NCBI RefSeq assembly: GCF_017873415.1
Contig: NZ_JAGGKD010000002.1
Coordinates: 186,001 to 250,000 of the forward strand
Length of the DNA stretch: 64,000 bases
DNA from: Methanolobus bombayensis
GTDB taxonomy: Archaea > Halobacteriota > Methanosarcinia > Methanosarcinales > Methanosarcinaceae
Direction: 5' to 3'
Within the stretch, counting starts at the first letter, position 1; every line of letters starts with the position of its first letter. The notes below the pieces were generated by a model that saw nothing but the letters and a program-made list of their open reading frames with translations, did no database searches and had not been told where the DNA came from. Below are positions 1-64,000 of the stretch, one piece after another. The position numbers and the translations under genes were made by a program.

Positions 1-1938
1 TTTCTTACCTTCAGGAATGATGATTTTGTTTCCTTCTTTCCTGAACAAACAATATCTCTTAGAGCTGATACCATAAAACCAGATGTCTTCCATTCCATCC
101 TCTATCTCAAGAATTGGTTTCTCAAAATCATAAGGATTTAATGAATCAAAGAGGTGGCTTAATTCGTCTGCAAGATGTGGAGGAACAAATATAGAGTCAG
201 TGTCCATATATGCATGAACTTCCCCTTTATCCATCACATATCTTTCAGCAATCGTAATTAACAAACGAGATCCTGCTGTAATGCATGCACCGATAATTGG
301 ATTGAAAAATGCCGCAGTTTCTTCAAATTTCCCTTTTGTTTCATAGTTAATATTGCTATATGCAGTCAAATTCTCCTCATCTTTTGGATGCATTTCTATA
401 TAAATTCCGTATGTAGTTGCATTATTGAGAATCTTAACTGCTTTTTGTTGACCATCAAGAACATCATACTCATGTGAATCCTTAGGGATTACTTTCATTT
501 TTTGTTTAATCTCTTGTCTACGTTCAACAAGGACTTTGATAAGATTATCTTCTTTTGGATTTACATGAACTCCATAGACCTCTGTTTCGTTGAGATCCTC
601 CTGAATGCCTTCAGGAATAAACTTAATAGCCCTCTTAATCTTTGGAGATTTACCAGTAAGCAACTTTGAAGCTAAAACATCGGGGAGGAAGTAAAACAGG
701 CTTTTGTCCCATGTTATTTTATTAATACCAATATTGAAGGTCGCATCCTTTTCCTTATACTTTGCTCTAACGGGAAAAATGTCTTCCTCAGGCTCAATTT
801 CAACAAGAACAACTAAATTCTTCCAGATATCGGGATTAAGTGTATCTTCTAACGTGGATGACTCTATTAATCTACGAACATTTTCTGTATCATCTGTATA
901 TTGAACACTTTTTGCTACAACAAATTTCCAGAGATCAAGGAGAAGTGTTACAGTTGGGTACATACTGAAAAAGTCCAGCACAGTAACCTTTGTAGGTGTT
1001 TTTCTTATCTTACACTCACATCGTCCTCCATAATATCCACTCATCAATTTTCCAAGGATTTCAGGAGAAAATTCGGGATTTTGATCCATGAAAGGTGTGA
1101 TGTTGCATTGCTTGAGTGCCTGTTTCCCAAGAGAAGCAGCAGAGTAAACATCAGTCATTGAAATGTTTAATTGATATCTTTCATGCTCCTGTCTTACTTT
1201 TTTGAATAGCTCGTATGTAGATTTTACATCTGTAATGTTATAAGCAATGTATTTTTGAGTTATCACACCGTGTTTCTTTGTTTTTTCCTTCTTTATTGGT
1301 GTATCAAATATCTTACAGGCATTTTCAAGATTAAGAGATTTGTTATCTGTCAAAATACAAGCTAACTTCTGTACATCCAGAAAATGTCCTTTGAATGTTT
1401 TTCCCTTCCTATACTTGCCTTTTGCTCTTGTGAATTCAATATTGAAAGATCTCCCTGTGAGATGCTTTATACGTATTCTAGGGTATGTTGTATCCTCAGT
1501 GAGTAAAAAAGAAAAACCATCTTTACCTGAGTACCTTCCATGACCATAGTCAAGAATGATCCGTGATAGATCAAAATTAAGGTTAAAACCGATACAGAGA
1601 GTTTTTCTTTCATAAACTTCTAGATAAAAGAGTCTAACGAACTCTTCAAGAGGAAACAAGCGTATGTTATGTTTTTCAGAGAATTTTATTAGTTCCTTAT
1701 GTTCTTTTTCTGAAACATGTCTCTCATCCCAGAAAAGTCCACCATAATGAAAAACATCATTCTCATGTACATCAAAGTAACCAAATTTTAAGTTAAGATA
1801 TTCATCAGCCGTTGTTTCTGTATCAAAAGTAAGAACTCTGGTAAATTCAGGAATTTCTTTCTCATATTTAAAATTACTCTTCTTTTTCTTTTTAGTTTCT
1901 TTTTTCGTAGGGTATGTTCGCAAAGCTAGTTTATTCAT
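1..1938 (-). CDS. Family B DNA polymerase of the casposon (partial, C-terminus outside window)
   Basis: About 646 codons are present and the frame runs off the left edge. I translated it by hand from the complement. It shows the 3'-5' exonuclease motifs FDTET near the start, then GFNLNFD, then YNITD. The polymerase motifs follow: DFFSMYP (motif A), KILNNATTYG (motif B), YMDTDS (motif C, two catalytic Asp) and SKRY after it. The basic N-terminus has a run of lysines. The start ATG overlaps the stop of the HNH gene (ATGA), so the two are translationally coupled. In casposons this enzyme is thought to replicate the excised element (family knowledge). It is divergent from the replicative archaeal PolB, and the mobile context rules out the housekeeping copy. 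Confidence 0.9.
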   Translation of the reverse strand, partial: MNKLALRTYPTKKETKKKKKSNFKYEKEIPEFTRVLTFDTETTADEYLNLKFGYFDVHENDVFHYGGLFWDERHVSEKEHKELIKFSEKHNIRLFPLEEFVRLFYLEVYERKTLCIGFNLNFDLSRIILDYGHGRYSGKDGFSFLLTEDTTYPRIRIKHLTGRSFNIEFTRAKGKYRKGKTFKGHFLDVQKLACILTDNKSLNLENACKIFDTPIKKEKTKKHGVITQKYIAYNITDVKSTYELFKKVRQEHERYQLNISMTDVYSAASLGKQALKQCNITPFMDQNPEFSPEILGKLMSGYYGGRCECKIRKTPTKVTVLDFFSMYPTVTLLLDLWKFVVAKSVQYTDDTENVRRLIESSTLEDTLNPDIWKNLVVLVEIEPEEDIFPVRAKYKEKDATFNIGINKITWDKSLFYFLPDVLASKLLTGKSPKIKRAIKFIPEGIQEDLNETEVYGVHVNPKEDNLIKVLVERRQEIKQKMKVIPKDSHEYDVLDGQQKAVKILNNATTYGIYIEMHPKDEENLTAYSNINYETKGKFEETAAFFNPIIGACITAGSRLLITIAERYVMDKGEVHAYMDTDSIFVPPHLADELSHLFDSLNPYDFEKPILEIEDGMEDIWFYGISSKRYCLFRKEGNKIIIPEGKK

Positions 1939-2285
1939 TCAATTCCCTCATAACTTTGTTTTAAAAGATCAATTTCAACTTCATCCATACGTTTTCTTAA
2001 TGCTGCATGTGTAAGCAAAATGTAGTTTATTCTCTTCTCTAGAGGTAATTTGCTTGATCTGAACTTAGGTGGTAATTCATTCTGAAAATGCGTTACAGCA
2101 GCGTGACAGTTCAGACACAGAACCCTTGTTTCATCCGAAAAGCCTCTTGTAGAAATGTGATGATTTTCGTAGATTTTCAGTGCATAAGGGTTGGTTTCTC
2201 CACAGATTTCACAGATACCATTTTTAACAAGCTGTTCATCCTTAGCTTGCTGTTTTATCTGCATAATGAAATCTTCGTTGGACAA
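1935..2285 (-). CDS. HNH endonuclease, casposon component
   Basis: This 116-residue protein carries a zinc-binding HNH fold. A CEIC pair lies near residue 25, NHH (ENHHIS) follows, and a second pair LCLNC comes before the final His of HAAVTHF. The basic, helical C-terminus probably contacts DNA. HNH nucleases are recurrent components of casposons beside PolB and Cas1 (established for the family). Their role in the transposition cycle is unproven. The gene sits in a four-gene leftward operon (RHH, HTH protein, HNH, PolB) and overlaps polB by 4 nt. Confidence 0.88.
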   Translation of the reverse strand: MSNEDFIMQIKQQAKDEQLVKNGICEICGETNPYALKIYENHHISTRGFSDETRVLCLNCHAAVTHFQNELPPKFRSSKLPLEKRINYILLTHAALRKRMDEVEIDLLKQSYEGIE

Positions 2286-2311
2286 GCTTAACCCTCAGCA
2301 ATTTAAAAGGC

Positions 2312-2956
2312 TCAGATTCTGTTGTCGTATACTGGAAGAGATTCAGAATCCTCTACCTGTTCTTTAAGCTCATACAACTTGTCAAGATCAGTTTCAAGTG
2401 AGTATTCTTTACCATCTACTCCCCTTATCTTGACATCTTTAAATGGTTCAAGTAGGTTCTTATCCCCGTTTTTCACAGCAATTTTGACAATAGCCAGATA
2501 TCTACTGATAAGAGATCCATCCCTTGAGCTATTGACTACAACACTGATTCTTTTACCATTCGAGTAAATCCATCTACCTCTTTCAATGCTGTCTGTTTTT
2601 GTTGCAACCCATTTGCCATTCTTTTTGAATACAGCATTACCAAGATGTCTTAGAGCATCTTTTAAGCTGATTCCTTGCTGCTTTGCAGCTAAAGTAAGGT
2701 TTTTGCCTTTTCTTAGATCACTCAGAGCCAGAAGGGCTCTACTTCTCATGTCGACCTCTTCAGGAGAAAGCATAGCATAAGCTTTCAGAGCTGGAGATAC
2801 ATCCGATACTCTCATTTTACGGAGAGTGCTAAGTGTAGCTGAAGGGTTTAGCTTATGTTTTCTAATGATTTCTTTTGCATACCTGGTATCTCTTGGCATG
2901 GCTTTGAGCCATTCACCATAGGTTCTATACTCCTTAGAGAATCTTGGCCTGCTCAT
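2312..2956 (-). CDS. Helix-turn-helix protein of the casposon operon, function unknown
   Basis: The protein has 214 residues and is basic in its N-terminal half. A stretch around residues 85-105 (LTLAAKQQGISLKDALRHLG) has the alternation of a helix-turn-helix. The C-terminal half is beta-rich and acidic at the very end. No enzyme motif is visible. Its ATG overlaps the stop of the preceding ribbon-helix-helix gene (ATGA) and the HNH gene follows after 26 nt, so it belongs to the casposon operon. A DNA-binding accessory role in replication or regulation is an inference from position and the HTH-like segment. Confidence 0.75.
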   Translation of the reverse strand: MSRPRFSKEYRTYGEWLKAMPRDTRYAKEIIRKHKLNPSATLSTLRKMRVSDVSPALKAYAMLSPEEVDMRSRALLALSDLRKGKNLTLAAKQQGISLKDALRHLGNAVFKKNGKWVATKTDSIERGRWIYSNGKRISVVVNSSRDGSLISRYLAIVKIAVKNGDKNLLEPFKDVKIRGVDGKEYSLETDLDKLYELKEQVEDSESLPVYDNRI

Positions 2957-3093
2957 CTTTCTTCCTCCCAGAGCTTCATTAAAGCAATTCTTACAACTTC
3001 AGCTTGGGAACATCCAAAGAAGTCTGACATCAATTCGAGTTTCTCTCTGTAATAGGGAGATAATGTTATTGTTAAGCGGTTTCTAGGTGTCAT
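2953..3093 (-). CDS. Ribbon-helix-helix (CopG/Arc-type) regulator, 46 aa
   Basis: This short frame lies directly upstream of the 214-residue HTH gene and overlaps its start by 4 nt. The predicted protein begins MTPRNRLTITLSPYYREKL. That is a short basic beta-strand, and two helices follow (residues 13-45, including FFGCSQAEVVRIALMKLWEEE), which is the layout of a ribbon-helix-helix DNA-binding domain. It is the first gene of the leftward casposon operon and faces the divergent promoter at 3094-3263. It therefore probably represses its own operon and perhaps the cas1 operon (inference). Length and pattern are typical of small CopG-like repressors of mobile elements. Confidence 0.72.
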   Translation of the reverse strand: MTPRNRLTITLSPYYREKLELMSDFFGCSQAEVVRIALMKLWEEER

Positions 3094-3137
3094 TTTTTTC
3101 ACCAATACCTGAAATTACCGCATGATTTATATTCAAA

Positions 3138-3179
3138 TTTGACATACAATATAACATCTAATTTGATGTAATTTGGCAT
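3138..3179. promoter_or_regulatory. Repeated operator-like motifs in the divergent casposon promoter
   Basis: The 170 bp between the two divergent operons holds three copies of TTTGRYRT: TTTGACAT at 3138, TTTGATGT at 3162 and TTTGGCAT at 3172. An inverted repeat ACATC-TAATTT-GATGT spans 3154-3169, and a direct repeat CATCTAATT occurs at 3156 and 3177. Short repeated half-sites in AT-rich DNA are what a ribbon-helix-helix repressor would bind. Assignment to the adjacent RHH protein is inference. Confidence 0.5.
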
Positions 3180-3263
3180 CTAATTAAGAAAATATGATTC
3201 CTATTTGGAGCTATTTGTCCTATATTCAAGAAATATGACATTTGTAAAAAAAGATGTATTCAC

Positions 3264-4124
3264 ATGAGTAAACAAGGAAAAAGCAAAGACTTAGATGAAA
3301 ATTTGAAAGAATACCTCTCTAGCTATGGAATTGTAAAGAGGGAAGATATTATAGATGCCTTTAGAGGTGAGCGCAGCGAAAGAACAATTATTAGACACTT
3401 AGAATACTTGAATGAAGCTGGATTCATAGTAAAATTGTCTGCTAAACAAGTCAAAAAATATGGTATCAATCCAACAGATTATCGTGAAAAGTACTTTTTG
3501 CTAAAGGAGAATACGGAAATAAAAAAGCATATTGATGCTGTCTTCAAACTCTTTAATGATTGTGATTCTGAAGCTAAAATAGCTGCTTTAGGGGAAATGG
3601 ATACTTATAGAAATTATTACATTTTAGAACCTTTGCAATTAGATATTCTGGTTAAAAATCTTAGTGAAAAGGACATTGAATTATCGTATCAACTAATGGT
3701 AGTTATTCACCACTATATTGTGGATAAAAATATTCAACCAAACGACATCAATTTACTGCTTACCAAGTTGAGATCGCTTTTGAAAAACATACCACCTATG
3801 TCTAAACAACGTCCTGTTCTTCGAGGAAATATTGTTGCCTTACTTTGCAAGTATAATGATGAGACTGTAATTGAACAACTTGTCCAAGATGCCGAAACAA
3901 TGGAAAACTTTGCAGATGTAAAAGACGAGTATGACAAACTATATGCTGCCAAGTTGATCGAAAAGAATAGAACGAAGCTTTTCAATCTTGAAATTGAGTT
4001 GAGAAATAAGGGTAAGCACAATAATGCCAAAGTTCTTTCTCAAATAAGGGATCAGGCAAGAAAGGGTATAGATATAGCGTTGCTTGATGGAAATGTTAAT
4101 ACTCTGGGGAGTGATCTTAAATGA
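3264..4124 (+). CDS. Winged-helix protein coupled to the casposase
   Basis: This 286-residue protein starts with a winged-helix domain (about residues 10-75: a helix SSYGIVKREDIIDAFRG, a recognition-helix-like RSERTIIRHLEYLNEAG, then a wing). The remainder, about residues 85-270, is all-helical and resembles repeated helical pairs. No catalytic motif is visible. Its stop overlaps the cas1 start (ATGA at 4121-4124), so the two are co-translated and probably act together. HTH proteins next to cas1 are known in Methanosarcinales casposons. Whether this one regulates expression or helps assemble the transpososome is unknown. Confidence 0.78.
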   Translation: MSKQGKSKDLDENLKEYLSSYGIVKREDIIDAFRGERSERTIIRHLEYLNEAGFIVKLSAKQVKKYGINPTDYREKYFLLKENTEIKKHIDAVFKLFNDCDSEAKIAALGEMDTYRNYYILEPLQLDILVKNLSEKDIELSYQLMVVIHHYIVDKNIQPNDINLLLTKLRSLLKNIPPMSKQRPVLRGNIVALLCKYNDETVIEQLVQDAETMENFADVKDEYDKLYAAKLIEKNRTKLFNLEIELRNKGKHNNAKVLSQIRDQARKGIDIALLDGNVNTLGSDLK

Positions 4125-5335
4125 GATTTTTACTGTTGAATGGCAACGGCATCGATATTCGTGTAAATAATGCCAAAATGTGTGTCAAAGATGGGAGATT
4201 CTCGACAACTGAAGAACCTCAGGAATATGTGTTCTCTCCAAAAAGAATGGATATTGATAGCATCATTATCTACGCTCAGAATGGAAACCTTACACTGGAT
4301 GCTATAAGATGGCTTATAAAACACAATGTTCAGATCTCAATTCTCAACTGGGATGGAAAATTACTGACAACAATGCTTCCACCTGAGAGTACTAATGTCA
4401 AGACAAGGTTTTCTCAGTATCATGCCTTTGAAGATGAAAAAGCAAGAGTCAAAATAGCCAAGAACTTTATTGAGGCCAAGTTTGATAAGACCCAAGTGGT
4501 ACTTGAACACCTTAAACAAAGATATCCTGAAATTGACTACGATTTCACAGAAGACTTGGAGAAACTCAAGAAAACCAAGACCATAAAGGAAATAATGGGT
4601 GTTGAGGGTGGTGTTGCCTACAAGTACTGGAATGAATTCTCACAAGCTATTCCTGAAAAGTATGATCATGAATCAAGAATTGATTCGGGCCGTAGGCCCA
4701 ACGGGGCAGGGGACATGGTAAACACTATGCTTAACTATGGCTACGCTTTGTTAGAGGCAGAGGCCCTCCGGGCCATCAACGCTGTGGGGCTAGATCCCCA
4801 CGTGGGTTTTTTGCATGAAATGAATACTAGCAAGAATAGTCTTGCTTATGACTTACAAGAACCTTTCAGGTTCTTAGTAGATCTTGCTGTTTTAAACCTC
4901 ATAGAAAGAGATTGCATGGAGAAGAAAGATTTCATTAGAACTGAAAGTTATTCCTTGCGCCTGAGGCCCACTGGGGCTAAGAAACTAACTGAAGAGATCA
5001 ATCTATGGCTCAACAAGAGAGTTAATTACAAAGGGAATATGACAATGTGGAGTTATGTAATGTTCCTGAAAACTAGGGAATTAGCTCAGTATCTAGTTGG
5101 TAAGAGACAGGAGACAGATTTTGTAGAACCACAATATGAGACAAAGAGACAGGATACAAACGACATAAGACAGAAAATACTCAGTATTTCCTATTCCGAT
5201 TGGAAAAAACTAGGATTTTCAAAAGGAACGTTGCATTATATGAAGAAAAATGCGAAAGCGGATACTCCTTTTACGCTTAATGCACATAATAAAGAGCGTT
5301 TGGATAAGTGGGAAAAGCTCGTTGCAAATGATTGA
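4121..5335 (+). CDS. cas1: Cas1 casposase (integrase of the casposon), intact
   Basis: The protein has 404 residues. The N-terminal beta-rich Cas1 domain (1-90) is followed by the catalytic helical domain. Candidate metal ligands are E162 in GVEGG, H232 in LHEMN and D244/E247 in AYDLQEPFR. A linker rich in GAGACA-encoded residues leads to a C-terminal helix-turn-helix (about 347-400, SISYSDWKKLGFSKGTLHYM), which CRISPR Cas1 lacks and casposases have. No cas2 or other cas gene is nearby and a family B polymerase and HNH are adjacent, so this is a casposase and not a CRISPR adaptation protein. Casposases integrate element ends with target duplication. The coding region contains four GC-rich inverted repeats, unusual in this AT-rich gene. 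Confidence 0.93.
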   Translation: MRFLLLNGNGIDIRVNNAKMCVKDGRFSTTEEPQEYVFSPKRMDIDSIIIYAQNGNLTLDAIRWLIKHNVQISILNWDGKLLTTMLPPESTNVKTRFSQYHAFEDEKARVKIAKNFIEAKFDKTQVVLEHLKQRYPEIDYDFTEDLEKLKKTKTIKEIMGVEGGVAYKYWNEFSQAIPEKYDHESRIDSGRRPNGAGDMVNTMLNYGYALLEAEALRAINAVGLDPHVGFLHEMNTSKNSLAYDLQEPFRFLVDLAVLNLIERDCMEKKDFIRTESYSLRLRPTGAKKLTEEINLWLNKRVNYKGNMTMWSYVMFLKTRELAQYLVGKRQETDFVEPQYETKRQDTNDIRQKILSISYSDWKKLGFSKGTLHYMKKNAKADTPFTLNAHNKERLDKWEKLVAND

Positions 5336-5342
5336 TTTTGAT

Positions 5343-5374
5343 GGAGACATGTAGTCTCCTTTGTCTTTTCGTGC
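5343..5374 (+). terminator. Hairpin after the intact casposase gene
   Basis: A perfect inverted repeat GGAGAC-ATGTA-GTCTCC (5343-5359) is followed by a T-rich run. It lies 8 nt after the cas1 stop. The inverted copy at 19508-19535 keeps the hairpin with one G-U type change, which supports a function at the RNA level. It may end cas1 transcription before the opposing hsdS gene. Confidence 0.55.
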
Positions 5375-5390
5375 TATATTTAGGAGACAA

Positions 5391-5480
5391 TTCCAAGAGA
5401 CACAGGAGACAAATGTAGACGATAAACAAGAAACAAACACAACGGACAAAGCGACAGACTCAGGAGACAACTAAGAGACA
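5391..5480 (+). repeat. GAGACA-rich noncoding repeat tract, putative casposon end
   Basis: A 90 bp tract between two convergent genes contains repeated GAGACA/GGAGACAA units near 5394, 5404, 5463 and 5474, with degenerate AGACGATAAACA and GGACAAAGCGACAGACT units between. Spacing is irregular, so it is not a CRISPR. The motif also appears in the cas1 linker codons (5100-5175). Because the tract is kept in both casposase copies and ends both, it may hold casposase recognition sites. This is inference. Confidence 0.5.
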
Positions 5481-5482
5481 GA

Positions 5483-6865
5483 TTATTTTTTCTTTTTGTT
5501 TTTCATACTGCTCGCTCTCTCAGCTTTAATTCTCTCCAACAGCACTTCAGCAGACTCATAATCTCTACCTTCCAGTCTGGCAAGCTCAGCTTCAGTAGGT
5601 ACAAGCTCCCCTGAAAAAGCCTTTGCAAGAATAGATTGCCTGAGTTGATCTGACTTCTCTCTTGCTGCTGCAACCTTTGCTTCAATAGAATCTGCAAAAG
5701 CAAAGAGTACTTCAACTCTCCTGACAATTTCTATTTGCTCAGGAAGAGAAGGGAGAGGGATTTGTATTTTGTTTAAGCTTCCTTGGGTCAACTTTGGTTG
5801 AGCACTTCCAGTAATATAGTGCTGCAAATCAAAACCATTGAAGAAGATTTCTAAGTATTCTAGTGGAATATTGTCAATAGTTTGAACAATATGTGCATGA
5901 TTGTTTACCCAAAATTGTCCTTCTGCAATAAACGCGATAGGTGTATTTCTTGCTACTAGATTTGCTCCATCTTCAGATATCAATAAAAATTTACCCTCAA
6001 AAATGTAATCATCTATATAATCTATAATTCCTGAAGCTCCATAATAAGGGTATGAACCTTGCCTTTTTTTCCTGTCAGCAGACTTTAAAGGTATTCTCTT
6101 ACCATCTAGGTTATTTACTATTGATTTAAACGCTGCATATGTCCAACTAATAGGGAGATTCATGTCATTGTTTTCAGTAGTGTTTTTCGGTGATGATAAT
6201 GCTTCAACATGTTCATTGGAATTCCTCCAATCCTCTGTTAACCGTCCATCACAAGCAGCAGCTAATACCGCCTGTTTGAAAGTTTTCAGAACTTTTGGTA
6301 CATTATCAAGTCGCTCACGTGTTGCGTCTAAACGGGCAAAAAGTGTCTTGATTACTGCAACAATGCGCTGTTGTTCGGAAAGAGGAGGAAGAGGGATTAA
6401 TGTTTTTTGAACAAATTCTTTGGGTACACGCTTCTGTCCAACACTACCAGTCATATTTGCTTCTGCTAGCTTTCGGTAGGAATCTTGACGAATATAATGA
6501 TGAAGATAGTCAGGAACAATTGCACCATTGGAACGCAAAACAATGAATTCTGTGGACCCAAAACCTAAATTGTTTAGTAGGTTCCTTGCAATTGCTGTTT
6601 TCCCATTCTCCATACATGGAGTGATTTTTGCAAATATCACATCTTCATTTTGAAAAGCAGTATAACCTTTTCTGACTTCTGAAAATGTTCTAACTTCAGG
6701 AGCATTTATAGAACCAGAATCAGCATCAACTGCTGGCATTGGTACAAAAGTAACAGTAGTATCTGAGGGAACAGCACCTTGTTTAGGTTTGGACGGATTT
6801 ATTTCTAAAATGTCTTTTAAATAAGGTAATTCCCACCCTTCCGGCAGTTCACTCTTCTGTTGCAT
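5483..6865 (-). CDS. hsdS: Type I restriction-modification specificity subunit HsdS (system 1)
   Basis: This 460-residue protein has the two-fold layout of HsdS. Target recognition domain 1 begins LPEGWELPYLKDIL, and its conserved helix region starts at LPPLSEQQRIVAVIKTLFARLD. Domain 2 begins LPISWTYAAFKSIV, and its helix region starts at LPSLPEQIEIVRRVEVLFAFAD. The ending AKAFSGELVPTEAE is typical. It sets the bipartite DNA target for the HsdR2M2S complex. The start overlaps hsdM by 17 nt. The stop lies 2 nt from the end of the casposon-type repeat, so the island boundary is very tight. Confidence 0.95.
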   Translation of the reverse strand: MQQKSELPEGWELPYLKDILEINPSKPKQGAVPSDTTVTFVPMPAVDADSGSINAPEVRTFSEVRKGYTAFQNEDVIFAKITPCMENGKTAIARNLLNNLGFGSTEFIVLRSNGAIVPDYLHHYIRQDSYRKLAEANMTGSVGQKRVPKEFVQKTLIPLPPLSEQQRIVAVIKTLFARLDATRERLDNVPKVLKTFKQAVLAAACDGRLTEDWRNSNEHVEALSSPKNTTENNDMNLPISWTYAAFKSIVNNLDGKRIPLKSADRKKRQGSYPYYGASGIIDYIDDYIFEGKFLLISEDGANLVARNTPIAFIAEGQFWVNNHAHIVQTIDNIPLEYLEIFFNGFDLQHYITGSAQPKLTQGSLNKIQIPLPSLPEQIEIVRRVEVLFAFADSIEAKVAAAREKSDQLRQSILAKAFSGELVPTEAELARLEGRDYESAEVLLERIKAERASSMKNKKKK

Positions 6866-8273
6866 AGCCGTTCCCCATTAGGTCCAGAATTGCATTCAAC
6901 TCACTTACTGCGGCTTCAAGTTCATCTATTACCTCAGCTACAAGTTCTTCAGGTTCAGGTAAATCCTGTGTATCGCCTAGAGATTCATCCCTTAGCCATT
7001 TGAGCGAATCAATCTTGTAATTTCTTTCCGTGAGTTCGGAAATGTGGAATTTATGCCAGCGATTTTCCTGTGAGTCTTTTTCATTACGCTTCGCCCTACC
7101 GTTGGGTTCATCACCAAAGCATTTTTCAAACTCTTCAAAGTGTTCTTTGGTAAGTGGACGATCTTTCTTTGTGATCTTTGGAACATTTGTACGACAATCA
7201 TAGACCCAGGTATGTTCTGTGGGAATGCCTTTGGTAAAGAATATCACGTTTGTCTTTGTTCCGGGAGAATATGGTGTGAAAGTCCCATCAGGTAATCTCA
7301 AGACTGTATGTAGATCACAGTCTTCACAGAGCACCTTAAAAACTTCTCCTGCCTGATCTGCAAAAAGTACATTATCAGGTACTACAATAGCTGCTCTGGC
7401 TCCGGGTTTCAGAATGGTCATAACATGCTGGATGAAATTCAGTTGTTTGTTGGATGTCTCGACAACAAAATCTTCACGTCCGGGAGATTGATTTGCACCT
7501 CTTGTTCCAAAAGGAGGATTAGTGAGAACTACATCAAACTTTTTAGATTCAGGTATCTCATAAATGGAGTCCCCCAGTTTGATTTCAGGTTCAATACCAT
7601 GCAAATACAGATTCATAAGAGCTAACCGGCGAGGACGTTCCACAAGCTCCTGTCCATAGTAGGTATTGTGGCGGATACGCTTTGCAAGGTCACGGTCCAC
7701 AGCACCTCCAGCGGTAACCTCCTTTAACCACTCATAGGCAGACACAAGAAAACCACCTGTACCACATGCAGGGTCCATTATAGCAAACTCCCTACTGGCG
7801 CGTGGGTCTGGTTGCATGCATCTTACGATCATCTGGATAACTATACGTGGAGTGAAATACTGCCCTGCACCCTTTTTACCTTCACTAGCTGCCTTTTCCA
7901 GTAATCCCTCGAAAGCCATTGCTTTTACATCAATGTCAAGTCCTGTCCACTCAGTCTCATCTATAAGCGTGATCATCTTTTTAAGACTTACAGGGTTATG
8001 GAAACGAGAGAGAGCACCTGCAAAGATGTCACCAAGAAGCCCTTCCTGCTTACCAAGAGTTCTCAATGCATCACTATAATGCTCTGTAAGTTCTGTACCA
8101 GATTGTTCTTTCAGGGATTGCCAGTCACAGGCTTCAGGCATTTTAATGCCTCTTTCATCAGCCATTTTCAGAAATAACAGGTAAGTGATTTGCTCAATAT
8201 AATCTCCATAATCAATACCTTCATGCCTTAAGGTGTGGCAAAAACCCCATAGTTTTTGTACAATATCGCTCAT
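6849..8273 (-). CDS. hsdM: Type I restriction-modification methyltransferase HsdM (system 1)
   Basis: This 474-residue N6-adenine methyltransferase has an N-terminal helical domain (MSDIVQKLWGFCHTLRHEG). The SAM-binding motif DPACGTGGFL follows GAGQYFTPR, and the catalytic motif IV is NPPFGTRG. It methylates the host site in complex with HsdS and protects DNA from HsdR. The ATG overlaps the hsdR stop (ATGA) and the 3' end overlaps hsdS, giving an hsdR-hsdM-hsdS operon. It is different in sequence and length from the second HsdM (17824-19377), so the two systems are not a duplication. Confidence 0.96.
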   Translation of the reverse strand: MSDIVQKLWGFCHTLRHEGIDYGDYIEQITYLLFLKMADERGIKMPEACDWQSLKEQSGTELTEHYSDALRTLGKQEGLLGDIFAGALSRFHNPVSLKKMITLIDETEWTGLDIDVKAMAFEGLLEKAASEGKKGAGQYFTPRIVIQMIVRCMQPDPRASREFAIMDPACGTGGFLVSAYEWLKEVTAGGAVDRDLAKRIRHNTYYGQELVERPRRLALMNLYLHGIEPEIKLGDSIYEIPESKKFDVVLTNPPFGTRGANQSPGREDFVVETSNKQLNFIQHVMTILKPGARAAIVVPDNVLFADQAGEVFKVLCEDCDLHTVLRLPDGTFTPYSPGTKTNVIFFTKGIPTEHTWVYDCRTNVPKITKKDRPLTKEHFEEFEKCFGDEPNGRAKRNEKDSQENRWHKFHISELTERNYKIDSLKWLRDESLGDTQDLPEPEELVAEVIDELEAAVSELNAILDLMGNGYATEE

Positions 8274-10948
8274 GCTGCAACTGCCCTGTTAAATTCAGAT
8301 ATCAAAGTTATAAGTTCACCTTCAAAAACACGGTTGGCTCTGTTCCATCCACCGTGATCGGCAAACACTGGAATATAATCAAAGTCCTCTTTATCGATAG
8401 AGAGGTTCGCTATCAGGTGTGCTTTGATGCGTTCTAACCATAAAAGCTGATCTGTTGTGAAACTCTTCCCCATTGTAACCTTAGAAAAGGCATTGCTTAC
8501 ACGCTCTTCTGCTGTTAGTAAAGCTTCTTCTTCAGAGGCAGCATGTTTTATCATTGAGATAATGTCTACAAGAGCTTTACTATATTTGACTTCATGAGCT
8601 CGCTGAAGATTCTCAACTGTAAACCTTTGCTGTGAGGATTCCAGTTTTTTCTTCAGCTCTTCAAGAGCATCTGTACTCCATTCCTGTGGTCGATTAAGAA
8701 GAATACTAATAGCAGATATCTTTTCAGGGTTTTCTTTCACAAACTCAGAGAACATTTCAAGATAATCATCAGGTTTATACTCGTTACCTGAAGCATCTCT
8801 TACTATCCATGTAGATGAAACTGCATCCCTTTCTCCATAATCTACTAAGAAAGTCTTCTTTGGCCTTGGATAGTTCTCAAGTAGATTCAAAAAGTCTTTG
8901 TTCCGCAAGATTGCCATAGTTCCGGTAAGATCTTCTTCAAGCCTTCTTTCAAGAGAAATAGCAAAGCTCTTGAGATCACCGTTTTCGACAAAAGCACTGA
9001 ACATATCACGTGCTTCCCCACTCATCTCTTTGTCTATCCTGTTGAGACGCTTTGTTAGAATGCGTGTGTTATATTTCCTATCCCGGTTATTCCAAATATC
9101 CTCAATAACCTTACTAATAGGCTTAACTTGTTTTTGTGGAGGTTCCGCTGTCACACCTGTAACGGATTTGAAATAATCAATAAGTGTTCCTGCAAAGCAA
9201 TCAAAGACAACAAAATGGGACTTATCAGGATAGTGTTCACCCTTCCTAGTTCCTCTTCCCATCATTTGCTCAAAGAGAATTCTTGATTTAACAGATCTCA
9301 AGAAAACAATATATTCAAGATCAGGAACGTCAACTCCTGTTGAAAGAAGATCAACGGTCACAGCAATTCCAGGCATATTTCTGTTTCTGAATTCTCTTAT
9401 CCTTTGCAAAGGCCGATCTACCTTACCTGTAATCTTCTGAACAAAAGAATCTCCTCTACCAAAAACATCTCTTGCAAGGTCAACAATTTGATCAGCATGA
9501 GAAGTAAAAGCTAAATCATTCACAGCAAAAATCAGAGTCTTTGGGAAACGTCCATATTTCTTTTCATGCTCATCCGAATAGCGTTTTATCTCTTCAAGGA
9601 TCTTCCTGTTTGAATCAATAGACGTTATCTCTCGTTCTATTTTCTCCGCTGAAAACTCTCTTTCATCCTCAAGCATGTCAATATCACGAAGCCCAGTTTC
9701 AGGATCAATAACTTCGACAGCTTCCCCTTCATGAAGGAAAATACCGTTCATACGAACTCCGGATTCCAAAGCTACAATATCATAATCAACAAGATAACCT
9801 TCCCTTACAGCCTGTTCATAGCTGTACTTGAAGACAATATCTTTGAAATATGCAGAAGTGTGAGCAGCAGGAGTAGCTGTAAGTCCTATTTTTATAGCGT
9901 CAAAATGGTCAAGTGTCTTTCTCCAAGTAGAGATCTCCTGAGCAGAATAACCTCTATGACATTCATCAGCGATAATTAGATCAAAAGCATGAATTGGAAT
10001 ATCCAACTGACTTACATCTTCATCCTCACTCTCATCACAACATGAAAATACAGATGTTTTCCCAAACAAGTTAATAGTCATTCGCTGTATTGTGGAGACA
10101 TATACAAAACTATGTTCTGTTTTAGGATCGGTCAGGTAAGATTCAGGCATAGCATTTACATCAAAGTTCTCGTCTTCACCAAGGTCTCCACGCTGAAAAC
10201 GCTGACTATAAACTTCATATGTTTTATCAAACTTTAGACCTTGTTCCGTTTCAAAAGATGAAAAAGCCCTTACAGCCTGTGCAGCAAGTGCCCGTCTATC
10301 CACTAAGAACAATACTCTCTTAGCAACACCTGCTTTCATTAACCGATAGATGAGATTTACAACAGTAAATGTTTTCCCGGTTCCTGTGGCCATTGCAAGC
10401 ATCATTGTTCTTTTCTTACTATCAATGGCCTCCCCGATAGAGTCACATGCTTCACATTGGTATGGTCTCATCTTCTGATTATCTGGAATAGAAAAGAAGT
10501 TGGTTGTTGCAGTATCAACATCAAAGTTTATCATTTCAACTAGAGCTTCAGGTGTATGAAAACTTGATATTTTTCTTGAACGATTTAAAGGATCACGAAC
10601 ATCATGATGCCAAATTTCTGTACCATTTGTTGAATATAAGAAAGGAACTTTAAAACTATCAAAATTAAACTCACTATCAGATACCCCTTTTGAGTATCTT
10701 TCTGCCTGTGTTAGGACACTTTGTGGACCTAAAGTAAGTTTTTTGGCTTCAATTATTCCAAGTATTTTTCCATCCACACATAACGCATAATCAGCGGGAC
10801 CATTAGAAGTGGGATATTCTCCAATTGCACATTTATTGTACTCTGATAATTCTTTTTTGTCACCATAAAGTACAACTTTCCAACCTTCTGCAGCCAGCAA
10901 AGGATCAATGAGTTTTTTCCTTGTCTGTTTTTCAGTGAGATCTTGCAT
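8270..10948 (-). CDS. hsdR: Type I restriction endonuclease/translocase HsdR (system 1)
   Basis: The protein has 892 residues. A PD-(D/E)xK nuclease site is present: D53 in PADYAL, then E67 and K69 in IIEAKK. The SF2 motor follows: Walker A ATGTGKT (187-193), DECH (328-331), GLTATP, and a C-terminal helicase half with STGVDVPDLE and QMMGRGTR. A helical C-terminal region would contact HsdM/HsdS. It is the first gene of the operon. It cuts unmethylated foreign DNA after ATP-driven translocation. All motifs are intact, so the system is probably active. Confidence 0.96.
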   Translation of the reverse strand: MQDLTEKQTRKKLIDPLLAAEGWKVVLYGDKKELSEYNKCAIGEYPTSNGPADYALCVDGKILGIIEAKKLTLGPQSVLTQAERYSKGVSDSEFNFDSFKVPFLYSTNGTEIWHHDVRDPLNRSRKISSFHTPEALVEMINFDVDTATTNFFSIPDNQKMRPYQCEACDSIGEAIDSKKRTMMLAMATGTGKTFTVVNLIYRLMKAGVAKRVLFLVDRRALAAQAVRAFSSFETEQGLKFDKTYEVYSQRFQRGDLGEDENFDVNAMPESYLTDPKTEHSFVYVSTIQRMTINLFGKTSVFSCCDESEDEDVSQLDIPIHAFDLIIADECHRGYSAQEISTWRKTLDHFDAIKIGLTATPAAHTSAYFKDIVFKYSYEQAVREGYLVDYDIVALESGVRMNGIFLHEGEAVEVIDPETGLRDIDMLEDEREFSAEKIEREITSIDSNRKILEEIKRYSDEHEKKYGRFPKTLIFAVNDLAFTSHADQIVDLARDVFGRGDSFVQKITGKVDRPLQRIREFRNRNMPGIAVTVDLLSTGVDVPDLEYIVFLRSVKSRILFEQMMGRGTRKGEHYPDKSHFVVFDCFAGTLIDYFKSVTGVTAEPPQKQVKPISKVIEDIWNNRDRKYNTRILTKRLNRIDKEMSGEARDMFSAFVENGDLKSFAISLERRLEEDLTGTMAILRNKDFLNLLENYPRPKKTFLVDYGERDAVSSTWIVRDASGNEYKPDDYLEMFSEFVKENPEKISAISILLNRPQEWSTDALEELKKKLESSQQRFTVENLQRAHEVKYSKALVDIISMIKHAASEEEALLTAEERVSNAFSKVTMGKSFTTDQLLWLERIKAHLIANLSIDKEDFDYIPVFADHGGWNRANRVFEGELITLISEFNRAVAA

Positions 10949-11081
10949 TGGAATTCCTCGGTACTCTTAGTAAGTAAACTTCACAAGATATTCTATTTAT
11001 GTATATAAATAAGTTCATATTGATAGTTATTCAAAAAACAATAACAAAAAAATAATAAGTATAAATAACATTATTAGTGAT

Positions 11082-11294
11082 ATGTTTTCAGATGACGAAT
11101 CTTTTAATGTATTTGTAATATTTCTTGTAGTGATCTTCGGTGTTTTTGGTGGGATGATATTATTAAACTTTTTGACAACTCCACAAACCGGAGACATTGC
11201 TGGACATTCAGTTACAATGCCAGGAATAGCTTGGATTGGGCTACCTGCATTTGCCATAATTGTATTGATACTTTATGTAAAAAATAGGATGTAG
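11082..11294 (+). CDS. Small two-helix membrane protein
   Basis: This 70-residue protein has hydrophobic segments at about 9-29 (FVIFLVVIFGVFGGMILLNF) and 48-65 (WIGLPAFAIIVLILYV), with a polar loop between. GTGA lies just before the ATG. It stands alone between the two restriction operons on the opposite strand to hsdR. No family is recognised. An overlapping leftward frame of similar size looks less protein-like and was rejected. A role in the defence island is only positional inference. Confidence 0.5.
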   Translation: MFSDDESFNVFVIFLVVIFGVFGGMILLNFLTTPQTGDIAGHSVTMPGIAWIGLPAFAIIVLILYVKNRM

Positions 11295-11361
11295 AAGTAG
11301 ATTTCAAAAGGCTATTATTCAAATTATTGGAAATAGTAAGAATAGTTATTTATTAACATCT

Positions 11362-12456
11362 TCAGCACTTCAAACTCAATTTATTTGCTATTTCATCTAC
11401 AGTTTCGGCTGTTAAAATTGGATTGCCTTTTTTAATATATAAATTAACAGCATTATACGATAATACTTTAATATAACGATTTTTTCCAAAAGGAATTTTG
11501 GAGCCAACTACTGCAATTATAGATTTTACTTTTACTTCATCTTCAGCTAAATTGTAGTAGATTCTTTGGAGTGTACTTCCATATTTGTTATTGTTTAAAT
11601 AACGATATACAAGATAACCACTTCTTTGAATCTGGTCAAATGGAGTATAAGACCCATCATTAAAGACAGCTTGTGTATAATTTTTACTCCAATTCTTTGT
11701 TTCAATTACGTATACTCCAGTGGGACCTACTACAAGATGATCTATTTGAGCAGATTTCAAAGATGAGCCTTTAAACCTTATGTAATCACTTAACTCAAGG
11801 TATAAATCATTAAATAGATAATAATTATCAGAAAGTTCACATAAGTTTTTAATAACAGCTAATTCTCCTAAAGCTCCCTTATATTCATTTGATTTCTTTA
11901 TCTCTTTTAATTTACTAAGTTGTGACACTAAGTCGGATAGCCTAGATTTAACTTCGTTATCTGTATTGTTTTCTAGATAGTTTAATTGACGTTTTAAAGA
12001 TTCAAGTGACGACTGTGAACCTTCAAGTCGTTTGTTTATTTCAATCTCGACATCTGTTTCCAAGTGGTTTAATTTCTTAATAGAACTACGCAACCTTAAT
12101 TTGCTTGAAAAGTAATTAAGCAAGTGCTTTATTTCAAAGCTAATTGACTGTAATTCTTCTATTTCTTTTTTTAAGTTTTCAGTTTCTATTTCAATATCTT
12201 TCCTAACCTGAGATTTTTGTAATTCTAGAGTATTTTCAGCAGTTTCAATGTTTATCTTTAAGCCGTCTATTTCTAATTTAATTTGATCATAGATTATTGG
12301 CTTTTTTTCTTCGTATTGTTCTTTAATATTCTTCAGAATAAAATCTATTTCAGTTAAGCTCTCTATTGAAAATCCTTCTTTTTGGACAAGATTTATTAAA
12401 TCTTTTTCCGCTCCTGACTTCCCATATTGAACTACCACAGAAAATACACCTTTCAA
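11362..12456 (-). CDS. NERD-domain nuclease-like protein with long coiled coil
   Basis: The protein has 364 residues. Residues about 40-190 are a charged heptad-like coiled coil rich in E, K and L. The C-terminal half is a NERD (nuclease-related) domain: GALGELAVIKNL, then AQIDHLVVGPTGVYVIETKNW, where the Asp of QIDH and the E-x-K of ETK match a PD-(D/E)xK-type core. NERD proteins are frequent in defence islands and plasmids, with a suspected DNA-processing role. It is monocistronic, between two type I systems. Biochemical activity is not established. Confidence 0.85.
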   Translation of the reverse strand: MKGVFSVVVQYGKSGAEKDLINLVQKEGFSIESLTEIDFILKNIKEQYEEKKPIIYDQIKLEIDGLKINIETAENTLELQKSQVRKDIEIETENLKKEIEELQSISFEIKHLLNYFSSKLRLRSSIKKLNHLETDVEIEINKRLEGSQSSLESLKRQLNYLENNTDNEVKSRLSDLVSQLSKLKEIKKSNEYKGALGELAVIKNLCELSDNYYLFNDLYLELSDYIRFKGSSLKSAQIDHLVVGPTGVYVIETKNWSKNYTQAVFNDGSYTPFDQIQRSGYLVYRYLNNNKYGSTLQRIYYNLAEDEVKVKSIIAVVGSKIPFGKNRYIKVLSYNAVNLYIKKGNPILTAETVDEIANKLSLKC

Positions 12457-12731
12457 CTATTAATTTAAAAATTATTTCTAACATACATTTTTGAATATAT
12501 CTATCTTTAGAATAATTTTATAGTTCTATATATGTACAAAAGTTTATAACTTTTTTTATTTAAATTATAGATATTCTAATGGAAATAAAATTCATGATAA
12601 TGATATTTTTGTATAAAATAAATGATAGGTAGAAATTTGCTCTTCAAAAGCGTACACTTTTTTTACGTTATATATATCCCCGCACCTGCGCATTGGGTAA
12701 TAGGTATCTTGAATTTTAGATACGCAGAATT
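12457..12731. other. AT-rich intergenic region
   Basis: I see no coding frame here. Runs such as TATATATGTACAAAAG and TTTTTTACGTTATATATATCCCC could hold a promoter for the NERD gene (toward the right edge of that gene) and a terminator for the HEPN-like gene. No structured RNA was recognised. Confidence 0.4.
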
Positions 12732-13619
12732 TTAGGATGTTAAATTCTCGATTGACTCTTTAATTTCTTTCATTTTATCTAGCAAATCGAAAAAGTTACC
12801 CTCTTCTAAAAATGTGAGAAGTAAATAACAATAAAATCCATAAAGACTGTAAAAAATATTCCTTACAGTTTCTACTCCATAAGACTTATTCCCAAAAATT
12901 AGCTTTTTTGAATCACTTTCATAATAGTAATCAGCATGAGCAATTTTATTTCTAATATAAGAGTCTTGAATAATACTACAATTCCATCCATTCAAGAAAT
13001 CTTGTGTGTTTAAAAAATTGATTAACTCGCCTCTAGAAAGTGTCATATCATTCATTTTTCTTTTTCTGTATAACTTACAGAATTTCTTAGATTCTCCATC
13101 TTCTCTTCTCTGTTTATAAGCTATTTTTTGAGTGATATCTACTAAAAAGTGGATTGTCAATTCATAGATTTGCACATAAGCTGTTAGTATCTGGTTTAAT
13201 GTGAATTCAACTGAAAGATCAACGTAGCTGATTTTATCCATATCGCTAGCAATTTGATGTAAATTCCAGATTTTAGGAAAATGGGACCATGAATTATTAC
13301 CAAGTCCGTTTCCATTCGTCTTACTATAAAGTTGAGTTATTAATCTATCAATAAAATCTATGCATTGTGAATCTAATTTTTCACTTTGTACAACTAAGTC
13401 ATCTGAAAAAGATATGAAATTGTCATAAACACATGAAATCCAATTACAAAATTCTTCTAGATTGTTGGGGTAATTTGCCTCAAATTCCTCATCAACCAAT
13501 TGCATAAAGGTAGTTGGAATTTTTATATTTAATTCGGATTCAATATCATTAAAGCGTTTAACAATTTCATCCTTGGCTTTTGGCTTAAGCTTTTTAAATG
13601 CTTCTGAATCTACACTCAT
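12732..13619 (-). CDS. HEPN-like protein, candidate RNase effector
   Basis: The protein has about 295 residues from the internal start at 13619, which is preceded by CAGGAAAC. An upstream in-frame start at 13676 would overlap the previous gene. It is mostly helical. Near the C-terminus is YIRNKIAHADYYYE, matching the R-N-x3-H (Rx4-6H) signature of HEPN ribonucleases with the polar residue after Arg. A helix rich in aromatic residues follows (NIFYSLYGFYCYLLLTF). HEPN domains are common effectors in toxin-antitoxin and abortive-infection systems. It forms a two-gene unit with the upstream membrane protein. Assignment rests on the motif and helical context only. Confidence 0.55.
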   Translation of the reverse strand: MSVDSEAFKKLKPKAKDEIVKRFNDIESELNIKIPTTFMQLVDEEFEANYPNNLEEFCNWISCVYDNFISFSDDLVVQSEKLDSQCIDFIDRLITQLYSKTNGNGLGNNSWSHFPKIWNLHQIASDMDKISYVDLSVEFTLNQILTAYVQIYELTIHFLVDITQKIAYKQRREDGESKKFCKLYRKRKMNDMTLSRGELINFLNTQDFLNGWNCSIIQDSYIRNKIAHADYYYESDSKKLIFGNKSYGVETVRNIFYSLYGFYCYLLLTFLEEGNFFDLLDKMKEIKESIENLTS

Positions 13620-13641
13620 GTTTCCTGTTTTTCCTTTTTCG

Positions 13642-14001
13642 TTAAAAGGTGAATAGCAAAATAACTCCGATAGCATAAATCACAAGAGACTTTTCATCTG
13701 TATATTTCCAATTTTTAACAGAATTGTTTACTGCGGACATACCCACTATTATAACTGCACCTAACATATTTAGCAATGAAAATTGTGGTGTAATACCTTG
13801 CCAAAACTCTTCTACAAATAAAGTGATATATCCACTTAGAGGAATTGAAATCAGAAAGATTAAAAGGGCTTTCTCTTTACTGCAAAATTTCCCCCCACTG
13901 TTAAATGAATAAGCTGTGGCTGTATAGAAAATACCACCAAAAAGTGCCATTGTAGAACCTGTAAGCATGAGATCCAGATTTTCTTGAATTAAATCAAGCA
14001 T
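13642..14001 (-). CDS. Four-helix membrane protein paired with the HEPN-like gene
   Basis: This 119-residue protein has about four hydrophobic segments (residues 13-31, 44-62, 76-92 and 104-119) and no recognised family. It lies 22 nt upstream of the HEPN-like gene in the same direction, so they are probably co-transcribed. A membrane partner next to a possible RNase effector resembles sensor or effector pairs in defence islands (inference). The gene starts near the divergent promoter shared with hsdR of system 2. Confidence 0.6.
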   Translation of the reverse strand: MLDLIQENLDLMLTGSTMALFGGIFYTATAYSFNSGGKFCSKEKALLIFLISIPLSGYITLFVEEFWQGITPQFSLLNMLGAVIIVGMSAVNNSVKNWKYTDEKSLVIYAIGVILLFTF

Positions 14002-14144
14002 ATAAAGAAATTATGCTTCAAATTTAAATAAATATGTATTATCAATAAAATATGATAATCAAGACTGTTTAGTCACATGAGCTTTATTTAAACATAAGAA
14101 ATTTATAATTTATTGCACAATTCTTACTGCACAATAATTTATTG

Positions 14145-16514
14145 ATGGTAAAAATGGGATATAACGAAGCAGACACCAGAGCTAAGCTTATTGATCCACA
14201 ACTTCATTTAATCGGTTGGAAAGAGGATCTTATTAGACGTGAAACTACTGCTGGTGCTGTTGAAATTATAAACGGCAAAACAAAAAGGAAAAGTGGTAAA
14301 GCTGATTATCTTTTGTGCTTGCCAGCAGCTAAAGGTGAAAGTCCTTTACCTGTGGCAGTTATTGAAGCTAAAAAAGAAGATGAATTTGCAGATCTTGGAA
14401 TTGATCAAGCCAAAGAGTATGCAAAATACCTTCATGTTCCTTTTGTGTTTTCAACAAATGGACATCTTTTTGTGTCCTATGATGCTTTTAGTAAACAGTT
14501 TAGCAAGGAACTTCCCCTTGACAAATTCCCTACACCTGAGTTCTTGAAGTCTCACTATGAATGTGGAAAAGGATTATCCCTTGATGATGACGCCTCAAAA
14601 CCTCTTCTTGTACCATATAAAGGTGGGCAATCTGAAAGACGCTATTATCAGGATGCAGCTATTAGAGCTACGTTTGAAAAGATTGCTTCAAAGCAGGATA
14701 AATGGAATAGAGTTTTATTATCTCTTGCTACCGGATCTGGTAAAACAAGGATTGCTTCTCAGATACTTTATAAGCTTGCTGAAACGGGACAACTCAGAAA
14801 GGCTTTGTTTGTCTGTGACAGAAACGAATTAAGAAAACAAGGCTTTGGTCGAATGTTTGCTGTATTTGGTGATAATGCAGACTTTGTGGAAAATAAAGAT
14901 CCAAAGAAGAATGCTCGTATTATTGTTTCAACTTATCAGGCCCTTGGTATTGATGATGAAGGGGATGAATCGTTTTTCCTTGAACATTTCCCAAAGAACT
15001 ACTTTAGCCACATTATTATTGATGAGTGCCATAGAAGTGCTTGGAACAAGTGGAGCATTGTTCTGAAAAACAACCCTGATGCAGTGCAGATTGGCTTGAC
15101 GGCTACGCCAAGGCAGATTAGTGGAGGCAGTTCCGATGAGAGGGGAAAGGATGAGGAAATCAGCCAAAATAATATAGAGTATTTTGGTGAGCCTGTTTAT
15201 GAATATCCATATCATAAAGGATGGGAAGACGGTTATCTTGCAGCCTGTGAGATTGTTAAAAGACAACCTGATATTGATGGTAGGATTCTCAGTGGACAGG
15301 AAATTATTGATATGGGTGCTAGGGATGCAAAGACAGGTAACCTACTGACAATTCATGATACAAGAGAAGCTTATGGCAAGAAAAATTATGAAAGGGATCT
15401 CATTCTACCTGACAGAGTTAAAGCCATGTGTAAAGATCTGATGAATATGTTTGAGGAAACAGGTGGTCTCAAACAGAAAACAATTATATTCTGTGTAAAT
15501 GACAAACATGCAGGTGATGTGGCCAACACATTAAACAATCTCTATGTTGAAAGAAGATTACCGGAATGTGAGAAATTTGCTTTCAAGTGTACTCAAAAAG
15601 GTATCTCAGCAGGAACTCTTGGTGAATCTCAGGAAGTGCTTATTGCAAACATGAGGGGGAGTCAAAACTCTCATTTCATAGCAACAACTGTTGACTTACT
15701 AACAACAGGCGTTGATATTCCTTGTATTCAAAATATTGTATTCTTTAGTTATGTTAATTCACCCATCCAGTTCTACCAAATGGTAGGCCGTGGAACTAGA
15801 ATTGATGAAGGTTTTAATAAGTATATGTTCAGGCTCTATGATTACACTAATGTCACAAGACTCTTTGGTGAAGAATTTATTTCCAATCCAAGGTCTGCTC
15901 CTTCAAAGCCTTCAAAAAAAGGTGCAAGTGACAAAAGAAAGATTGCAAAGGTTCAGGGCTATGAAGTGGAGATTAAGGATGAAGGAACTTTTATCTTGAT
16001 GCGTGATGATGCCACAGGAAAAGAAAAGCCTGTAACTATAGAGGAATATAAAGAGCAATTAGCAGCTTCTCTTGTTGATCAAGCAAGGGACATAGATCTC
16101 CTAAGGGAAATGTGGATTAATCCTGAAGATAGAAAACATCTGGTTTCAGCCCTACCAGGTGGCAATCAAGGTGCATATCTATTGCGAGAATTGCTTGAAT
16201 TGGATGATTGTGATCTTTTTGATTTATTCGCAGAAATTGGGTTCGGTGTTCCGGCCAAGACAAGGGATGAAAGAGTTGAAGCATTTGATTACAAAAACAA
16301 AGACTGGTTAATGAGTTTGCCGTCTGATTCTTCAGAAGTAATCAAAGCATTGGCGGACCAGTTTAGAGAAAATGGTATTGAAGAACTGGAACGCAAAGAT
16401 GTTTTTAATGTCCCTTCTGTGAAAGTTGCTGGTGGCATAAGAGCCCTTGGAAAGATTGGAGTGAGGGTAAGTACTCTAATCAGTGATGTAAAAGAAAAGT
16501 TGTTGGCTGCTTGA
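14145..16514 (+). CDS. hsdR: Type I restriction endonuclease/translocase HsdR (system 2)
   Basis: This protein of about 789 residues begins with a PD-(D/E)xK nuclease: KADYLLC, then VAVIEAKK (E-x-K). The SF2 motor follows, with SLATGSGKT, IIIDECHRSAW, GLTATPRQ, TTGVDIP and QMVGRGTR. It is about 100 residues shorter than HsdR of system 1 and differs throughout, so it belongs to another HsdR subfamily (EcoEI/DEAD-type, by recollection of the family). A second possible start lies at 14154. It leads an hsdR-hsdS-hsdM operon. Confidence 0.95.
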   Translation: MVKMGYNEADTRAKLIDPQLHLIGWKEDLIRRETTAGAVEIINGKTKRKSGKADYLLCLPAAKGESPLPVAVIEAKKEDEFADLGIDQAKEYAKYLHVPFVFSTNGHLFVSYDAFSKQFSKELPLDKFPTPEFLKSHYECGKGLSLDDDASKPLLVPYKGGQSERRYYQDAAIRATFEKIASKQDKWNRVLLSLATGSGKTRIASQILYKLAETGQLRKALFVCDRNELRKQGFGRMFAVFGDNADFVENKDPKKNARIIVSTYQALGIDDEGDESFFLEHFPKNYFSHIIIDECHRSAWNKWSIVLKNNPDAVQIGLTATPRQISGGSSDERGKDEEISQNNIEYFGEPVYEYPYHKGWEDGYLAACEIVKRQPDIDGRILSGQEIIDMGARDAKTGNLLTIHDTREAYGKKNYERDLILPDRVKAMCKDLMNMFEETGGLKQKTIIFCVNDKHAGDVANTLNNLYVERRLPECEKFAFKCTQKGISAGTLGESQEVLIANMRGSQNSHFIATTVDLLTTGVDIPCIQNIVFFSYVNSPIQFYQMVGRGTRIDEGFNKYMFRLYDYTNVTRLFGEEFISNPRSAPSKPSKKGASDKRKIAKVQGYEVEIKDEGTFILMRDDATGKEKPVTIEEYKEQLAASLVDQARDIDLLREMWINPEDRKHLVSALPGGNQGAYLLRELLELDDCDLFDLFAEIGFGVPAKTRDERVEAFDYKNKDWLMSLPSDSSEVIKALADQFRENGIEELERKDVFNVPSVKVAGGIRALGKIGVRVSTLISDVKEKLLAA

Positions 16515-16617
16515 ATATGTTCAATCAAGTCACTTGCAAACTGTTTTATTCTTCAGTGTTATATTAAGGCCAAATTCAATATGCAGCTTAAAGTATGAAT
16601 TAACTGGAAGTTCTAAA

Positions 16618-17820
16618 ATGGGAAAAGAAAAATTACCTGATGGGTGGAAATGGAGAAAGTTAAGTGATGCTGCTAAAATTATTATGGGTCAGTCACCACC
16701 AGGTACATCTTATAATCAAAAAGGCGATGGTGAACCATTTTTACAAGGAAAAGCAGAATTTGGAGAAATTTCACCAAACAACATACAATATACTACTGAA
16801 CCAAAGAAGATGGCTCCTATGGGTAGTGTTTTGATTTCTGTAAGGGCTCCTGTAGGCGATGTGAACGTTTCAAACATGGATTACTGTATAGGTCGTGGTT
16901 TGGCTTCAATTTCTCTTTGCAATGGTGATAATTTGTTTCTTTATTACTTATTGCAATACCTAAAACCAGAGTTAGAAAATAATTCAACAGGATCGACGTT
17001 TAAATCAATATCGAAATCTCATTTGTCCAATTTAGTTATCCCTATACCTCCTCTTGATGTTCAACAAGAAATTGTTATTAAAATTCATAATCAAATAGAA
17101 GAAATTAAACGAATAAAAGAGAGAGTTGAAGGAAACCTAAAAGCTGCTAGTGATTTGAATAATGCATATTTAAAAGGGATCTTTGAAGAAGTGATTACAC
17201 AGAATTATCCCGTAATTAAATTAAAGAAATTAACATCAAAAATAGGAAGTGGGTCTACTCCACGGGGAGGTAAATCCGTTTATCTAGATGAAGGGATCCC
17301 TTTTGTACGGAGTATGAATGTTCATTTTAATTCTTTCAAAAAAGAGGGATTAGCTCATGTTTCAAAAGAAATTGATGCTTCTATGAAAAATACCCGAGTT
17401 AGGAAAGATGATGTTCTTCTTAACATTACAGGTGCTTCAATTGGAAGAGTATGTGTAGTCCCTGATGAAATGTGTCCGGCTAATGTCAATCAGCATGTAA
17501 GTATAATTAGGACAAATAAGGACCTGATCCCACAATATTTATCTTACTATATATCAAATCCAAATTGTCAAAAATTCATAATGGCTTCAGAATCAGGAGC
17601 AACAAGACAAGCTTTGACAAAAACTAAAATTGAAAATTTTGATATTCCTCTTCCGCCTTTTGAAACACAACAACAGATTGTTGAGCAATTAAATGAGATT
17701 AATGAATTGTCAAAAATATTGATGAATCAAATTAATAGTCAACTTGAGGCTGTTAATAAACTTCCTGCATCAATCCTAAACGAAATATTCGGAAAATACG
17801 AAATCCCAGAGAAGGTTTAA
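16618..17820 (+). CDS. hsdS: Type I restriction-modification specificity subunit HsdS (system 2)
   Basis: The protein has 400 residues from the ATG at 16618. The frame is open back to 16534, but the HsdS-type beginning LPDGWKWRKLSDAAKIIMGQ supports 16618. Two target recognition domains are each followed by a conserved helix: IPPLDVQQEIVIKIHNQIEE and LPPFETQQQIVEQLNEINEL. The second domain begins KLTSKIGSGSTPRGG. It shares no obvious domain sequence with HsdS of system 1, so the two systems should recognise different sites. It sits between hsdR and hsdM, a different gene order from system 1. Confidence 0.93.
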   Translation: MGKEKLPDGWKWRKLSDAAKIIMGQSPPGTSYNQKGDGEPFLQGKAEFGEISPNNIQYTTEPKKMAPMGSVLISVRAPVGDVNVSNMDYCIGRGLASISLCNGDNLFLYYLLQYLKPELENNSTGSTFKSISKSHLSNLVIPIPPLDVQQEIVIKIHNQIEEIKRIKERVEGNLKAASDLNNAYLKGIFEEVITQNYPVIKLKKLTSKIGSGSTPRGGKSVYLDEGIPFVRSMNVHFNSFKKEGLAHVSKEIDASMKNTRVRKDDVLLNITGASIGRVCVVPDEMCPANVNQHVSIIRTNKDLIPQYLSYYISNPNCQKFIMASESGATRQALTKTKIENFDIPLPPFETQQQIVEQLNEINELSKILMNQINSQLEAVNKLPASILNEIFGKYEIPEKV

Positions 17821-17823
17821 ATC

Positions 17824-19377
17824 ATGGCTAAAAATAATGCAAGAAGCGTTTCCGATCAATCCAGCATGAATGCTTACATAAAATCAATTTGCGACATCAT
17901 GCGTAGAGATAATACAAAAGGCGCAATGGAGTATATTCCCGAACTTACTTGGATGATGTTTTTGAGGATTCTGGATGAGAAGGAAGAAGAAGAACAGCTT
18001 CAAAGTGAGGCAGTTGGTGATAACTTTGAGCCTTCTCTAGAATATCCTTACAGATGGAAGGACTGGGGCAGTCCAAATGGCAAAAAGAGAAAAGAACTCC
18101 AAGCAAGTCATATGAACGCTTTTCTTGATTTTGTTAATGAAGATTTAATCCCATATCTGAAAGCTTTCGATAATCATGAAGAGAATCCGCACGCTACTAA
18201 AAGGCAAAAAATTATCTCACAGATATTTAGGAATCTTACTCATACAAGACTTGGTAGTGAAAAGAATTTATTGGATGTTCTGGACAAAGTTGAACATTTG
18301 ACATCTGAAAATATAGACGATACACACCAATTCCCTCTGTCACAAATTTATGAAGGGTTGCTTCTTAAAATGGGTGAGAAGAACAATGACGGAGGACAGT
18401 TCTTTACACCAAGAGAAGTAATCAGAGCTATGATAAGAGCTGTTAAGCCTAATGTCAAGCATAATGAGGAGTATGCAACCTTCTATGATCCTGGCTGTGG
18501 TACAGGTGGTTTTCTGGCTGAAAATTACACCTACTTAACCAATCCAGAACTATCCGACTTAAAACTCTCTGCTTCAGATTACAACCATCTTAAACATGAT
18601 GCTTTCTGGGGTCTGGATAGTAGCTTTACAGCCTTCCCTATAGCTCTTGCAAACCTTGTTTTACATGGAATTGATCAACCACATATAGGTCTGAAAAATA
18701 CCCTCAGTGGTAGAGTAACATACATGGATCTCTTTGAGGATGCACCATACAAATTCAATTACATCTTCACCAATCCACCCTTTGGAGGGAAAGAAGGAGA
18801 AGATGCAAAGGCTAACTTTGCCTTCAAGACAGGCAACACTCAAATTTTGTTCATACAACACATCATTGATCATTTAGCTGATGATGGAACCTGTGCCATG
18901 GTCATTGATGAAGGTGTGTTGTTCAGAACCAATGAAAATGCGTTTGTTCAGACTAAGAGAAAGCTTTTGGATGAGTGTAATCTTTGGTGTATCCTGAGTC
19001 TTCCACAGAAAGTATTTGTGAATGCAGGAGCCGGTGTTAAAACAAATCTTTTGTTTTTTACAAAAGGTAAGAGTACTGAGAAAGTCTGGTACTATGATAT
19101 GTCAGATGTCAAAGTTCTGAAGAAAAATCCTTTGACACTTGATAAATTTGATGATTTCCTAATGAGACTACATTCAGACAAGGAAGAAGATAAGATCAGC
19201 GAAAAAAGTTGGTATGTGGATATTGCTGCTATCAAGAAAAAGGACTATGATCTCAAGGCTGTCAATCCTAATATCACTGAAAAGGAAATTCCAAAACCTG
19301 CTGAGTTGATAAAGATAATTGAAGAATCTCAGGTAAAGATTAATGAAAGCTTACAGAAACTCAAGGAATTAACTTGA
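17824..19377 (+). CDS. hsdM: Type I restriction-modification methyltransferase HsdM (system 2)
   Basis: This 517-residue N6-adenine methyltransferase shows GGQFFTPREV before SAM motif DPGCGTGGFL, and catalytic NPPFGGKEG. The N-terminal region (SMNAYIKSICDIMRRDNTKG) is the helical HsdM domain. It starts 4 nt after hsdS. Its stop is 19 nt before the terminal TGTCTC of the inverted casposon repeat, which mirrors the tight left boundary. Confidence 0.96.
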   Translation: MAKNNARSVSDQSSMNAYIKSICDIMRRDNTKGAMEYIPELTWMMFLRILDEKEEEEQLQSEAVGDNFEPSLEYPYRWKDWGSPNGKKRKELQASHMNAFLDFVNEDLIPYLKAFDNHEENPHATKRQKIISQIFRNLTHTRLGSEKNLLDVLDKVEHLTSENIDDTHQFPLSQIYEGLLLKMGEKNNDGGQFFTPREVIRAMIRAVKPNVKHNEEYATFYDPGCGTGGFLAENYTYLTNPELSDLKLSASDYNHLKHDAFWGLDSSFTAFPIALANLVLHGIDQPHIGLKNTLSGRVTYMDLFEDAPYKFNYIFTNPPFGGKEGEDAKANFAFKTGNTQILFIQHIIDHLADDGTCAMVIDEGVLFRTNENAFVQTKRKLLDECNLWCILSLPQKVFVNAGAGVKTNLLFFTKGKSTEKVWYYDMSDVKVLKKNPLTLDKFDDFLMRLHSDKEEDKISEKSWYVDIAAIKKKDYDLKAVNPNITEKEIPKPAELIKIIEESQVKINESLQKLKELT

Positions 19378-19396
19378 GTTTCAATCATTTATTTTG

Positions 19397-19535
19397 TGTC
19401 TCTTACTTGTCTCCTGAGTCTGTCTCTTTGTCCTTTGTGTCTGTCTTATGTCTATCGTTTGCATTTGTCTCCTGTGTCTCTTAGAATTGTCTCCTAAATT
19501 ATGGCATGAGGAGACAAAGGAGACTACGTGCCTCC
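19397..19535 (-). repeat. Inverted copy of the GAGACA-rich tract and hairpin
   Basis: Read on the minus strand, this tract repeats the left tract (5343-5480) almost unit for unit, including TTTAGGAGACAATTC, AAGAGACACAGGAGACAAATG and GACTCAGGAGACAA. The hairpin at 19519-19535 is GGAGAC-TACGT-GCCTCC on the plus strand. Similarity ends at TGTCTC (19397-19402), next to the hsdM stop. The tract is the inward-facing end of the second casposon fragment. Confidence 0.75.
19508..19535 (-). terminator. Hairpin after the truncated casposase
   Basis: The stem is GGAGGC-ACGTA-GTCTCC as read on the minus strand, then a T-rich run (TTTGTCTCCTC). It is equivalent to the hairpin after the intact copy. The one stem difference leaves a G-U pair in RNA. 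Confidence 0.5.
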
Positions 19536-19542
19536 ATCAAAA

Positions 19543-20390
19543 TTATCCATTTGCAACAAGCTTTTCCCACTTATCCAAACGTTCTTTATTATGTGCATTA
19601 AGCGTAAAAGGCTTATCAGCCTTCGCATTTTTCTTCATATAATGCAAAGTTCCCTTTGAAAAACCTAGTTTTTTCCAATCAGAATAAGAAATACTTAGAA
19701 TTTTTTGTCGTATGTCGCTTGTGTCCTGTCGCTTTGTCTCATACTGAGGGACAATGAAATCAATGTCTTTTCTTTTACCAACTAGATATTGAGCTAATTC
19801 TCTAGTCTTCAGGAACATGACATAACTCCACATTGTCATATTTCCTTTGTAACTGACTCTCTTGTTAAACCACAAATTGACCTCTTCAGTTAGCTTCTTA
19901 GCTCCACTGGGTCTTAGCTTAAGTGAATAATTCTCTGTTCTGATGAAATCCTTCTTTTCCATTCTCTCAGACTCAACAAGGTTGATAACCACTAAATCAA
20001 CAAGGAATCTAAATGGTTCTTGCAGGTCGTAGGCCAAGCTGTTCTTTCCAGTATTCATTTCATGCAAAAAACCAACATGAGGGTCTAACCCAACAGCGTT
20101 GATAGCCCTAAGACATTCCGCCTCTAGCAAAGCATAACCATAATTGAACATGACATTTACTTTGTCTCCTGCTCCTGTTGCTCTCCTGTATTGATCTATC
20201 CTTGAACAGAAATCATATTCATCTGGAATAGCCTTGTTAAACTCGTTCCAATATTTCCAAGCAACTCCGCCTTCAATACCCATAATTTCATTTATATTAC
20301 TGGCATCAGCAAGCTTTGAAGAATCCTCTGAAAAAGAAAAGAAATTTTCCTCTAAACAATGGTTTAGTAAGTTAACATCTTCTTTTTTGT
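19543..20390 (-). pseudogene. cas1: N-terminally truncated casposase (cas1 remnant)
   Basis: The open frame of 246 codons from 20283 is about 85% identical to residues 159-404 of the intact casposase. It continues upstream without a stop to about 20390 as a less similar stretch (...NLLNHCLEENFFSFSED), matching roughly residues 124-147. The N-terminal Cas1 domain is missing. Glu of GIEGG, His of LHEMN and DLQEPFR remain, as does the C-terminal HTH, which is nearly identical (2 differences in about 60 residues). Upstream it joins the 3' end of trkH directly. The frame is uninterrupted, so a short product could still be made, but loss of the N-domain suggests it is dead as an integrase. Confidence 0.85.
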
Positions 20391-20392
20391 AC

Positions 20393-21838
20393 TCAATGTT
20401 TCCAGAAAGTCGGTGTCAACAGCACTATAACTGTAAACACTTCAAGCCTACCGATCCACATATTGGCGATGAGGATCAACTTCCCTGGATCCGGTATGTT
20501 ATCAAAACTGGCCATCGGTCCTACAAGACCAAGACCAGGCCCTACATTGCCAAGGGTTGCGATGGAAGCGCTCAGAGTGGTGATAAAATCCATCCCCATC
20601 ATGGAAAGCAGGGTTGAGCTGGCAGCGAATATCAGGACATATATCACAAGGAATGAAACTATAGACTGAATAATCTCGTCAGGGACTTTTTTGTTGTTAA
20701 AGCGGACTGGAACGACAGCTTTTGGATGAATTACATTTATAAGAACTTTTTGTGTGTATTTTAGAAGAAGAAGCAAGCGCACTACTTTCACACCGCCTGA
20801 AGTAGAACCTGCACAACCTCCTATAAACATTAGCAAAAAAAGTATAAATCTTGGAGAATCCGGCCAGAGATTAAAGTCCACACTTGCATAGCCTGTAGTT
20901 GTCAGAATGGAAATGACCTGAAAAAGACTGTATCTGAAGGCTTCAGTAGCAGAATAAACTTCAGCTCTGATGAGCTCGAAAACAAGAACAAGTGTCGCAG
21001 ACACAATTATAAAAAAGTAGAACTTAAATTCCTGATCCCTTATCAGACTTTTCCTGTCAAAAACTATCGTTTTGTAATGTAGGGCAAAGTTTGCTCCCCC
21101 AAGGAACATAAATACAACAAAAATACTTTCTACCAGGGGATCACCAAAAGCTGCTATGCTGTTTGAATTGGGAGAAAAACCAGCGCATGAGATGGATGTA
21201 AATGTGTGAGTGATAGAATCATACGGAGACAATCCTGCGCTCATAAGTAGGATAAATTCTGCAAGTGACAATACAATGTAAACGAGCCACAGAATCTTAG
21301 CAGTCTCCCTGATCCTCGGGCGCAGTCTTTCTTCCTGAAGACCCGGAACCTCTGCACGGAACATTTGCCTCCCACCAACGCCGAGTTTTGGAAGGATAAC
21401 AATGAACAACATGATAATCCCCATACCACCAATCCATTGGGTCAGACTTCTCCAGAAAAGCAGGCTTTTGCTCTGGCCCTCTATATCAGGAAGTGCAGTT
21501 GCTCCTGTAGCTGTTACTCCGGACATGGATTCAAATAAGGCGTTTATAGGAGGCACGCCTTCAAGTATATAGGGACAGGAGTAAAGCAGTGCTGCAATAA
21601 GCCAGGTTGATGCAACAATAAAAAAACCTTCCTTTAGATTCCATTGCACATCCTGTCTTTTAAAATATAGTGTCAATAAATAAGCAATAATTATTGCGCA
21701 AATAAAAGGAACAACAAAAATATACAGGGGTTCTTCATAATAAAGAGCAACGATCAATGGGATAATCATAAATCCAGCAAGCATCCAAAGAATTTGGCCC
21801 ATTACTCCCAGAACTACGCGAGATCTCAAACCAATCAC
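20393..21838 (-). CDS. trkH: Trk-type potassium uptake membrane subunit TrkH
   Basis: The protein has 481 residues with about ten hydrophobic segments and the four pore-loop repeats of the Trk/Ktr/HKT family, e.g. SGVTATGATALP, FTSISCAGFSPN, ILTTTGYASVDF and IATLGNVGPGLG with conserved Gly filters. The C-terminus RLEVFTVIVLLTPTFW is the usual TrkH ending, so the gene is complete. The GTG start is inferred from the family N-terminus. The stop codon lies exactly at the junction with the casposase remnant. TrkA, the usual NAD-binding partner, is not adjacent on the visible side. Confidence 0.93.
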   Translation of the reverse strand: MIGLRSRVVLGVMGQILWMLAGFMIIPLIVALYYEEPLYIFVVPFICAIIIAYLLTLYFKRQDVQWNLKEGFFIVASTWLIAALLYSCPYILEGVPPINALFESMSGVTATGATALPDIEGQSKSLLFWRSLTQWIGGMGIIMLFIVILPKLGVGGRQMFRAEVPGLQEERLRPRIRETAKILWLVYIVLSLAEFILLMSAGLSPYDSITHTFTSISCAGFSPNSNSIAAFGDPLVESIFVVFMFLGGANFALHYKTIVFDRKSLIRDQEFKFYFFIIVSATLVLVFELIRAEVYSATEAFRYSLFQVISILTTTGYASVDFNLWPDSPRFILFLLMFIGGCAGSTSGGVKVVRLLLLLKYTQKVLINVIHPKAVVPVRFNNKKVPDEIIQSIVSFLVIYVLIFAASSTLLSMMGMDFITTLSASIATLGNVGPGLGLVGPMASFDNIPDPGKLILIANMWIGRLEVFTVIVLLTPTFWKH

Positions 21839-21842
21839 ACCA

Positions 21843-21979
21843 CCTGTTATTTAACAGACATCCTTGAAATACTTGATACTGAGTACTGGAAAACTCATGA
21901 CTTTGATTTTATTCAACCGAATCTATTAGATAGAATTAATGAGTTGAAATATTATAAAATCATAACTCCTCCAACATGA
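21843..21979 (+). pseudogene. Short coding-like fragment upstream of trkH
   Basis: The plus strand reads about 45 codons ending IITPPT and a stop, with protein-like content (DILEILDTEYWKTHDFDF, then LLDRINELKYY). Its only ATG (21794) lies inside trkH on the opposite strand, and no promoter space exists. It looks like the 3' end of a lost gene. The family was not recognised. Confidence 0.3.
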
Positions 21980-22020
21980 TTTATAATTCATATGCAAATA
22001 TTTAAAATATCTTATCCCTT

Positions 22021-22677
22021 TTAAAAATAAAATTCTGTTTTTTCACTCTTACCGCAACCACTTTCCATAATCTTAAGTACTTCTGAATCCGAAACATCAT
22101 ACCAGTTAAGGTAAACCTGTGCAACTGCTCTGAAATCCGGAGGACTTTCCAGAACAACTATTTCATCTACCATCTGTCCGATATCCTTAACAACTTCCCC
22201 ACCTGCAACCGGTACAGCAACTACGATCCTTCCAGCATCCTTATTCTTACATAATGCTATCGAAGCACGCATAGTGGAACCCATTGCAAGACCATCGTCT
22301 ATCAGTATAACAGTTCTGCCGCGAATATCTGGCAGGTTTTTTCCTTTCCTTAAGGTCTTAATCCGCCGATGGATCTCTTCTGTCTGCTCCTCCATTATCT
22401 TATCTATCTGTTTCTGAGATAACCACAGTGCCGCATTACTGAATACGAATATACTGCCATCTTCTGCTATGGCTCCAAAACCTGATTCTGGATTGTCGGG
22501 AAATGGTAATTTCCTTGTAACTAAAAGTGAGAATGAGCTGTGCAGATATTTAGCAACCTCACAACCAACTTCTACACCACCTCTTGGTATGGCCAGTACC
22601 AGTACATCCTTATCTTTGTATCTTTCCAGTTCATGGGCAAGTTTTTTGCCTGCATCTTTCCTGTCTATGAAAAACAT
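22021..22677 (-). CDS. Phosphoribosyltransferase domain protein
   Basis: This 218-residue protein has the type I phosphoribosyltransferase core. The PRPP-binding loop VILIDDGLAMGSTM lies at about 125-138. IPRGGVEVGCEVA is near residue 30, and VVAVPVAGGEV follows the PRPP loop. It matches the stand-alone family often annotated as a predicted phosphoribosyltransferase (DUF-like, N-terminal FIDRKDAGKKLAHEL). The substrate is unknown. It is the gene just downstream of the ribonucleotide reductase and reads in the same direction, 47 nt apart, so it may be co-transcribed with a nucleotide enzyme. Confidence 0.88.
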   Translation of the reverse strand: MFFIDRKDAGKKLAHELERYKDKDVLVLAIPRGGVEVGCEVAKYLHSSFSLLVTRKLPFPDNPESGFGAIAEDGSIFVFSNAALWLSQKQIDKIMEEQTEEIHRRIKTLRKGKNLPDIRGRTVILIDDGLAMGSTMRASIALCKNKDAGRIVVAVPVAGGEVVKDIGQMVDEIVVLESPPDFRAVAQVYLNWYDVSDSEVLKIMESGCGKSEKTEFYF

Positions 22678-22724
22678 ATGATCACTCTCTATTCTCCCCT
22701 AATATCAAAGAATAAGAAAATATT

Positions 22725-24818
22725 TTAGAATGGACACTCTCCGATACTCGGGTCTCCAGAGAATTCCGAATCTGCTACAATTCCCTCCTCTTCTTTTCTC
22801 AAGCCATCGATAACTAACACCTGCCTTGTCTTGCTTCCATAGCGGTAAACCGTGATTCCTTTGCATTTCAGCTCATAGGCCATCATATATATGTTCCTGA
22901 TGTCTTCCTGTGTGGCGCTGGTTGGCAGATTTACAGTCTTGGCAACGGCATTGTCGACGTACCTCTGGAAAGCAGCCTGCATCCTGACATGCCATTGCGG
23001 ATCAATGTCCAGGGATGTAACAAATACGTGCTTGATATCATCGGGTATATCAGCTATACTTTTGAGTGAACCTGTTCTCGCTATTTCTATCATGATATCA
23101 CTACTGTAGAATCCGCGGTTCTTTGCAATCTTCTCGAACACAGGGTTCACTTCCAGCAACCGGGTTCCCATGACATTTCTTGAAAAGGATAAGGCAAAGA
23201 TGGGTTCTATGCCTGAACTTGCATTGGCGATCAGACTTATAGTCCCGGTTGGGGCTACTGTATTGACAGTGGCATTTCTCATTGCCTTACATTCATTTTC
23301 CCACATGCTACCTTCAAAGTTAGGAAAAGACCCTCTTCTTTCACCAAGCTCCATTGAAGCCTTAATGGATTCTTCCTTTATGAACCTCATAATTTTTTCG
23401 GCGGTCTCTATGGATTCCTCCGAATCGTAAGGTATTGCAAGCATGGCTAACATCTCAGCAAACCCCATCAAACCCAAGCCTATCTTACGGTTGTTCTTTG
23501 AGATTCTTTCAATCTCTTCCAGTGTATACTTATTGATATCAATAACGTTGTCCAGAAAATGCACACCTGATTTCGTGATCTCACTGAGCTTCTCCCAGTC
23601 GATATCACCGTCTTTTACCATTTTGGAAACATTGATAGATCCAAGGTTACAGGATTCGTAGGGAAGGAGAGGTATTTCTCCGCAAGGGTTGGTACTTTCA
23701 ATGATTCCAATATGAGAGACTGGATGTTTGCGATTTATCTCATCCAAAAAGACCAGACCCGGATCACCGGTACGCCAGGCCATGGTTACGATTAGGTCAA
23801 AAATTTCCTTTGCCTTTAGTTGGTCTGTGCTTTCTCCGGTTCTGGGGTTTACAATATTATATTTTCTGTCTTTTTTGACAGCTTCCATAAACTCGTCGGT
23901 AATTCCCACGGAGATATTGAAATTATCCAGGAATCCTTCTTTTTCCTTAGATGTTATGAATTCTATTATATCTGGATGGTCAACCCTCAGGATACCCATG
24001 TTGGCTCCTCTTCTCTTCCCACCCTGTTTTATCACTTCAGTAGCCTGATCGAAGATCCTCATAAAGGATACAGGTCCCGAAGCCACACCTTTGGTAGACC
24101 TTACTATATCTCCTTCTGGCCTCAATCTAGAAAAGGAAAATCCAGTTCCACCTCCCGACTGGTGTATCAGGGCCATATTGGTCAAAGTTCCGAAGATGCC
24201 CCTAAGGGAATCCTCCACAGGCAGTACGAAACATGCACTCAACTGACCCAGATCAGTACCGGCGTTCATAAGAGTAGGAGTGTTAGGTAGGAACTCCAGG
24301 TTTGCCATGATCCTGTAGAATTCTTCTTCTGTCTTTTTCTCATTATCTCCATATCTTCGATCGACGGAGGCTACAGATTTGGCTACTCTTCTGAACATCA
24401 TCGAAGGAGTCTCTATTATGTTGCCTTCAGTATCCTTCAGCAGATATCTCTGTTCCAGTACCTTGATGGCATTAATACTGAGTTTGAGCTCATCGTAATC
24501 CACCCTCAAAAACTTCTTTGCTTCCCTCAGCTCTGCTCTTTTCTGGCGATATAGAATGTAAGCCTTTGCTACTTTTGGATATCTATGCCTGATAAGACTT
24601 GCCTCAACCGTATCCTGCACATCTTCTACATCGGGAATTCTGTCCTTGAAATTATCTTCAATAACCTCCAGTACATGATTGGAAATGTCCCTGATATTGT
24701 CTCCGTTCTTTTCTCCTACAGCTAAAAATGCTTTCTGTATTGCCAGGGTTATCTTTTCAGGTTCAAAGACTTCTATCCGGCCATCTCTTTTCCTTATTTT
24801 CTCCATCCCGTATCCCAT
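22725..24818 (-). CDS. nrdJ: Adenosylcobalamin-dependent (class II) ribonucleoside-diphosphate reductase
   Basis: This 697-residue enzyme makes deoxyribonucleotides from ribonucleotides. An N-terminal ATP-cone (IRKRDGRIEVFEPEKITLAIQ) gives allosteric control. The catalytic barrel shows GTDLGQLSACFVLP, HQSGGGTGFSFSRLRP, NPCGEIPLLPYESCNLGSIN with the radical-relay cysteines, and PTGTISLIANASSGIEP. No NrdB or NrdG partner is present, which fits a B12-dependent class II enzyme, and methanogens have abundant corrinoids. A second start four codons in (24806) is possible. The C-terminus ends in GECPF, shorter than forms with a Cys-pair tail. Confidence 0.93.
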   Translation of the reverse strand: MGYGMEKIRKRDGRIEVFEPEKITLAIQKAFLAVGEKNGDNIRDISNHVLEVIEDNFKDRIPDVEDVQDTVEASLIRHRYPKVAKAYILYRQKRAELREAKKFLRVDYDELKLSINAIKVLEQRYLLKDTEGNIIETPSMMFRRVAKSVASVDRRYGDNEKKTEEEFYRIMANLEFLPNTPTLMNAGTDLGQLSACFVLPVEDSLRGIFGTLTNMALIHQSGGGTGFSFSRLRPEGDIVRSTKGVASGPVSFMRIFDQATEVIKQGGKRRGANMGILRVDHPDIIEFITSKEKEGFLDNFNISVGITDEFMEAVKKDRKYNIVNPRTGESTDQLKAKEIFDLIVTMAWRTGDPGLVFLDEINRKHPVSHIGIIESTNPCGEIPLLPYESCNLGSINVSKMVKDGDIDWEKLSEITKSGVHFLDNVIDINKYTLEEIERISKNNRKIGLGLMGFAEMLAMLAIPYDSEESIETAEKIMRFIKEESIKASMELGERRGSFPNFEGSMWENECKAMRNATVNTVAPTGTISLIANASSGIEPIFALSFSRNVMGTRLLEVNPVFEKIAKNRGFYSSDIMIEIARTGSLKSIADIPDDIKHVFVTSLDIDPQWHVRMQAAFQRYVDNAVAKTVNLPTSATQEDIRNIYMMAYELKCKGITVYRYGSKTRQVLVIDGLRKEEEGIVADSEFSGDPSIGECPF

Positions 24819-25110
24819 TTAAAATTGATGATTGTTCCAATTAAATATTTTTCCGATATACGGATTTATAAAATATATATTTATTTTTACATAAATTAGG
24901 GTCTGCAGATGCCGGCAACTTCACAAATATGCTTATAATTATTGTATAATTTATCAATAAATTTAACTTATATTAAACAACCTGTGCAAGATAAAAAAGA
25001 TTCCTTTTACATTATGCGCCAATAATGAAAAATCTGTGTCCAAAGACAAAATAGAAAAATTGATATAGTTAAAAGATTATCAAGTACACAAATTAAATTT
25101 GGATGTGGCC
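24819..25110. other. Intergenic region upstream of nrdJ
   Basis: This is 292 bp of AT-rich DNA with TATA-like runs (AAAATATATATTTATTTTTAC near 24870), probably the nrdJ promoter on the minus strand. I looked for a cobalamin riboswitch-like element and did not recognise one. No gene is seen. Confidence 0.4.
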
Positions 25111-25257
25111 ATGAATTTTAAAAAAATATTATCAGAACTCATAACATATGCAATAGTTGTTCTTATTCTACAGTATACTGGTAATTGGGAGAATTTAGGC
25201 ATAGTCACCCTTGCATACATAATAAGTGTTATTTTTTGGGAATTTACAAAAGCTTGA
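25111..25257 (+). CDS. Small single-helix or two-helix membrane protein, 48 aa
   Basis: This short frame begins MNFKKILSELITYAIVVLIL, then has a polar break NWENLGI and a second hydrophobic run YIISVIFW. The basic start followed by hydrophobic segments is typical of small membrane proteins. There are no neighbours in the same direction and no clear ribosome binding site. No family is recognised. Confidence 0.4.
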   Translation: MNFKKILSELITYAIVVLILQYTGNWENLGIVTLAYIISVIFWEFTKA

Positions 25258-25341
25258 AGTATTTATTATGAGCATTTATTTAACGCAGGTTGTGAAGTAA
25301 TATCTATCTTTTATGGCCGAGTTCAAACTGAAATGATTACA

Positions 25342-26061
25342 TTAACATGATAATCCAAGTGCATCGTTCATCATTTCAGCATGCTTAAGCTCATCGAATA
25401 CGAGACGAACATTTCCATTCTTAAAATAGTAGAGTCTCATTCTCTCATCTATATGAGCTCCTCCGGGATGAATCTCAATTCCTCTTGCTTCAGAGGGAGT
25501 AGTATTGTTCAGAGTTATGTCAACAAGCTTCCCTAGACTTTCGAGGCAGTTGAGTGATTGCTCTGGATTTTTTAATGCTTTTAATTTGATAATAGTTCCA
25601 TTTCTTTTGTCTATGTCTTCTGAGGAAGAACCGTTATCAATGGGAATCAGACGTCTGCAATCGCTTTTAATCCTTTTTAATATATGTTCATCATTCAGGA
25701 AATACTCATTTTTAATATGTTCAGCTACCTTAAAGGCATCATAGGTTTCCATATTATCGATGAATTTCAGAACACTGTCATAGTCAATAGGAATCCTTAG
25801 ATTATTGTTGCTTTCAACCTGAATAATTTGATTTAGGAATATCTCTTTAGTGGCTTTTATGGGCGTATCAAGATTAACAGAATCAGTGAAGGGAAACAGA
25901 TACAGTGACTGTCGGCTGGAAGAAGGAATAAGATTTCCAAGATAACAATTTATTTCTCTGACATTAGATTTTGTTTCGTTCTGAGCGTTGTACAATAGTC
26001 CGATCGTTTCGTTCTGCAAGGAGTAAATCCTTTCTCTGTGATCGGTATTGTTGTCAGCCAT
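25342..26061 (-). CDS. Hypothetical protein, soluble
   Basis: The protein has about 239 residues from ATG 26061; an in-frame ATG at 26079 is the alternative. It is charged and mixed alpha/beta with no signal peptide. The C-terminus has a feature IEIHPGGAHIDERMRLYYF followed by VRLVFDELKHAEMMNDALG. It is divergent from the VWA gene, sharing a 200 bp promoter region. No family is recognised. Confidence 0.65.
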   Translation of the reverse strand: MADNNTDHRERIYSLQNETIGLLYNAQNETKSNVREINCYLGNLIPSSSRQSLYLFPFTDSVNLDTPIKATKEIFLNQIIQVESNNNLRIPIDYDSVLKFIDNMETYDAFKVAEHIKNEYFLNDEHILKRIKSDCRRLIPIDNGSSSEDIDKRNGTIIKLKALKNPEQSLNCLESLGKLVDITLNNTTPSEARGIEIHPGGAHIDERMRLYYFKNGNVRLVFDELKHAEMMNDALGLSC

Positions 26062-26287
26062 CAAACGTCCACATGGCATTTAAATTATATATATTTTTAC
26101 CGGAAGATGCCAAAAAAAGCTATTTTACTACTGTTATTGTCTGGAATTATCAAGTTACCATAATTTTCGCAGAATTTAAATGCAGCCTGCACAGTGAATA
26201 TATGGCATTAAAAACAAAGAAGCAGGAACAACTTGAATAAAAGCGAATGCAATCGAAAACTGAGACTTCTTGGAGTGAAGATGTATT

Positions 26288-28627
26288 TTGTCAAACAAAA
26301 ACACCGTGCATGATGATTCTACCGAAACAAAGCTTCTTCAGCAAATAGCCTCCAATTTCCCTGGAAGAAATTACCAGCAGAATTTCCTCAGTGTTTTGAA
26401 AAGCAGCAGTTCTGTTTATCATGGGGAACTTCTAAGGACCGCCAGAATGCTGCTTGATAAAAACTGGATGCTTGCAGGGCTTTTCTTTGAAAATATCTCT
26501 TTTGCAGCAGAAAATACAAATCCCGAAGGGATCAGGAAATGGGCAGGTATCGGGATAAAGATATTTGATAAAAATAAAGATTTTGCAATAACTTATTTTT
26601 CTTGTTCAGCTCCTTTATTAGAAAAGCTGGATCTTAGTGAACTTGAAGAGTGGGCTTTGAACGGTCTTTCTATCTCTGAAAAGGACCAATCCCTTGGAAA
26701 GTCCTATTTTTCCCTAAAATCAGAAGCTTCTCAGGAATTAATTGAAAAACTTACAGGTTCAGTGGCGTTGAGTGAGATAATAAACATTCTAAGATATTAC
26801 GCTCTTGGACTTTCAGGTGTCAATTTTAATATTCTTTCCCGCACAGCTTTAGGAAAAGAGTTTGATGGCGATTCTATAAATCCTGTGATTGCAGGCAATA
26901 CTATCTACCTTGCTCCCAGGATTAAGAAATATGCGTATTTCGAAGATAATTTTAAGATATACAAATTGAGCATAATGCATGAAGTAGGCCATATTCATTT
27001 CATTTCCAATGAACTGGAACGCGATGGAACGGCAGAATTGATGACTGAAATCCGAAGAAGGTACTCAACAATGAAGAAAAGACTACCTCTTTCCGGGATG
27101 CAGGCAGAGGGCATAATTGCTATTTCAGATGTCATATCCCTTTTTCCAAATCAGGATTTGGCAGGGACTATACTTGGTGTTCTTGAGGATGCCAGGGTCG
27201 AGTACATGATAATGGAGCGGTACAGGGGAGTCAGGGGCGACCTTGAAAAAATAAGGTATCAGATGCTACTGACAAGACCCGTTCCTAAAGGCAATATTGA
27301 AGAGTTCATGGAAGCACTTCTCTGGATTTCCATTGGGCATGAACCAGTTTATGATTTAAACAAAGGAACAAAGCTTCTTCTAGCTCAGATAAGACCATTG
27401 CTTGAAGAAAGTGTTTTCAGAGACGATTCATCTGTACTCGATTCCTTTAAAGCAACATTCAACATATACAAAATACTCGATGAGCATGAAGGACCATTAA
27501 GCCAGAAAGAGTATGGGGTTCTGAAAAACCTCGATTACCGTGGTGTAAGCATCGGAGCGTATAACAGGAAGAATTCTTTATCTGCCTGTTCAAATGAGAA
27601 TATTATCAGAAATTTCATTCCTGAAAGCAAACCGGAACTGACAGAAGAACAAGAACTTCTGCATGAAGAAAAGGCAAAATTTCAACCCACTTATGCTGAG
27701 AAAAAGAACTGGAACATACTTGGAAGCTACATGTATGATGAATGGGACGGTATTATCAATGATTATAAAACAGACTGGTGTACTGTCAATGAGGTTGAAC
27801 CTTTTGGAATGTCAGGCGGGTACTATGATGAAGCTTCAGAACAATACAGGAACGAAATCGCACTAATCAAACAGGTTTTCAGCAGAATGAGACCTGAAAC
27901 ATTTCGCAGAATGAAAAAGCAAAGTGATGGAACAGAGATAGATATAGATTCTTGCATTGATTCCATTATACAGAAGAAATGTGGGGTCAATCCCGACGAT
28001 GGGCTTTACATGAGATGGGATAAACATGATAGGGATGTCGCCACACTTTTTCTGGTAGATGTGAGCTATTCTACCCACAAACCAGTGAACTTTGAAGAAA
28101 AAAGCATACTGGATGTTGAGAAAGATTCCCTTATCATCATGACACAGGCCCTTGAAAGTATTGGTGATAGCTACGGAATTTATGCATTTTCCGGCAAAGA
28201 CAGAGATGATGTAGAATATTTTGCCATAAAGGAGTTCGAAGAGGATTTATCAGATAATGTTGCACGCAGGATTAGTGTACTTGAGCCCGTATCCAATACA
28301 AGACTCGGACCTGCCATCCGGCATTCCATCAGGAAACTGGAAAGAATAGATGCAAAAACAAAGATAATCATACTGCTTTCTGATGGTGAACCCTTCGACA
28401 TCTCCCGGGGAGAGAATGCATATAAAGAAAGCGTTGCTGAAGAAGATACCAGAATTGCGATTATGGAAAGCAATTCAAAGGGAATTAATTTATTCTGCAT
28501 AACCGTTGATCCTGATCCCGGAAAATATCTGGACAATATATTCTCGGATTCAGAATATACTATAATAGATGATGCCAGTTTACTTCCGGAGACCCTTCCG
28601 GTTTTGTATAAGAGGATAACAACCTAA
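26288..28627 (+). CDS. VWA-domain protein of the NorD/CbbO type with an HExxH motif
   Basis: This protein of about 779 residues starts at a TTG preceded by GGAGTG. The N-terminal half is helical and includes HEVGHIHF (231-238), a zincin-like HExxH motif. The C-terminal von Willebrand A domain carries the MIDAS DxSxS at D591 (VDVSYS), and a conserved LLSDGEPFDI follows. The overall layout resembles NorD/CbbO proteins, which pair with MoxR-type AAA+ proteins (NorQ/CbbQ) to remodel metalloenzymes, including RuBisCO activation by CbbQO. A RuBisCO gene lies 1.8 kb away, but no AAA+ partner is visible. Function here is inferred. Confidence 0.75.
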   Translation: MSNKNTVHDDSTETKLLQQIASNFPGRNYQQNFLSVLKSSSSVYHGELLRTARMLLDKNWMLAGLFFENISFAAENTNPEGIRKWAGIGIKIFDKNKDFAITYFSCSAPLLEKLDLSELEEWALNGLSISEKDQSLGKSYFSLKSEASQELIEKLTGSVALSEIINILRYYALGLSGVNFNILSRTALGKEFDGDSINPVIAGNTIYLAPRIKKYAYFEDNFKIYKLSIMHEVGHIHFISNELERDGTAELMTEIRRRYSTMKKRLPLSGMQAEGIIAISDVISLFPNQDLAGTILGVLEDARVEYMIMERYRGVRGDLEKIRYQMLLTRPVPKGNIEEFMEALLWISIGHEPVYDLNKGTKLLLAQIRPLLEESVFRDDSSVLDSFKATFNIYKILDEHEGPLSQKEYGVLKNLDYRGVSIGAYNRKNSLSACSNENIIRNFIPESKPELTEEQELLHEEKAKFQPTYAEKKNWNILGSYMYDEWDGIINDYKTDWCTVNEVEPFGMSGGYYDEASEQYRNEIALIKQVFSRMRPETFRRMKKQSDGTEIDIDSCIDSIIQKKCGVNPDDGLYMRWDKHDRDVATLFLVDVSYSTHKPVNFEEKSILDVEKDSLIIMTQALESIGDSYGIYAFSGKDRDDVEYFAIKEFEEDLSDNVARRISVLEPVSNTRLGPAIRHSIRKLERIDAKTKIIILLSDGEPFDISRGENAYKESVAEEDTRIAIMESNSKGINLFCITVDPDPGKYLDNIFSDSEYTIIDDASLLPETLPVLYKRITT

Positions 28628-28757
28628 TCCAAACTTATTTTCAATATGTTTATCCTCAACCTCCTTGTTTTATTATAAGGTAATCGTTATCACCAAAACA
28701 ACTAAGTAAGGCCGAGACCCTCCTTTGCTCCAGAAGTCAGAATTAAGAGTTGATAAT

Positions 28758-29183
28758 ATGGCGATTAAAGAAGGAGATACAGTAAAGGTAGAATATGTCG
28801 GTTTACTTGATGATGGTTCTGTTTTTGATGCTTCAGAGACACATGGCCAGCCTTTAGAATTTACAGTGGGTGGCGGCAATGTAATAAAGGGTTTTGATGA
28901 CGCAGTGAGAGGTCTTGAGGTTGGTGAGGAAAAAGAATTCAGACTTGAGCCTGAAGATGCATATGGTGAATACAAGGATGCTTTGATAGATACTGTATCA
29001 AGGGATCTTGTAAAGTCAAGTATGGAGATGGAAGTTGGTAAGACATTCTGGGTTCAGGCTCCTCATGGTCAGACAATTCCTGCCAAAATAATCGATCTTA
29101 CAGAAGATGAAGTTACTTTTGATCTAAACCATCCTCTTGCAGGTAAGGCTCTTACATTTAAGATTATAATTGTTGAAGCTTGA
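28758..29183 (+). CDS. FKBP-type peptidyl-prolyl cis-trans isomerase (SlyD-like)
   Basis: The protein has 141 residues from ATG 28758. MAIKEGDTVKVEYVGLLDDG, then GSVFDASE and GGGNVIKGFDDAVRGLEVGE are the FKBP core. The insert between about 70 and 120 is the insert-in-flap chaperone domain of archaeal and SlyD FKBPs. NHPLAGKALTFKI is the conserved final strand. It catalyses prolyl isomerisation and assists folding in the cytoplasm. An upstream in-frame ATG (28725) is less likely because the family starts at MAIKEGD. Confidence 0.94.
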   Translation: MAIKEGDTVKVEYVGLLDDGSVFDASETHGQPLEFTVGGGNVIKGFDDAVRGLEVGEEKEFRLEPEDAYGEYKDALIDTVSRDLVKSSMEMEVGKTFWVQAPHGQTIPAKIIDLTEDEVTFDLNHPLAGKALTFKIIIVEA

Positions 29184-29494
29184 TATGGCACAATTATTTA
29201 AAACATAACTAACAGTCTAAATTGAGAATATGATGATGATGATACTCATTATATAGTAGAGTATGCATATATTTATATATCTGAATAATATACTATGAAC
29301 TGCAGTCATTCAAGCTGAACATGCAGAAGATTGCATGACCATTCGGTGGTACGATATGGCCTTGATTGGAAGAAACTAAAGTAAAATTACAAAAGCACAT
29401 GAACGCTAACAAACCACCACATTACTCCCACAACCACACACAAGGTTTGTTACGTTCAGGCTTTAGTAACATTTATTATTCAAATTAATAGTGG
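29184..29494. other. Intergenic stretch without a recognised gene
   Basis: The region begins with an AT-rich part containing TATATTTATATAT, then a less AT-rich part with ACCACCACATTACTCCC and a short frame of 29 codons. No convincing gene is present. It leads into an IS200/IS605-like end at 29495-29542 and may be remnant mobile DNA. Confidence 0.35.
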
Positions 29495-29542
29495 AGTATG
29501 AGCAAAGGGGATTCAGGTCTTTAAGACCGGGGTTATTGTCAA
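29495..29542 (+). mobile_element. Possible IS200/IS605-type right-end remnant
   Basis: The sequence GGGGATTCAGGTCTTTAAGACC-GGGG then TTATTGTCAA contains the perfect palindrome GGTCTT-T-AAGACC (29516-29528). Ends of IS605-group tnpB elements in methanogens have the form GGAATCCC-hairpin-GGGG...GTCAA (from memory of such elements). No tnpA or tnpB is left nearby, so this would be a solo end. Confidence 0.35.
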
Positions 29543-29637
29543 AGAGAATTCCCATAAGCCTTCTCTTCTCTCTGATTTACTTTTTATTTTTCTGTATGAA
29601 TCAATTATTATATTACTGGTTATTGATAGTCAAGATA

Positions 29638-30417
29638 TTAATGCACCAATGAACCAAACACTACGAAAAGCATCGCAGTGGCAACAAAGTTGGCTATGAT
29701 GGAGTACTCCAGTCCTTTTTTCCAGTATATCCAACCAAAACCGGTTCCTGCAACCCAGTTAAAGACAGCAATACGCATAGCAAGTGCAATATCCATGTTT
29801 TCTCTGGAGAAAAACAGGTAAATAAGGGCATAAATAGAACTTACTATTATAATCGAGATCCATACACCAATATCAGTAGGATTACCTTGTGAAGTTTTCT
29901 TTATTTTCCAGGAGATCCAAACCAGAAGTGTCACTAAAAAAAATCTCAAAACAATCTCTTCGACCACGCTTATATAAACCGAATATAAAATCCGCTCCCA
30001 TAGAGGGGGAGTTGTCAGATAGATCAGCAATGATTCCGAATATCTCGTAAATATAAGTGTGTCAAGAATCAGAATAAACAGAGATATGATTATACCAAAT
30101 ATTAAAGATTGTGTGAATGCAGGTTTAAAATCAAAAGGTAAATGCCTATCTTCAAAAAGAGAATTGAGTACAGGTGTTTTCAGACCAACTTTTTTGCCAA
30201 GGTAAAGGCCTGTGAATATACCTGCAAGGAATATCACTGTTGATCTGGCAAACTGTGAAGCAAGGATAACCGGCACTGCCATGGCCTGGTCATACAGTGC
30301 ATCACCTGACATCGTTATGGCATATGGAAGTGCTGCCAGTAATGAGAATTCAGCCACCATGAACAGTAGCCAGTAGATATTCCAGTCTACAACATCTCTG
30401 ATATCTTTGAACTTCAT
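29638..30417 (-). CDS. CPBP-family intramembrane protease-like protein
   Basis: This 259-residue protein has about seven hydrophobic segments. VVEEIVLRFFL (near residue 160) matches the EExxxR motif of CPBP (CAAX protease/bacteriocin-processing) membrane glutamic proteases. The later motifs (FxxxH, HxxxN) are weaker: VFNWVAGTGFGWIYW and IANFVATAMLF. It lies 32 nt downstream of rbcL in the same direction. The substrate is unknown. Confidence 0.7.
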   Translation of the reverse strand: MKFKDIRDVVDWNIYWLLFMVAEFSLLAALPYAITMSGDALYDQAMAVPVILASQFARSTVIFLAGIFTGLYLGKKVGLKTPVLNSLFEDRHLPFDFKPAFTQSLIFGIIISLFILILDTLIFTRYSESLLIYLTTPPLWERILYSVYISVVEEIVLRFFLVTLLVWISWKIKKTSQGNPTDIGVWISIIIVSSIYALIYLFFSRENMDIALAMRIAVFNWVAGTGFGWIYWKKGLEYSIIANFVATAMLFVVFGSLVH

Positions 30418-30449
30418 TCCTGCCAGCCTGTTCTATTAAAAATTAAAAA

Positions 30450-31889
30450 TCACATGGCGTCCTTTGACGCTTTAGTGAAGTATTCTATTGCCTGTTCCAG
30501 TTCTTTATGATTCTTTGCGTATTCTTCAATATCTATGTTCTGAAGATAAGCCTCACATGCCTGTACAAGAGCCTTAGCTCCGTCCTGGGTTCCTCCCGGA
30601 TGTGCATGAACACCTGATCCCATGGTGGTGATGAAATCAACATTTCCCATTACATCAATAAAAGGCTTTAGTCTTACAGGATTCAGACCACCTGAGACAA
30701 TTGGACAACACTTCTTCATACCTCTCCAGCTATCATCCTCCAGTACAACATGGTGAGCAATATCTTCATTTACGATATTGATGGCATCCTTGTCGGAATC
30801 AGGGATCTTAGACCAGCTCTGTTTGAAAAAGTGGCCTTCTGCACTCATGTACTGTATCTCGTGTGCTGCAACAACGTCCTCCTCAGGAGTTCCTTTCATC
30901 TTTCCTACACCTGCTGTTCCTGTGTGAATGCCTGATGAACCGGCAAGTCTTGCAAACTTAGAGAGAACAAGCACTGAGAATCCAAGTGGGTTTTCAGGTC
31001 TTGTAAATGCTCCATGAGCTGCTCTGTGGAAGTGAATGAAAACACCGGGATACCTCCTTCTGAGTGTCTGAACAGCCATCCAGCCCGCTGTAATTCCATC
31101 GATGAGGAATGCATAACTTCCAGGCTCAAACCCTGCATTGACTATCATTTCACATCTTTCGATCATGGTGTCAAAGTCAGCAGCAGAAACGTTAAATGAA
31201 TGTACTTTTTTGTGTCCGGTCTCACGAACAGCTTTGTCCATAGCTTCTTTCACATGTTTTACCATTTTGTCGTAGGGACAGAAATCCTGATTGGCCTGTG
31301 GTTCATCGTTCTTAACAAAATCGCCGCCACCTGCCCAGAAATCATAACATACTTCTGCATACTCAGCAGATGTTAGTCCCATCTTTGGTTTGACTATTGT
31401 TCCAAGGATAGGTCTGTCGTAGACATCAAGATATTTTCTCATATCATCAACTGTGTAGCCCGGGCCATCATACTGTTCAAGCATTGATGGTGGGAACCAC
31501 ACATCCAGAAGTTTCAGGGCTGCAACTTCCTTCATTCCGAGAATATTACCCACTATATAGGTGAGTATATTCTGTACATTTCCTCCCCTGTCAAAAAGTC
31601 TCCATGGATATGCTATCCACACAAGTTCACGGTCTGTGTCTAGCTGATACACAAGGGCATTCATGACCCTTGAAAAAGGGGTTTCTGTATTAACCTTAAA
31701 ATTAGTACCTGTTGATGACTCTGCTGCAACTTCAGCTGCAGCCTGTAACATGTTGAATTTCCCCCCGGGTTTCAGATGGAAAACACCGAGCAGATATTCA
31801 CCGTTTGTCGGATCGGGCAATTCCAGATTAACATATGCTTCCTGTTTGGAGTTAAGCGATTTGACCAGATCTTCTTGAATCGAACTCAT
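30450..31889 (-). CDS. rbcL: Ribulose-1,5-bisphosphate carboxylase/oxygenase, form II/III
   Basis: The protein has 479 residues from the ATG at 31889, matching the known start MSSIQEDLVKSL; an upstream ATG seven codons earlier is unlikely. Active-site residues are all present: K167 in VKPKMGL, K193/D195/E196 in GGDFVKNDE (K193 is the carbamylated Lys), H288 in HFHR, loop-6 K330 in GVGKMKG, and SGG at 399-401. An insert around 350-390 matches the assembly-domain region described for the Methanococcoides burtonii enzyme. In archaea this enzyme works in nucleoside-phosphate salvage or related carbon routes, not a full Calvin cycle. The AMP phosphorylase and R15P isomerase genes are not nearby. 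Confidence 0.97.
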   Translation of the reverse strand: MSSIQEDLVKSLNSKQEAYVNLELPDPTNGEYLLGVFHLKPGGKFNMLQAAAEVAAESSTGTNFKVNTETPFSRVMNALVYQLDTDRELVWIAYPWRLFDRGGNVQNILTYIVGNILGMKEVAALKLLDVWFPPSMLEQYDGPGYTVDDMRKYLDVYDRPILGTIVKPKMGLTSAEYAEVCYDFWAGGGDFVKNDEPQANQDFCPYDKMVKHVKEAMDKAVRETGHKKVHSFNVSAADFDTMIERCEMIVNAGFEPGSYAFLIDGITAGWMAVQTLRRRYPGVFIHFHRAAHGAFTRPENPLGFSVLVLSKFARLAGSSGIHTGTAGVGKMKGTPEEDVVAAHEIQYMSAEGHFFKQSWSKIPDSDKDAINIVNEDIAHHVVLEDDSWRGMKKCCPIVSGGLNPVRLKPFIDVMGNVDFITTMGSGVHAHPGGTQDGAKALVQACEAYLQNIDIEEYAKNHKELEQAIEYFTKASKDAM

Positions 31890-32044
31890 ATAGTAAAAAA
31901 GAGCATGCAATCTATTTTAGTTTTTGGCAAGTTGCAGCTTACTCAGTTTATTTAATAATGTCTTAAAAAGACATAACTTTTAATAGAATATGATCTATTC
32001 GTTAATTATTCTTACTTATATAATATAAATTAGAAAGTGATCAA

Positions 32045-32776
32045 ATGGAATATGGTAATCTTTTAGGCAATTCACTGAAAACAGTTATGAGTAATTTTGT
32101 TGCGTATGGAGTAGCGACCATAGTTCTTACTATCGGATCAATGCTTGTCATTACTGCCCCACCTTTACTTTACGGATTTATTATAATGCTTGTGAGAGGA
32201 TCAAGGCAGGAAATGGTAAAGTGTATGGATATTCTGGATGGATTCAGATTCGGTAATTTTGTCCGTAGCTGGAAATACATGCTTTTTGTTATGATAATCG
32301 GTGTTTTGGTGGCAATTGTGGCAATGATATTACTTTTTATTGTGGGATTGCTTTCATTTGGTTTTATAGTTGCAGCAGGTTCCTTTTTACCAGAATCAGT
32401 AAGTATAGCAATAGCAGCCATACTCTATCTTGTAGTTATCTGTATTGTTCTGATCCCATTCTTTTTCATGCTATACCTGCTTCCCCTCTATGTCATCAAA
32501 GGATATGATGTAACGGATGCTTTTTCAGAAAGCACCAGAATAGTAAAAGCAAATATCATGACAAGTGTGATTATAAGCCTTATAGTAGGTGTTCTGTCAC
32601 TTATGGGCTCATTGCCATATTATGTGGGCCTGTTTATGGAATGGCCTTTTGTCCTGAATATGCTAATTTACACGCTGGCTGTTTTAATTACAATGCCGTT
32701 CAGCCAGCAGATTCTTGTGAACACTACACTAGAACTTGGTTCATTCCCTGAACATATAGATGAATCTGATGTATAG
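32045..32776 (+). CDS. Polytopic membrane protein (DUF4013-like)
   Basis: This 243-residue protein has about six hydrophobic helices with a central polar motif KGYDVTDAFSESTRIVKANI. That segment precedes a final membrane pair and is typical of the DUF4013/Yip1-like group of archaeal membrane proteins. It is divergent from rbcL with 155 bp between, AT-rich, so both promoters lie there. The function is unknown. Confidence 0.65.
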   Translation: MEYGNLLGNSLKTVMSNFVAYGVATIVLTIGSMLVITAPPLLYGFIIMLVRGSRQEMVKCMDILDGFRFGNFVRSWKYMLFVMIIGVLVAIVAMILLFIVGLLSFGFIVAAGSFLPESVSIAIAAILYLVVICIVLIPFFFMLYLLPLYVIKGYDVTDAFSESTRIVKANIMTSVIISLIVGVLSLMGSLPYYVGLFMEWPFVLNMLIYTLAVLITMPFSQQILVNTTLELGSFPEHIDESDV

Positions 32777-33050
32777 AACTGCCACAAAAGGCAGCAATAT
32801 TCGTCAAGTATTTATCAGATTTAAATATCTTTTTATTATTATTATTATTAATTGTTATTTAGTTCACTTGGCTTTTCAATCAATAATTTATTGGTTTTAT
32901 AGGCTTAATAGTCATTATGATTAGTTTTAAATACTTAAAATACTATTTGCGCTTTATAATCAACTTATAATCAAAAATATCTGTTTAAAACTGATTATTA
33001 CTATTAATATCCAATATTAAGATTTAATAAATAATCTAAAAGGAGTAGGT
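32777..33050. other. AT-rich leader upstream of the decarboxylase gene
   Basis: There are 274 bp of very AT-rich DNA with a (TTA)n-like run (TTATTATTATTATTATTAATTG near 32832) and repeated AATATC/AATAT steps. A good ribosome binding site AGGAG ends 6 nt before the ATG at 33051. No structured element was recognised. Confidence 0.4.
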
Positions 33051-34223
33051 ATGAGAAAAGCGCAATATAAATTCCATTTAAGTGATTTTATCTCAGAAGA
33101 TGATTTTAAGATAATAAAAGACTTTTCAAAGGATAAAGAAACCCCATTTCTTATTATAGATCTGTCTAAGGTAGAAGAAATGTATGATGAATTGGTCAGA
33201 AACATGCCATATGTTAAAATATATTATGCAGTAAAAGCAAATCCTTTAGATGAGATTATTTCAGCCCTTAGAGATAAAGGTTCTAATTTTGATGCTGCAA
33301 CTGTCTATGAGATAGGCCAGCTTTTGAGACTTGGTGTGAGTCCTGAAAGAATCAGCTACGGCAATACAATCAAAAAAGAAAAAGATATTGCCTATGCATA
33401 TCAAAATGGTATACGCCTTTTTGCGACCGATTCTGAGAGTGATCTGCTAAAGATTGCACGAAATGCTCCAGATTCAAAGGTATTTTTCCGCCTGCTCACA
33501 GAAAGTGATGGTGCAGACTGGCCACTGTCCCGTAAATTCGGAGCACATCCGGATATGATCTATGAGCTTATACTCCAGGCAAAAGAACTGGGACTTGATC
33601 CATATGGTCTTTCTTTCCACGTAGGTTCACAACAACGGGATATAGGGCAATGGGACAATGCCCTTTCAAAATGCAAATATCTGTTTGAAGCCGTGGGACT
33701 TCAGGGCATTGAACTTAAAATGATAAATCTCGGTGGAGGTTTTCCTGCTAAATATGTGTCACCTGCTAATGAACTTGAAACCTATGCACATGAGATACTG
33801 CGCTTCATAAAAGAAGACTTTGGAGATAATCATCCGGAAATCATAATAGAACCTGGACGTTCATTAACGGCAGATGCAGGTGTTATTGTAACAGAAGTCA
33901 TAATGATCTCAAAAAAGGCAAAATTGAATCAGTACAAATGGGTATATCTTGACATAGGAAAATTTGGCGGACTCATAGAGACACTTGATGAATCCATAAA
34001 ATATCCAATATATTCAGAAAGCAAGGGGTTTGAAGAAGAAGTAATTCTGGCCGGTCCTACATGCGACAGTATGGATATTCTCTATGAACGTTACAAATAC
34101 ACTCTGCCCATGGGTCTAAAAGAGAATGAACGACTTTTCATATTCACAGCAGGAGCTTACACACAAAGTTACAGTTCAGTTGCCTTTAATGGTTTTCCAT
34201 CCCTGAAAGCCTATGTAATCTGA
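33051..34223 (+). CDS. PLP-dependent ornithine/lysine-type decarboxylase (fold type III)
   Basis: This 390-residue enzyme has the Orn/DAP/Arg decarboxylase-2 signature: YYAVKAN (PLP lysine, about residue 64), FHVGSQQRD, NLGGGFPA, IIEPGRSL and the active-site Cys in GPTCDSMDILYE. It decarboxylates an amino acid, probably ornithine or lysine, for polyamine synthesis. The CDSxD motif and length fit ornithine/lysine decarboxylase better than diaminopimelate decarboxylase. The substrate cannot be fixed by reading. AGGAGT precedes the start. It is monocistronic. Confidence 0.9.
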   Translation: MRKAQYKFHLSDFISEDDFKIIKDFSKDKETPFLIIDLSKVEEMYDELVRNMPYVKIYYAVKANPLDEIISALRDKGSNFDAATVYEIGQLLRLGVSPERISYGNTIKKEKDIAYAYQNGIRLFATDSESDLLKIARNAPDSKVFFRLLTESDGADWPLSRKFGAHPDMIYELILQAKELGLDPYGLSFHVGSQQRDIGQWDNALSKCKYLFEAVGLQGIELKMINLGGGFPAKYVSPANELETYAHEILRFIKEDFGDNHPEIIIEPGRSLTADAGVIVTEVIMISKKAKLNQYKWVYLDIGKFGGLIETLDESIKYPIYSESKGFEEEVILAGPTCDSMDILYERYKYTLPMGLKENERLFIFTAGAYTQSYSSVAFNGFPSLKAYVI

Positions 34224-34254
34224 TCAATAACAAAAAAACCTTTTATTTTTTACT

Positions 34255-35679
34255 TCAGGCTACGGCCCAGTCACTATAAACATATTCTGTTTCTGCGTTT
34301 GCTCCCAAGGCCCATATTCCTACCCGGTAAGATTCTCCTTCAGGAACACTGAGCCCTGTTACTGTGTAGACCACAGTTTCGTCCACGTCCAGATCAGAAT
34401 CCGTATCTGTTCTGAGTTCATCCCATATCATATTCTCCGTTTTACTTTCAATAGTTGTATAAATAACCACATCCTCAGCAGTTGCCGAGCCAACATTAGT
34501 TACTGCTATTTCAAGGTCTGCATAGGTTACATATCCGTTACCTCTTGCATTTCCACTGAATATTACCATAAGTTGCGGATATGGTTTGGGTAGAGGCTGA
34601 ACCGTGGCTTCAAGGTTGATATATTCATTAGGTACCACACCCACTTCCCAGCCAGTATTTGTGGTCTCAAGATAATAGTATCGAACACCTGAATAATTAT
34701 AATAGCTGCCTTCAAGTGCTTCTGCACCTTTTACACCAATACCCATATGTCCCGGGAATTCAACAAGTGCAACTCCATAACCCATATCATAGAGCAGTGA
34801 TGCCAGAAGAATGGATGAATCCTCGCAATCACCGCCTCCATGATAAAGAGTTTCAAAGGGAAAACGAGGGTATTCATCATAACCTGCAGAAACACTGTCG
34901 CTTACATAAGGAAGGGATTGCACAAAAGCCATTACAATATAGGGGATTTCTTCCCTGCTGTAACCTTTTTCTTCAGCAAGTCCTGTAATCTGTTCTGTGA
35001 TCATGGATATAAGATCATCATCGTAAGGGTCATTTACAAAATGGCTAAAATCCCTGTTACGGATCCTTTGTGAATACAGATCATAAGATTCAGTATCATA
35101 TTTGTATTCAACTGAGAACTCTGTGTTGTCATATTCCCAGCGATAGATACGGTTGATGTTATCACTGTTTATTCTGACATCTATTTCATTATTTTTCCCT
35201 TCATATTTTCCGGTTTCAAGGAATATTGCGGGATATATTGTGTAGCTAATATCCACTGTAAAACTGTTGTCAGCTATTTTAGCAACACTAATGCTGTAGA
35301 TTACATTTTCTCCATTTGTATCTTTTACATTGTATTTTTTGTTTAAAACCAAGATCCTGGTGTTATATTCATTTCCATCTTTCCTGAAGGATACACGTAT
35401 GTTTTCACTTTGTTTGTTTATTTCCAGAATTTTAATTGAGTAACCATTATCGATTTCCAGGACCTGGGTTGTTTTGAGTGTTTGTGTGTAGTTTACAGAA
35501 TTTGAATCTGATGATAAACCAGACAATTCAGAATCAAGTGTTTCATCAATACTCGAATGCATGCCTGTATCCCTGTTTTCTGATACATCCTGTGTTTCAT
35601 TATAGATGCATCCGGAAGAAAACACAAACAAAAGAATAGTAATTAGAAAAACTGCCAGAATACTGTCATGTCTCTGTAT
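34255..35679 (-). CDS. Lipoprotein with transglutaminase-like domain; start codon abnormal
   Basis: The protein has about 474 residues. The N-terminus reads QRHDSILAVFLITILLFVFSSGC, a lipoprotein signal peptide with a C after SSG. The middle has a transglutaminase-like core: GGDCEDSSILLASLL (Cys), PGHMGIGV (His) and a late Asp region. A C-terminal beta-sandwich domain follows (YADLEIAVTNVGSATAEDV). The frame has no ATG before the signal peptide. A good GGTGA site at 35686-35690 is followed 6 nt later by ATA, so an ATG-to-ATA change or an unusual start is likely. A TTG at 35631 would cut off most of the signal. Probably membrane-anchored outside the cell. Confidence 0.72.
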   Translation of the reverse strand: MQRHDSILAVFLITILLFVFSSGCIYNETQDVSENRDTGMHSSIDETLDSELSGLSSDSNSVNYTQTLKTTQVLEIDNGYSIKILEINKQSENIRVSFRKDGNEYNTRILVLNKKYNVKDTNGENVIYSISVAKIADNSFTVDISYTIYPAIFLETGKYEGKNNEIDVRINSDNINRIYRWEYDNTEFSVEYKYDTESYDLYSQRIRNRDFSHFVNDPYDDDLISMITEQITGLAEEKGYSREEIPYIVMAFVQSLPYVSDSVSAGYDEYPRFPFETLYHGGGDCEDSSILLASLLYDMGYGVALVEFPGHMGIGVKGAEALEGSYYNYSGVRYYYLETTNTGWEVGVVPNEYINLEATVQPLPKPYPQLMVIFSGNARGNGYVTYADLEIAVTNVGSATAEDVVIYTTIESKTENMIWDELRTDTDSDLDVDETVVYTVTGLSVPEGESYRVGIWALGANAETEYVYSDWAVA

Positions 35680-35756
35680 ATCAGGTCACCTTTTTTTATT
35701 GCTTAAGATGATAATTGTTTTGTCTGTATACTATTTCAGTATATCTAAAATGATAT

Positions 35757-36611
35757 TTATCTATAATTTCCTTTACAAAGACCTGTAAAACTCTTTTTAC
35801 AGGTAACTCTGCTTGATAAAGGTTTTTTGTCCTTTAGTTTCGAATCCATATATTCATTCAAATGAGACTTAAGAGAGTTGATCTCATCATTTTGGGGCAA
35901 TGTTGCTACCAATTTATCAATGAAACCACGTTCTTTTACAAGATTGAAAGTTTCTCTGAAATTCATATCGAAAAGCCAGGCCATACGGGTGAGGTTCATA
36001 TCATTGCACGTCCTGACATGACCGATACTTGCAACCTTGTTTTCCATTATCTCCTGTACAATTTCCGGAGAGTAATTAGGATTATCCGGTAGGCCCATAT
36101 CAAGAGCAGGATTTGGTTCTTCATTCCTTTTACGGTGGTGATCCAACAGAACCTTGTAGATGTCAAGCTTATCTGCATCTCTTATGAGTTTTGCATGGAA
36201 AAGAGTTCTTTTATCAGGAGTTCCTGTAATTCTGAACCTGTTGTGATTAACGATTGAAAAAAGGATAATTCGTTTTTCAGTTATCGGAAGGCTGGTAAGA
36301 ACTTTTTCAGACTTCAGTACTTTCACACCCAGAACAGCATGGTTCACTGATTCACTATCTTTAAATGTCCTGTACTTGCTGATCTGCTCGAAACGCCCCA
36401 CATCATGAAGAAGTGCAATTGACATTGCAAGAAAATAATCTTCAGCATCAACATTTTCAGAAGCAGCTATAAGGCTAGCATTTTCACATACTCTGATGCT
36501 GTGATCTTCTTTTAGTATCACATTCTGCCGGATAAAATTATCATCATTATAAAAGGATCTGACATAGTTGTGAAACCAGATTTTAAGATCATTGAATTTT
36601 TCTTCATTCAT
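35757..36611 (-). CDS. HD-domain phosphohydrolase
   Basis: This 284-residue protein has the HD metal site: H of EDHSIRVCENAS, HD in ALLHDVGRFEQ and D of IRDADKLDIYKVL. The last motif is a DxDK, typical of HD proteins acting on nucleotides. It has no signal peptide. The C-terminus is basic with two Cys (TCKKSFTGLCKG), so it may bind nucleic acid or metal. The substrate is unknown. Confidence 0.85.
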   Translation of the reverse strand: MNEEKFNDLKIWFHNYVRSFYNDDNFIRQNVILKEDHSIRVCENASLIAASENVDAEDYFLAMSIALLHDVGRFEQISKYRTFKDSESVNHAVLGVKVLKSEKVLTSLPITEKRIILFSIVNHNRFRITGTPDKRTLFHAKLIRDADKLDIYKVLLDHHRKRNEEPNPALDMGLPDNPNYSPEIVQEIMENKVASIGHVRTCNDMNLTRMAWLFDMNFRETFNLVKERGFIDKLVATLPQNDEINSLKSHLNEYMDSKLKDKKPLSSRVTCKKSFTGLCKGNYR

Positions 36612-36664
36612 TTGATGCTAGAATGGCAATTAAAGGCATTATATTTTGTGTATTCATTAAATGA

Positions 36665-37147
36665 TCAGTACTGGAGTGAGAAAAGCATTCTATCATCATT
36701 GCCTTTCAGATACAGTTTCAACTGCTCTCCTTCAAGCACCACTGAATCAACATTTCCAAGATATGCAAGATACTTATTGCCAATAGAATCCTCTCCGCAT
36801 TCCATAAGTGTCACTGGTCCTGGATTTAAGTTAATGCTACTGTCTTGCAGGATATAGGTTCCGCTTCCCGTGTTGCAGTCAGCAACAATATAATAGGTCC
36901 CGTCTTCCATGAATCTGATCGTATATTTCTTAGGGTCGGGAACAACAAGCGGTGTTTTTGCATCTTCTTCAATTGTACCAGTCCATTCCCATGTTACATT
37001 TGAAATACTTTCTACAGTAACTTCCGTGTTTTCAACGTTATTCTCCAGTTCTGTATTTGTATCCAGACAGGCAGAAACTGAAATTATAATTGTGATAATT
37101 GCCAGAATTAGTGCTGTTTTAATCACCTTCTCTATAAGCCTCAACAT
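36665..37147 (-). CDS. META-domain lipoprotein
   Basis: This 160-residue protein has a lipoprotein signal (IISVSAC). The META/HslJ-like domain includes NVTWEWTG, YTIRFMEDGTYYIVADCNTGSGTY and LNPGPVTLMECG, with two Cys that probably form a disulfide. It is paralogous to the 62397-63188 protein. It is likely anchored on the outer face of the membrane; the role of META domains is not well defined. Confidence 0.85.
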   Translation of the reverse strand: MLRLIEKVIKTALILAIITIIISVSACLDTNTELENNVENTEVTVESISNVTWEWTGTIEEDAKTPLVVPDPKKYTIRFMEDGTYYIVADCNTGSGTYILQDSSINLNPGPVTLMECGEDSIGNKYLAYLGNVDSVVLEGEQLKLYLKGNDDRMLFSLQY

Positions 37148-37228
37148 TTTACCTCCTGAATTTTAATATAAATAGAAGAAGATTATATATTATCCGGTCA
37201 TAGTCTTTTCTGAGTATTATCTCAGGGG

Positions 37229-37705
37229 ATGAAACGTATGCCTGATGGAAAAACACATAATGCTATAAACGCAGCAGTGCTGACAGCAGTACTAGTTGGT
37301 TTTTACTTAATAATCAAAGAAGGTATGGATCCTTCCAGTATTTATCTGAATAATTACACAATAGTTGCTTTTTCAGCAGCCTATATTTTTGCCACATTGT
37401 TCCTGAGTCCTGATCTTGACATCAGCAGCAAACCCTATAGGAGATGGGGTATCCTCAAAATACTCTGGTGGCCATATAAAGAAATATTCAAGCACCGTGG
37501 ACTATCACACCATCCAATTTTCGGCCCTCTGTCTATCGTACTTAACCTTGCAGTAATAGTTGCTGCATTTTTTCTGATGGCAGGAATTGATTTTAAGTCA
37601 ATACCCTCCAGTCTGCTTATAGCAGGGGTTTCAGGAATAGTTCTTTCTATTGAAATGCATATCATTGCAGACAATGTGGTCTCAAAAATGAAGGTATTTT
37701 TCTAA
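37229..37705 (+). CDS. DUF2227 metal-binding membrane protein
   Basis: This 158-residue protein has membrane helices and metal-binding motifs MPDGKTHNAIN, FLSPDLDISS, KHRGLSHHP and a late H in EMHIIADN. This arrangement is typical of DUF2227, distantly related to YdjM-type hydrolases. It is alone in its direction. A second start lies at MPDG (four codons in). Confidence 0.8.
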   Translation: MKRMPDGKTHNAINAAVLTAVLVGFYLIIKEGMDPSSIYLNNYTIVAFSAAYIFATLFLSPDLDISSKPYRRWGILKILWWPYKEIFKHRGLSHHPIFGPLSIVLNLAVIVAAFFLMAGIDFKSIPSSLLIAGVSGIVLSIEMHIIADNVVSKMKVFF

Positions 37706-37751
37706 ATCTAATCTACATTAGAATGACAGGCTTAATGGAAATATAAAAGAG

Positions 37752-38390
37752 TTAATTGACCCTGTCCTTAAATTCCGTATCAATGTGCGTTCCGTCACAA
37801 AATGGTTTATTTTTTGATTTCCCACATCTGCAGAGAGCATAATGGTCCATAGTTTCCGGTTTAAAACCTTGCTTATCTTCAAGCTCGACGCCACCTATTG
37901 CATGATAGGGACCATTCTTAACCATGAATATTTCAGGTTCGTGAGGATAATCCTTGTGAAGAACTTTGTTCATTGTGTAACTCAAAGCTCCTGATGGACA
38001 GGTTCTGATAGTCTTTGCAATCTCTTCAGAATCAGCTGCATCCGGGTCTACCCATGGTTTTTTACCTTTTCTGAAAACCTCCGGGAGTTTCAGAATGCAA
38101 TGCCCTATATGTGAGCAAACAGCCCTGTTGTCATGGATCGTTATCTCTTTTCCGGCAAATGATTCATTTTTGTCAGGATGTTTGCCGCCTTCTTTCTTCT
38201 CTGAAAAGCCGTTATGCAGGTGAGCTCCATCGCAAAAAGGTTTTTTCTCAGAATCACCACATCTGCATAGAGCCATGGATGGGGTTGTTTCTATGAAAAC
38301 ACCTTTTGAGTTTCTGAGTATTTTGAGATCTTTTACAATAAAAGGACCGTCTTTTGAAACTCTGATAACAGGTTTTTTCCCCTTGTTCAT
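37752..38390 (-). CDS. Iron-sulfur protein with two CDGSH domains and a divergent [4Fe-4S]-type domain
   Basis: The protein has 212 residues. An N-terminal CDGSH finger (CRCGDSEKKPFCDGAH) and a C-terminal one (CRCGKSKNKPFCDGTH) each coordinate a [2Fe-2S] cluster through Cys3-His. Between them is a Fer4_19-type segment (CSHIGHC ... TCPSGALSY). It is cytoplasmic and probably an electron carrier or redox sensor. It lies 3 nt after the preceding gene. Confidence 0.9.
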   Translation of the reverse strand: MNKGKKPVIRVSKDGPFIVKDLKILRNSKGVFIETTPSMALCRCGDSEKKPFCDGAHLHNGFSEKKEGGKHPDKNESFAGKEITIHDNRAVCSHIGHCILKLPEVFRKGKKPWVDPDAADSEEIAKTIRTCPSGALSYTMNKVLHKDYPHEPEIFMVKNGPYHAIGGVELEDKQGFKPETMDHYALCRCGKSKNKPFCDGTHIDTEFKDRVN

Positions 38391-38393
38391 GTT

Positions 38394-38909
38394 TTACCTT
38401 TTTACATACAAAGCTGCCAGAAATCCCAAAACAGCAAGCACTATACCAAATCCGGGAGATTGCACGTCTGTTGTTGTATTTTCAACATCTGAGTCGCTGC
38501 CGGTTTGTATTGCATCTTCAGTGGTCACAGTTGTGTTGATTTCATTTTCATGATCCTCTGTTTCTGTTTCTCTTTCAGTAATTTCTGTCACTTCAGGATA
38601 ATCATCTGAATGTCCTGGAAATGTCAGTGCATTTATCTCTTCGATATTTGTGAAACCATCACCATCAGAATCAAGTTCTTCTATGGCAAGAAAATCTTTA
38701 CCATTTTCTGAATAACTGATCCCGTAACTGTCACGTATGCCTCCTCCATTTGGATTTACGTGACATGTATCACAGGTTGCAAGTCGTGTGTCAGTTAAAT
38801 CATATTGTTCAACGAATGCTGCCATGTAATTTGGTCTTGCAGATGCTGTGTGGATTCCGAATAGAACTAGCGATAATAAAAGTAGCCCAATAACAAATTT
38901 CCATTTCAT
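38394..38909 (-). CDS. Secreted CxxCH protein with Asp-rich calcium-loop and PGF-CTERM anchor
   Basis: The protein has 171 residues from ATG 38909; an ATG five codons upstream is the alternative. It starts with a signal peptide (MKWKFVIGLLLLSLVLFG). A single haem-binding motif CDTCH follows, then a Ca-loop-like DSDGDGFTNIEE, a Thr/Glu-rich linker, and a C-terminal PGFGIVLAVLGFLAALYVKR. That tail fits the PGF-CTERM signal processed by archaeosortase A. Single-haem electron transfer on the cell surface is plausible but unproven. It is in the same direction as the CDGSH gene and only 3 nt upstream of it. Confidence 0.82.
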   Translation of the reverse strand: MKWKFVIGLLLLSLVLFGIHTASARPNYMAAFVEQYDLTDTRLATCDTCHVNPNGGGIRDSYGISYSENGKDFLAIEELDSDGDGFTNIEEINALTFPGHSDDYPEVTEITERETETEDHENEINTTVTTEDAIQTGSDSDVENTTTDVQSPGFGIVLAVLGFLAALYVKR

Positions 38910-39072
38910 ATATACACTCCGCATTTATCAACACTATTATTTTGGGCAGGTAATATTTAAGTATTCCATAGATCAAATCTTTTATTTCTACGCAACACCC
39001 TAAAAAATAATACACATAATAAAATATTTATTGTATGTTTTCTTTTTAATAAGAGGAGACGAAGGAAACAAA

Positions 39073-39777
39073 ATGAAGATACTAAGTAGTCTTTTAGTCT
39101 TAATTACAGTTTTATTAATCTTGATAATGCCTGCTAATGGCGACATCTTACCACCGGGAATGAAAGTTTACGATAGATGTGTAAGCATATCAAATCTCGG
39201 TGATTATCATGATGTTGTTTTTGTAGGTTACATCACCGGTCCGGTCATACAATGCGAAAATCCATATATAATTAATTCCAGTGAATGCCTGACACAATTC
39301 TATAAAGCCAACAAACTTACGGTCTATGCTATTGAAAAAGATTATTTTGAAAATAAAGGACTCGAGAATATCGATTTCGAGTCTGATCCCAACATATTAC
39401 CCTACAACTTTGATTTTAATGTAGATTGGGGTCATACTGTTGTTGCAAATCCATTGACAAAGGAAGAAATATACTATTCTGTGGCAGGCTTTAATGATAC
39501 AGCTTTGATACTCTATGCAGAAAGAAAAGTTTCTTTCTACGGATCAGTCATTGACAGAGAGGAAACATACGGTAAACCTTCAATACCGGATATGAGAGTA
39601 GTGTTCAATGAGTCAAAAGTGAAAACAGAAACTGAAAGTTTAGTAAATGGTAGTATGGAATCAAAGGAAGCTAGTAAAATTAATGAAACGTCAGATGTCA
39701 ATTCATCTGAGGGCGAATTAAATCTTAAAGACACAATACTGTGTTTCTTCAGAAAGCTATTTGGAAATGATTGCTGA
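39073..39777 (+). CDS. Secreted hypothetical protein
   Basis: The protein has 234 residues from ATG 39073; an upstream in-frame start (39031) is less likely because the signal peptide MKILSSLLVLITVLLIL begins here. It has four Cys, an Asn/Ser-rich C-terminal linker (NGSMESKEASKINETSDVN) and a hydrophobic tail (ILCFFRKLFGNDC). The tail resembles that of 54798-55523. No family is recognised. The next gene starts 31 nt later. Confidence 0.65.
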   Translation: MKILSSLLVLITVLLILIMPANGDILPPGMKVYDRCVSISNLGDYHDVVFVGYITGPVIQCENPYIINSSECLTQFYKANKLTVYAIEKDYFENKGLENIDFESDPNILPYNFDFNVDWGHTVVANPLTKEEIYYSVAGFNDTALILYAERKVSFYGSVIDREETYGKPSIPDMRVVFNESKVKTETESLVNGSMESKEASKINETSDVNSSEGELNLKDTILCFFRKLFGNDC

Positions 39778-39808
39778 AAAGATTCTGATTAAAATGAAAC
39801 AAAAGTAA

Positions 39809-40165
39809 ATGTTATATGAATATAGATTCCTTGTATCGTTTTTCCTGACACTGTTGATAGAGACATCAATTCTTTTCTTGCTAATAAGAAATTACTTCAA
39901 AATTGATGATATCAGTAATTCTCTTGTTTTATTTGCAGGAATCATTGCTTCATTTTCAACACTACCGTATCTATGGTTCTTACTACCTCAATTCATTACT
40001 TCATACAATATTCTTGTTGTAGCCGGTGAAACATCAGTTATTTTGGCTGAAGGTGTGATCTATTATTATGTTCTGAAAGTTACCGCTAAAAGGGCTTTTG
40101 CTTTATCATTTGTTTGTAATCTTATATCATTTATCACTGGATTGTTAATGAATTCTTTTATCTGA
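39809..40165 (+). CDS. Four-helix membrane protein
   Basis: This 118-residue protein has four hydrophobic segments: FLVSFFLTLLIETSILFLL, SLVLFAGIIASFSTL, ILVVAGETSVILAEG and FALSFVCNLISFITGLL. No family is recognised. It is 31 nt downstream of the secreted protein and could be co-transcribed with it. Confidence 0.6.
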   Translation: MLYEYRFLVSFFLTLLIETSILFLLIRNYFKIDDISNSLVLFAGIIASFSTLPYLWFLLPQFITSYNILVVAGETSVILAEGVIYYYVLKVTAKRAFALSFVCNLISFITGLLMNSFI

Positions 40166-40254
40166 TCCTACATTAAAGTTTATGAAGGATTAATTAATTT
40201 CCTTTATTTCATTTTAGAAGATTCTTTATAGATTATCGTTTTCTCTAATAAGCT

Positions 40255-40773
40255 ATGGAATATCAGAACGAAGAATTTGAAGAAAACGATTTCAAAGATA
40301 TCGATCTTGCAGAAAGTTCATTTAGGAACACTAAATTCATCGATTGCAATTTTGACAACTGCAAATTATTAAATGTTGACCTAAATAACACGCGGCTTCA
40401 AGAGGTAAAATTTAGGAATTGTAAAATTGTAGGTCTGGATTTTTCAAAATGCAATGATTTTATACTGAATATTGGATTTGAGAATTGCTATCTTTCATAT
40501 TGTATATTCTCAGATATGGATCTGGATAACACAGAATTTAACGAGTGTAAGATATATGATTGTGATTTTGTAAATACTAACCTTAAAAATACAAATTTTG
40601 AAGGCTCAGATCTTAAAAACAGTCTTTTCAGGAACACAAACCTTAGTTATGCATCTTTTAGGAATGCAAAGGATTACTCCATAGATCCTAATAATAATTC
40701 CTTCAAAAAGACAAAGTTCTCTATTCCTGAAGTTATTTCCCTATTAAGTATCTATGATATTGAAATAGACTAA
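40255..40773 (+). CDS. Pentapeptide-repeat protein
   Basis: This 172-residue protein is built of A(D/N)LxN-type five-residue repeats, e.g. FRNTKFIDCNFDNC, SDMDLDNTEFNEC and NTNLKNTNFEGSDLKNSLF. These form a right-handed quadrilateral beta-helix. Such proteins often mimic DNA or act as scaffolds. There is no signal peptide. Function is unknown. Confidence 0.85.
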   Translation: MEYQNEEFEENDFKDIDLAESSFRNTKFIDCNFDNCKLLNVDLNNTRLQEVKFRNCKIVGLDFSKCNDFILNIGFENCYLSYCIFSDMDLDNTEFNECKIYDCDFVNTNLKNTNFEGSDLKNSLFRNTNLSYASFRNAKDYSIDPNNNSFKKTKFSIPEVISLLSIYDIEID

Positions 40774-40903
40774 ACAACAATATATAATAATGCAATTTAA
40801 ATTATACTAATAAAAAGAAAGAAATACTATAATGATAATTTCTTCTTCAAATATATCTCTGCTTTATTTGTAAGTTTGATATATTTTCAAAAGTGGGTGA
40901 AAT

Positions 40904-41302
40904 ATGAAAACTAAATATAAGATTGCAGGCGGTATATTATTATCATTCCTATTTTTGTATGTGATACTGCCATTTTTGATTGTAGGAGGACCCACACCAT
41001 TTTACGAAATAAAGAATAATGATACTGTAAGTCATAAAATCACAGTAGAAATCTTTGACCCGCAAAATAATTCTATACACAAAAAAGATTATTTTCTGGA
41101 ACCCCATGAGGTTCTAAAAAAACCCAAACCTCCAATTCTTGTTCTGAAAACTTATTTTATTGATAAAGAATGTGGCTGCCGCTTTGAAAGTACTCTTAAT
41201 AATAATTCTTCTGCCTCCCTTCTTATCAACTATCACCCATGGAATGAGCCATCAATTTCTGTTTCTGAAAATAAAATTCATATTGAAGAACTTAGTATCT
41301 GA
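40904..41302 (+). CDS. Small secreted or membrane-anchored hypothetical protein
   Basis: This 132-residue protein has an N-terminal membrane helix (IAGGILLSFLFLYVILPFLIV) and then a beta-rich outer domain with two Cys (ECGCRF). GTGGGTGAAAT precedes the ATG, a good GGTGA ribosome binding site. No family is recognised. Confidence 0.6.
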   Translation: MKTKYKIAGGILLSFLFLYVILPFLIVGGPTPFYEIKNNDTVSHKITVEIFDPQNNSIHKKDYFLEPHEVLKKPKPPILVLKTYFIDKECGCRFESTLNNNSSASLLINYHPWNEPSISVSENKIHIEELSI

Positions 41303-41527
41303 CCAGAAAAACTATTTTGTGAATTATGAAAGTACTTTATTAAATAAGATACTTACTAATTAATTTATGATAAAATATCAAAAACAACATTCAGAGAAGG
41401 TTCAAATGTAAAAGCTTATGAATAATCATGTCTACATATTCAGAAAAGCAATTATAAATTTAAATAGCAACTAAATTTAATTTCAATTTAAAAGATAGAA
41501 TGTATATTTTTTACCGGGGGTTAAGTT

Positions 41528-42316
41528 TTGACGAATAAAAAACTAGTAGATGTCATATTTGCTTCAGAAAAAAGAAAAAACGTACTTCTAATGTTAAAAA
41601 ACGGTCCTCAGGAAATGACATATCTTTTAGAAAGCCTGGATACAAACAGACCTGCATTGCTCCCTCAAATGAGAATTCTTGAAGAACATTCACTTATTTA
41701 TCAAACAGGTGATTCTTACGGTCTTTCAACTATTGGTAAGATAGTTGTCGATGAAATGAAACCATTTCTGGATACTATTGAGACACTTAGCAAACACAGC
41801 CATTATTTGAGTACCCACAACACAGAATCGATTCCTGATCATCTTTTTGAACGGATCAGCGAAATAAGGAATTGTAAGATAATAGAACCCAGTCTTGTAA
41901 ACACATATGAGATAAACAAGGAATTCTTTGAAAAAGCAAAGACAACAAAGTCATTGAAATTTGTTTTCACTTTTATGCATCCTACTTTTCCTGACATCCT
42001 TTCTCACTATACTGCAAAGAACATAGATATCACAATGATAATCACCCAGGATTTGTTCAATAAGATGCAAAATGATTTTTCAGATGAATTTAAAAATGCT
42101 TTAAATAATGAGAATAACAAGTTTTTTATTTACAGAAAGGAGCTGAATATATCCTCTCTATCCATAAATGATGATTGTTTTGTCTTGCGGTTACTTTTCA
42201 ATAACAATGAATTCAGCAGCAAACAGGTTTACTGCTGTAGTCCGGAAGCGTATAGATGGAGCAAGGATCTTTTTGATTATTATTTGGAAGATGCAAAACC
42301 TATTAATCATGTCTAA
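41528..42316 (+). CDS. FilR1/Msr-type winged-helix regulator (DUF1724), copy 1
   Basis: The protein has 262 residues. The N-terminal winged helix (about 1-75) includes RKNVLLMLKNGPQ and PALLPQMRILEEHSLIYQTGD. The C-terminal FilR1 (DUF1724) domain has the conserved core FVFTFMHPTFPDIL. In Methanosarcina, related Msr proteins control methyltransferase genes. The TTG start at 41528 is preceded by GGGGGTTA. It is immediately upstream of a paralog, 43 nt away. Confidence 0.9.
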   Translation: MTNKKLVDVIFASEKRKNVLLMLKNGPQEMTYLLESLDTNRPALLPQMRILEEHSLIYQTGDSYGLSTIGKIVVDEMKPFLDTIETLSKHSHYLSTHNTESIPDHLFERISEIRNCKIIEPSLVNTYEINKEFFEKAKTTKSLKFVFTFMHPTFPDILSHYTAKNIDITMIITQDLFNKMQNDFSDEFKNALNNENNKFFIYRKELNISSLSINDDCFVLRLLFNNNEFSSKQVYCCSPEAYRWSKDLFDYYLEDAKPINHV

Positions 42317-42359
42317 TGTAGAAATTTGTTTATATGTTTTTAGCAGGAGATAAGCCTTC

Positions 42360-43145
42360 ATGAATAAGTCATTGACAGATGTCATCTTCGCTTCTGAGAA
42401 AAGAAAAAAGGTCCTTTTATTGCTACAGGGTGGGAAAAAAGATATAAATTTTCTTCTTGAACATTTAAAAACAAAAAGGACATCATTACTTCCACAATTA
42501 AGAATTATGGAACAAAATAATATTGTTTCACATTACGGAAGCAACTATGAGCTCACAAGAATTGGTAAATTACTGGCAGATGAAGTAAAACCTTTCCTTG
42601 AAACACTTGAAACACTGGACAAAGGTAATTCTTATTTTTCAACCCATAATATAGATGGTATCCCGGAACAATTTCTAAAACGTATACGTGAAATTAAGGA
42701 TTTTGTTCTTATAGAACCAGACCATGTTGATGCTCAAAAACTGAATGCAGAATATCTTGCAGAAGCACTCGGATCAAAAGAAGTGTATTTTGTTTTTACT
42801 TTCATGCATCCGGGAACTATTCCGGTGCTTCAACAATTGCTGGATAATAATATCAACATTTCTGTTATTGATAGCAAAGAACTTACTGATAAACTTGTAA
42901 ATGAAATGCCTGATAGGTGCCAGTATTTCCTTTCATTTGATAATCTCAGAATTCACTCGTATTCAAAAAGTATAGGGGTATGCTCTCTGACAGTAACTGA
43001 TAACGGATTTTTGTTACGATTACTATTCAATAATAATGAATTCAGCAATAAACAGATTGTTTGTATGAGTCCCGAAGGACGTAAATGGGGAAAAGACCTT
43101 CATGACTATTATGAAAAAGATGCTACATTGATTACAGAGATATGA
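42360..43145 (+). CDS. FilR1/Msr-type winged-helix regulator (DUF1724), copy 2
   Basis: This 261-residue protein is a clear paralog of copy 1: VIFASEKRKKVLLLLQGG, SLLPQLRIMEQNNI, FVFTFMHPGTIPVL and LRLLFNNNEFSNKQI are shared patterns. AGGAG lies 11 nt upstream of the ATG. The pair arose by tandem duplication and has diverged to perhaps half identity (estimate by eye). It may form a heterodimer or regulate different targets. No methyltransferase is adjacent. Confidence 0.9.
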   Translation: MNKSLTDVIFASEKRKKVLLLLQGGKKDINFLLEHLKTKRTSLLPQLRIMEQNNIVSHYGSNYELTRIGKLLADEVKPFLETLETLDKGNSYFSTHNIDGIPEQFLKRIREIKDFVLIEPDHVDAQKLNAEYLAEALGSKEVYFVFTFMHPGTIPVLQQLLDNNINISVIDSKELTDKLVNEMPDRCQYFLSFDNLRIHSYSKSIGVCSLTVTDNGFLLRLLFNNNEFSNKQIVCMSPEGRKWGKDLHDYYEKDATLITEI

Positions 43146-43157
43146 AAAAGAAAAAAC

Positions 43158-43172
43158 GGTTCAGATTGAACC
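43158..43172. terminator. Hairpin between convergent genes
   Basis: The sequence GGTTCA-GAT-TGAACC is a perfect inverted repeat 13 nt after the FilR1 copy 2 stop, with an A-run upstream that serves as a T-run for the opposite gene. It probably ends transcription of the convergent gene 43185-44078. Confidence 0.45.
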
Positions 43173-43184
43173 ATTCACTGTTAT

Positions 43185-44078
43185 TTATTCATAAGCTTCA
43201 AGAGCAAGCTCAATTTCTTCATCTGCCTTATCATAATTTTCTTCAGCCATGTATTCACATGCTTTTGCACAGTGTTCTGCAAAAGTTATACTTGGATCAT
43301 AGACAGTACTGCTTTCAATTGCAGATATTGAAAGTTCTGAGTATTCTGAGTCTTCAAGGTCTGAAAGTATTTCTTTTGTTTCTGTCAGGTTGGATGCAGC
43401 ATATTCAAAACAGGCTTGAGCTTCTTCCCATTCCTCGTCTTCAAAATATTCAAGAGCTTTGTCATAATTCTCCCATCCATATACCTGTGAAGAAAGACTT
43501 TTTTTCAGAGTTTGAAGCTCTGACACAATATCCAGGTTCGTGTAAACAGATTCCCTGTCAAGTACCAGAATTGGTTTTAATTCAAGAGGGACATCATCCA
43601 TTTTTATCTCTGATGAAAGTTCCTTGGCGTTTTCAAGATTTGGAACAGAACTTTCAAGAGAAATTCCGAATTTTGCAATCTCATCATGTGCATTATCATA
43701 TTCTTCAATAGCAATGTAAGTACGGGCTTTATAGAGATGATCATAACAATCAAGAAGATCCTCTTCTGCTCCTATGCTTTCCAGATAATAATCACAGATT
43801 ATTGTATTTACGTCAACAAGTTTCTGTTCTTCTTCATCTTCTGTGCTGATATTTTCCAGAATTTCAAGTGCTTCTTCATAACTGACTTTAGCTGCATAAA
43901 GCCTGTTTCGTGCATCTGTGGGTGCATCTGTATCCATATCTTCAATTAGTTCCTCTCCGGAAGACATAAGAGAAGTTGCAAGTTCAATATTCTTGCTGGC
44001 AGTACTTTGTTCTTCTTCTACGCACCCGGACATTGATAAAATTGTCACTAATACTACCAGTATAATCAATATTTTCAA
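43185..44078 (-). CDS. Helical lipoprotein, acidic repeats
   Basis: This 297-residue protein has a lipoprotein signal (TILSMSGC) and then all-helical, Glu/Asp-rich sequence with TPR-like pairs such as YDKALEYFEDEEWEEAQACFEYA and CEYMAEENYDKADEEIELALEAYE. It resembles TPR-type outer-surface scaffolds in methanogens. No catalytic motif is visible. Confidence 0.7.
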   Translation of the reverse strand: MKILIILVVLVTILSMSGCVEEEQSTASKNIELATSLMSSGEELIEDMDTDAPTDARNRLYAAKVSYEEALEILENISTEDEEEQKLVDVNTIICDYYLESIGAEEDLLDCYDHLYKARTYIAIEEYDNAHDEIAKFGISLESSVPNLENAKELSSEIKMDDVPLELKPILVLDRESVYTNLDIVSELQTLKKSLSSQVYGWENYDKALEYFEDEEWEEAQACFEYAASNLTETKEILSDLEDSEYSELSISAIESSTVYDPSITFAEHCAKACEYMAEENYDKADEEIELALEAYE

Positions 44079-44193
44079 AAATAACCACCTTTTTTTGTAT
44101 TAACTGTGTAAAATTCTAAACAATACTGGATTGTAAAACATATCATAAAAATTAATCGATTATGATTTGTTTTTCACGCTGTAAAAGCGGATG

Positions 44194-44880
44194 TCAGATA
44201 AAATAAAGCATGAACATAAATACTCTGTAAATTACATAGAAAGTCGCAGGAATTCCAACTGTAAGTATTGCCTTTTTTGTTGACAGGTCTCTTCCATATT
44301 TCATTCCATTTATCCAGATATTTAAGGCCAGAATAAATAGCAATGTCGAAAAAAGAGTGCTTATTATATTTAAAGGCAGGTTTGCATATAATAGTTCATT
44401 TACAAAAACATCAGTGTTCCCGGTTTGATCCAGGTTTTCTATCATAGAGAAAAAATCAACTTCAGGGATTATCATCCAAAAATATAGTGGGCCTGTAATG
44501 GTATCTATGATGTATGGTATAAAACCATATGATGTGAACTCAAGTACTCTTTTAAAGCTGCCTTTTCCACGGAATATGGCAGAGAATAGATAAAAAACAC
44601 CAGCAGTGCTTACCCACAAAAAAAGAATACCAATAAAAGAAACAATTAAAACTATTAGCAGAATAATAATAAACAACACATACATATCAGAAGGAATAGA
44701 AGGTAAATACGTTGCTGCTTTTGAGAAATCATTAGGGATAAGCAGCACAAAAATCATGGCGAGAATGAACAATCTGGCAAGCCAGAGACTTATGATAATA
44801 TAAAATGGCTTTTTCAGCTCTTCCGGCTCATTCATTTTGTTCCTGAAAAACTGATTCGGATTTTTAAATAATTCCAGCAT
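44194..44880 (-). CDS. Yip1-family membrane protein
   Basis: This protein of about 228 residues starts at ATG 44880; TTG 44892 is the alternative. It has five to six hydrophobic helices and begins LFKNPNQFFRNKM, the usual start of archaeal Yip1-domain proteins. The function is unknown. Confidence 0.75.
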   Translation of the reverse strand: MLELFKNPNQFFRNKMNEPEELKKPFYIIISLWLARLFILAMIFVLLIPNDFSKAATYLPSIPSDMYVLFIIILLIVLIVSFIGILFLWVSTAGVFYLFSAIFRGKGSFKRVLEFTSYGFIPYIIDTITGPLYFWMIIPEVDFFSMIENLDQTGNTDVFVNELLYANLPLNIISTLFSTLLFILALNIWINGMKYGRDLSTKKAILTVGIPATFYVIYRVFMFMLYFI

Positions 44881-45013
44881 ACTTTTATCCAACCTTAAAA
44901 TAATATCTATAAAAAATAACTCTTATCAAAAAGTTTTTTACAAAATAAAGTAGCTCTCTATAAAAAGTTTGCTAAAATAATTAGAAAAGAAGAATGGTGG
45001 ATGTTTTTACGGT

Positions 45014-45670
45014 TCAATACTTCCGCTTACCAAAAATAGCCGAACCAATACGAACGATAGTGGCACCTTCTTCAATGGCAACCCTGTAGTCACCGGACAT
45101 TCCCATGGAAAGTTCCTTAAGATCGATGTTATCATTTCTCTGGGTTTCTAATAGCAGGTCATGAAAAAGTGCTTTCATTTCCTTAAAATATGGACGTGCC
45201 TGTTCTGGTGGCACATAAGGTGGAATGCACATCATTCCTGTAACATGGATATTTTTGAGCGATGATATTTCATCAATTCCCTTTTTTATAACATCAGGCT
45301 TGAAACCGTATTTCTGTGGCTCATTGCCTATATTTACCTGAATATACACTTCCTGGATTATACCAGCATCTCTGGCTCGTTTATCTATTTCCCGGGCCAC
45401 TTTTAAGGAATCTACAGATTGTATTACATCAAAATATTCAACGGCTTTCTTGACCTTATTGGTCTGTAAATGGCCTATCATGTGTTTTTTACATTGAAGG
45501 AGACTATCAGCTTTTTCCTCGAATTCCTGGACCCTGTTTTCACCTATTATGGTAGCTCCGGCTCTGATGGCCTCATTTATTCTTTCAGGGTTAACGGTTT
45601 TTGTAACACAGATAAGCTTTGTATTTTCAAGTTCATTCAGGATAGAGGTTATGTTCTCAGTGACAGACAT
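45014..45670 (-). CDS. YggS-family PLP homeostasis protein
   Basis: This 218-residue protein has the barrel core of YggS/PROSC: LICVTKTVNPERINEAI (PLP Lys), IGENRVQEFEEK, MIGHLQTNKVK, ELSMGMSGDYRVAIEEGATIVRIGSAIFG. It binds PLP and controls its level and amino acid balance; no enzyme activity is expected. Confidence 0.95.
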   Translation of the reverse strand: MSVTENITSILNELENTKLICVTKTVNPERINEAIRAGATIIGENRVQEFEEKADSLLQCKKHMIGHLQTNKVKKAVEYFDVIQSVDSLKVAREIDKRARDAGIIQEVYIQVNIGNEPQKYGFKPDVIKKGIDEISSLKNIHVTGMMCIPPYVPPEQARPYFKEMKALFHDLLLETQRNDNIDLKELSMGMSGDYRVAIEEGATIVRIGSAIFGKRKY

Positions 45671-45777
45671 TTGTGTTCCCGGCGATAACTTTGTTAAGAT
45701 ATATTTTATCCTATTGATTACTTCCTCTCTTATAAGATAAACTGTATTCTGAAATCATATCAAAAAAATAAATTTAC

Positions 45778-46005
45778 TTATTTTTCTACCCAGTTCCCAT
45801 TACTGTTCTTTTCATATTTTTGTTTCACAGCAGACCATGCGACACGATGAGAAACTTCTTCACGTGACGCATCTCCTTTTCTGTCTTCCGGATCTTTATA
45901 CTGGTCCCATGCATTGTTAAATGCTTCTTTATATATCTCCTGAGCATGTTTTGGCAAATTATCCTTTACACCATCAGGTAATTCACTTAATTTATCGTAA
46001 GGCAT
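45778..46005 (-). CDS. chaB: ChaB-family protein
   Basis: This 75-residue protein has the ChaB pattern: YDKLSELPDGVKDNLP, AQEIYKEAFNNAWDQY and HRVAWSAVKQKYEK. ChaB was named as a regulator of cation transport, but the role is uncertain. It is divergent from the MarR gene. Confidence 0.92.
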   Translation of the reverse strand: MPYDKLSELPDGVKDNLPKHAQEIYKEAFNNAWDQYKDPEDRKGDASREEVSHRVAWSAVKQKYEKNSNGNWVEK

Positions 46006-46133
46006 TTTTCACTCCCCCGTATATTGCGATATTCTTCTTACAACATGTTCTACGTTTTATTTGCTATGGTATAAATCTTTCCTGACACTTTATTGCTAAA
46101 TGAATTATAGCATAAAAGAGCAAAAACTATATA

Positions 46134-46153
46134 ATTAGGTAAAACCTAACTAA
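46134..46153. promoter_or_regulatory. Operator upstream of marR: TTAGGT-AAA-ACCTAA
   Basis: A perfect inverted repeat TTAGGT-AAA-ACCTAA (46135-46149) lies 20 nt before the marR ATG. A related 20 bp sequence (17 of 20 positions the same by eye) lies at 46607-46626 before lon. MarR-family proteins bind such palindromes in their own promoters. Confidence 0.6.
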
Positions 46154-46169
46154 GTATCTGGGTCGATAT

Positions 46170-46589
46170 ATGACGGAGAATAAAGAACATTTATTTTTGA
46201 TATTTGAAAACCTTTTCAAAATTAAAAGTGAGTGTTCATCTGAGATCCTTTGTGGATGCGGATTACCTGATATCACCCTGAAACAGATAGGCTATTTGAA
46301 AGTAATCGACAGTTATGGTGAAATAACATTCAGCAAGCTGGCTGAAGTTACCAGCAATTCCAAACCCACAATTTCTGAGATGATCAACAAATTCATTCGA
46401 ATGGAATGTGTTTATAAAAAAAAATCTCCGGATGATGGCAGGGTGTTTCATATTTGTCTTACTGAAAAAGGACAGACAATATGTCGCTCTGAACAGAGAG
46501 CTTTATTTCAGCTAACTGAAAAAATGATGTACTCATTAACTGATGATGAGGTAAAAATGCTTGTGGGAATTCTGGAAAAGGTAAAATGA
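46170..46589 (+). CDS. MarR-family transcriptional regulator
   Basis: This 139-residue protein has a winged helix with TFSKLAEVTSNSKPTISEMINKF (recognition helix) and KKKSPDDGRVFHICLTEKG (wing). Two Cys near the N-terminus (ILCGCGLPD) could sense redox state. Its own promoter and the lon promoter share a TTAGGTAAA operator, so it probably represses itself and lon. Confidence 0.88.
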   Translation: MTENKEHLFLIFENLFKIKSECSSEILCGCGLPDITLKQIGYLKVIDSYGEITFSKLAEVTSNSKPTISEMINKFIRMECVYKKKSPDDGRVFHICLTEKGQTICRSEQRALFQLTEKMMYSLTDDEVKMLVGILEKVK

Positions 46590-46606
46590 TTTTTTGTGAA
46601 TTTTTA

Positions 46607-46626
46607 ATTAGGTAAAGACGAACTAA
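46607..46626 (+). promoter_or_regulatory. MarR-like operator upstream of lon
   Basis: ATTAGGTAAAGACGAACTAA keeps the left half-site TTAGGTAAA and the right AACTAA of the marR operator, but the central palindrome is imperfect. It lies 42 nt before the lon ATG, where it could block the promoter. Confidence 0.5.
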
Positions 46627-46668
46627 CTACATACACAGTCAAAAAGGCTGGAAATCGAGACTATTATA

Positions 46669-49065
46669 ATGACAACAGAAGAAAACAACATAGAAAATGA
46701 GAGTATAGTAATCAGGCTCTCTGAGATAGTAGTCTATCCTGAAAGCCACACTAAATTCCTGGCTGACAGAAATGCCGGAGAGATATTGCTCTTAAAGATG
46801 GAAGATGAACAGGAAAAAACATATGCAGTAGGCCTGACCATGAAAAAGGAAGCAAAGCTTACTGAAATGTCAGAAGATGATCTCTACAGAGTAGGAAACC
46901 TTCTTGAGATTGAATCTGTAACCCCTGCCCACGAAGGTTATGTGATATCTGCCAGATCAGCCAGCAGGGTTAGAGTCGCTTCTTTGTACCAGAAAGATGA
47001 GATGTTCTATGCAACATACGAAGACCTTCCTGATGTAGAGGACCTTGATGAGGAACTGAGATCATTTATTCTTAATGACACAAAGCACACCATAAAAAAT
47101 ATAGGAAAACACTTCCAGCGTTCTGAACATTTCATAGAGCCTATTGACGAGATGAAATCAATAGACCAGATTATGGGATATGTCATGCCTTATCTGCCAG
47201 TGGACATTGAAGAAAAACAATCACTTCTTGAAACACTTTCTATTCGTGAACGTTATTTGAAATTCTTCTACCTACTGGTAAAGCAGAAAGAGAACATACA
47301 GCTTCAGATGGAACTTGCAAAGAAAGTTGGCGAGAAAATGAACAAGTCACATCGTGAAGCCATGTTGCGTGAACAAATCAAAGTTATCAAAGAAGAGCTT
47401 AACGAAGCCGATGACCCTATTTCAGGTGCAGGTGGCTACCAGGAAAGAATAGATAATGCTAACATGCCTGAAGAGGTTCACAGGAAAGCTACTTCAGAGC
47501 TTAGGAAACTGGAATCTGCAGGTCCCCAGAGTCCTGAATCCAATATAATAAGGAATTACCTGGACCTTCTGCTTGATCTCCCATGGACAAAAGAGGAGAA
47601 AAAGGACATCGATATCAATGAAGCACGTAAGGTCCTTGAGACCAATCACAACGGTCTTGACAAAGTAAAGGAGAGAATTATCCAGCATCTTGCTGTAATG
47701 AAACTAAAGCATGAGAAGCAGGGTTCGATTATCCTGTTCACAGGCCCTCCTGGTACAGGTAAGACCAGTCTGGGCAAAAGTATTGCAGATGCTCTTGGCA
47801 GGGAATATGTACGTGTAAGTCTTGGAGGTGTCAGGGATGAAGCTGAGATACGCGGACACCGCAGGACATATATCGGAGCCATGCCGGGAAGGATCATTCA
47901 GGGTATCAAAAAGGCAGGAACCAGGAATCCCGTATTCATACTGGATGAGATAGACAAGCTTTCATCTTCATATTCCGGCGATCCTGCAAGTGCCTTGCTG
48001 GAGGTTCTAGACCCGGAGCAGAACAATACATTCTCTGATCACTATCTGGAAGTTCCATATGATCTGTCAGAGGTATTGTTCATAGCCACAGCCAACTCTC
48101 TTTCAACAATTCCCGCTCCATTGCTTGACAGGATGGAGATCATAGAAATATCAGGTTATACCAGGAATGAGAAAATCAAAATTGCAAAGGACCATTTGCT
48201 TCCGGATATACTGGAAGATCATGGTCTGGATGAGAATATGCTAATGATAGAAGATGAGGCACTGAACGGTATAATTGACCGCTATACACGGGAAGCAGGA
48301 GTTAGAGGCCTTAAAAAGCAGCTTGCAAGGACTGCAAGATTCGCGTCTGAAAAGATTGTATCTGGTGAGACTGAACTTCCATATATGGTACATCCTGATA
48401 TGCTGAAAGAGATTCTTGGTAAAGAAATTATACGTCTGGATGAAGCTCGCAAAGAAAATGTACCGGGCGTTGTTACCGGACTTGCATGGACCCCTGTAGG
48501 AGGAGACATCCTGTTCATAGAGGGCACTTTCATGCCGGGTAAGGGTAAACTCACACTAACAGGTCAGCTTGGTGACGTGATGAAAGAATCAGCACAAATT
48601 TCACTGAGTCTTGTAAAGTCAAGGCTTGCAAACACTTCAAACAACTTTGATTTTGCAGAAAGTGATATCCATATCCACGTACCATCGGGAGCCACACCAA
48701 AAGACGGACCATCGGCAGGTGTTACGCTGCTTACGGCACTAACATCCCTTATAACAGGAAAAACAGTTGATTCAAAACTTGCCATGACAGGTGAAGTTAC
48801 TCTTAGTGGTGCTGTTCTGCCTGTTGGTGGAATAAAAGAGAAGGTGCTTGCAGCACACAGAGCAGGTATAAAGAAGGTCATTCTCCCTCATGAAAATGAA
48901 AGAGATCTTGAAGACGTACCTGAGGATGTAAAAGGTGAACTGGAATTCGTACTTGTTAATACAATTGAAGATGTCCTCAAAGAAGCTCTTAATATTGACC
49001 TGCACAGGCCAGTGCTATGTTATTCCGGACAGCATATGCACCATTATGGAATAAATGAGATCTAA
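46669..49065 (+). CDS. lon: ATP-dependent protease Lon, bacterial LonA type
   Basis: This 798-residue soluble protease has the N-terminal LON substrate domain (IVVYPESHTKFLADRN), a helical region, and the AAA+ module with GPPGTGKTSLG and FILDEIDKL. The C-terminal Ser-Lys protease carries S682 in DGPSAG and K725 in GGIKEK; the spacing of 43 residues matches E. coli Lon. It lacks the membrane segments of the usual archaeal LonB. It is probably controlled by the MarR protein upstream. Confidence 0.95.
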   Translation: MTTEENNIENESIVIRLSEIVVYPESHTKFLADRNAGEILLLKMEDEQEKTYAVGLTMKKEAKLTEMSEDDLYRVGNLLEIESVTPAHEGYVISARSASRVRVASLYQKDEMFYATYEDLPDVEDLDEELRSFILNDTKHTIKNIGKHFQRSEHFIEPIDEMKSIDQIMGYVMPYLPVDIEEKQSLLETLSIRERYLKFFYLLVKQKENIQLQMELAKKVGEKMNKSHREAMLREQIKVIKEELNEADDPISGAGGYQERIDNANMPEEVHRKATSELRKLESAGPQSPESNIIRNYLDLLLDLPWTKEEKKDIDINEARKVLETNHNGLDKVKERIIQHLAVMKLKHEKQGSIILFTGPPGTGKTSLGKSIADALGREYVRVSLGGVRDEAEIRGHRRTYIGAMPGRIIQGIKKAGTRNPVFILDEIDKLSSSYSGDPASALLEVLDPEQNNTFSDHYLEVPYDLSEVLFIATANSLSTIPAPLLDRMEIIEISGYTRNEKIKIAKDHLLPDILEDHGLDENMLMIEDEALNGIIDRYTREAGVRGLKKQLARTARFASEKIVSGETELPYMVHPDMLKEILGKEIIRLDEARKENVPGVVTGLAWTPVGGDILFIEGTFMPGKGKLTLTGQLGDVMKESAQISLSLVKSRLANTSNNFDFAESDIHIHVPSGATPKDGPSAGVTLLTALTSLITGKTVDSKLAMTGEVTLSGAVLPVGGIKEKVLAAHRAGIKKVILPHENERDLEDVPEDVKGELEFVLVNTIEDVLKEALNIDLHRPVLCYSGQHMHHYGINEI

Positions 49066-49206
49066 TTTTTAATGGAGGCTTTTGCTTCCATTTTCCTGCT
49101 TTTTTCCTTTTCTGGATGAACCGGGTTTAATAAGTAATATCATTTTCATTTGTAATTCAGAGTTTTGTAAATTAAGCAAGATGCCAACTCACAAACAAGA
49201 GGAAGT

Positions 49207-49824
49207 ATGCAGGAAACAAATAGTACTGATGTTTCACAGAATGATGAAACTGAAATTTGTCCATTGAGTAATAAAAATGGAAGTGTAAAGCCAGTTTTAT
49301 TCATTGTGCTGTTCATAATTTCATGGTCAATTCTTCTGCATTATTATTCCCCTAAAGAGATTGTAAATTTTGTAGGGGTAAATAACATTTATGCCTTTGT
49401 TTTCCTGATAGCTCTTGTAGGAGGAGTTTCAACTTTTACTTCAACTACATTCTACGCAGCTCTGGTTACAATTGCTGTGGGTGGAGTAAATACTTTTATG
49501 GTCGCTTTACTTGCAAGTATAGGTCTAACTCTTGGTGACATGTTATTTTATTATCTTGGCTCAAAAAGCAAGCAATGTATCAAAAACCGATATGAGGACA
49601 AAATCAACTGGCTTGTATCTTATATTGAAAAAGTCGGAGATAAATTGATAGTGGTTTTGATATTCATTTACTCACTCACACCATTTCCAAGTGATATACT
49701 GGCAATTGCATTGGCAATCGTGGAGTTCCCATTTAAAAAAATGATAGTTCCCTTATTAGTAGGAAATTTTGCTCTGATAGTTACTCTTGTGGAGCTTTCA
49801 AAATTAGGATACAGTCTTGTATAA
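49207..49824 (+). CDS. VTT-domain (DedA/SNARE-associated type) membrane protein
   Basis: This 205-residue protein has a polar N-terminus and then about five hydrophobic helices. The segment FTSTTFYAALVTIAVGG plus GLTLGDMLFYYLGSKSK and YSLTPFPSDILAIALA matches VTT-type proteins, which act in lipid scrambling or membrane homeostasis. AAGAGGAAGT precedes the ATG. Confidence 0.7.
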   Translation: MQETNSTDVSQNDETEICPLSNKNGSVKPVLFIVLFIISWSILLHYYSPKEIVNFVGVNNIYAFVFLIALVGGVSTFTSTTFYAALVTIAVGGVNTFMVALLASIGLTLGDMLFYYLGSKSKQCIKNRYEDKINWLVSYIEKVGDKLIVVLIFIYSLTPFPSDILAIALAIVEFPFKKMIVPLLVGNFALIVTLVELSKLGYSLV

Positions 49825-49835
49825 TAAAAAAGATT

Positions 49836-49856
49836 AAGCCTTATTCTTCAAGGCTT
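49836..49856. terminator. Hairpin between convergent genes
   Basis: AAGCCTT-ATTCTTC-AAGGCTT forms a 7 bp stem between the VTT gene and the ferritin-like gene. It overlaps the last codons of the latter. A-rich sequence precedes it on the plus strand, giving a T-run for the minus-strand transcript. Confidence 0.4.
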
Positions 49857-50125
49857 GCGATGTCTTCTTCTTCTGAGAAAAGGTAATCTTTGAGTTCATG
49901 TGCAAAGGCATCATCATGCTGCCTGATCCATTCAAGAAGCATTGCTGCATGTTCTTTTTCCTCATCGGCATTGTGAATGAGGATTTTCTTAAGGTTCTCG
50001 TCAGTGCATGCGTCTGCTCTTTGATTGTACCAGTCTACAGCTTCAAGTTCCTCTCTTAAGGAATCGATAGCTCTTTTCATGTTCAAGGTCTTTTCTGACA
50101 TTTTGCTGCGATCTTCGTGCATCAT
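49841..50125 (-). CDS. Encapsulated-ferritin-like iron protein (EncFtn family)
   Basis: This 94-residue protein has two helices with the EncFtn ligands: LREELEAVDWYNQRADAC (Glu, Tyr) and IHNADEEKEHAAMLLEWIRQHD (Glu, His). The family forms a decameric ferroxidase usually packed inside an encapsulin shell. Here no encapsulin gene is seen in the window, and the C-terminus stops at SLEE without a visible cargo-loading peptide. A downstream ATG is possible (ten codons in). Confidence 0.85.
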   Translation of the reverse strand: MMHEDRSKMSEKTLNMKRAIDSLREELEAVDWYNQRADACTDENLKKILIHNADEEKEHAAMLLEWIRQHDDAFAHELKDYLFSEEEDIASLEE

Positions 50126-50257
50126 TTTGAATCACCTGTTTATGTGTTAATTAAATTGTATATATGTTTTGGAAAGAAATTTCAGTAGCATTACCATGAT
50201 AAGTTCTCACTTATACATTTTTTACTCTTAACAAAGAGGAAAAAAAGTTAAGATTAA

Positions 50258-50887
50258 CTACTCTTCATAATATGCTTTGAGCCTTGGAATTATTCTGTGG
50301 ACATTCTTCTGATAATCGCGGTATTCATCACCAAATTGGGCGATAAGTCTGCTTTCCCAGTGTATGGAACCCATTACCAGATAGATAGTGGTCAGAATGT
50401 AAATTATAAGCAGGTTTGTTGTCATGAAGGGTGTTAACCACATGATGACAAGACCTGAAAGCAGGAAAGGATCTCTTATCCAGCGATAGATTCCATGTAT
50501 ATCAAGATGACCTGCTTCGGGAGTATTTGCTGCTGATAATTGGGCTCTCAGCCTGAACCGGTGTGGTGCATCTCTTAAAGCTCTTGGACCAACTATCAAA
50601 GCAATTACCTGACCTGCCACCATGAACCAGCGCCATGGAGATGGCACGATATATATGAAAGGACCTGGATTATTATATAGCACATATCCCAGTGGAATCA
50701 GAGTAATTACGGCAATAAGATTATAGACAGGCATGTACAGACTGTCTGCTTTTGATCCTAACGACCGCCTTATGAATTTCTTGACCGGCAGGCTTGCAAG
50801 AAGACTGTGAATTAATGCAAATCCCAAAAGACAAAGAACAAGAATCAGTGTAGATGATAACAAAACCTTCAACCTCCATCTATGCAT
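50258..50887 (-). CDS. Isoprenylcysteine/phospholipid methyltransferase-like membrane protein
   Basis: This 209-residue protein has about five membrane helices. The conserved C-terminal part GIYRWIRDPFLLSG, then HWESRLIAQFGDEYRDYQKNVHRIIP, matches ICMT/PEMT-type enzymes that use SAM. The N-terminal half resembles NnrU. The substrate is unknown. Confidence 0.78.
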   Translation of the reverse strand: MHRWRLKVLLSSTLILVLCLLGFALIHSLLASLPVKKFIRRSLGSKADSLYMPVYNLIAVITLIPLGYVLYNNPGPFIYIVPSPWRWFMVAGQVIALIVGPRALRDAPHRFRLRAQLSAANTPEAGHLDIHGIYRWIRDPFLLSGLVIMWLTPFMTTNLLIIYILTTIYLVMGSIHWESRLIAQFGDEYRDYQKNVHRIIPRLKAYYEE

Positions 50888-50915
50888 TTAAAGAAAGTTC
50901 TATTTAGGAGTTGTG

Positions 50916-51053
50916 ATGATTTCTTTTTTTATAGCTTTAGCATTAGATAGCAAAGAATATATTCATCCTGTGTTCAATGACATAAATGTCGCTGTTTTAT
51001 TCAATATCTTCTCTTTGCTTGAAAGAACAGGACACCGACCTGATGATCTTTAA
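50916..51053 (+). CDS. Possible small protein, 45 aa
   Basis: The short frame starts ATG 50916 with AGGAG 5 nt before it, an excellent ribosome binding site. It reads MISFFIALALDSKEYIHPVF and ends ERTGHRPDDL. No homology is recognised. It may be a small peptide or the remnant of a longer gene. Confidence 0.3.
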   Translation: MISFFIALALDSKEYIHPVFNDINVAVLFNIFSLLERTGHRPDDL

Positions 51054-51173
51054 CTATCCACATTTATGAACCAGGTTAGGATATTGGTTTATATATATGG
51101 TGCGATCATTATAATATTTAATAAATTATATTTGTAGTTGGCTGGTGATACAATTAGCAACAATAAAGGAAAC

Positions 51174-51887
51174 ATGAAATTTGTCTTGTTGGCTGTTGGC
51201 CTGGTGGTATTAGGTAGCATTTTCTGGGTATATGGTAGTTTTTCATTGTTTGGACCCAAGGACCTTGGTGTCACATACACTCATGAGGATTATGAGAGTG
51301 CTCTTGAAAAGACCGGAATGCAGATAGAATTTGAAGGCATGACCGGTGAAGAACTTGAAGAGTACAAACAGAATGCTGAAAAGAAATCTATCAACGATTA
51401 TAATTTTGAGTTCTCTGACTATGAACAAAAACAGTTCACGTTAACTGCAGAGGAATCTACGGCACTTCTAAATGAACTTGCACCTGGATTCTGGTGGTTC
51501 GATGACCTGCAGGTAAAAGTACTTCCTGATGGAACAATGGAAGGGTCAAGCACTGCTGACATTGGAAAATTGAAGAGTGATCTATATGCTGATGTTGCAG
51601 ATGATGTTCCGATTCCTTTGCCGGATACCCTTAACATTTACAGCAAAGGAAAGATCAGTGTTACAAACAACCAGTTGAACGGTGATCCTGAAAGCTTTTA
51701 TCTTGGACCTGTGCCTCTATCAGACAAATATCTGGAAGAAGATAGTGTGAACACAATGGAAGAATATTTCCCTCGTATTTATACCGTTGTTCCGGGACTT
51801 GAAATAAACAGTCTGACATCCAACTCAGAAGGCGAGTTTGTGTTTGACGGGGTTATTCCACAGAAAGTATCCGTAACTAAGAAGTAA
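51174..51887 (+). CDS. Membrane-anchored extracellular hypothetical protein
   Basis: The protein has 237 residues from ATG 51174 with AAAGGAAAC before it; the frame is open from a TTG at 51138. One N-terminal membrane helix (FVLLAVGLVVLGSIFWVYGSF) precedes a large outer domain with SDYEQKQFTLTAEESTALLNEL and a YFPRIYTVVPGLEI region. No family is recognised. It starts a three-gene unit with the radical SAM and hydrolase genes (next gene 2 nt away). Confidence 0.65.
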   Translation: MKFVLLAVGLVVLGSIFWVYGSFSLFGPKDLGVTYTHEDYESALEKTGMQIEFEGMTGEELEEYKQNAEKKSINDYNFEFSDYEQKQFTLTAEESTALLNELAPGFWWFDDLQVKVLPDGTMEGSSTADIGKLKSDLYADVADDVPIPLPDTLNIYSKGKISVTNNQLNGDPESFYLGPVPLSDKYLEEDSVNTMEEYFPRIYTVVPGLEINSLTSNSEGEFVFDGVIPQKVSVTKK

Positions 51888-51889
51888 GT

Positions 51890-53185
51890 TTGCGGGGTCT
51901 TCTGTTGAAATACATGATGATCAATGGGAAGAGGGAAAAAATTCCTCCTTTCCCGCATCATAAGGCTTATGTGTACAGGAGTAAACAATTTTTTACAGCA
52001 AAAGGTGTTGTAAGTCATCTGACAATGGGAGATTTCATCACACTGAAAGAGTTGTACAACGGATTCAAGCACAAATGTTCGATACCAAGGGTTCTCCTTG
52101 TGGATCCTACCAGTGACTGCAATCTGAAATGTAAAGGCTGCTGGTCAAAGGATTACGAAAGTGGTCATAATATTTCCTATGAGAAGTTCGATGACATTCT
52201 TAACCAGGCTGAAGAGCTTGGAATTATGGATTGTCTGATGACAGGCGGCGAACCGTTACTCAGGAAAAACGACATCATCAAACTTTGCAGAAAGCACAAT
52301 AAGATGACTTTTGGTGCTTTTACCAATGCAACCCTTATCAATGAAGAGTTTGCTGATGTAATGGCTGAACTTGGAAACCTGAATGTTTTCATAAGTATTG
52401 AAGGGACGCAGGTGCAGACTGATTTCAGGAGAGGAGAAGGTGTTTATGCTAAAGCCATAAATGCTATGGATATCCTGAGAGAAAGAAACATCGGTTTTGC
52501 ATTTTCAGCCTGCTATCACTCAAAGAACTATAAGACAATTGCCAGTGATGAGTTCCTTGACCTGATGCGTGAGAAGGGAGCATGGTTTGGCTGGCTTTTC
52601 CAGTATATTCCTGTTGGCAGCACAGCTGATACTTCATTTATGTGTACAGCAAAAGAACGTGCTTATGTACATGAAAAGATCAGAGACTATTGTGAAAAAC
52701 ACGACTATGTGATAGTTGATTTCTGGAACAATGGTCATCTTTGTTTTGGATGCATAGGTGCAGGGGTTGGTTTTGCACATATAAATGCAAAAGGTGATGT
52801 CGAACCGTGTGCTTTCTGTCATTATTCGGATTCCAATATCTATGATGTTTCACTTGAAGATGCGCTGCGGTCAAAGTTCTTCACCACATTCAGGGAAGCA
52901 CAGCCTTTTTCAGATAATCCTCTGCGTCCATGTCCTTTGATTGATAATCCGCAGGCGATTATTGATGTTGTAAAAGCCGGTGGTGCAAAGTCAACCCATC
53001 TGGCAAACCCGGAATCTGCCGAGGAACTTGCCAGCAAGAGCTTTGAACGGGCAAAGGAGTGGGAGGATATGGCTGCTGAACTTTTCCGGAAAATGCCGGA
53101 GCATAACAGGAAGAATTTCCCCAGGTTTCTGAGGTACTTTGCCTTTAAAAAAGGAATCACCGATGGCAGGCGAAGAAAAGTTTGA
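51890..53185 (+). CDS. Radical SAM enzyme with SPASM-type C-terminus
   Basis: This protein of about 431 residues has the radical SAM motif CNLKCKGC (C77, C81, C84), GGEPLL and a barrel core. C-terminal Cys (CFGCIGAG, EPCAFCHYS, PCPL) fit an auxiliary cluster region as in SPASM/twitch enzymes. The TTG start at 51890 is uncertain; ATG at 51914 is an alternative. It overlaps the next gene. The substrate is unknown; co-occurrence with a lipase-like hydrolase suggests lipid or cofactor modification (inference). Confidence 0.85.
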   Translation: MRGLLLKYMMINGKREKIPPFPHHKAYVYRSKQFFTAKGVVSHLTMGDFITLKELYNGFKHKCSIPRVLLVDPTSDCNLKCKGCWSKDYESGHNISYEKFDDILNQAEELGIMDCLMTGGEPLLRKNDIIKLCRKHNKMTFGAFTNATLINEEFADVMAELGNLNVFISIEGTQVQTDFRRGEGVYAKAINAMDILRERNIGFAFSACYHSKNYKTIASDEFLDLMREKGAWFGWLFQYIPVGSTADTSFMCTAKERAYVHEKIRDYCEKHDYVIVDFWNNGHLCFGCIGAGVGFAHINAKGDVEPCAFCHYSDSNIYDVSLEDALRSKFFTTFREAQPFSDNPLRPCPLIDNPQAIIDVVKAGGAKSTHLANPESAEELASKSFERAKEWEDMAAELFRKMPEHNRKNFPRFLRYFAFKKGITDGRRRKV

Positions 53186-53948
53186 AATGTTTAGTTCAGA
53201 GACTCACTTCAAAAGTGATTCTGCCGAGTGGCTTGTATTCGTTCATGGATTCGGTGGCAGTGCCAGAACATGGAAAAAACAGACTGAGTTCTTTTCAGAT
53301 TATTACAACCTGCTTGTACTTGAAATGCATAGTCAGCCACAGTTCGTTGATCTTAGCATCAATAAAGTGTGCAGGCTGATAAACGATACATTGACATATC
53401 ATGGAGTTGAAAAGGCTAATTTTCTGGGTTTTTCCTTTAGTACTCTTGTTTGCCTGCGTTTTGCTGTTCTCTATCCTGAAAAGGTCAATTCTCTTATTAT
53501 GGGAGGTGGAATTGTAAAATTCAACCTGAGAACTAACTTACTGCTTTATCTGGCAATCACTTTCAAAAGATGGATCAATTATATGATCCTCTACAGGTTC
53601 TTTGCTTACATCATACTTCCACGGAAGAATCATCGCAGATCAAGGAGTATTTTTGTAAGTGAAGCTGAAAAACTGGGTTATGATGAATTTTGCAGATGGG
53701 TGGATCTCATTCCTCAGACAAAACCAAGTCTAAGATGGCTGGATGAACTTGACGATAAAATCGGGATACTTTTTGTTTCCGGCAGCGAAGATCATCTGTT
53801 CTTAAAAGATACATTGAAATACAGTGATAAAATGAAAAATACCCGGGTTGAGATTATTGAAAACTGTGGTCATGTCTGTTCCATCGAACAATATAGCAGA
53901 TTCAATGATATTGTTTTTGATTATCTTGAATCTGAAAATAAGAATTAG
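53163..53948 (+). CDS. Alpha/beta hydrolase
   Basis: This 261-residue protein starts at ATG 53163, inside the end of the radical SAM gene. It has the oxyanion motif VHGFGGSARTW, the nucleophile elbow GFSFSTL (Ser present, but GxSxS and not GxSxG), an acid in GSEDHLF and His in NCGHVCS. The substrate is unknown. An earlier in-frame ATG (53139) is possible. Confidence 0.82.
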   Translation: MAGEEKFEMFSSETHFKSDSAEWLVFVHGFGGSARTWKKQTEFFSDYYNLLVLEMHSQPQFVDLSINKVCRLINDTLTYHGVEKANFLGFSFSTLVCLRFAVLYPEKVNSLIMGGGIVKFNLRTNLLLYLAITFKRWINYMILYRFFAYIILPRKNHRRSRSIFVSEAEKLGYDEFCRWVDLIPQTKPSLRWLDELDDKIGILFVSGSEDHLFLKDTLKYSDKMKNTRVEIIENCGHVCSIEQYSRFNDIVFDYLESENKN

Positions 53949-53959
53949 AAGCAAAAACA

Positions 53960-53991
53960 AACAAGAACATGAGAATTTATGTTCTTGTTTT
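53960..53991. terminator. Strong bidirectional hairpin
   Basis: AAACAAGAACAT-GAGAATTT-ATGTTCTTGTTT is a perfect 12 bp stem with A- and T-runs on its two sides. It sits between the convergent hydrolase gene and 54017-54622. Confidence 0.7.
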
Positions 53992-54016
53992 TATCATATT
54001 TTTTGTAATCATATTA

Positions 54017-54622
54017 TTACTCATCTGGAAAAACATCTGCAAGATAACTTGCGATCACCATATTTACATTTGTATCCCTGGCAGGCATCTTGCCACATTC
54101 CATGGCTTCCATGATATGTTTTGGAAATACGTAGATCCATCCGCCTGTGTCATCAATGATGGCACGTAGTTTGCTTCCTCCTGCCATGAGAGCAAATCTT
54201 AACTGGGAAAGACCTGTCATTTCTTCGGGTACCATAAGCACAATTTTACCGCTAAAGAAGTTGTATATCAGGGATTCTCTGATTGAAGGGTCGTATTCAA
54301 CTGTGAATTTCCTGTTGGCTTTTGTGCTTTCCTGCATATAATCAAGAAGTTTGTTGTAAGAATCACATTTTCTGGTAAATGGAGGAATAAATTGTACAGC
54401 CTCAGAATCATCTGTGAGTAATAGAGAATCCGGATTTGATGTTACTGTTTCTTTGATATCAGATTCTGTAATCCCGAAAACTTCTGTATCCTCAAGAATT
54501 TTGCCCACAGCAATCTGGAACCTGAGTGGTTCCTGACTTATCTTACATGAGGGATAGTCTTCAGTGTATTGTGCTATCATTGCTTCTATCAAAGCATGTT
54601 TTACTTGTGTGGGCAGTTTCAT
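54017..54622 (-). CDS. Hypothetical soluble protein
   Basis: This 201-residue protein is mixed alpha/beta with no signal peptide. The start MKLPTQVKHALIEAMIAQYTED and the C-terminal half (IIDDTGGWIYVFPKHIMEAMECG) are well formed. No family is recognised. Confidence 0.6.
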   Translation of the reverse strand: MKLPTQVKHALIEAMIAQYTEDYPSCKISQEPLRFQIAVGKILEDTEVFGITESDIKETVTSNPDSLLLTDDSEAVQFIPPFTRKCDSYNKLLDYMQESTKANRKFTVEYDPSIRESLIYNFFSGKIVLMVPEEMTGLSQLRFALMAGGSKLRAIIDDTGGWIYVFPKHIMEAMECGKMPARDTNVNMVIASYLADVFPDE

Positions 54623-54797
54623 GATAATAACTCCGGATTAATTTGAGTTTCAGCAAACGAGTTAATGTTGCGTTTACTATTATACGGAAGTCTTTTACTT
54701 AGTTTCTAATACTTGAATTTAACGCACTATTAAATAAAGGCATACAATCTTAACTAACAAAAAAAGAAGAATAAATCCAGAACAAGAATTATAACAT

Positions 54798-55523
54798 TCA
54801 GATTCCAAGAAGAGACTTTGTAAAATGAATTATTCGCATTGCGAAGCTTTCAGAATTGATATTTTTTCCACCATCAATACTATTATTGAGTAAAACGGTT
54901 TCAATTGGTGTATTATTTTCAATAATCGAATTATTTTTCCTTGTTTGATCAACGCTACTATTTTCACATACCTTAATTTCAGTTTTCTGACCAAATTTTG
55001 TTATTGTAGTGTTTATAGCTATATCATTAGTGCTCACATTTTCATAGTCGAAGAACTCATTACGATTATCCTGAAGTGAATAATACGTCCTGAGAACTCC
55101 TGACTCATTCGGAATGAAATGGAAATAAGTCGGCCGCGCCCATTGACTTGAGAAATCATCGGGAAAATCCTCATAGAAAGGAACAGTCAGTGATCCATTC
55201 ACGATCTCAAGTTCATATGTAAGATTTGCCTGTGGCTCATGGATATAAAGCATATTTCCTTCTATCTTGTAATTGGCCATATGAGGCTGAAACCTGAAAG
55301 CCGGTGATGGCGAAAGAATGACCATCCCCCATCCGGGATGATTTCTTGAATAATCTATTGAATAATCAAAGCATAACCAATCACTTTTGTCTTCGTATAG
55401 CAGATCCCATTTTTCTTTGTAGGCATTGTAATCAGCATCGAGTTCAGCATATGCAATATTAACTGGTGTAAGCAGCAAAAATAGCAACAATAATATTATT
55501 CTCTTTATTGAATTCACTTCCAC
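54798..55523 (-). CDS. Secreted hypothetical protein
   Basis: This 241-residue protein has a signal peptide (IKRIILLLLFLLLTPVNIAYA) and then a beta-rich domain with several aromatic residues. An Asn/Ser-rich linker (NNSIIENNTPIETVLLNNS) leads to a hydrophobic tail (FAMRIIHFTKSLLGI). Architecture and tail resemble 39073-39777. The outer domain has two Cys. No family is recognised. Confidence 0.65.
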   Translation of the reverse strand: MEVNSIKRIILLLLFLLLTPVNIAYAELDADYNAYKEKWDLLYEDKSDWLCFDYSIDYSRNHPGWGMVILSPSPAFRFQPHMANYKIEGNMLYIHEPQANLTYELEIVNGSLTVPFYEDFPDDFSSQWARPTYFHFIPNESGVLRTYYSLQDNRNEFFDYENVSTNDIAINTTITKFGQKTEIKVCENSSVDQTRKNNSIIENNTPIETVLLNNSIDGGKNINSESFAMRIIHFTKSLLGI

Positions 55524-55585
55524 ATAATTTCACTTACAAATAAACTTTTTTAGATATAAGGTTTGTGAGACAATGAGGATTCATA

Positions 55586-55981
55586 ATGAAATCTAAAAAT
55601 AATTATATAATGCCTGGTATAGATAAATCAAAACCTAGGGGAGTTGTCATTTCTGGAATATTTGTTGGTTTAGGCGCAATATCACACCTAATACTAGGTT
55701 TTACAAATCAAAATTTATACATTTTAGGAAAAATGGCAAATACGAAATTTACATATTATATTTACTTTTTTTACGCGTTGATTTCCCTAATCATAGCACA
55801 TGGAATAATTAACTTGAAAAAAACATCTTTTTATGTTTTTCTAATTTGGTTTTCCTGGGGCTCAATTAATGAGACGATTAATTATTTTAGTCTAAATAAT
55901 TTTGAAATATTGACTGATGTAACTCTCTGTATCGCCTTTATAGTCTTTTTTTATTCAAAAAAAAGTTATTTTGTAAACTAG
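55586..55981 (+). CDS. Membrane protein, hypothetical
   Basis: This 131-residue protein has four hydrophobic segments (GVVISGIFVGLGAISHLIL, YIYFFYALISLIIAHGI, FYVFLIWFSWGSI, DVTLCIAFIVFFY). No family is recognised. No clear Shine-Dalgarno: AGGATTCATA precedes the start. Confidence 0.6.
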   Translation: MKSKNNYIMPGIDKSKPRGVVISGIFVGLGAISHLILGFTNQNLYILGKMANTKFTYYIYFFYALISLIIAHGIINLKKTSFYVFLIWFSWGSINETINYFSLNNFEILTDVTLCIAFIVFFYSKKSYFVN

Positions 55982-56005
55982 ATATTTATGATGAGTTTAT
56001 TACTA

Positions 56006-56377
56006 CTATTTTTCTCCCCTGTTTTCCTTCACTCTAAAAACTACAATCCTTTTTATTAAGTCTATAGGAAGCGGTTCATCAATTGGGAACTGAATAGAAC
56101 CTTTAGCATGTTTATATCCGGAAAGTTCATCCTTGAAAGCAGCAATTCCGGAAGGATTTGGGTAAAATCCAATGTGATTTTTATAGGCAGCAAAATGAAC
56201 CAGGATACCGTTCAGTCTGAATGTTGGCATTTTGTAACTTATTGTTTCTTCTGCTTCAGGTGCAGTTTCCCGGATTGCCATGCGTAACTCTTCCAGTTTG
56301 TTTTGCACATTTTCCGGGAACATCGAAACATATCCATCAATGTCATAAAATTTTATATTGGAAGTATTTTTACCCAT
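56006..56377 (-). CDS. DUF1801 (YdhG-like) protein
   Basis: This 123-residue protein has YVSMFPENVQNKLEELRMAIRETAPEAEETISYKMPTF followed by FAAYKNHIGFYP, the DUF1801/frataxin-like fold seen in the iron-chaperone-like YdhG group. The role is uncertain. Confidence 0.85.
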   Translation of the reverse strand: MGKNTSNIKFYDIDGYVSMFPENVQNKLEELRMAIRETAPEAEETISYKMPTFRLNGILVHFAAYKNHIGFYPNPSGIAAFKDELSGYKHAKGSIQFPIDEPLPIDLIKRIVVFRVKENRGEK

Positions 56378-56422
56378 ATTATTTTGTATTGATTTAAGAT
56401 ACTTAAAAGGTAAAGAAACATG

Positions 56423-57184
56423 TCATAATGACATCAGAAGACGAAAGCCTACAGAGTAGGATCCATAATCAGAATGGTAGCTACTGCGGGAAGATGCTCT
56501 GCATTTGTCAGCATAGTTGATCCACCCTCCACCACGTAAAGCCAGACCGGAAATGCCCGCAATAACCCAGGAAGCTTTGTAAATTGTGGATAGCTCCGGA
56601 GTATTTTGATTTTCATCCAGGCACCATTCCCACACATTGCCATGCATGTCATGCAGTCCCCAGGAATTGGGTTTTTTCTGGCCTACTGGATGTGTTTTAT
56701 GATATGAATTGCTATAATACCATGCATATTCACTTAAATCTATATCAGAATCGCCGAAAGAATAAAGTGTGTTTGTGCCAGCTCTGCAAGCGTATTCCCA
56801 TTCAGATTCCGATGGAAGACGATATTTTCCTGATGTTTCCTTTGAATTCAGTTTCTTAATGAACTCCTGCACATCATTCCAGGAAACACATTCTACAGGT
56901 CTGTGATTTCCTTCAAAGCAGGATGGTTTTTCCCCCATAACAATTTCCCACTGTTCTTGCGTCACCTGATACTTACCAAGATAGAATGGTTTTGAAATGG
57001 TTACCCTGTGAACCGGGTCTTTATGATGGAGAGTATTTGAATACATCCAGAAATCCCCGACAGGGATAAGCACAAATTCCATTCCAATAGAATTCTTTAC
57101 AGAATCTGGTTTGTTTGTTTCTGTGTTTCCATGCTCATTTCTGATATGTTCATCTTTTTTATGCCTGAAATCAAAACTATCCAT
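56423..57184 (-). CDS. Formylglycine-generating-enzyme-family protein
   Basis: This 253-residue protein has the SUMF1/FGE-sulfatase fold: IGMEFVLIPVGDFWM, YQVTQEQWEIVMG, RPVECVSWNDVQEF, YRLPSESEWEYACRAG, GLHDMHGNVWEWC, LRGGGW, RASSRSSY and GFRLL. These motifs are shared by catalytic and noncatalytic members. No sulfatase or other substrate gene is nearby. Confidence 0.92.
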   Translation of the reverse strand: MDSFDFRHKKDEHIRNEHGNTETNKPDSVKNSIGMEFVLIPVGDFWMYSNTLHHKDPVHRVTISKPFYLGKYQVTQEQWEIVMGEKPSCFEGNHRPVECVSWNDVQEFIKKLNSKETSGKYRLPSESEWEYACRAGTNTLYSFGDSDIDLSEYAWYYSNSYHKTHPVGQKKPNSWGLHDMHGNVWEWCLDENQNTPELSTIYKASWVIAGISGLALRGGGWINYADKCRASSRSSYHSDYGSYSVGFRLLMSL

Positions 57185-57243
57185 TTTTAAGCAACCGTGG
57201 TTCTATTTTTTGAAGACTACGTCTATTATATTTGTTGATGTAC

Positions 57244-57864
57244 TTATATTTCCTTTGCGTTCTCTTTTATTTTAATCAGATTAGCAACAAACTCTTCTAT
57301 TTGTTTTAAGTCATTGATTCTTATGTAGTTACAGGAATTTGCTGCATGCGACTTGCATTCCACATTAATAACCCTGGAAAGTTCATTGATATTGTTTATT
57401 ATTTCATTTTTATAATTAAAGATATAATTATCGTATTTATTAAAGAAGCTATACTTATAATGCTGAATATCCACTGAAAAAAGAGAATCAATAATTCCTT
57501 TTGTTATTCTGATAGGTTTCATTTCAACTCTGTATTTCTTGCTATTTGGTTCATCGTCATTCCATATTACAGAAATATCCTGTCCTTCTTTAACAAATTT
57601 ACAATTTTCAAAGATATCAATCTGATATTCAAATCCATTGAATAACATCCTTTTAGTCCATCTCCAGCCTGAGTGGCTATGAACAATCCCTGTAAGGTTC
57701 AGGTTTTCAAGAATATATTGAGGGTTGTCCATTTCCATTCTTCTGGAATAAACAAGATACTTAGGTACTTCATTGAAGTCCCAGTTCAGGATTTCAGCAT
57801 TCGCTTCTTCGGGCTTTATGTCGCTTACATCCTGAGATTCATTTGATTCAACCTGGTCAGCCAT
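57244..57864 (-). CDS. Hypothetical soluble protein
   Basis: This protein of about 206 residues starts at ATG 57864. The N-terminus is acidic (DQVESNESQDVSDIKPEEAN). The middle part has GWRWTKRMLFNGFEYQIDIFE. The C-terminus is helical. No family is recognised. Confidence 0.6.
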   Translation of the reverse strand: MADQVESNESQDVSDIKPEEANAEILNWDFNEVPKYLVYSRRMEMDNPQYILENLNLTGIVHSHSGWRWTKRMLFNGFEYQIDIFENCKFVKEGQDISVIWNDDEPNSKKYRVEMKPIRITKGIIDSLFSVDIQHYKYSFFNKYDNYIFNYKNEIINNINELSRVINVECKSHAANSCNYIRINDLKQIEEFVANLIKIKENAKEI

Positions 57865-58102
57865 ATTTATCACTTTATGTATAATTTATCGTAACAACTA
57901 GTCTAAATAACTTTACCATTACAGTGGTGAATATGTTCTTTTATTCAGGTACTAACGCAGGATAAATAGCAGAGAAATCTTTTCACGTGCTTGATTTTAT
58001 CGAAATAAATAATAACTTTCCACACAGTGACAATAATATTAATATGATTCACAAATACTATAATTGATGAGCCATCTATTTAGAGAAGGAGCATTCAATA
58101 TA

Positions 58103-59179
58103 ATGAATGATGAATGGAAAGATCAAATAAAAAACCAAATAAATACTCTTGAAAAGCTCGAAGAAATAATAAACATAACTGAACCTGAGAAACAAGCTAT
58201 AAAAAAGCTTGATACTATTTGGGGTACAACTCCTTATTTCGCTTCTCTTATGGACAAAGATGACCCTGAATGTCCAATTAGAAGGCAGGTTGTTCCTTCT
58301 CTTGAAGAAGAACATAATAACTACGGAATGCAGGATTATCTTCTCTGGAAAGAGAACAGGGAAACTGATGAAGTTCGTCCTGATAGTATAGCAAGGCAAT
58401 ACAAAGACAGGGTTGCCTTCACTGTTTTTAAGAAGTGTGGTATTTACTGCAGGCACTGTTTCAGGAAAGAACTAGTGGTTGATGGCAATCTGGAACTGGA
58501 TTTTAATGTTGATGAAGGCATAGAATGGATTCGTGAACATCCTGAGATCCGTGATGTTTTGATAACCGGAGGAGATCCCCTATTACTGCCTGATGAAAAA
58601 ATAGAATATATAATCGAGAGCCTTCGGTCTATACCTCATGTGGAAATGATCCGAATTGGTTCACGCTTGCCTATTGTTTTGCCTCACAGGATAACTGATA
58701 ACCTGAAGAGAATTCTTGGTGGCTATCATGATGTACCTATCTGGCTCAATACCCAATGTAATCATCCTAAGGAGATCACAGAAAAAACAAAACGTGCGGT
58801 CTATGACCTTGTATCGGCCGGTGTTAATGTAGGAAATCAGGCTGTCCTTTTGAAAGGTGTCAATGATGATGCCCTGGTCATGCGTGAGTTGCATCAAAAG
58901 TTGCTGAACGCCAGGATCAGGCCATATTATATTTTCTATTGTGAGCCTGCACCTGGTATTGACCATTTCAGAACTCCTGTTGAAAAAGGAGCTGAAGTGA
59001 TAAGAGATGGTCTCAGAGGCCATACAACGGGTCTGGCACAACCGATGTATGTGATAGCGACCAATGTGGGAAAAATCCCTCTCATGCCGGATTACTATAT
59101 AATGGATAAGGATGAGGAAAAATATGTGCTGAGGAATCACCGCGGTGAAATTACAGAAATACCTAATATTCCCGAGTGA
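58103..59179 (+). CDS. KamA-family radical SAM aminomutase
   Basis: The protein has about 358 residues from ATG 58103. AAGGAGC lies 12 nt upstream and an upstream ATG at 58067 is possible. The radical SAM motif is CGIYCRHC (C-x3-C-x2-C). GGDPLLLPDEKIEYII and QCNHPKEIT are typical. The PLP site reads TNVGKIPLMPDYY, where lysine 2,3-aminomutases have a glycine-rich motif before the same K. It may interconvert lysine or glutamate for beta-amino acid osmolytes (AblA-like) or modify a protein; not fixed by sequence. No ablB follows. Confidence 0.85.
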   Translation: MNDEWKDQIKNQINTLEKLEEIINITEPEKQAIKKLDTIWGTTPYFASLMDKDDPECPIRRQVVPSLEEEHNNYGMQDYLLWKENRETDEVRPDSIARQYKDRVAFTVFKKCGIYCRHCFRKELVVDGNLELDFNVDEGIEWIREHPEIRDVLITGGDPLLLPDEKIEYIIESLRSIPHVEMIRIGSRLPIVLPHRITDNLKRILGGYHDVPIWLNTQCNHPKEITEKTKRAVYDLVSAGVNVGNQAVLLKGVNDDALVMRELHQKLLNARIRPYYIFYCEPAPGIDHFRTPVEKGAEVIRDGLRGHTTGLAQPMYVIATNVGKIPLMPDYYIMDKDEEKYVLRNHRGEITEIPNIPE

Positions 59180-59213
59180 ACAAGAGTAATGTGATAATTA
59201 AGTAACCAAATAA

Positions 59214-59250
59214 AAAGTGAGTTTTTCAATTTAATTGAATAACTCGCTTT
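59214..59250. terminator. Long stem-loop between convergent genes
   Basis: AAAGTGAGTT (59214-59223) pairs with AACTCGCTTT (59241-59250) with one wobble, and inside it TTCAAT pairs with ATTGAA. It lies between kamA-family and the ferredoxin genes and is likely a bidirectional terminator. Confidence 0.6.
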
Positions 59251-59266
59251 AAAAATTCATTGATTC

Positions 59267-59575
59267 TTATGATATGATCAACCTGTCGACGACTCCGCCT
59301 TCCTCGACCGCATCAAGTATGTCATCGACATCATCTTCAGTGACTTCGCCATACCATATCTGCTGAGGATATATCATTACTACCGGTCCTTTCTCGCAAA
59401 GACCAACACATCCGGTAGCAGTGACCATTACTTCACCTTCAAGGTCTCTGTCCATTACTTCTTCGGAAATCGTTGCTACAAGGTTATGTGATTTCTTGTT
59501 CTGGCAAGCTCCCTTTACTATTCCGTTCAGTCTTGTGCTTGCACAAACGAATATGTGTGTTTCTGGTTTTTGCAT
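59267..59575 (-). CDS. Thioredoxin-like [2Fe-2S] ferredoxin
   Basis: This 102-residue protein has the four Cys of the thioredoxin-fold 2Fe-2S ferredoxins: C of IFVCAS, C of GACQNK, and C/C of ATGCVGLCEKGP. GPVVMIYPQQIWY is the conserved strand and turn. It is a cytoplasmic electron carrier. GGAGGCTT precedes the ATG. Confidence 0.93.
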   Translation of the reverse strand: MQKPETHIFVCASTRLNGIVKGACQNKKSHNLVATISEEVMDRDLEGEVMVTATGCVGLCEKGPVVMIYPQQIWYGEVTEDDVDDILDAVEEGGVVDRLIIS

Positions 59576-59909
59576 GATAAGCCTCCTTGGGTTTCTGCTT
59601 CAAACTATCTTTCTGATGCAATATACTAGGAAGGCAGTTACTGATGTTATAGTACATATAGTTATCTTACAAATCGATTTCAATCTTAAAAATATTAATT
59701 CTAAAATAATTTAATTTTATTTTTACAGGAGCAGTTATATATACTATACCTGCCATTGAAGAAGTGCTTTTAGAGTTTGAGACTAATTTGATAGATTATA
59801 AGTTTGGATAGTATAACTTTACTGTGTTACTGTTTTTTCGTATTTTCAACCAATGGTTGTATCTCTTTTTAAGCTAATCAATTAGGACGTGAAATATTTG
59901 TTTGATAAC
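59576..59909. other. Intergenic leader upstream of the TRAM gene
   Basis: There are 334 bp with no coding frame. TATA-like TTATATATACTATA at 59733 and a palindrome CAACCA-A-TGGTTG at 59847-59859 followed by a T-rich run are visible. A long 5' leader is possible for the TRAM gene; its function is unknown. Confidence 0.45.
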
Positions 59910-60101
59910 ATGAATTCAACTGCTCCAGTAGAAGCTGGAGAAAACTATGATGTAACAATTGAAGATATTGCAAGAGAAGGCGACGGAATCGCAAGAGTAA
60001 GCGGTTTTGTGATCTTTGTCCCTGAGACAGAAATTGGTGATGAAGTAAACATAAAAATCAATAAAGTAATGAGCAAATTCGCATTTGGCGAAGTCGCTTA
60101 A
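59910..60101 (+). CDS. TRAM-domain RNA-binding protein
   Basis: The protein has 63 residues from ATG 59910; GTG 59889 is an alternative. The TRAM core reads YDVTIEDIAREGDGIARVSGFVIFVPETEIGDEVNIKI. Stand-alone TRAM proteins are archaeal RNA chaperones, and some in Methanococcoides are cold-responsive. Likely binds tRNA or mRNA. Confidence 0.93.
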   Translation: MNSTAPVEAGENYDVTIEDIAREGDGIARVSGFVIFVPETEIGDEVNIKINKVMSKFAFGEVA

Positions 60102-60125
60102 ATCTTATAATTGTTTACAACATAT

Positions 60126-60155
60126 AGGAAATCATATTGTTGGTTTCCTTACTTT
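60126..60155 (+). terminator. Hairpin with T-run after the TRAM gene
   Basis: AGGAAA (60126-60131) pairs with TTTCCT (60144-60149) followed by TACTTTTTT, downstream of the TRAM stop. Confidence 0.5.
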
Positions 60156-60196
60156 TTTAATTTGGCCTACATAAAGAACATTTTATTAGCTGATTT

Positions 60197-60748
60197 TTAC
60201 TCCAGTCTTAACCGGAGATATTCTTTAAATGGTAACAGACTGTCAATTTTAAAAGCCAACATGGGAATTGGTAAACCTTCACTGAGTTTCATGAGAAATG
60301 AATCATGCGATTGCTTGAAGCTCTCTATTGTTTCAGAAGGAGGAGGTTTTCTTAGTACTTTATCAGAATATTCAATATAATCTTCGAATATGCAGGTTCC
60401 CATATCACATGGAAACAAAAGTAATAGATCTGGTTTGTTGCAGACATTAAAGGGGAACATGCGGCACATAGTTGGTCTCCAGTCATATACACTGCATTTA
60501 TCTGTTTCCAGAAAAGGACAAGGAGGAGGTATTTTGTATTGATATTCTCCATCATAATTGCAGTATTTGATCTGATCTGCTTTATACTTTGATGCCCGTC
60601 CCAATATTTCCAGATCTTTTTCATCAAGATTAATGTCTGTCATTTTACAGCAGATAGCAGGACATGTGGATGGACGTGAATAATGGGAAAGTATCTCCTG
60701 AACAGTTTCAAAAAAAGGCAAATCACTAAGCCTTCTTTTTTTGTACAT
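60197..60748 (-). CDS. YkgJ-family cysteine cluster protein
   Basis: This 183-residue protein has the CxxxCC(n)CxxY pattern: STCPAICCKMTD, PPCPFLETDKCSVYDWRPTMCRMFPF, then LLFPCDMGTC. It probably binds a zinc or iron-sulfur centre. A second, distant paralog lies at 61391-61975. The function is unknown. Confidence 0.9.
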   Translation of the reverse strand: MYKKRRLSDLPFFETVQEILSHYSRPSTCPAICCKMTDINLDEKDLEILGRASKYKADQIKYCNYDGEYQYKIPPPCPFLETDKCSVYDWRPTMCRMFPFNVCNKPDLLLLFPCDMGTCIFEDYIEYSDKVLRKPPPSETIESFKQSHDSFLMKLSEGLPIPMLAFKIDSLLPFKEYLRLRLE

Positions 60749-60907
60749 AATAATATGCTGGATTGATTTCTATTTTAATATTTCGAAATGATCTTATCAG
60801 GCATATATCCAGGTAAAGAATTAGTTCTGATTTTAACTTCCAAAAAAAGATTTAAAAACAAAAATTTGAAGTACTAACAAATTAACGTCATTGTGGAGGT
60901 TGGTATT

Positions 60908-61333
60908 ATGGGTATACTTAGTGCACGAAATGTATTTGCAGGGCTGTTTTTTCTGATAGGTGGAGAGCTATCCAGTAGATTAATAGCTGATCTACTACCT
61001 GCAAATTATGAGAGTTATTTTTGGTTTGGTTTTCTCCCAAGTCTGATTATTGGTTTCACTGTTGGTTATCCGGCAGCTATTGTTGATCACTTGATTGCTA
61101 AAGATAGGTGGGGAACAGCCAAAGGCAGAGGTATTTATCTGGGTTTGTGTTTTGTTGTGGCTCAGACAATAAACTCAAATTTAATAATTGAAGAAATATT
61201 TGGAAGTAATATTATAATTTCGAATCTATTGGGTTTTGGTTATGATCAAATACTATCAAATTATATAGGAGAAGCTGTTCTCTTTTTGGCAGGATTTATT
61301 GGCGTTGGATTAATTCCTGAGAATAAGAAATAA
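60908..61333 (+). CDS. Membrane protein, hypothetical
   Basis: This 141-residue protein starts at ATG 60908 with a strong GGAGGT site 8 nt upstream. It has about four hydrophobic segments (VFAGLFFLIGGELSSRLI, YFWFGFLPSLIIGFTVGYPA, GIYLGLCFVVAQTI, AVLFLAGFIGVGLI). No family is recognised. Confidence 0.65.
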   Translation: MGILSARNVFAGLFFLIGGELSSRLIADLLPANYESYFWFGFLPSLIIGFTVGYPAAIVDHLIAKDRWGTAKGRGIYLGLCFVVAQTINSNLIIEEIFGSNIIISNLLGFGYDQILSNYIGEAVLFLAGFIGVGLIPENKK

Positions 61334-61349
61334 AGACTTTATCAAGTCT
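61334..61349. terminator. Hairpin between convergent genes
   Basis: AGACTT-TATC-AAGTCT is a perfect inverted repeat just after the membrane gene stop. A second small repeat CTAGC...GCTAG follows at 61377-61394. Confidence 0.5.
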
Positions 61350-61390
61350 GAAAAAAATAGATTTTCAAAAAAAGGACTAGCTATCAAATG

Positions 61391-61975
61391 CTAGCTGTTC
61401 TTAGCTTTTTTTGAAGACAGGAACATTGAAAAAATTTCAAGCTCATCAAAAGGTATCTGCATTTCTTTAAGAATAGATTTAGAATGGAAATCAACAAGTT
61501 CTGCTTCATATAAAGCTACGCTTTTTTGCCATTCTTCTTTTATTCTGGTTTTATCTTCATCAGAAGCTTTCGATTTTGAAAATGATCCAACTATTAATTC
61601 AGCAAAATCCCGGATAATCAAAAATCCAACAGGGCATGGCTGCAGTCCAACAGAGTTCCCGGATGTGTTGACCTTGAACGGATACATACCACAAACTGTA
61701 GGTCTGTTTTCGTACACTCCACACCTGCCGGATGCATTTAGAAAAGAGCAGGGTACATTCATCTGGTACAGCCCTGCACATAAACCTTCATTTGTAATCT
61801 TTTTGGCCTTTTCACTGTCTATGACAGTTAGAATTTTTACTTCATCTTCAAAAAAGTGTATCTGTCCGTTACAGCAGCAATGTGCTCCACATGTATCAGG
61901 ACAGGGATAATGTTTCAAGATGTTCTGAACTACGCTATAACGAATCGATTTTTTAACAGCAGCGCTAATTTCCAT
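61391..61975 (-). CDS. YkgJ-family cysteine cluster protein, second copy
   Basis: This 194-residue protein has DTCGAHCCCNGQ, MNVPCSFLNASGRCGVYENRPTVCGMYPF and LQPCPVGF. It shares the cysteine layout of 60197-60748 but differs elsewhere, so the two are old paralogs. Confidence 0.9.
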   Translation of the reverse strand: MEISAAVKKSIRYSVVQNILKHYPCPDTCGAHCCCNGQIHFFEDEVKILTVIDSEKAKKITNEGLCAGLYQMNVPCSFLNASGRCGVYENRPTVCGMYPFKVNTSGNSVGLQPCPVGFLIIRDFAELIVGSFSKSKASDEDKTRIKEEWQKSVALYEAELVDFHSKSILKEMQIPFDELEIFSMFLSSKKAKNS

Positions 61976-62396
61976 TTACTCATTTTCACCTATTTTTAAT
62001 CTATTCAGAAGATTCTGAATCTATTGTATAGATACTAAAAGTAGATATAATGGTTTTGGTCTTAAAAAAAAGTTTTGAAACATATTACAACCTAAAAAAT
62101 AGATTAGAATGCTTTAATGATTAATAAGACCAGAATAAATCTTTTTTTTACAAAAATAACAACTAATATTCAGTATCTTACGTTCATTAAAACGAAAGAA
62201 ATTATCTAAAACTTAAGAAATGCATGTCTATTTTGGGAGCACAGAAATTCTATCATTTAACTTGAAGCAAATTTGTAAATATGGAATTAATCTGTCTTAT
62301 TGGATTGCAGCGATAAAGAATACTTCAAGTCAGTTTGAAGTTTAGGAAGTGCCTATATAATATCCTGTTATATTGGAATTCAAGGAGTATGAATAT
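61976..62396. other. Intergenic region without recognised gene
   Basis: There are 421 bp of AT-rich DNA. A poly-T run (TCTTTTTTTTACAAAA near 62138) and scattered TATA-like elements are seen. A ribosome binding site AAGGAG lies before the META-domain start at 62397. No RNA gene was recognised. Confidence 0.4.
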
Positions 62397-63188
62397 ATGC
62401 AAATTATACGAAAAATACTGTCTTTACTTTTCATATGCACCCTGGTCACAGCCATCCTCTTAGTTTCCGGTTGTACTGAAACCTTGGATGATTCAGAAGA
62501 TATTAATGGCGAAGCAGTGGAATCTGAAAACATTTCTCTTGATGATATCGCTGACATTGAATGGCAATGGTCGGAACTTGTTGAGGATGAAACTGACAGA
62601 CAATCTGCAATCCCAAATCCGGAAAGCTACACTATTTCTTTTGAAAAAGATGGCACCTATTACATTAAGGCTGACTGCAACCAGGGTAGTGGAAGTTACA
62701 CACTGAAAGAGAATGCGCTGACATTGGTTCCAGGACCAATAACACTTGCATACTGTGGCCAGGATTCTCTTGATGATCAATATCTGTCTCTCTTAAGTAA
62801 TGTTACAACTGTCTCTATTGACAATAAACAGCTTATCCTCGGCATTGGAGATAGTGGTGAAAGCATGTTATTTGTAAAAGAGGAAGGAGCGGCAGACAAC
62901 AATGAAGAATCTGAACCACTCAGTATTGTTAATGGAACAATATCTTCTTTTGATGATGGAGAGTCTCATCTAACATTCTTGCTTGAAAGCGAGGAAATAA
63001 GCAGTTCAGGGTACGCAAAAGGAATAAAATTTGTCATATCTGATGAAACCGTAATAGTGAACCCCAATGGAGGTCTTTTTGACGCAGAAAATCTAAAAGA
63101 GGGAATGGAATTAAGAGTGTTTTTTGAACCAACATTAACAAAAAGTATTCCACCTATCGGACAGGCTGAATTAATCAGATTAATCTGA
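62397..63188 (+). CDS. META-domain lipoprotein with extra C-terminal domain
   Basis: The protein has 263 residues from ATG 62397. A lipoprotein signal (AILLVSGC) is followed by the META domain: DIEWQWSE, YTISFEKDGTYYIKADCNQGSGSY, LVPGPITLAYCGQDS. The C-terminal third (IVNGTISSFDDGESHLTFLLESEE ... GMELRVFFEPTLT) is a further beta-domain absent from the 36665-37147 paralog. AAGGAG lies 11 nt before the start. Confidence 0.85.
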   Translation: MQIIRKILSLLFICTLVTAILLVSGCTETLDDSEDINGEAVESENISLDDIADIEWQWSELVEDETDRQSAIPNPESYTISFEKDGTYYIKADCNQGSGSYTLKENALTLVPGPITLAYCGQDSLDDQYLSLLSNVTTVSIDNKQLILGIGDSGESMLFVKEEGAADNNEESEPLSIVNGTISSFDDGESHLTFLLESEEISSSGYAKGIKFVISDETVIVNPNGGLFDAENLKEGMELRVFFEPTLTKSIPPIGQAELIRLI

Positions 63189-63264
63189 TTTTTTATTTCT
63201 TCCTTATTTTATTTTTAATTTTCATTGATATTTTGCATGAAATGAATCCCAGCAAGCATTTATA

Positions 63265-63927
63265 ATGACAAATCTTAAAATAATATGTATGATCTGGGAT
63301 AATTTCCTGTCTATAGTAGGTGAGAATACTGCTACTATTACATCCCTTGTGAGCATTATAACTGTAGGAATATGGGGGTTCTATGCTCATCTTTTATACC
63401 GGGACTATCGAAACCGGAACCATCCGAGGATACTTATTCAACAAGTCCCGGATTCCAGTGGAAATTCGCGTTGCTTGCTTATCAATATGAGTGAGAAAAT
63501 ATTGAATGTTCCATGTATATTTGTACTGGGATATGGAGAAAATGATCATATCTATAAAATGATTGTCAGTGATTACGAACAATTTGCTACTGAGATCCAA
63601 ACAGGTCAGGTGACACCCATAGAGAATATTCAGCAAAGTACTCTATCTCCAGGAGATTTCATTTGCCTTGGCCGGTTCTCTTCTCTTTTACACAAACTGA
63701 AAAAATCGGATGATTATCCAATAAATATTCTGGAAATAAGAGTTGTGGCCTTTTTTGGTGCAATGGATAAACCAATTGGTGCTTACAGGCGTTTTTACAT
63801 TAAATCAAAAAACGAACAATTAATCATTGCACCAAATAGACTAAACACAAAGCAGATGATATCTTTCCTGCAAAAAAGGAAAATCAAAGGCTGGATTGAT
63901 GATTGTTTAAAATCAGAGTCTGAATGA
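63265..63927 (+). CDS. Membrane-anchored hypothetical protein
   Basis: This 220-residue protein has one N-terminal hydrophobic segment (TATITSLVSIITVGIWGFYAHLLY) and a soluble beta-rich rest. No family is recognised. A later ATG (nine codons in) is an alternative start. Confidence 0.6.
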   Translation: MTNLKIICMIWDNFLSIVGENTATITSLVSIITVGIWGFYAHLLYRDYRNRNHPRILIQQVPDSSGNSRCLLINMSEKILNVPCIFVLGYGENDHIYKMIVSDYEQFATEIQTGQVTPIENIQQSTLSPGDFICLGRFSSLLHKLKKSDDYPINILEIRVVAFFGAMDKPIGAYRRFYIKSKNEQLIIAPNRLNTKQMISFLQKRKIKGWIDDCLKSESE

Positions 63928-64000
63928 ATATTTACCAAAACAGCATTAATGCGAGATAATAAACTCTGTGATCGATTAAAGAATTAGTAAGGTGGCCACA

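Follow-up and report, generated by a model that had tools for sequence, protein, structure and literature searches.

An internal array of GACA repeats spanning the cas1 3′ end in one clade of archaeal casposons

Our analysis of a 64,000-nucleotide stretch of the Methanolobus bombayensis genome (the window, G000:C2:186001-250000) revealed an array of GACA motifs at the 3′ end of the cas1 gene of a family-2 casposon. The array begins in the linker codons of cas1, is interrupted over the HTH codons and continues beyond the cas1 stop codon, right at the meeting point of the casposon core and a variable defence cargo (Table 1). Judging from sequence comparisons, there is good evidence that the motif is maintained, in the casposase clade that bears the flanking tract, by selection on the nucleic acid itself. 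Kept by cas1 codon choice and continuing past the stop codon, it constitutes a concrete and testable internal casposon site. As to its function, we tentatively propose that it may be an iteron-like array of direct repeats in DNA, bound by an element-encoded protein.

Table 1. Features of the two casposons; positions are those of the window unless a contig is named
Feature	Position	Strand	Remark
Tract, copy 1: GACA-motif array downstream of cas1, with a T-rich arm (hairpin at 5343-5359) followed by direct units of ARGMGACA type	5343..5480	+	
ARGMGACA-type motif within cas1 linker codons	5104..5172	+	six GACA, kept at synonymous positions
cas1, family-2 casposase, 404 aa	4121..5335	+	stop codon 5333-5335
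Partner gene, winged helix and ARM/HEAT-like repeats, candidate array reader	3264..4124	+	structure model
Divergent putative HTH gene, casposon core	2312..2956	-	assigned by position, no Pfam match above cut-off
HNH-like gene, casposon core	1935..2285	-	weak; Pfam matches below threshold
B-family DNA polymerase (PolB), N-terminal part in window	1..1938	-	whole gene L035:5243-7939
Casposon 1 cargo: hsdS, hsdM, hsdR, NERD gene	5483..12456	-	
Left TIR of casposon 1, GGGATATATATAACGTAAAAAAAGTGTACGCT	begins G000:C2:183458, upstream of window		directly after CGCACCTGCGCATT
Right TIR of casposon 1	12649..12680	-	inverted copy of left TIR
Right TSD, CGCACCTGCGCATT	12681..12694	+	14/14 against left copy, G000:C2:183444-183457
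Inverted casposon remnant: TIR GGGTAATAGGTATC..., RM cargo, tract, truncated cas1	12695..20392	-	
Tract, copy 2	19397..19525	-	
cas1 copy 2, 5′-truncated, 246 aa	19543..20283	-	

The tract in the cas1 3′ flank was first described, in a sequence-only reading, as a run of irregular GAGACA units. GAGACA occurs in it six times and GACA eight times, always on the cas1 strand. The hexamer count is far above the Markov-1 expectation (mean of 0.52) and was reached in none of 5,000 shuffles, and the eight GACA had a P value of 0.005. Within the entire 64 kb, the densest 140-bp intervals were the tract (8 GACA) and the cas1 linker (7), the highest count in 100 Markov sequences of 64 kb being 6; in the inverted copy, the opposite strand carries 10 GACA per 140 bp at 19363 and 7 at 19705. 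The same reading had correctly placed the start of the tract right after cas1 and the end of the homology at 5480, and the hexamer that it reported in the linker codons was found there four times. The units are spaced irregularly (4 to 41 bp), and helical phasing was not seen. When 17 tracts were taken together, we counted 123 GACA versus 25 TGTC, the latter lying chiefly in the T-rich arm behind the stop codon. Alignments between linker and tract, which tested the tract as a duplication of the linker, exceeded order-1 shuffles and mostly did not exceed order-2 shuffles.

Two candidates were rejected. The tract is not a hidden coding sequence, as its in-frame QET-like peptide is not kept and the related casposons of G004 and G006 carry stops and frame changes. 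Neither does it reflect a genome-wide GACA motif, since triple-GACA clusters are no commoner than a reversed control in Methanolobus genomes; in the source genome, 12 of the 52 such clusters sit in the two casposon arrays. Short tandem repeats elsewhere in this genome (GTAGACAACTTT/GTAGACACTTT at G000:C4:239224-239275 and 271040-271090) are seemingly unrelated to the casposon array.

The case for selection rests largely on the linker. We compared GACA counts over residues 325 to 353 with those in sampled sequences that encode the same residues at the local codon frequencies. The tract-bearing copies (n = 14) showed 4.93 GACA versus 1.79 expected, the other copies (n = 49) 0.90 versus 1.03. The excess in the two window copies had P values of 0.003 and 0.0005, to be read with the reservation that the sequences are related, so that per-sequence P values are not independent, and that the region was picked because it was striking. 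Among tract-clade sequences, third positions at which a synonymous choice completes a GACA had a minor fraction of 0.013, compared with 0.216 for the remaining degenerate sites (Mann-Whitney test, P of 0.003). Furthermore, linker and tract have the flanking consensus ARGMGACA in common, with A-R-G-(A/C) preceding GACA, and CGAC occurs 37 times in the linkers versus 3.3 expected. The HTH-domain codons between the two clusters contain almost no GACA, and in a sliding-window count the linker peak was unequalled by any further casposon or host gene tested. Weighing against selection, the whole tract changes at about the synonymous rate between more diverged pairs (0.32 versus 0.34). Because of the linker excess, the near-invariant synonymous sites and the motif common to linker and tract, we infer a cis site acting at the nucleic acid level. 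To this extent the earlier suggestion of cis-acting units holds, whereas their supposed location at an element end does not.

The element was assigned to the family-2 casposons because it combines a full-length 6OPM-like cas1 with, upstream and partly beyond the window, an HTH-like ORF, an HNH-like ORF, PolB, an ApeA-type gene and then tRNA-Leu; the partner gene directly precedes cas1. The cas1 product aligned from end to end with the M. mazei casposase, PDB 6OPM (residues 1-403, phmmer E value of 1e-191), the catalytic motifs LLEAE, GFLHE and YDLQEP align with those of 6OPM, and the C-terminal HTH extension is present. PolB comprises 898 aa (PF00136, E value of 1e-7), and the HNH-like and divergent HTH ORFs occupy the positions expected in a family-2 casposon, with sub-threshold Pfam scores only. 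Mapping of TIRs and TSDs gave a length of 15,223 bp, with identical 32-bp TIRs (32/32) and a 14-bp TSD; tRNA-Leu(TAA) adjoins the left TSD copy, the target being the tRNA-Leu 3′ end. The sequence-only reading had placed the tract at both ends of the casposase element. However, the TIRs with their perfect TSDs lie approximately 7.2 kb to its right and 7.9 kb to its left, and the presumed second end turned out to be a truncated, inverted, tandem casposon whose tract is also internal. The cargo of casposon 1 consists of anti-phage defence genes, with an ApeA/HEPN gene on the PolB side (L035:3598-4941) and a Type I RM system plus NERD gene on the cas1 side. The region 5483-19377 contains two adjacent, complete Type I RM systems.

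Directly after the right TSD of casposon 1, a TIR of a second type opens the oppositely oriented remnant, and the two inverted tracts are therefore internal parts of two tandem casposons. The cas1 gene of the remnant is cut off on its 5′ side against trkH at 20393. The inverted arms pair over 799 nt at 78% identity (4583-5381 with 19497-20295) and over 103 nt at 89% identity (5378-5480 with 19397-19499), and the homology ends at 5480, which leaves 2 bp to the hsdS stop codon and, on the other side, about 20 bp to the hsdM stop codon. Between the cas1 copies, identity climbs from about 60% to 92% toward the 3′ end; the last 45 codons are 92% identical and the tract is about as similar. The claim that the tract is as conserved as the coding region is thus accurate for the 3′ third of cas1 but not elsewhere. 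An intact casposon accompanied by a nearby inverted, 5′-truncated second one was seen in three species (window 12695-20392; L049 and L050 in G019; L052 in G022). The 3′ end of trkH (window 20393-21838) abuts the tRNA-Leu block in G009 and G011 (L103, L104). In the source genome, trkH lies across both casposons from tRNA-Leu, and this locus has therefore been rearranged.

When approximately 90 distinct cas1 3′ ends were compared, the tract was seen behind those from a single casposase clade, whose proteins mostly terminate in ...KLVAN. A phylogeny of 26 full-length casposases places it in one supported clade of 13 (100/96), G022 and G074 having apparently lost it, and its hosts are Methanolobus, a sister genus (G028, G076, G080) and one Methanohalophilus. 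A tract profile search of 27 Methanolobus genomes yielded 17 matches, all directly 3′ of a cas1 end or of a degraded remnant, and an alignment of twelve tracts gave a shared core of about 55 nt, GGAGACAAATGCAnnCGACAGACAAGAGACAGACACAAnGGACAAAGCGACAGAC. Weaker, GCGACA-type tracts with a different partner were found in G008 and G028. The tract is also internal in six further casposons mapped with perfect TSDs (G004, G006, G015, G019, G002 and G028), and two tract-less casposons were mapped with perfect TSDs as well (G022, G033). The proposed check of other cas1 3′ flanks for the hexamer thus gave a divided answer, one clade carrying it while the Methanosarcina casposons and other Methanolobus clades examined are without it. 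Since these tract-less elements have a near-identical HTH, the tract does not occur wherever the same Cas1 DNA-binding domain does. A search of plasmids and phages for the casposase returned distant CRISPR-type Cas1 only. Methanosarcinaceae genomes also hold very many cas1 remnants, nearly all of which retain the 3′ (HTH) end without the 5′ part, some still as open ORFs of about 100 aa; their apparent starts at residues 341 to 356 were not read as breakpoints, because local alignments stop at the domain border.

Conservation ends with the tract; the cargo beyond it varies by species and occurs in either orientation. Two casposons, in G004 (L043, 2492-17058) and G015 (represented also by L057 of Methanolobus sp. 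Soudan_28, about 16.3 kb), have mismatched TIRs yet perfect 14-bp TSDs; they are apparently chimeras that still transposed, which suggests that one casposase can move mismatched ends. The G015 element joins the casposon-1 core of the window (87%) to casposon-2 cargo (84-86%) and to a casposon-2-type TIR that adjoins a perfect TSD, the structure expected if the two inverted cas1 3′ ends had recombined in an ancestor resembling the window. As cargo switches there in G015 and two casposons have mismatched TIRs, we conclude that cargo has been exchanged near the cas1 3′ end, and the climb in cas1 identity toward the joint is as expected if exchange occurs there. The same joint would then be the site where homologous recombination swaps cargo and distal TIR between casposons, and a joint so mapped explains how different defence cargos come to stand behind the same casposase.

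Exchange at the joint might be all that the tract serves, with the cas1 3′ end and tract persisting as homology for cargo swaps and the repeats binding nothing specific. The chimeric elements and the identity gradient described above would fit such a reading, but homology alone leaves a repeated motif at synonymous positions unexplained, and tract-less casposons differ in cargo too, so that we consider it rather improbable. Neutral growth of short repeats by slippage, spread by descent, would account for the irregular units, the differing copy lengths and the single origin on the tree; it is improbable given the codon-level signal, the near-invariant synonymous linker sites and the positionally conserved core. 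The original proposal, that the units are casposase binding sites at the element end, drew on multiple conserved units beside the casposase gene and is now scarcely credible: the true ends, 7 to 8 kb off, have unrelated TIR sequences, every mapped element that bears the tract has it in its interior, and the Cas1 HTH domain differs so little between elements with and without a tract that binding specific to the casposase is unlikely.

A role in RNA has to be weighed against the hairpin that opens the tract, previously taken as a sign of RNA-level selection. The hairpin (GGAGAC-atgta-GTCTCC) is real and copy 2 retains pairing by G-U. However, it is present in 8 of the 17 tract copies, its variation is limited to one-sided G-U changes, and compensatory changes were not found across these copies; 29% of the 147-nt stretches of the window contain a perfect 6-bp stem. 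The tract folds no better than shuffles (z-scores of -1.1 and -1.6), and an Rfam match to it was not found. For these reasons we rejected a conserved RNA hairpin under selection. More broadly, GACA repeats in the 3′ end and UTR of the cas1 mRNA could bind a protein, an RNase or an antisense RNA that sets casposase output. The sense-strand orientation of the units, coding end included, suits such a site just as well as a DNA array, but T-rich, terminator-like sequence separates the stop codon from the main array, which may therefore not be transcribed, and with the fold and Rfam results it appears unlikely, though a serious contender. A transcription terminator or insulator between core and cargo would suit the position directly after cas1, the T-rich arm and the several cargos that converge on the tract; roughly half of the cargos are codirectional, however, and the motif in the linker codons would be unexplained, which makes this reading very improbable.

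We tentatively prefer, as a possibility with somewhat less than an even claim, that the array is bound by an element-encoded protein as DNA, because the repeats stand in a single orientation beside a gene for a DNA-binding protein. The best candidate reader would be the winged-helix/ARM protein encoded just upstream of cas1. Its winged helix and ARM/HEAT repeats were predicted with good confidence (pLDDT of 84), and a fold search gave no match below an E value of 0.001. One partner clade (99/99) accompanies a strong tract in 7 of 7 intact loci; this co-occurrence is only suggestive and may be hitch-hiking, since partner, cas1 and tract are physically linked, and the different partner beside the weaker tracts of G008 and G028 tells against it. 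Bound to the array, the reader would regulate or organise the casposon through cas1 expression or through folding or replication of the excised circle, and the array would act internally, not as a marker of the casposon ends. One unexplained casposon HTH protein would thereby gain a possible job. That array and partner form a clade-specific cis/trans system promoting exchange of cargo plus distal TIR, which would make casposons defence-island assembly platforms, is a decidedly speculative extension.

Iteron arrays of plasmid origins and internal activating sequences of transposons are clustered direct repeats beside the gene for a DNA-binding protein. The window array would be like them in manner of working only, being an internal cluster of direct repeats with a motif of about 8 bp, and it differs in its irregular spacing, its partial location in coding sequence and the candidate status of its binder. 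Casposons are the proposed ancestors of CRISPR adaptation, and the array resembles a CRISPR array or leader in having repeats next to a cas1 gene; we rejected this identity, as the units measure 6 to 9 bp, regular spacers are absent and no other cas genes lie alongside. The closest known elements are family-2 casposons such as M. mazei MetMaz-C1 (PMC6977970, PMC10359463, PMC4046053), with a casposase bearing a C-terminal HTH, PolB, candidate HNH-like and HTH genes, TIRs beginning GGGATATA, a 14-bp TSD beginning CGCA and the tRNA-Leu 3′ end as target. In contrast to MetMaz-C1, the window casposon carries Type I RM, ApeA-type and NERD cargo, and its relatives can have different TIR types on the cargo and PolB sides; unlike the Methanosarcina casposons examined, its GACA array spans the cas1 3′ end. 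Cis-acting casposon sites other than the ends do not seem to be described in the literature searched, nor is an internal GACA array, that literature excluding the 2016 survey of M. mazei casposons. Provisionally, an internal, clade-specific, selected GACA array is therefore new to casposons.

Across 17 mapped entries, representing 16 distinct casposons (L057 repeats G015), TIR similarity tracked PolB and the divergent HTH protein (rho of 0.63 to 0.65), followed Cas1 less closely (0.36) and did not follow the partner (0.13). These correlations suggest that the casposon ends co-evolve with the polymerase-side module and not with the casposase.
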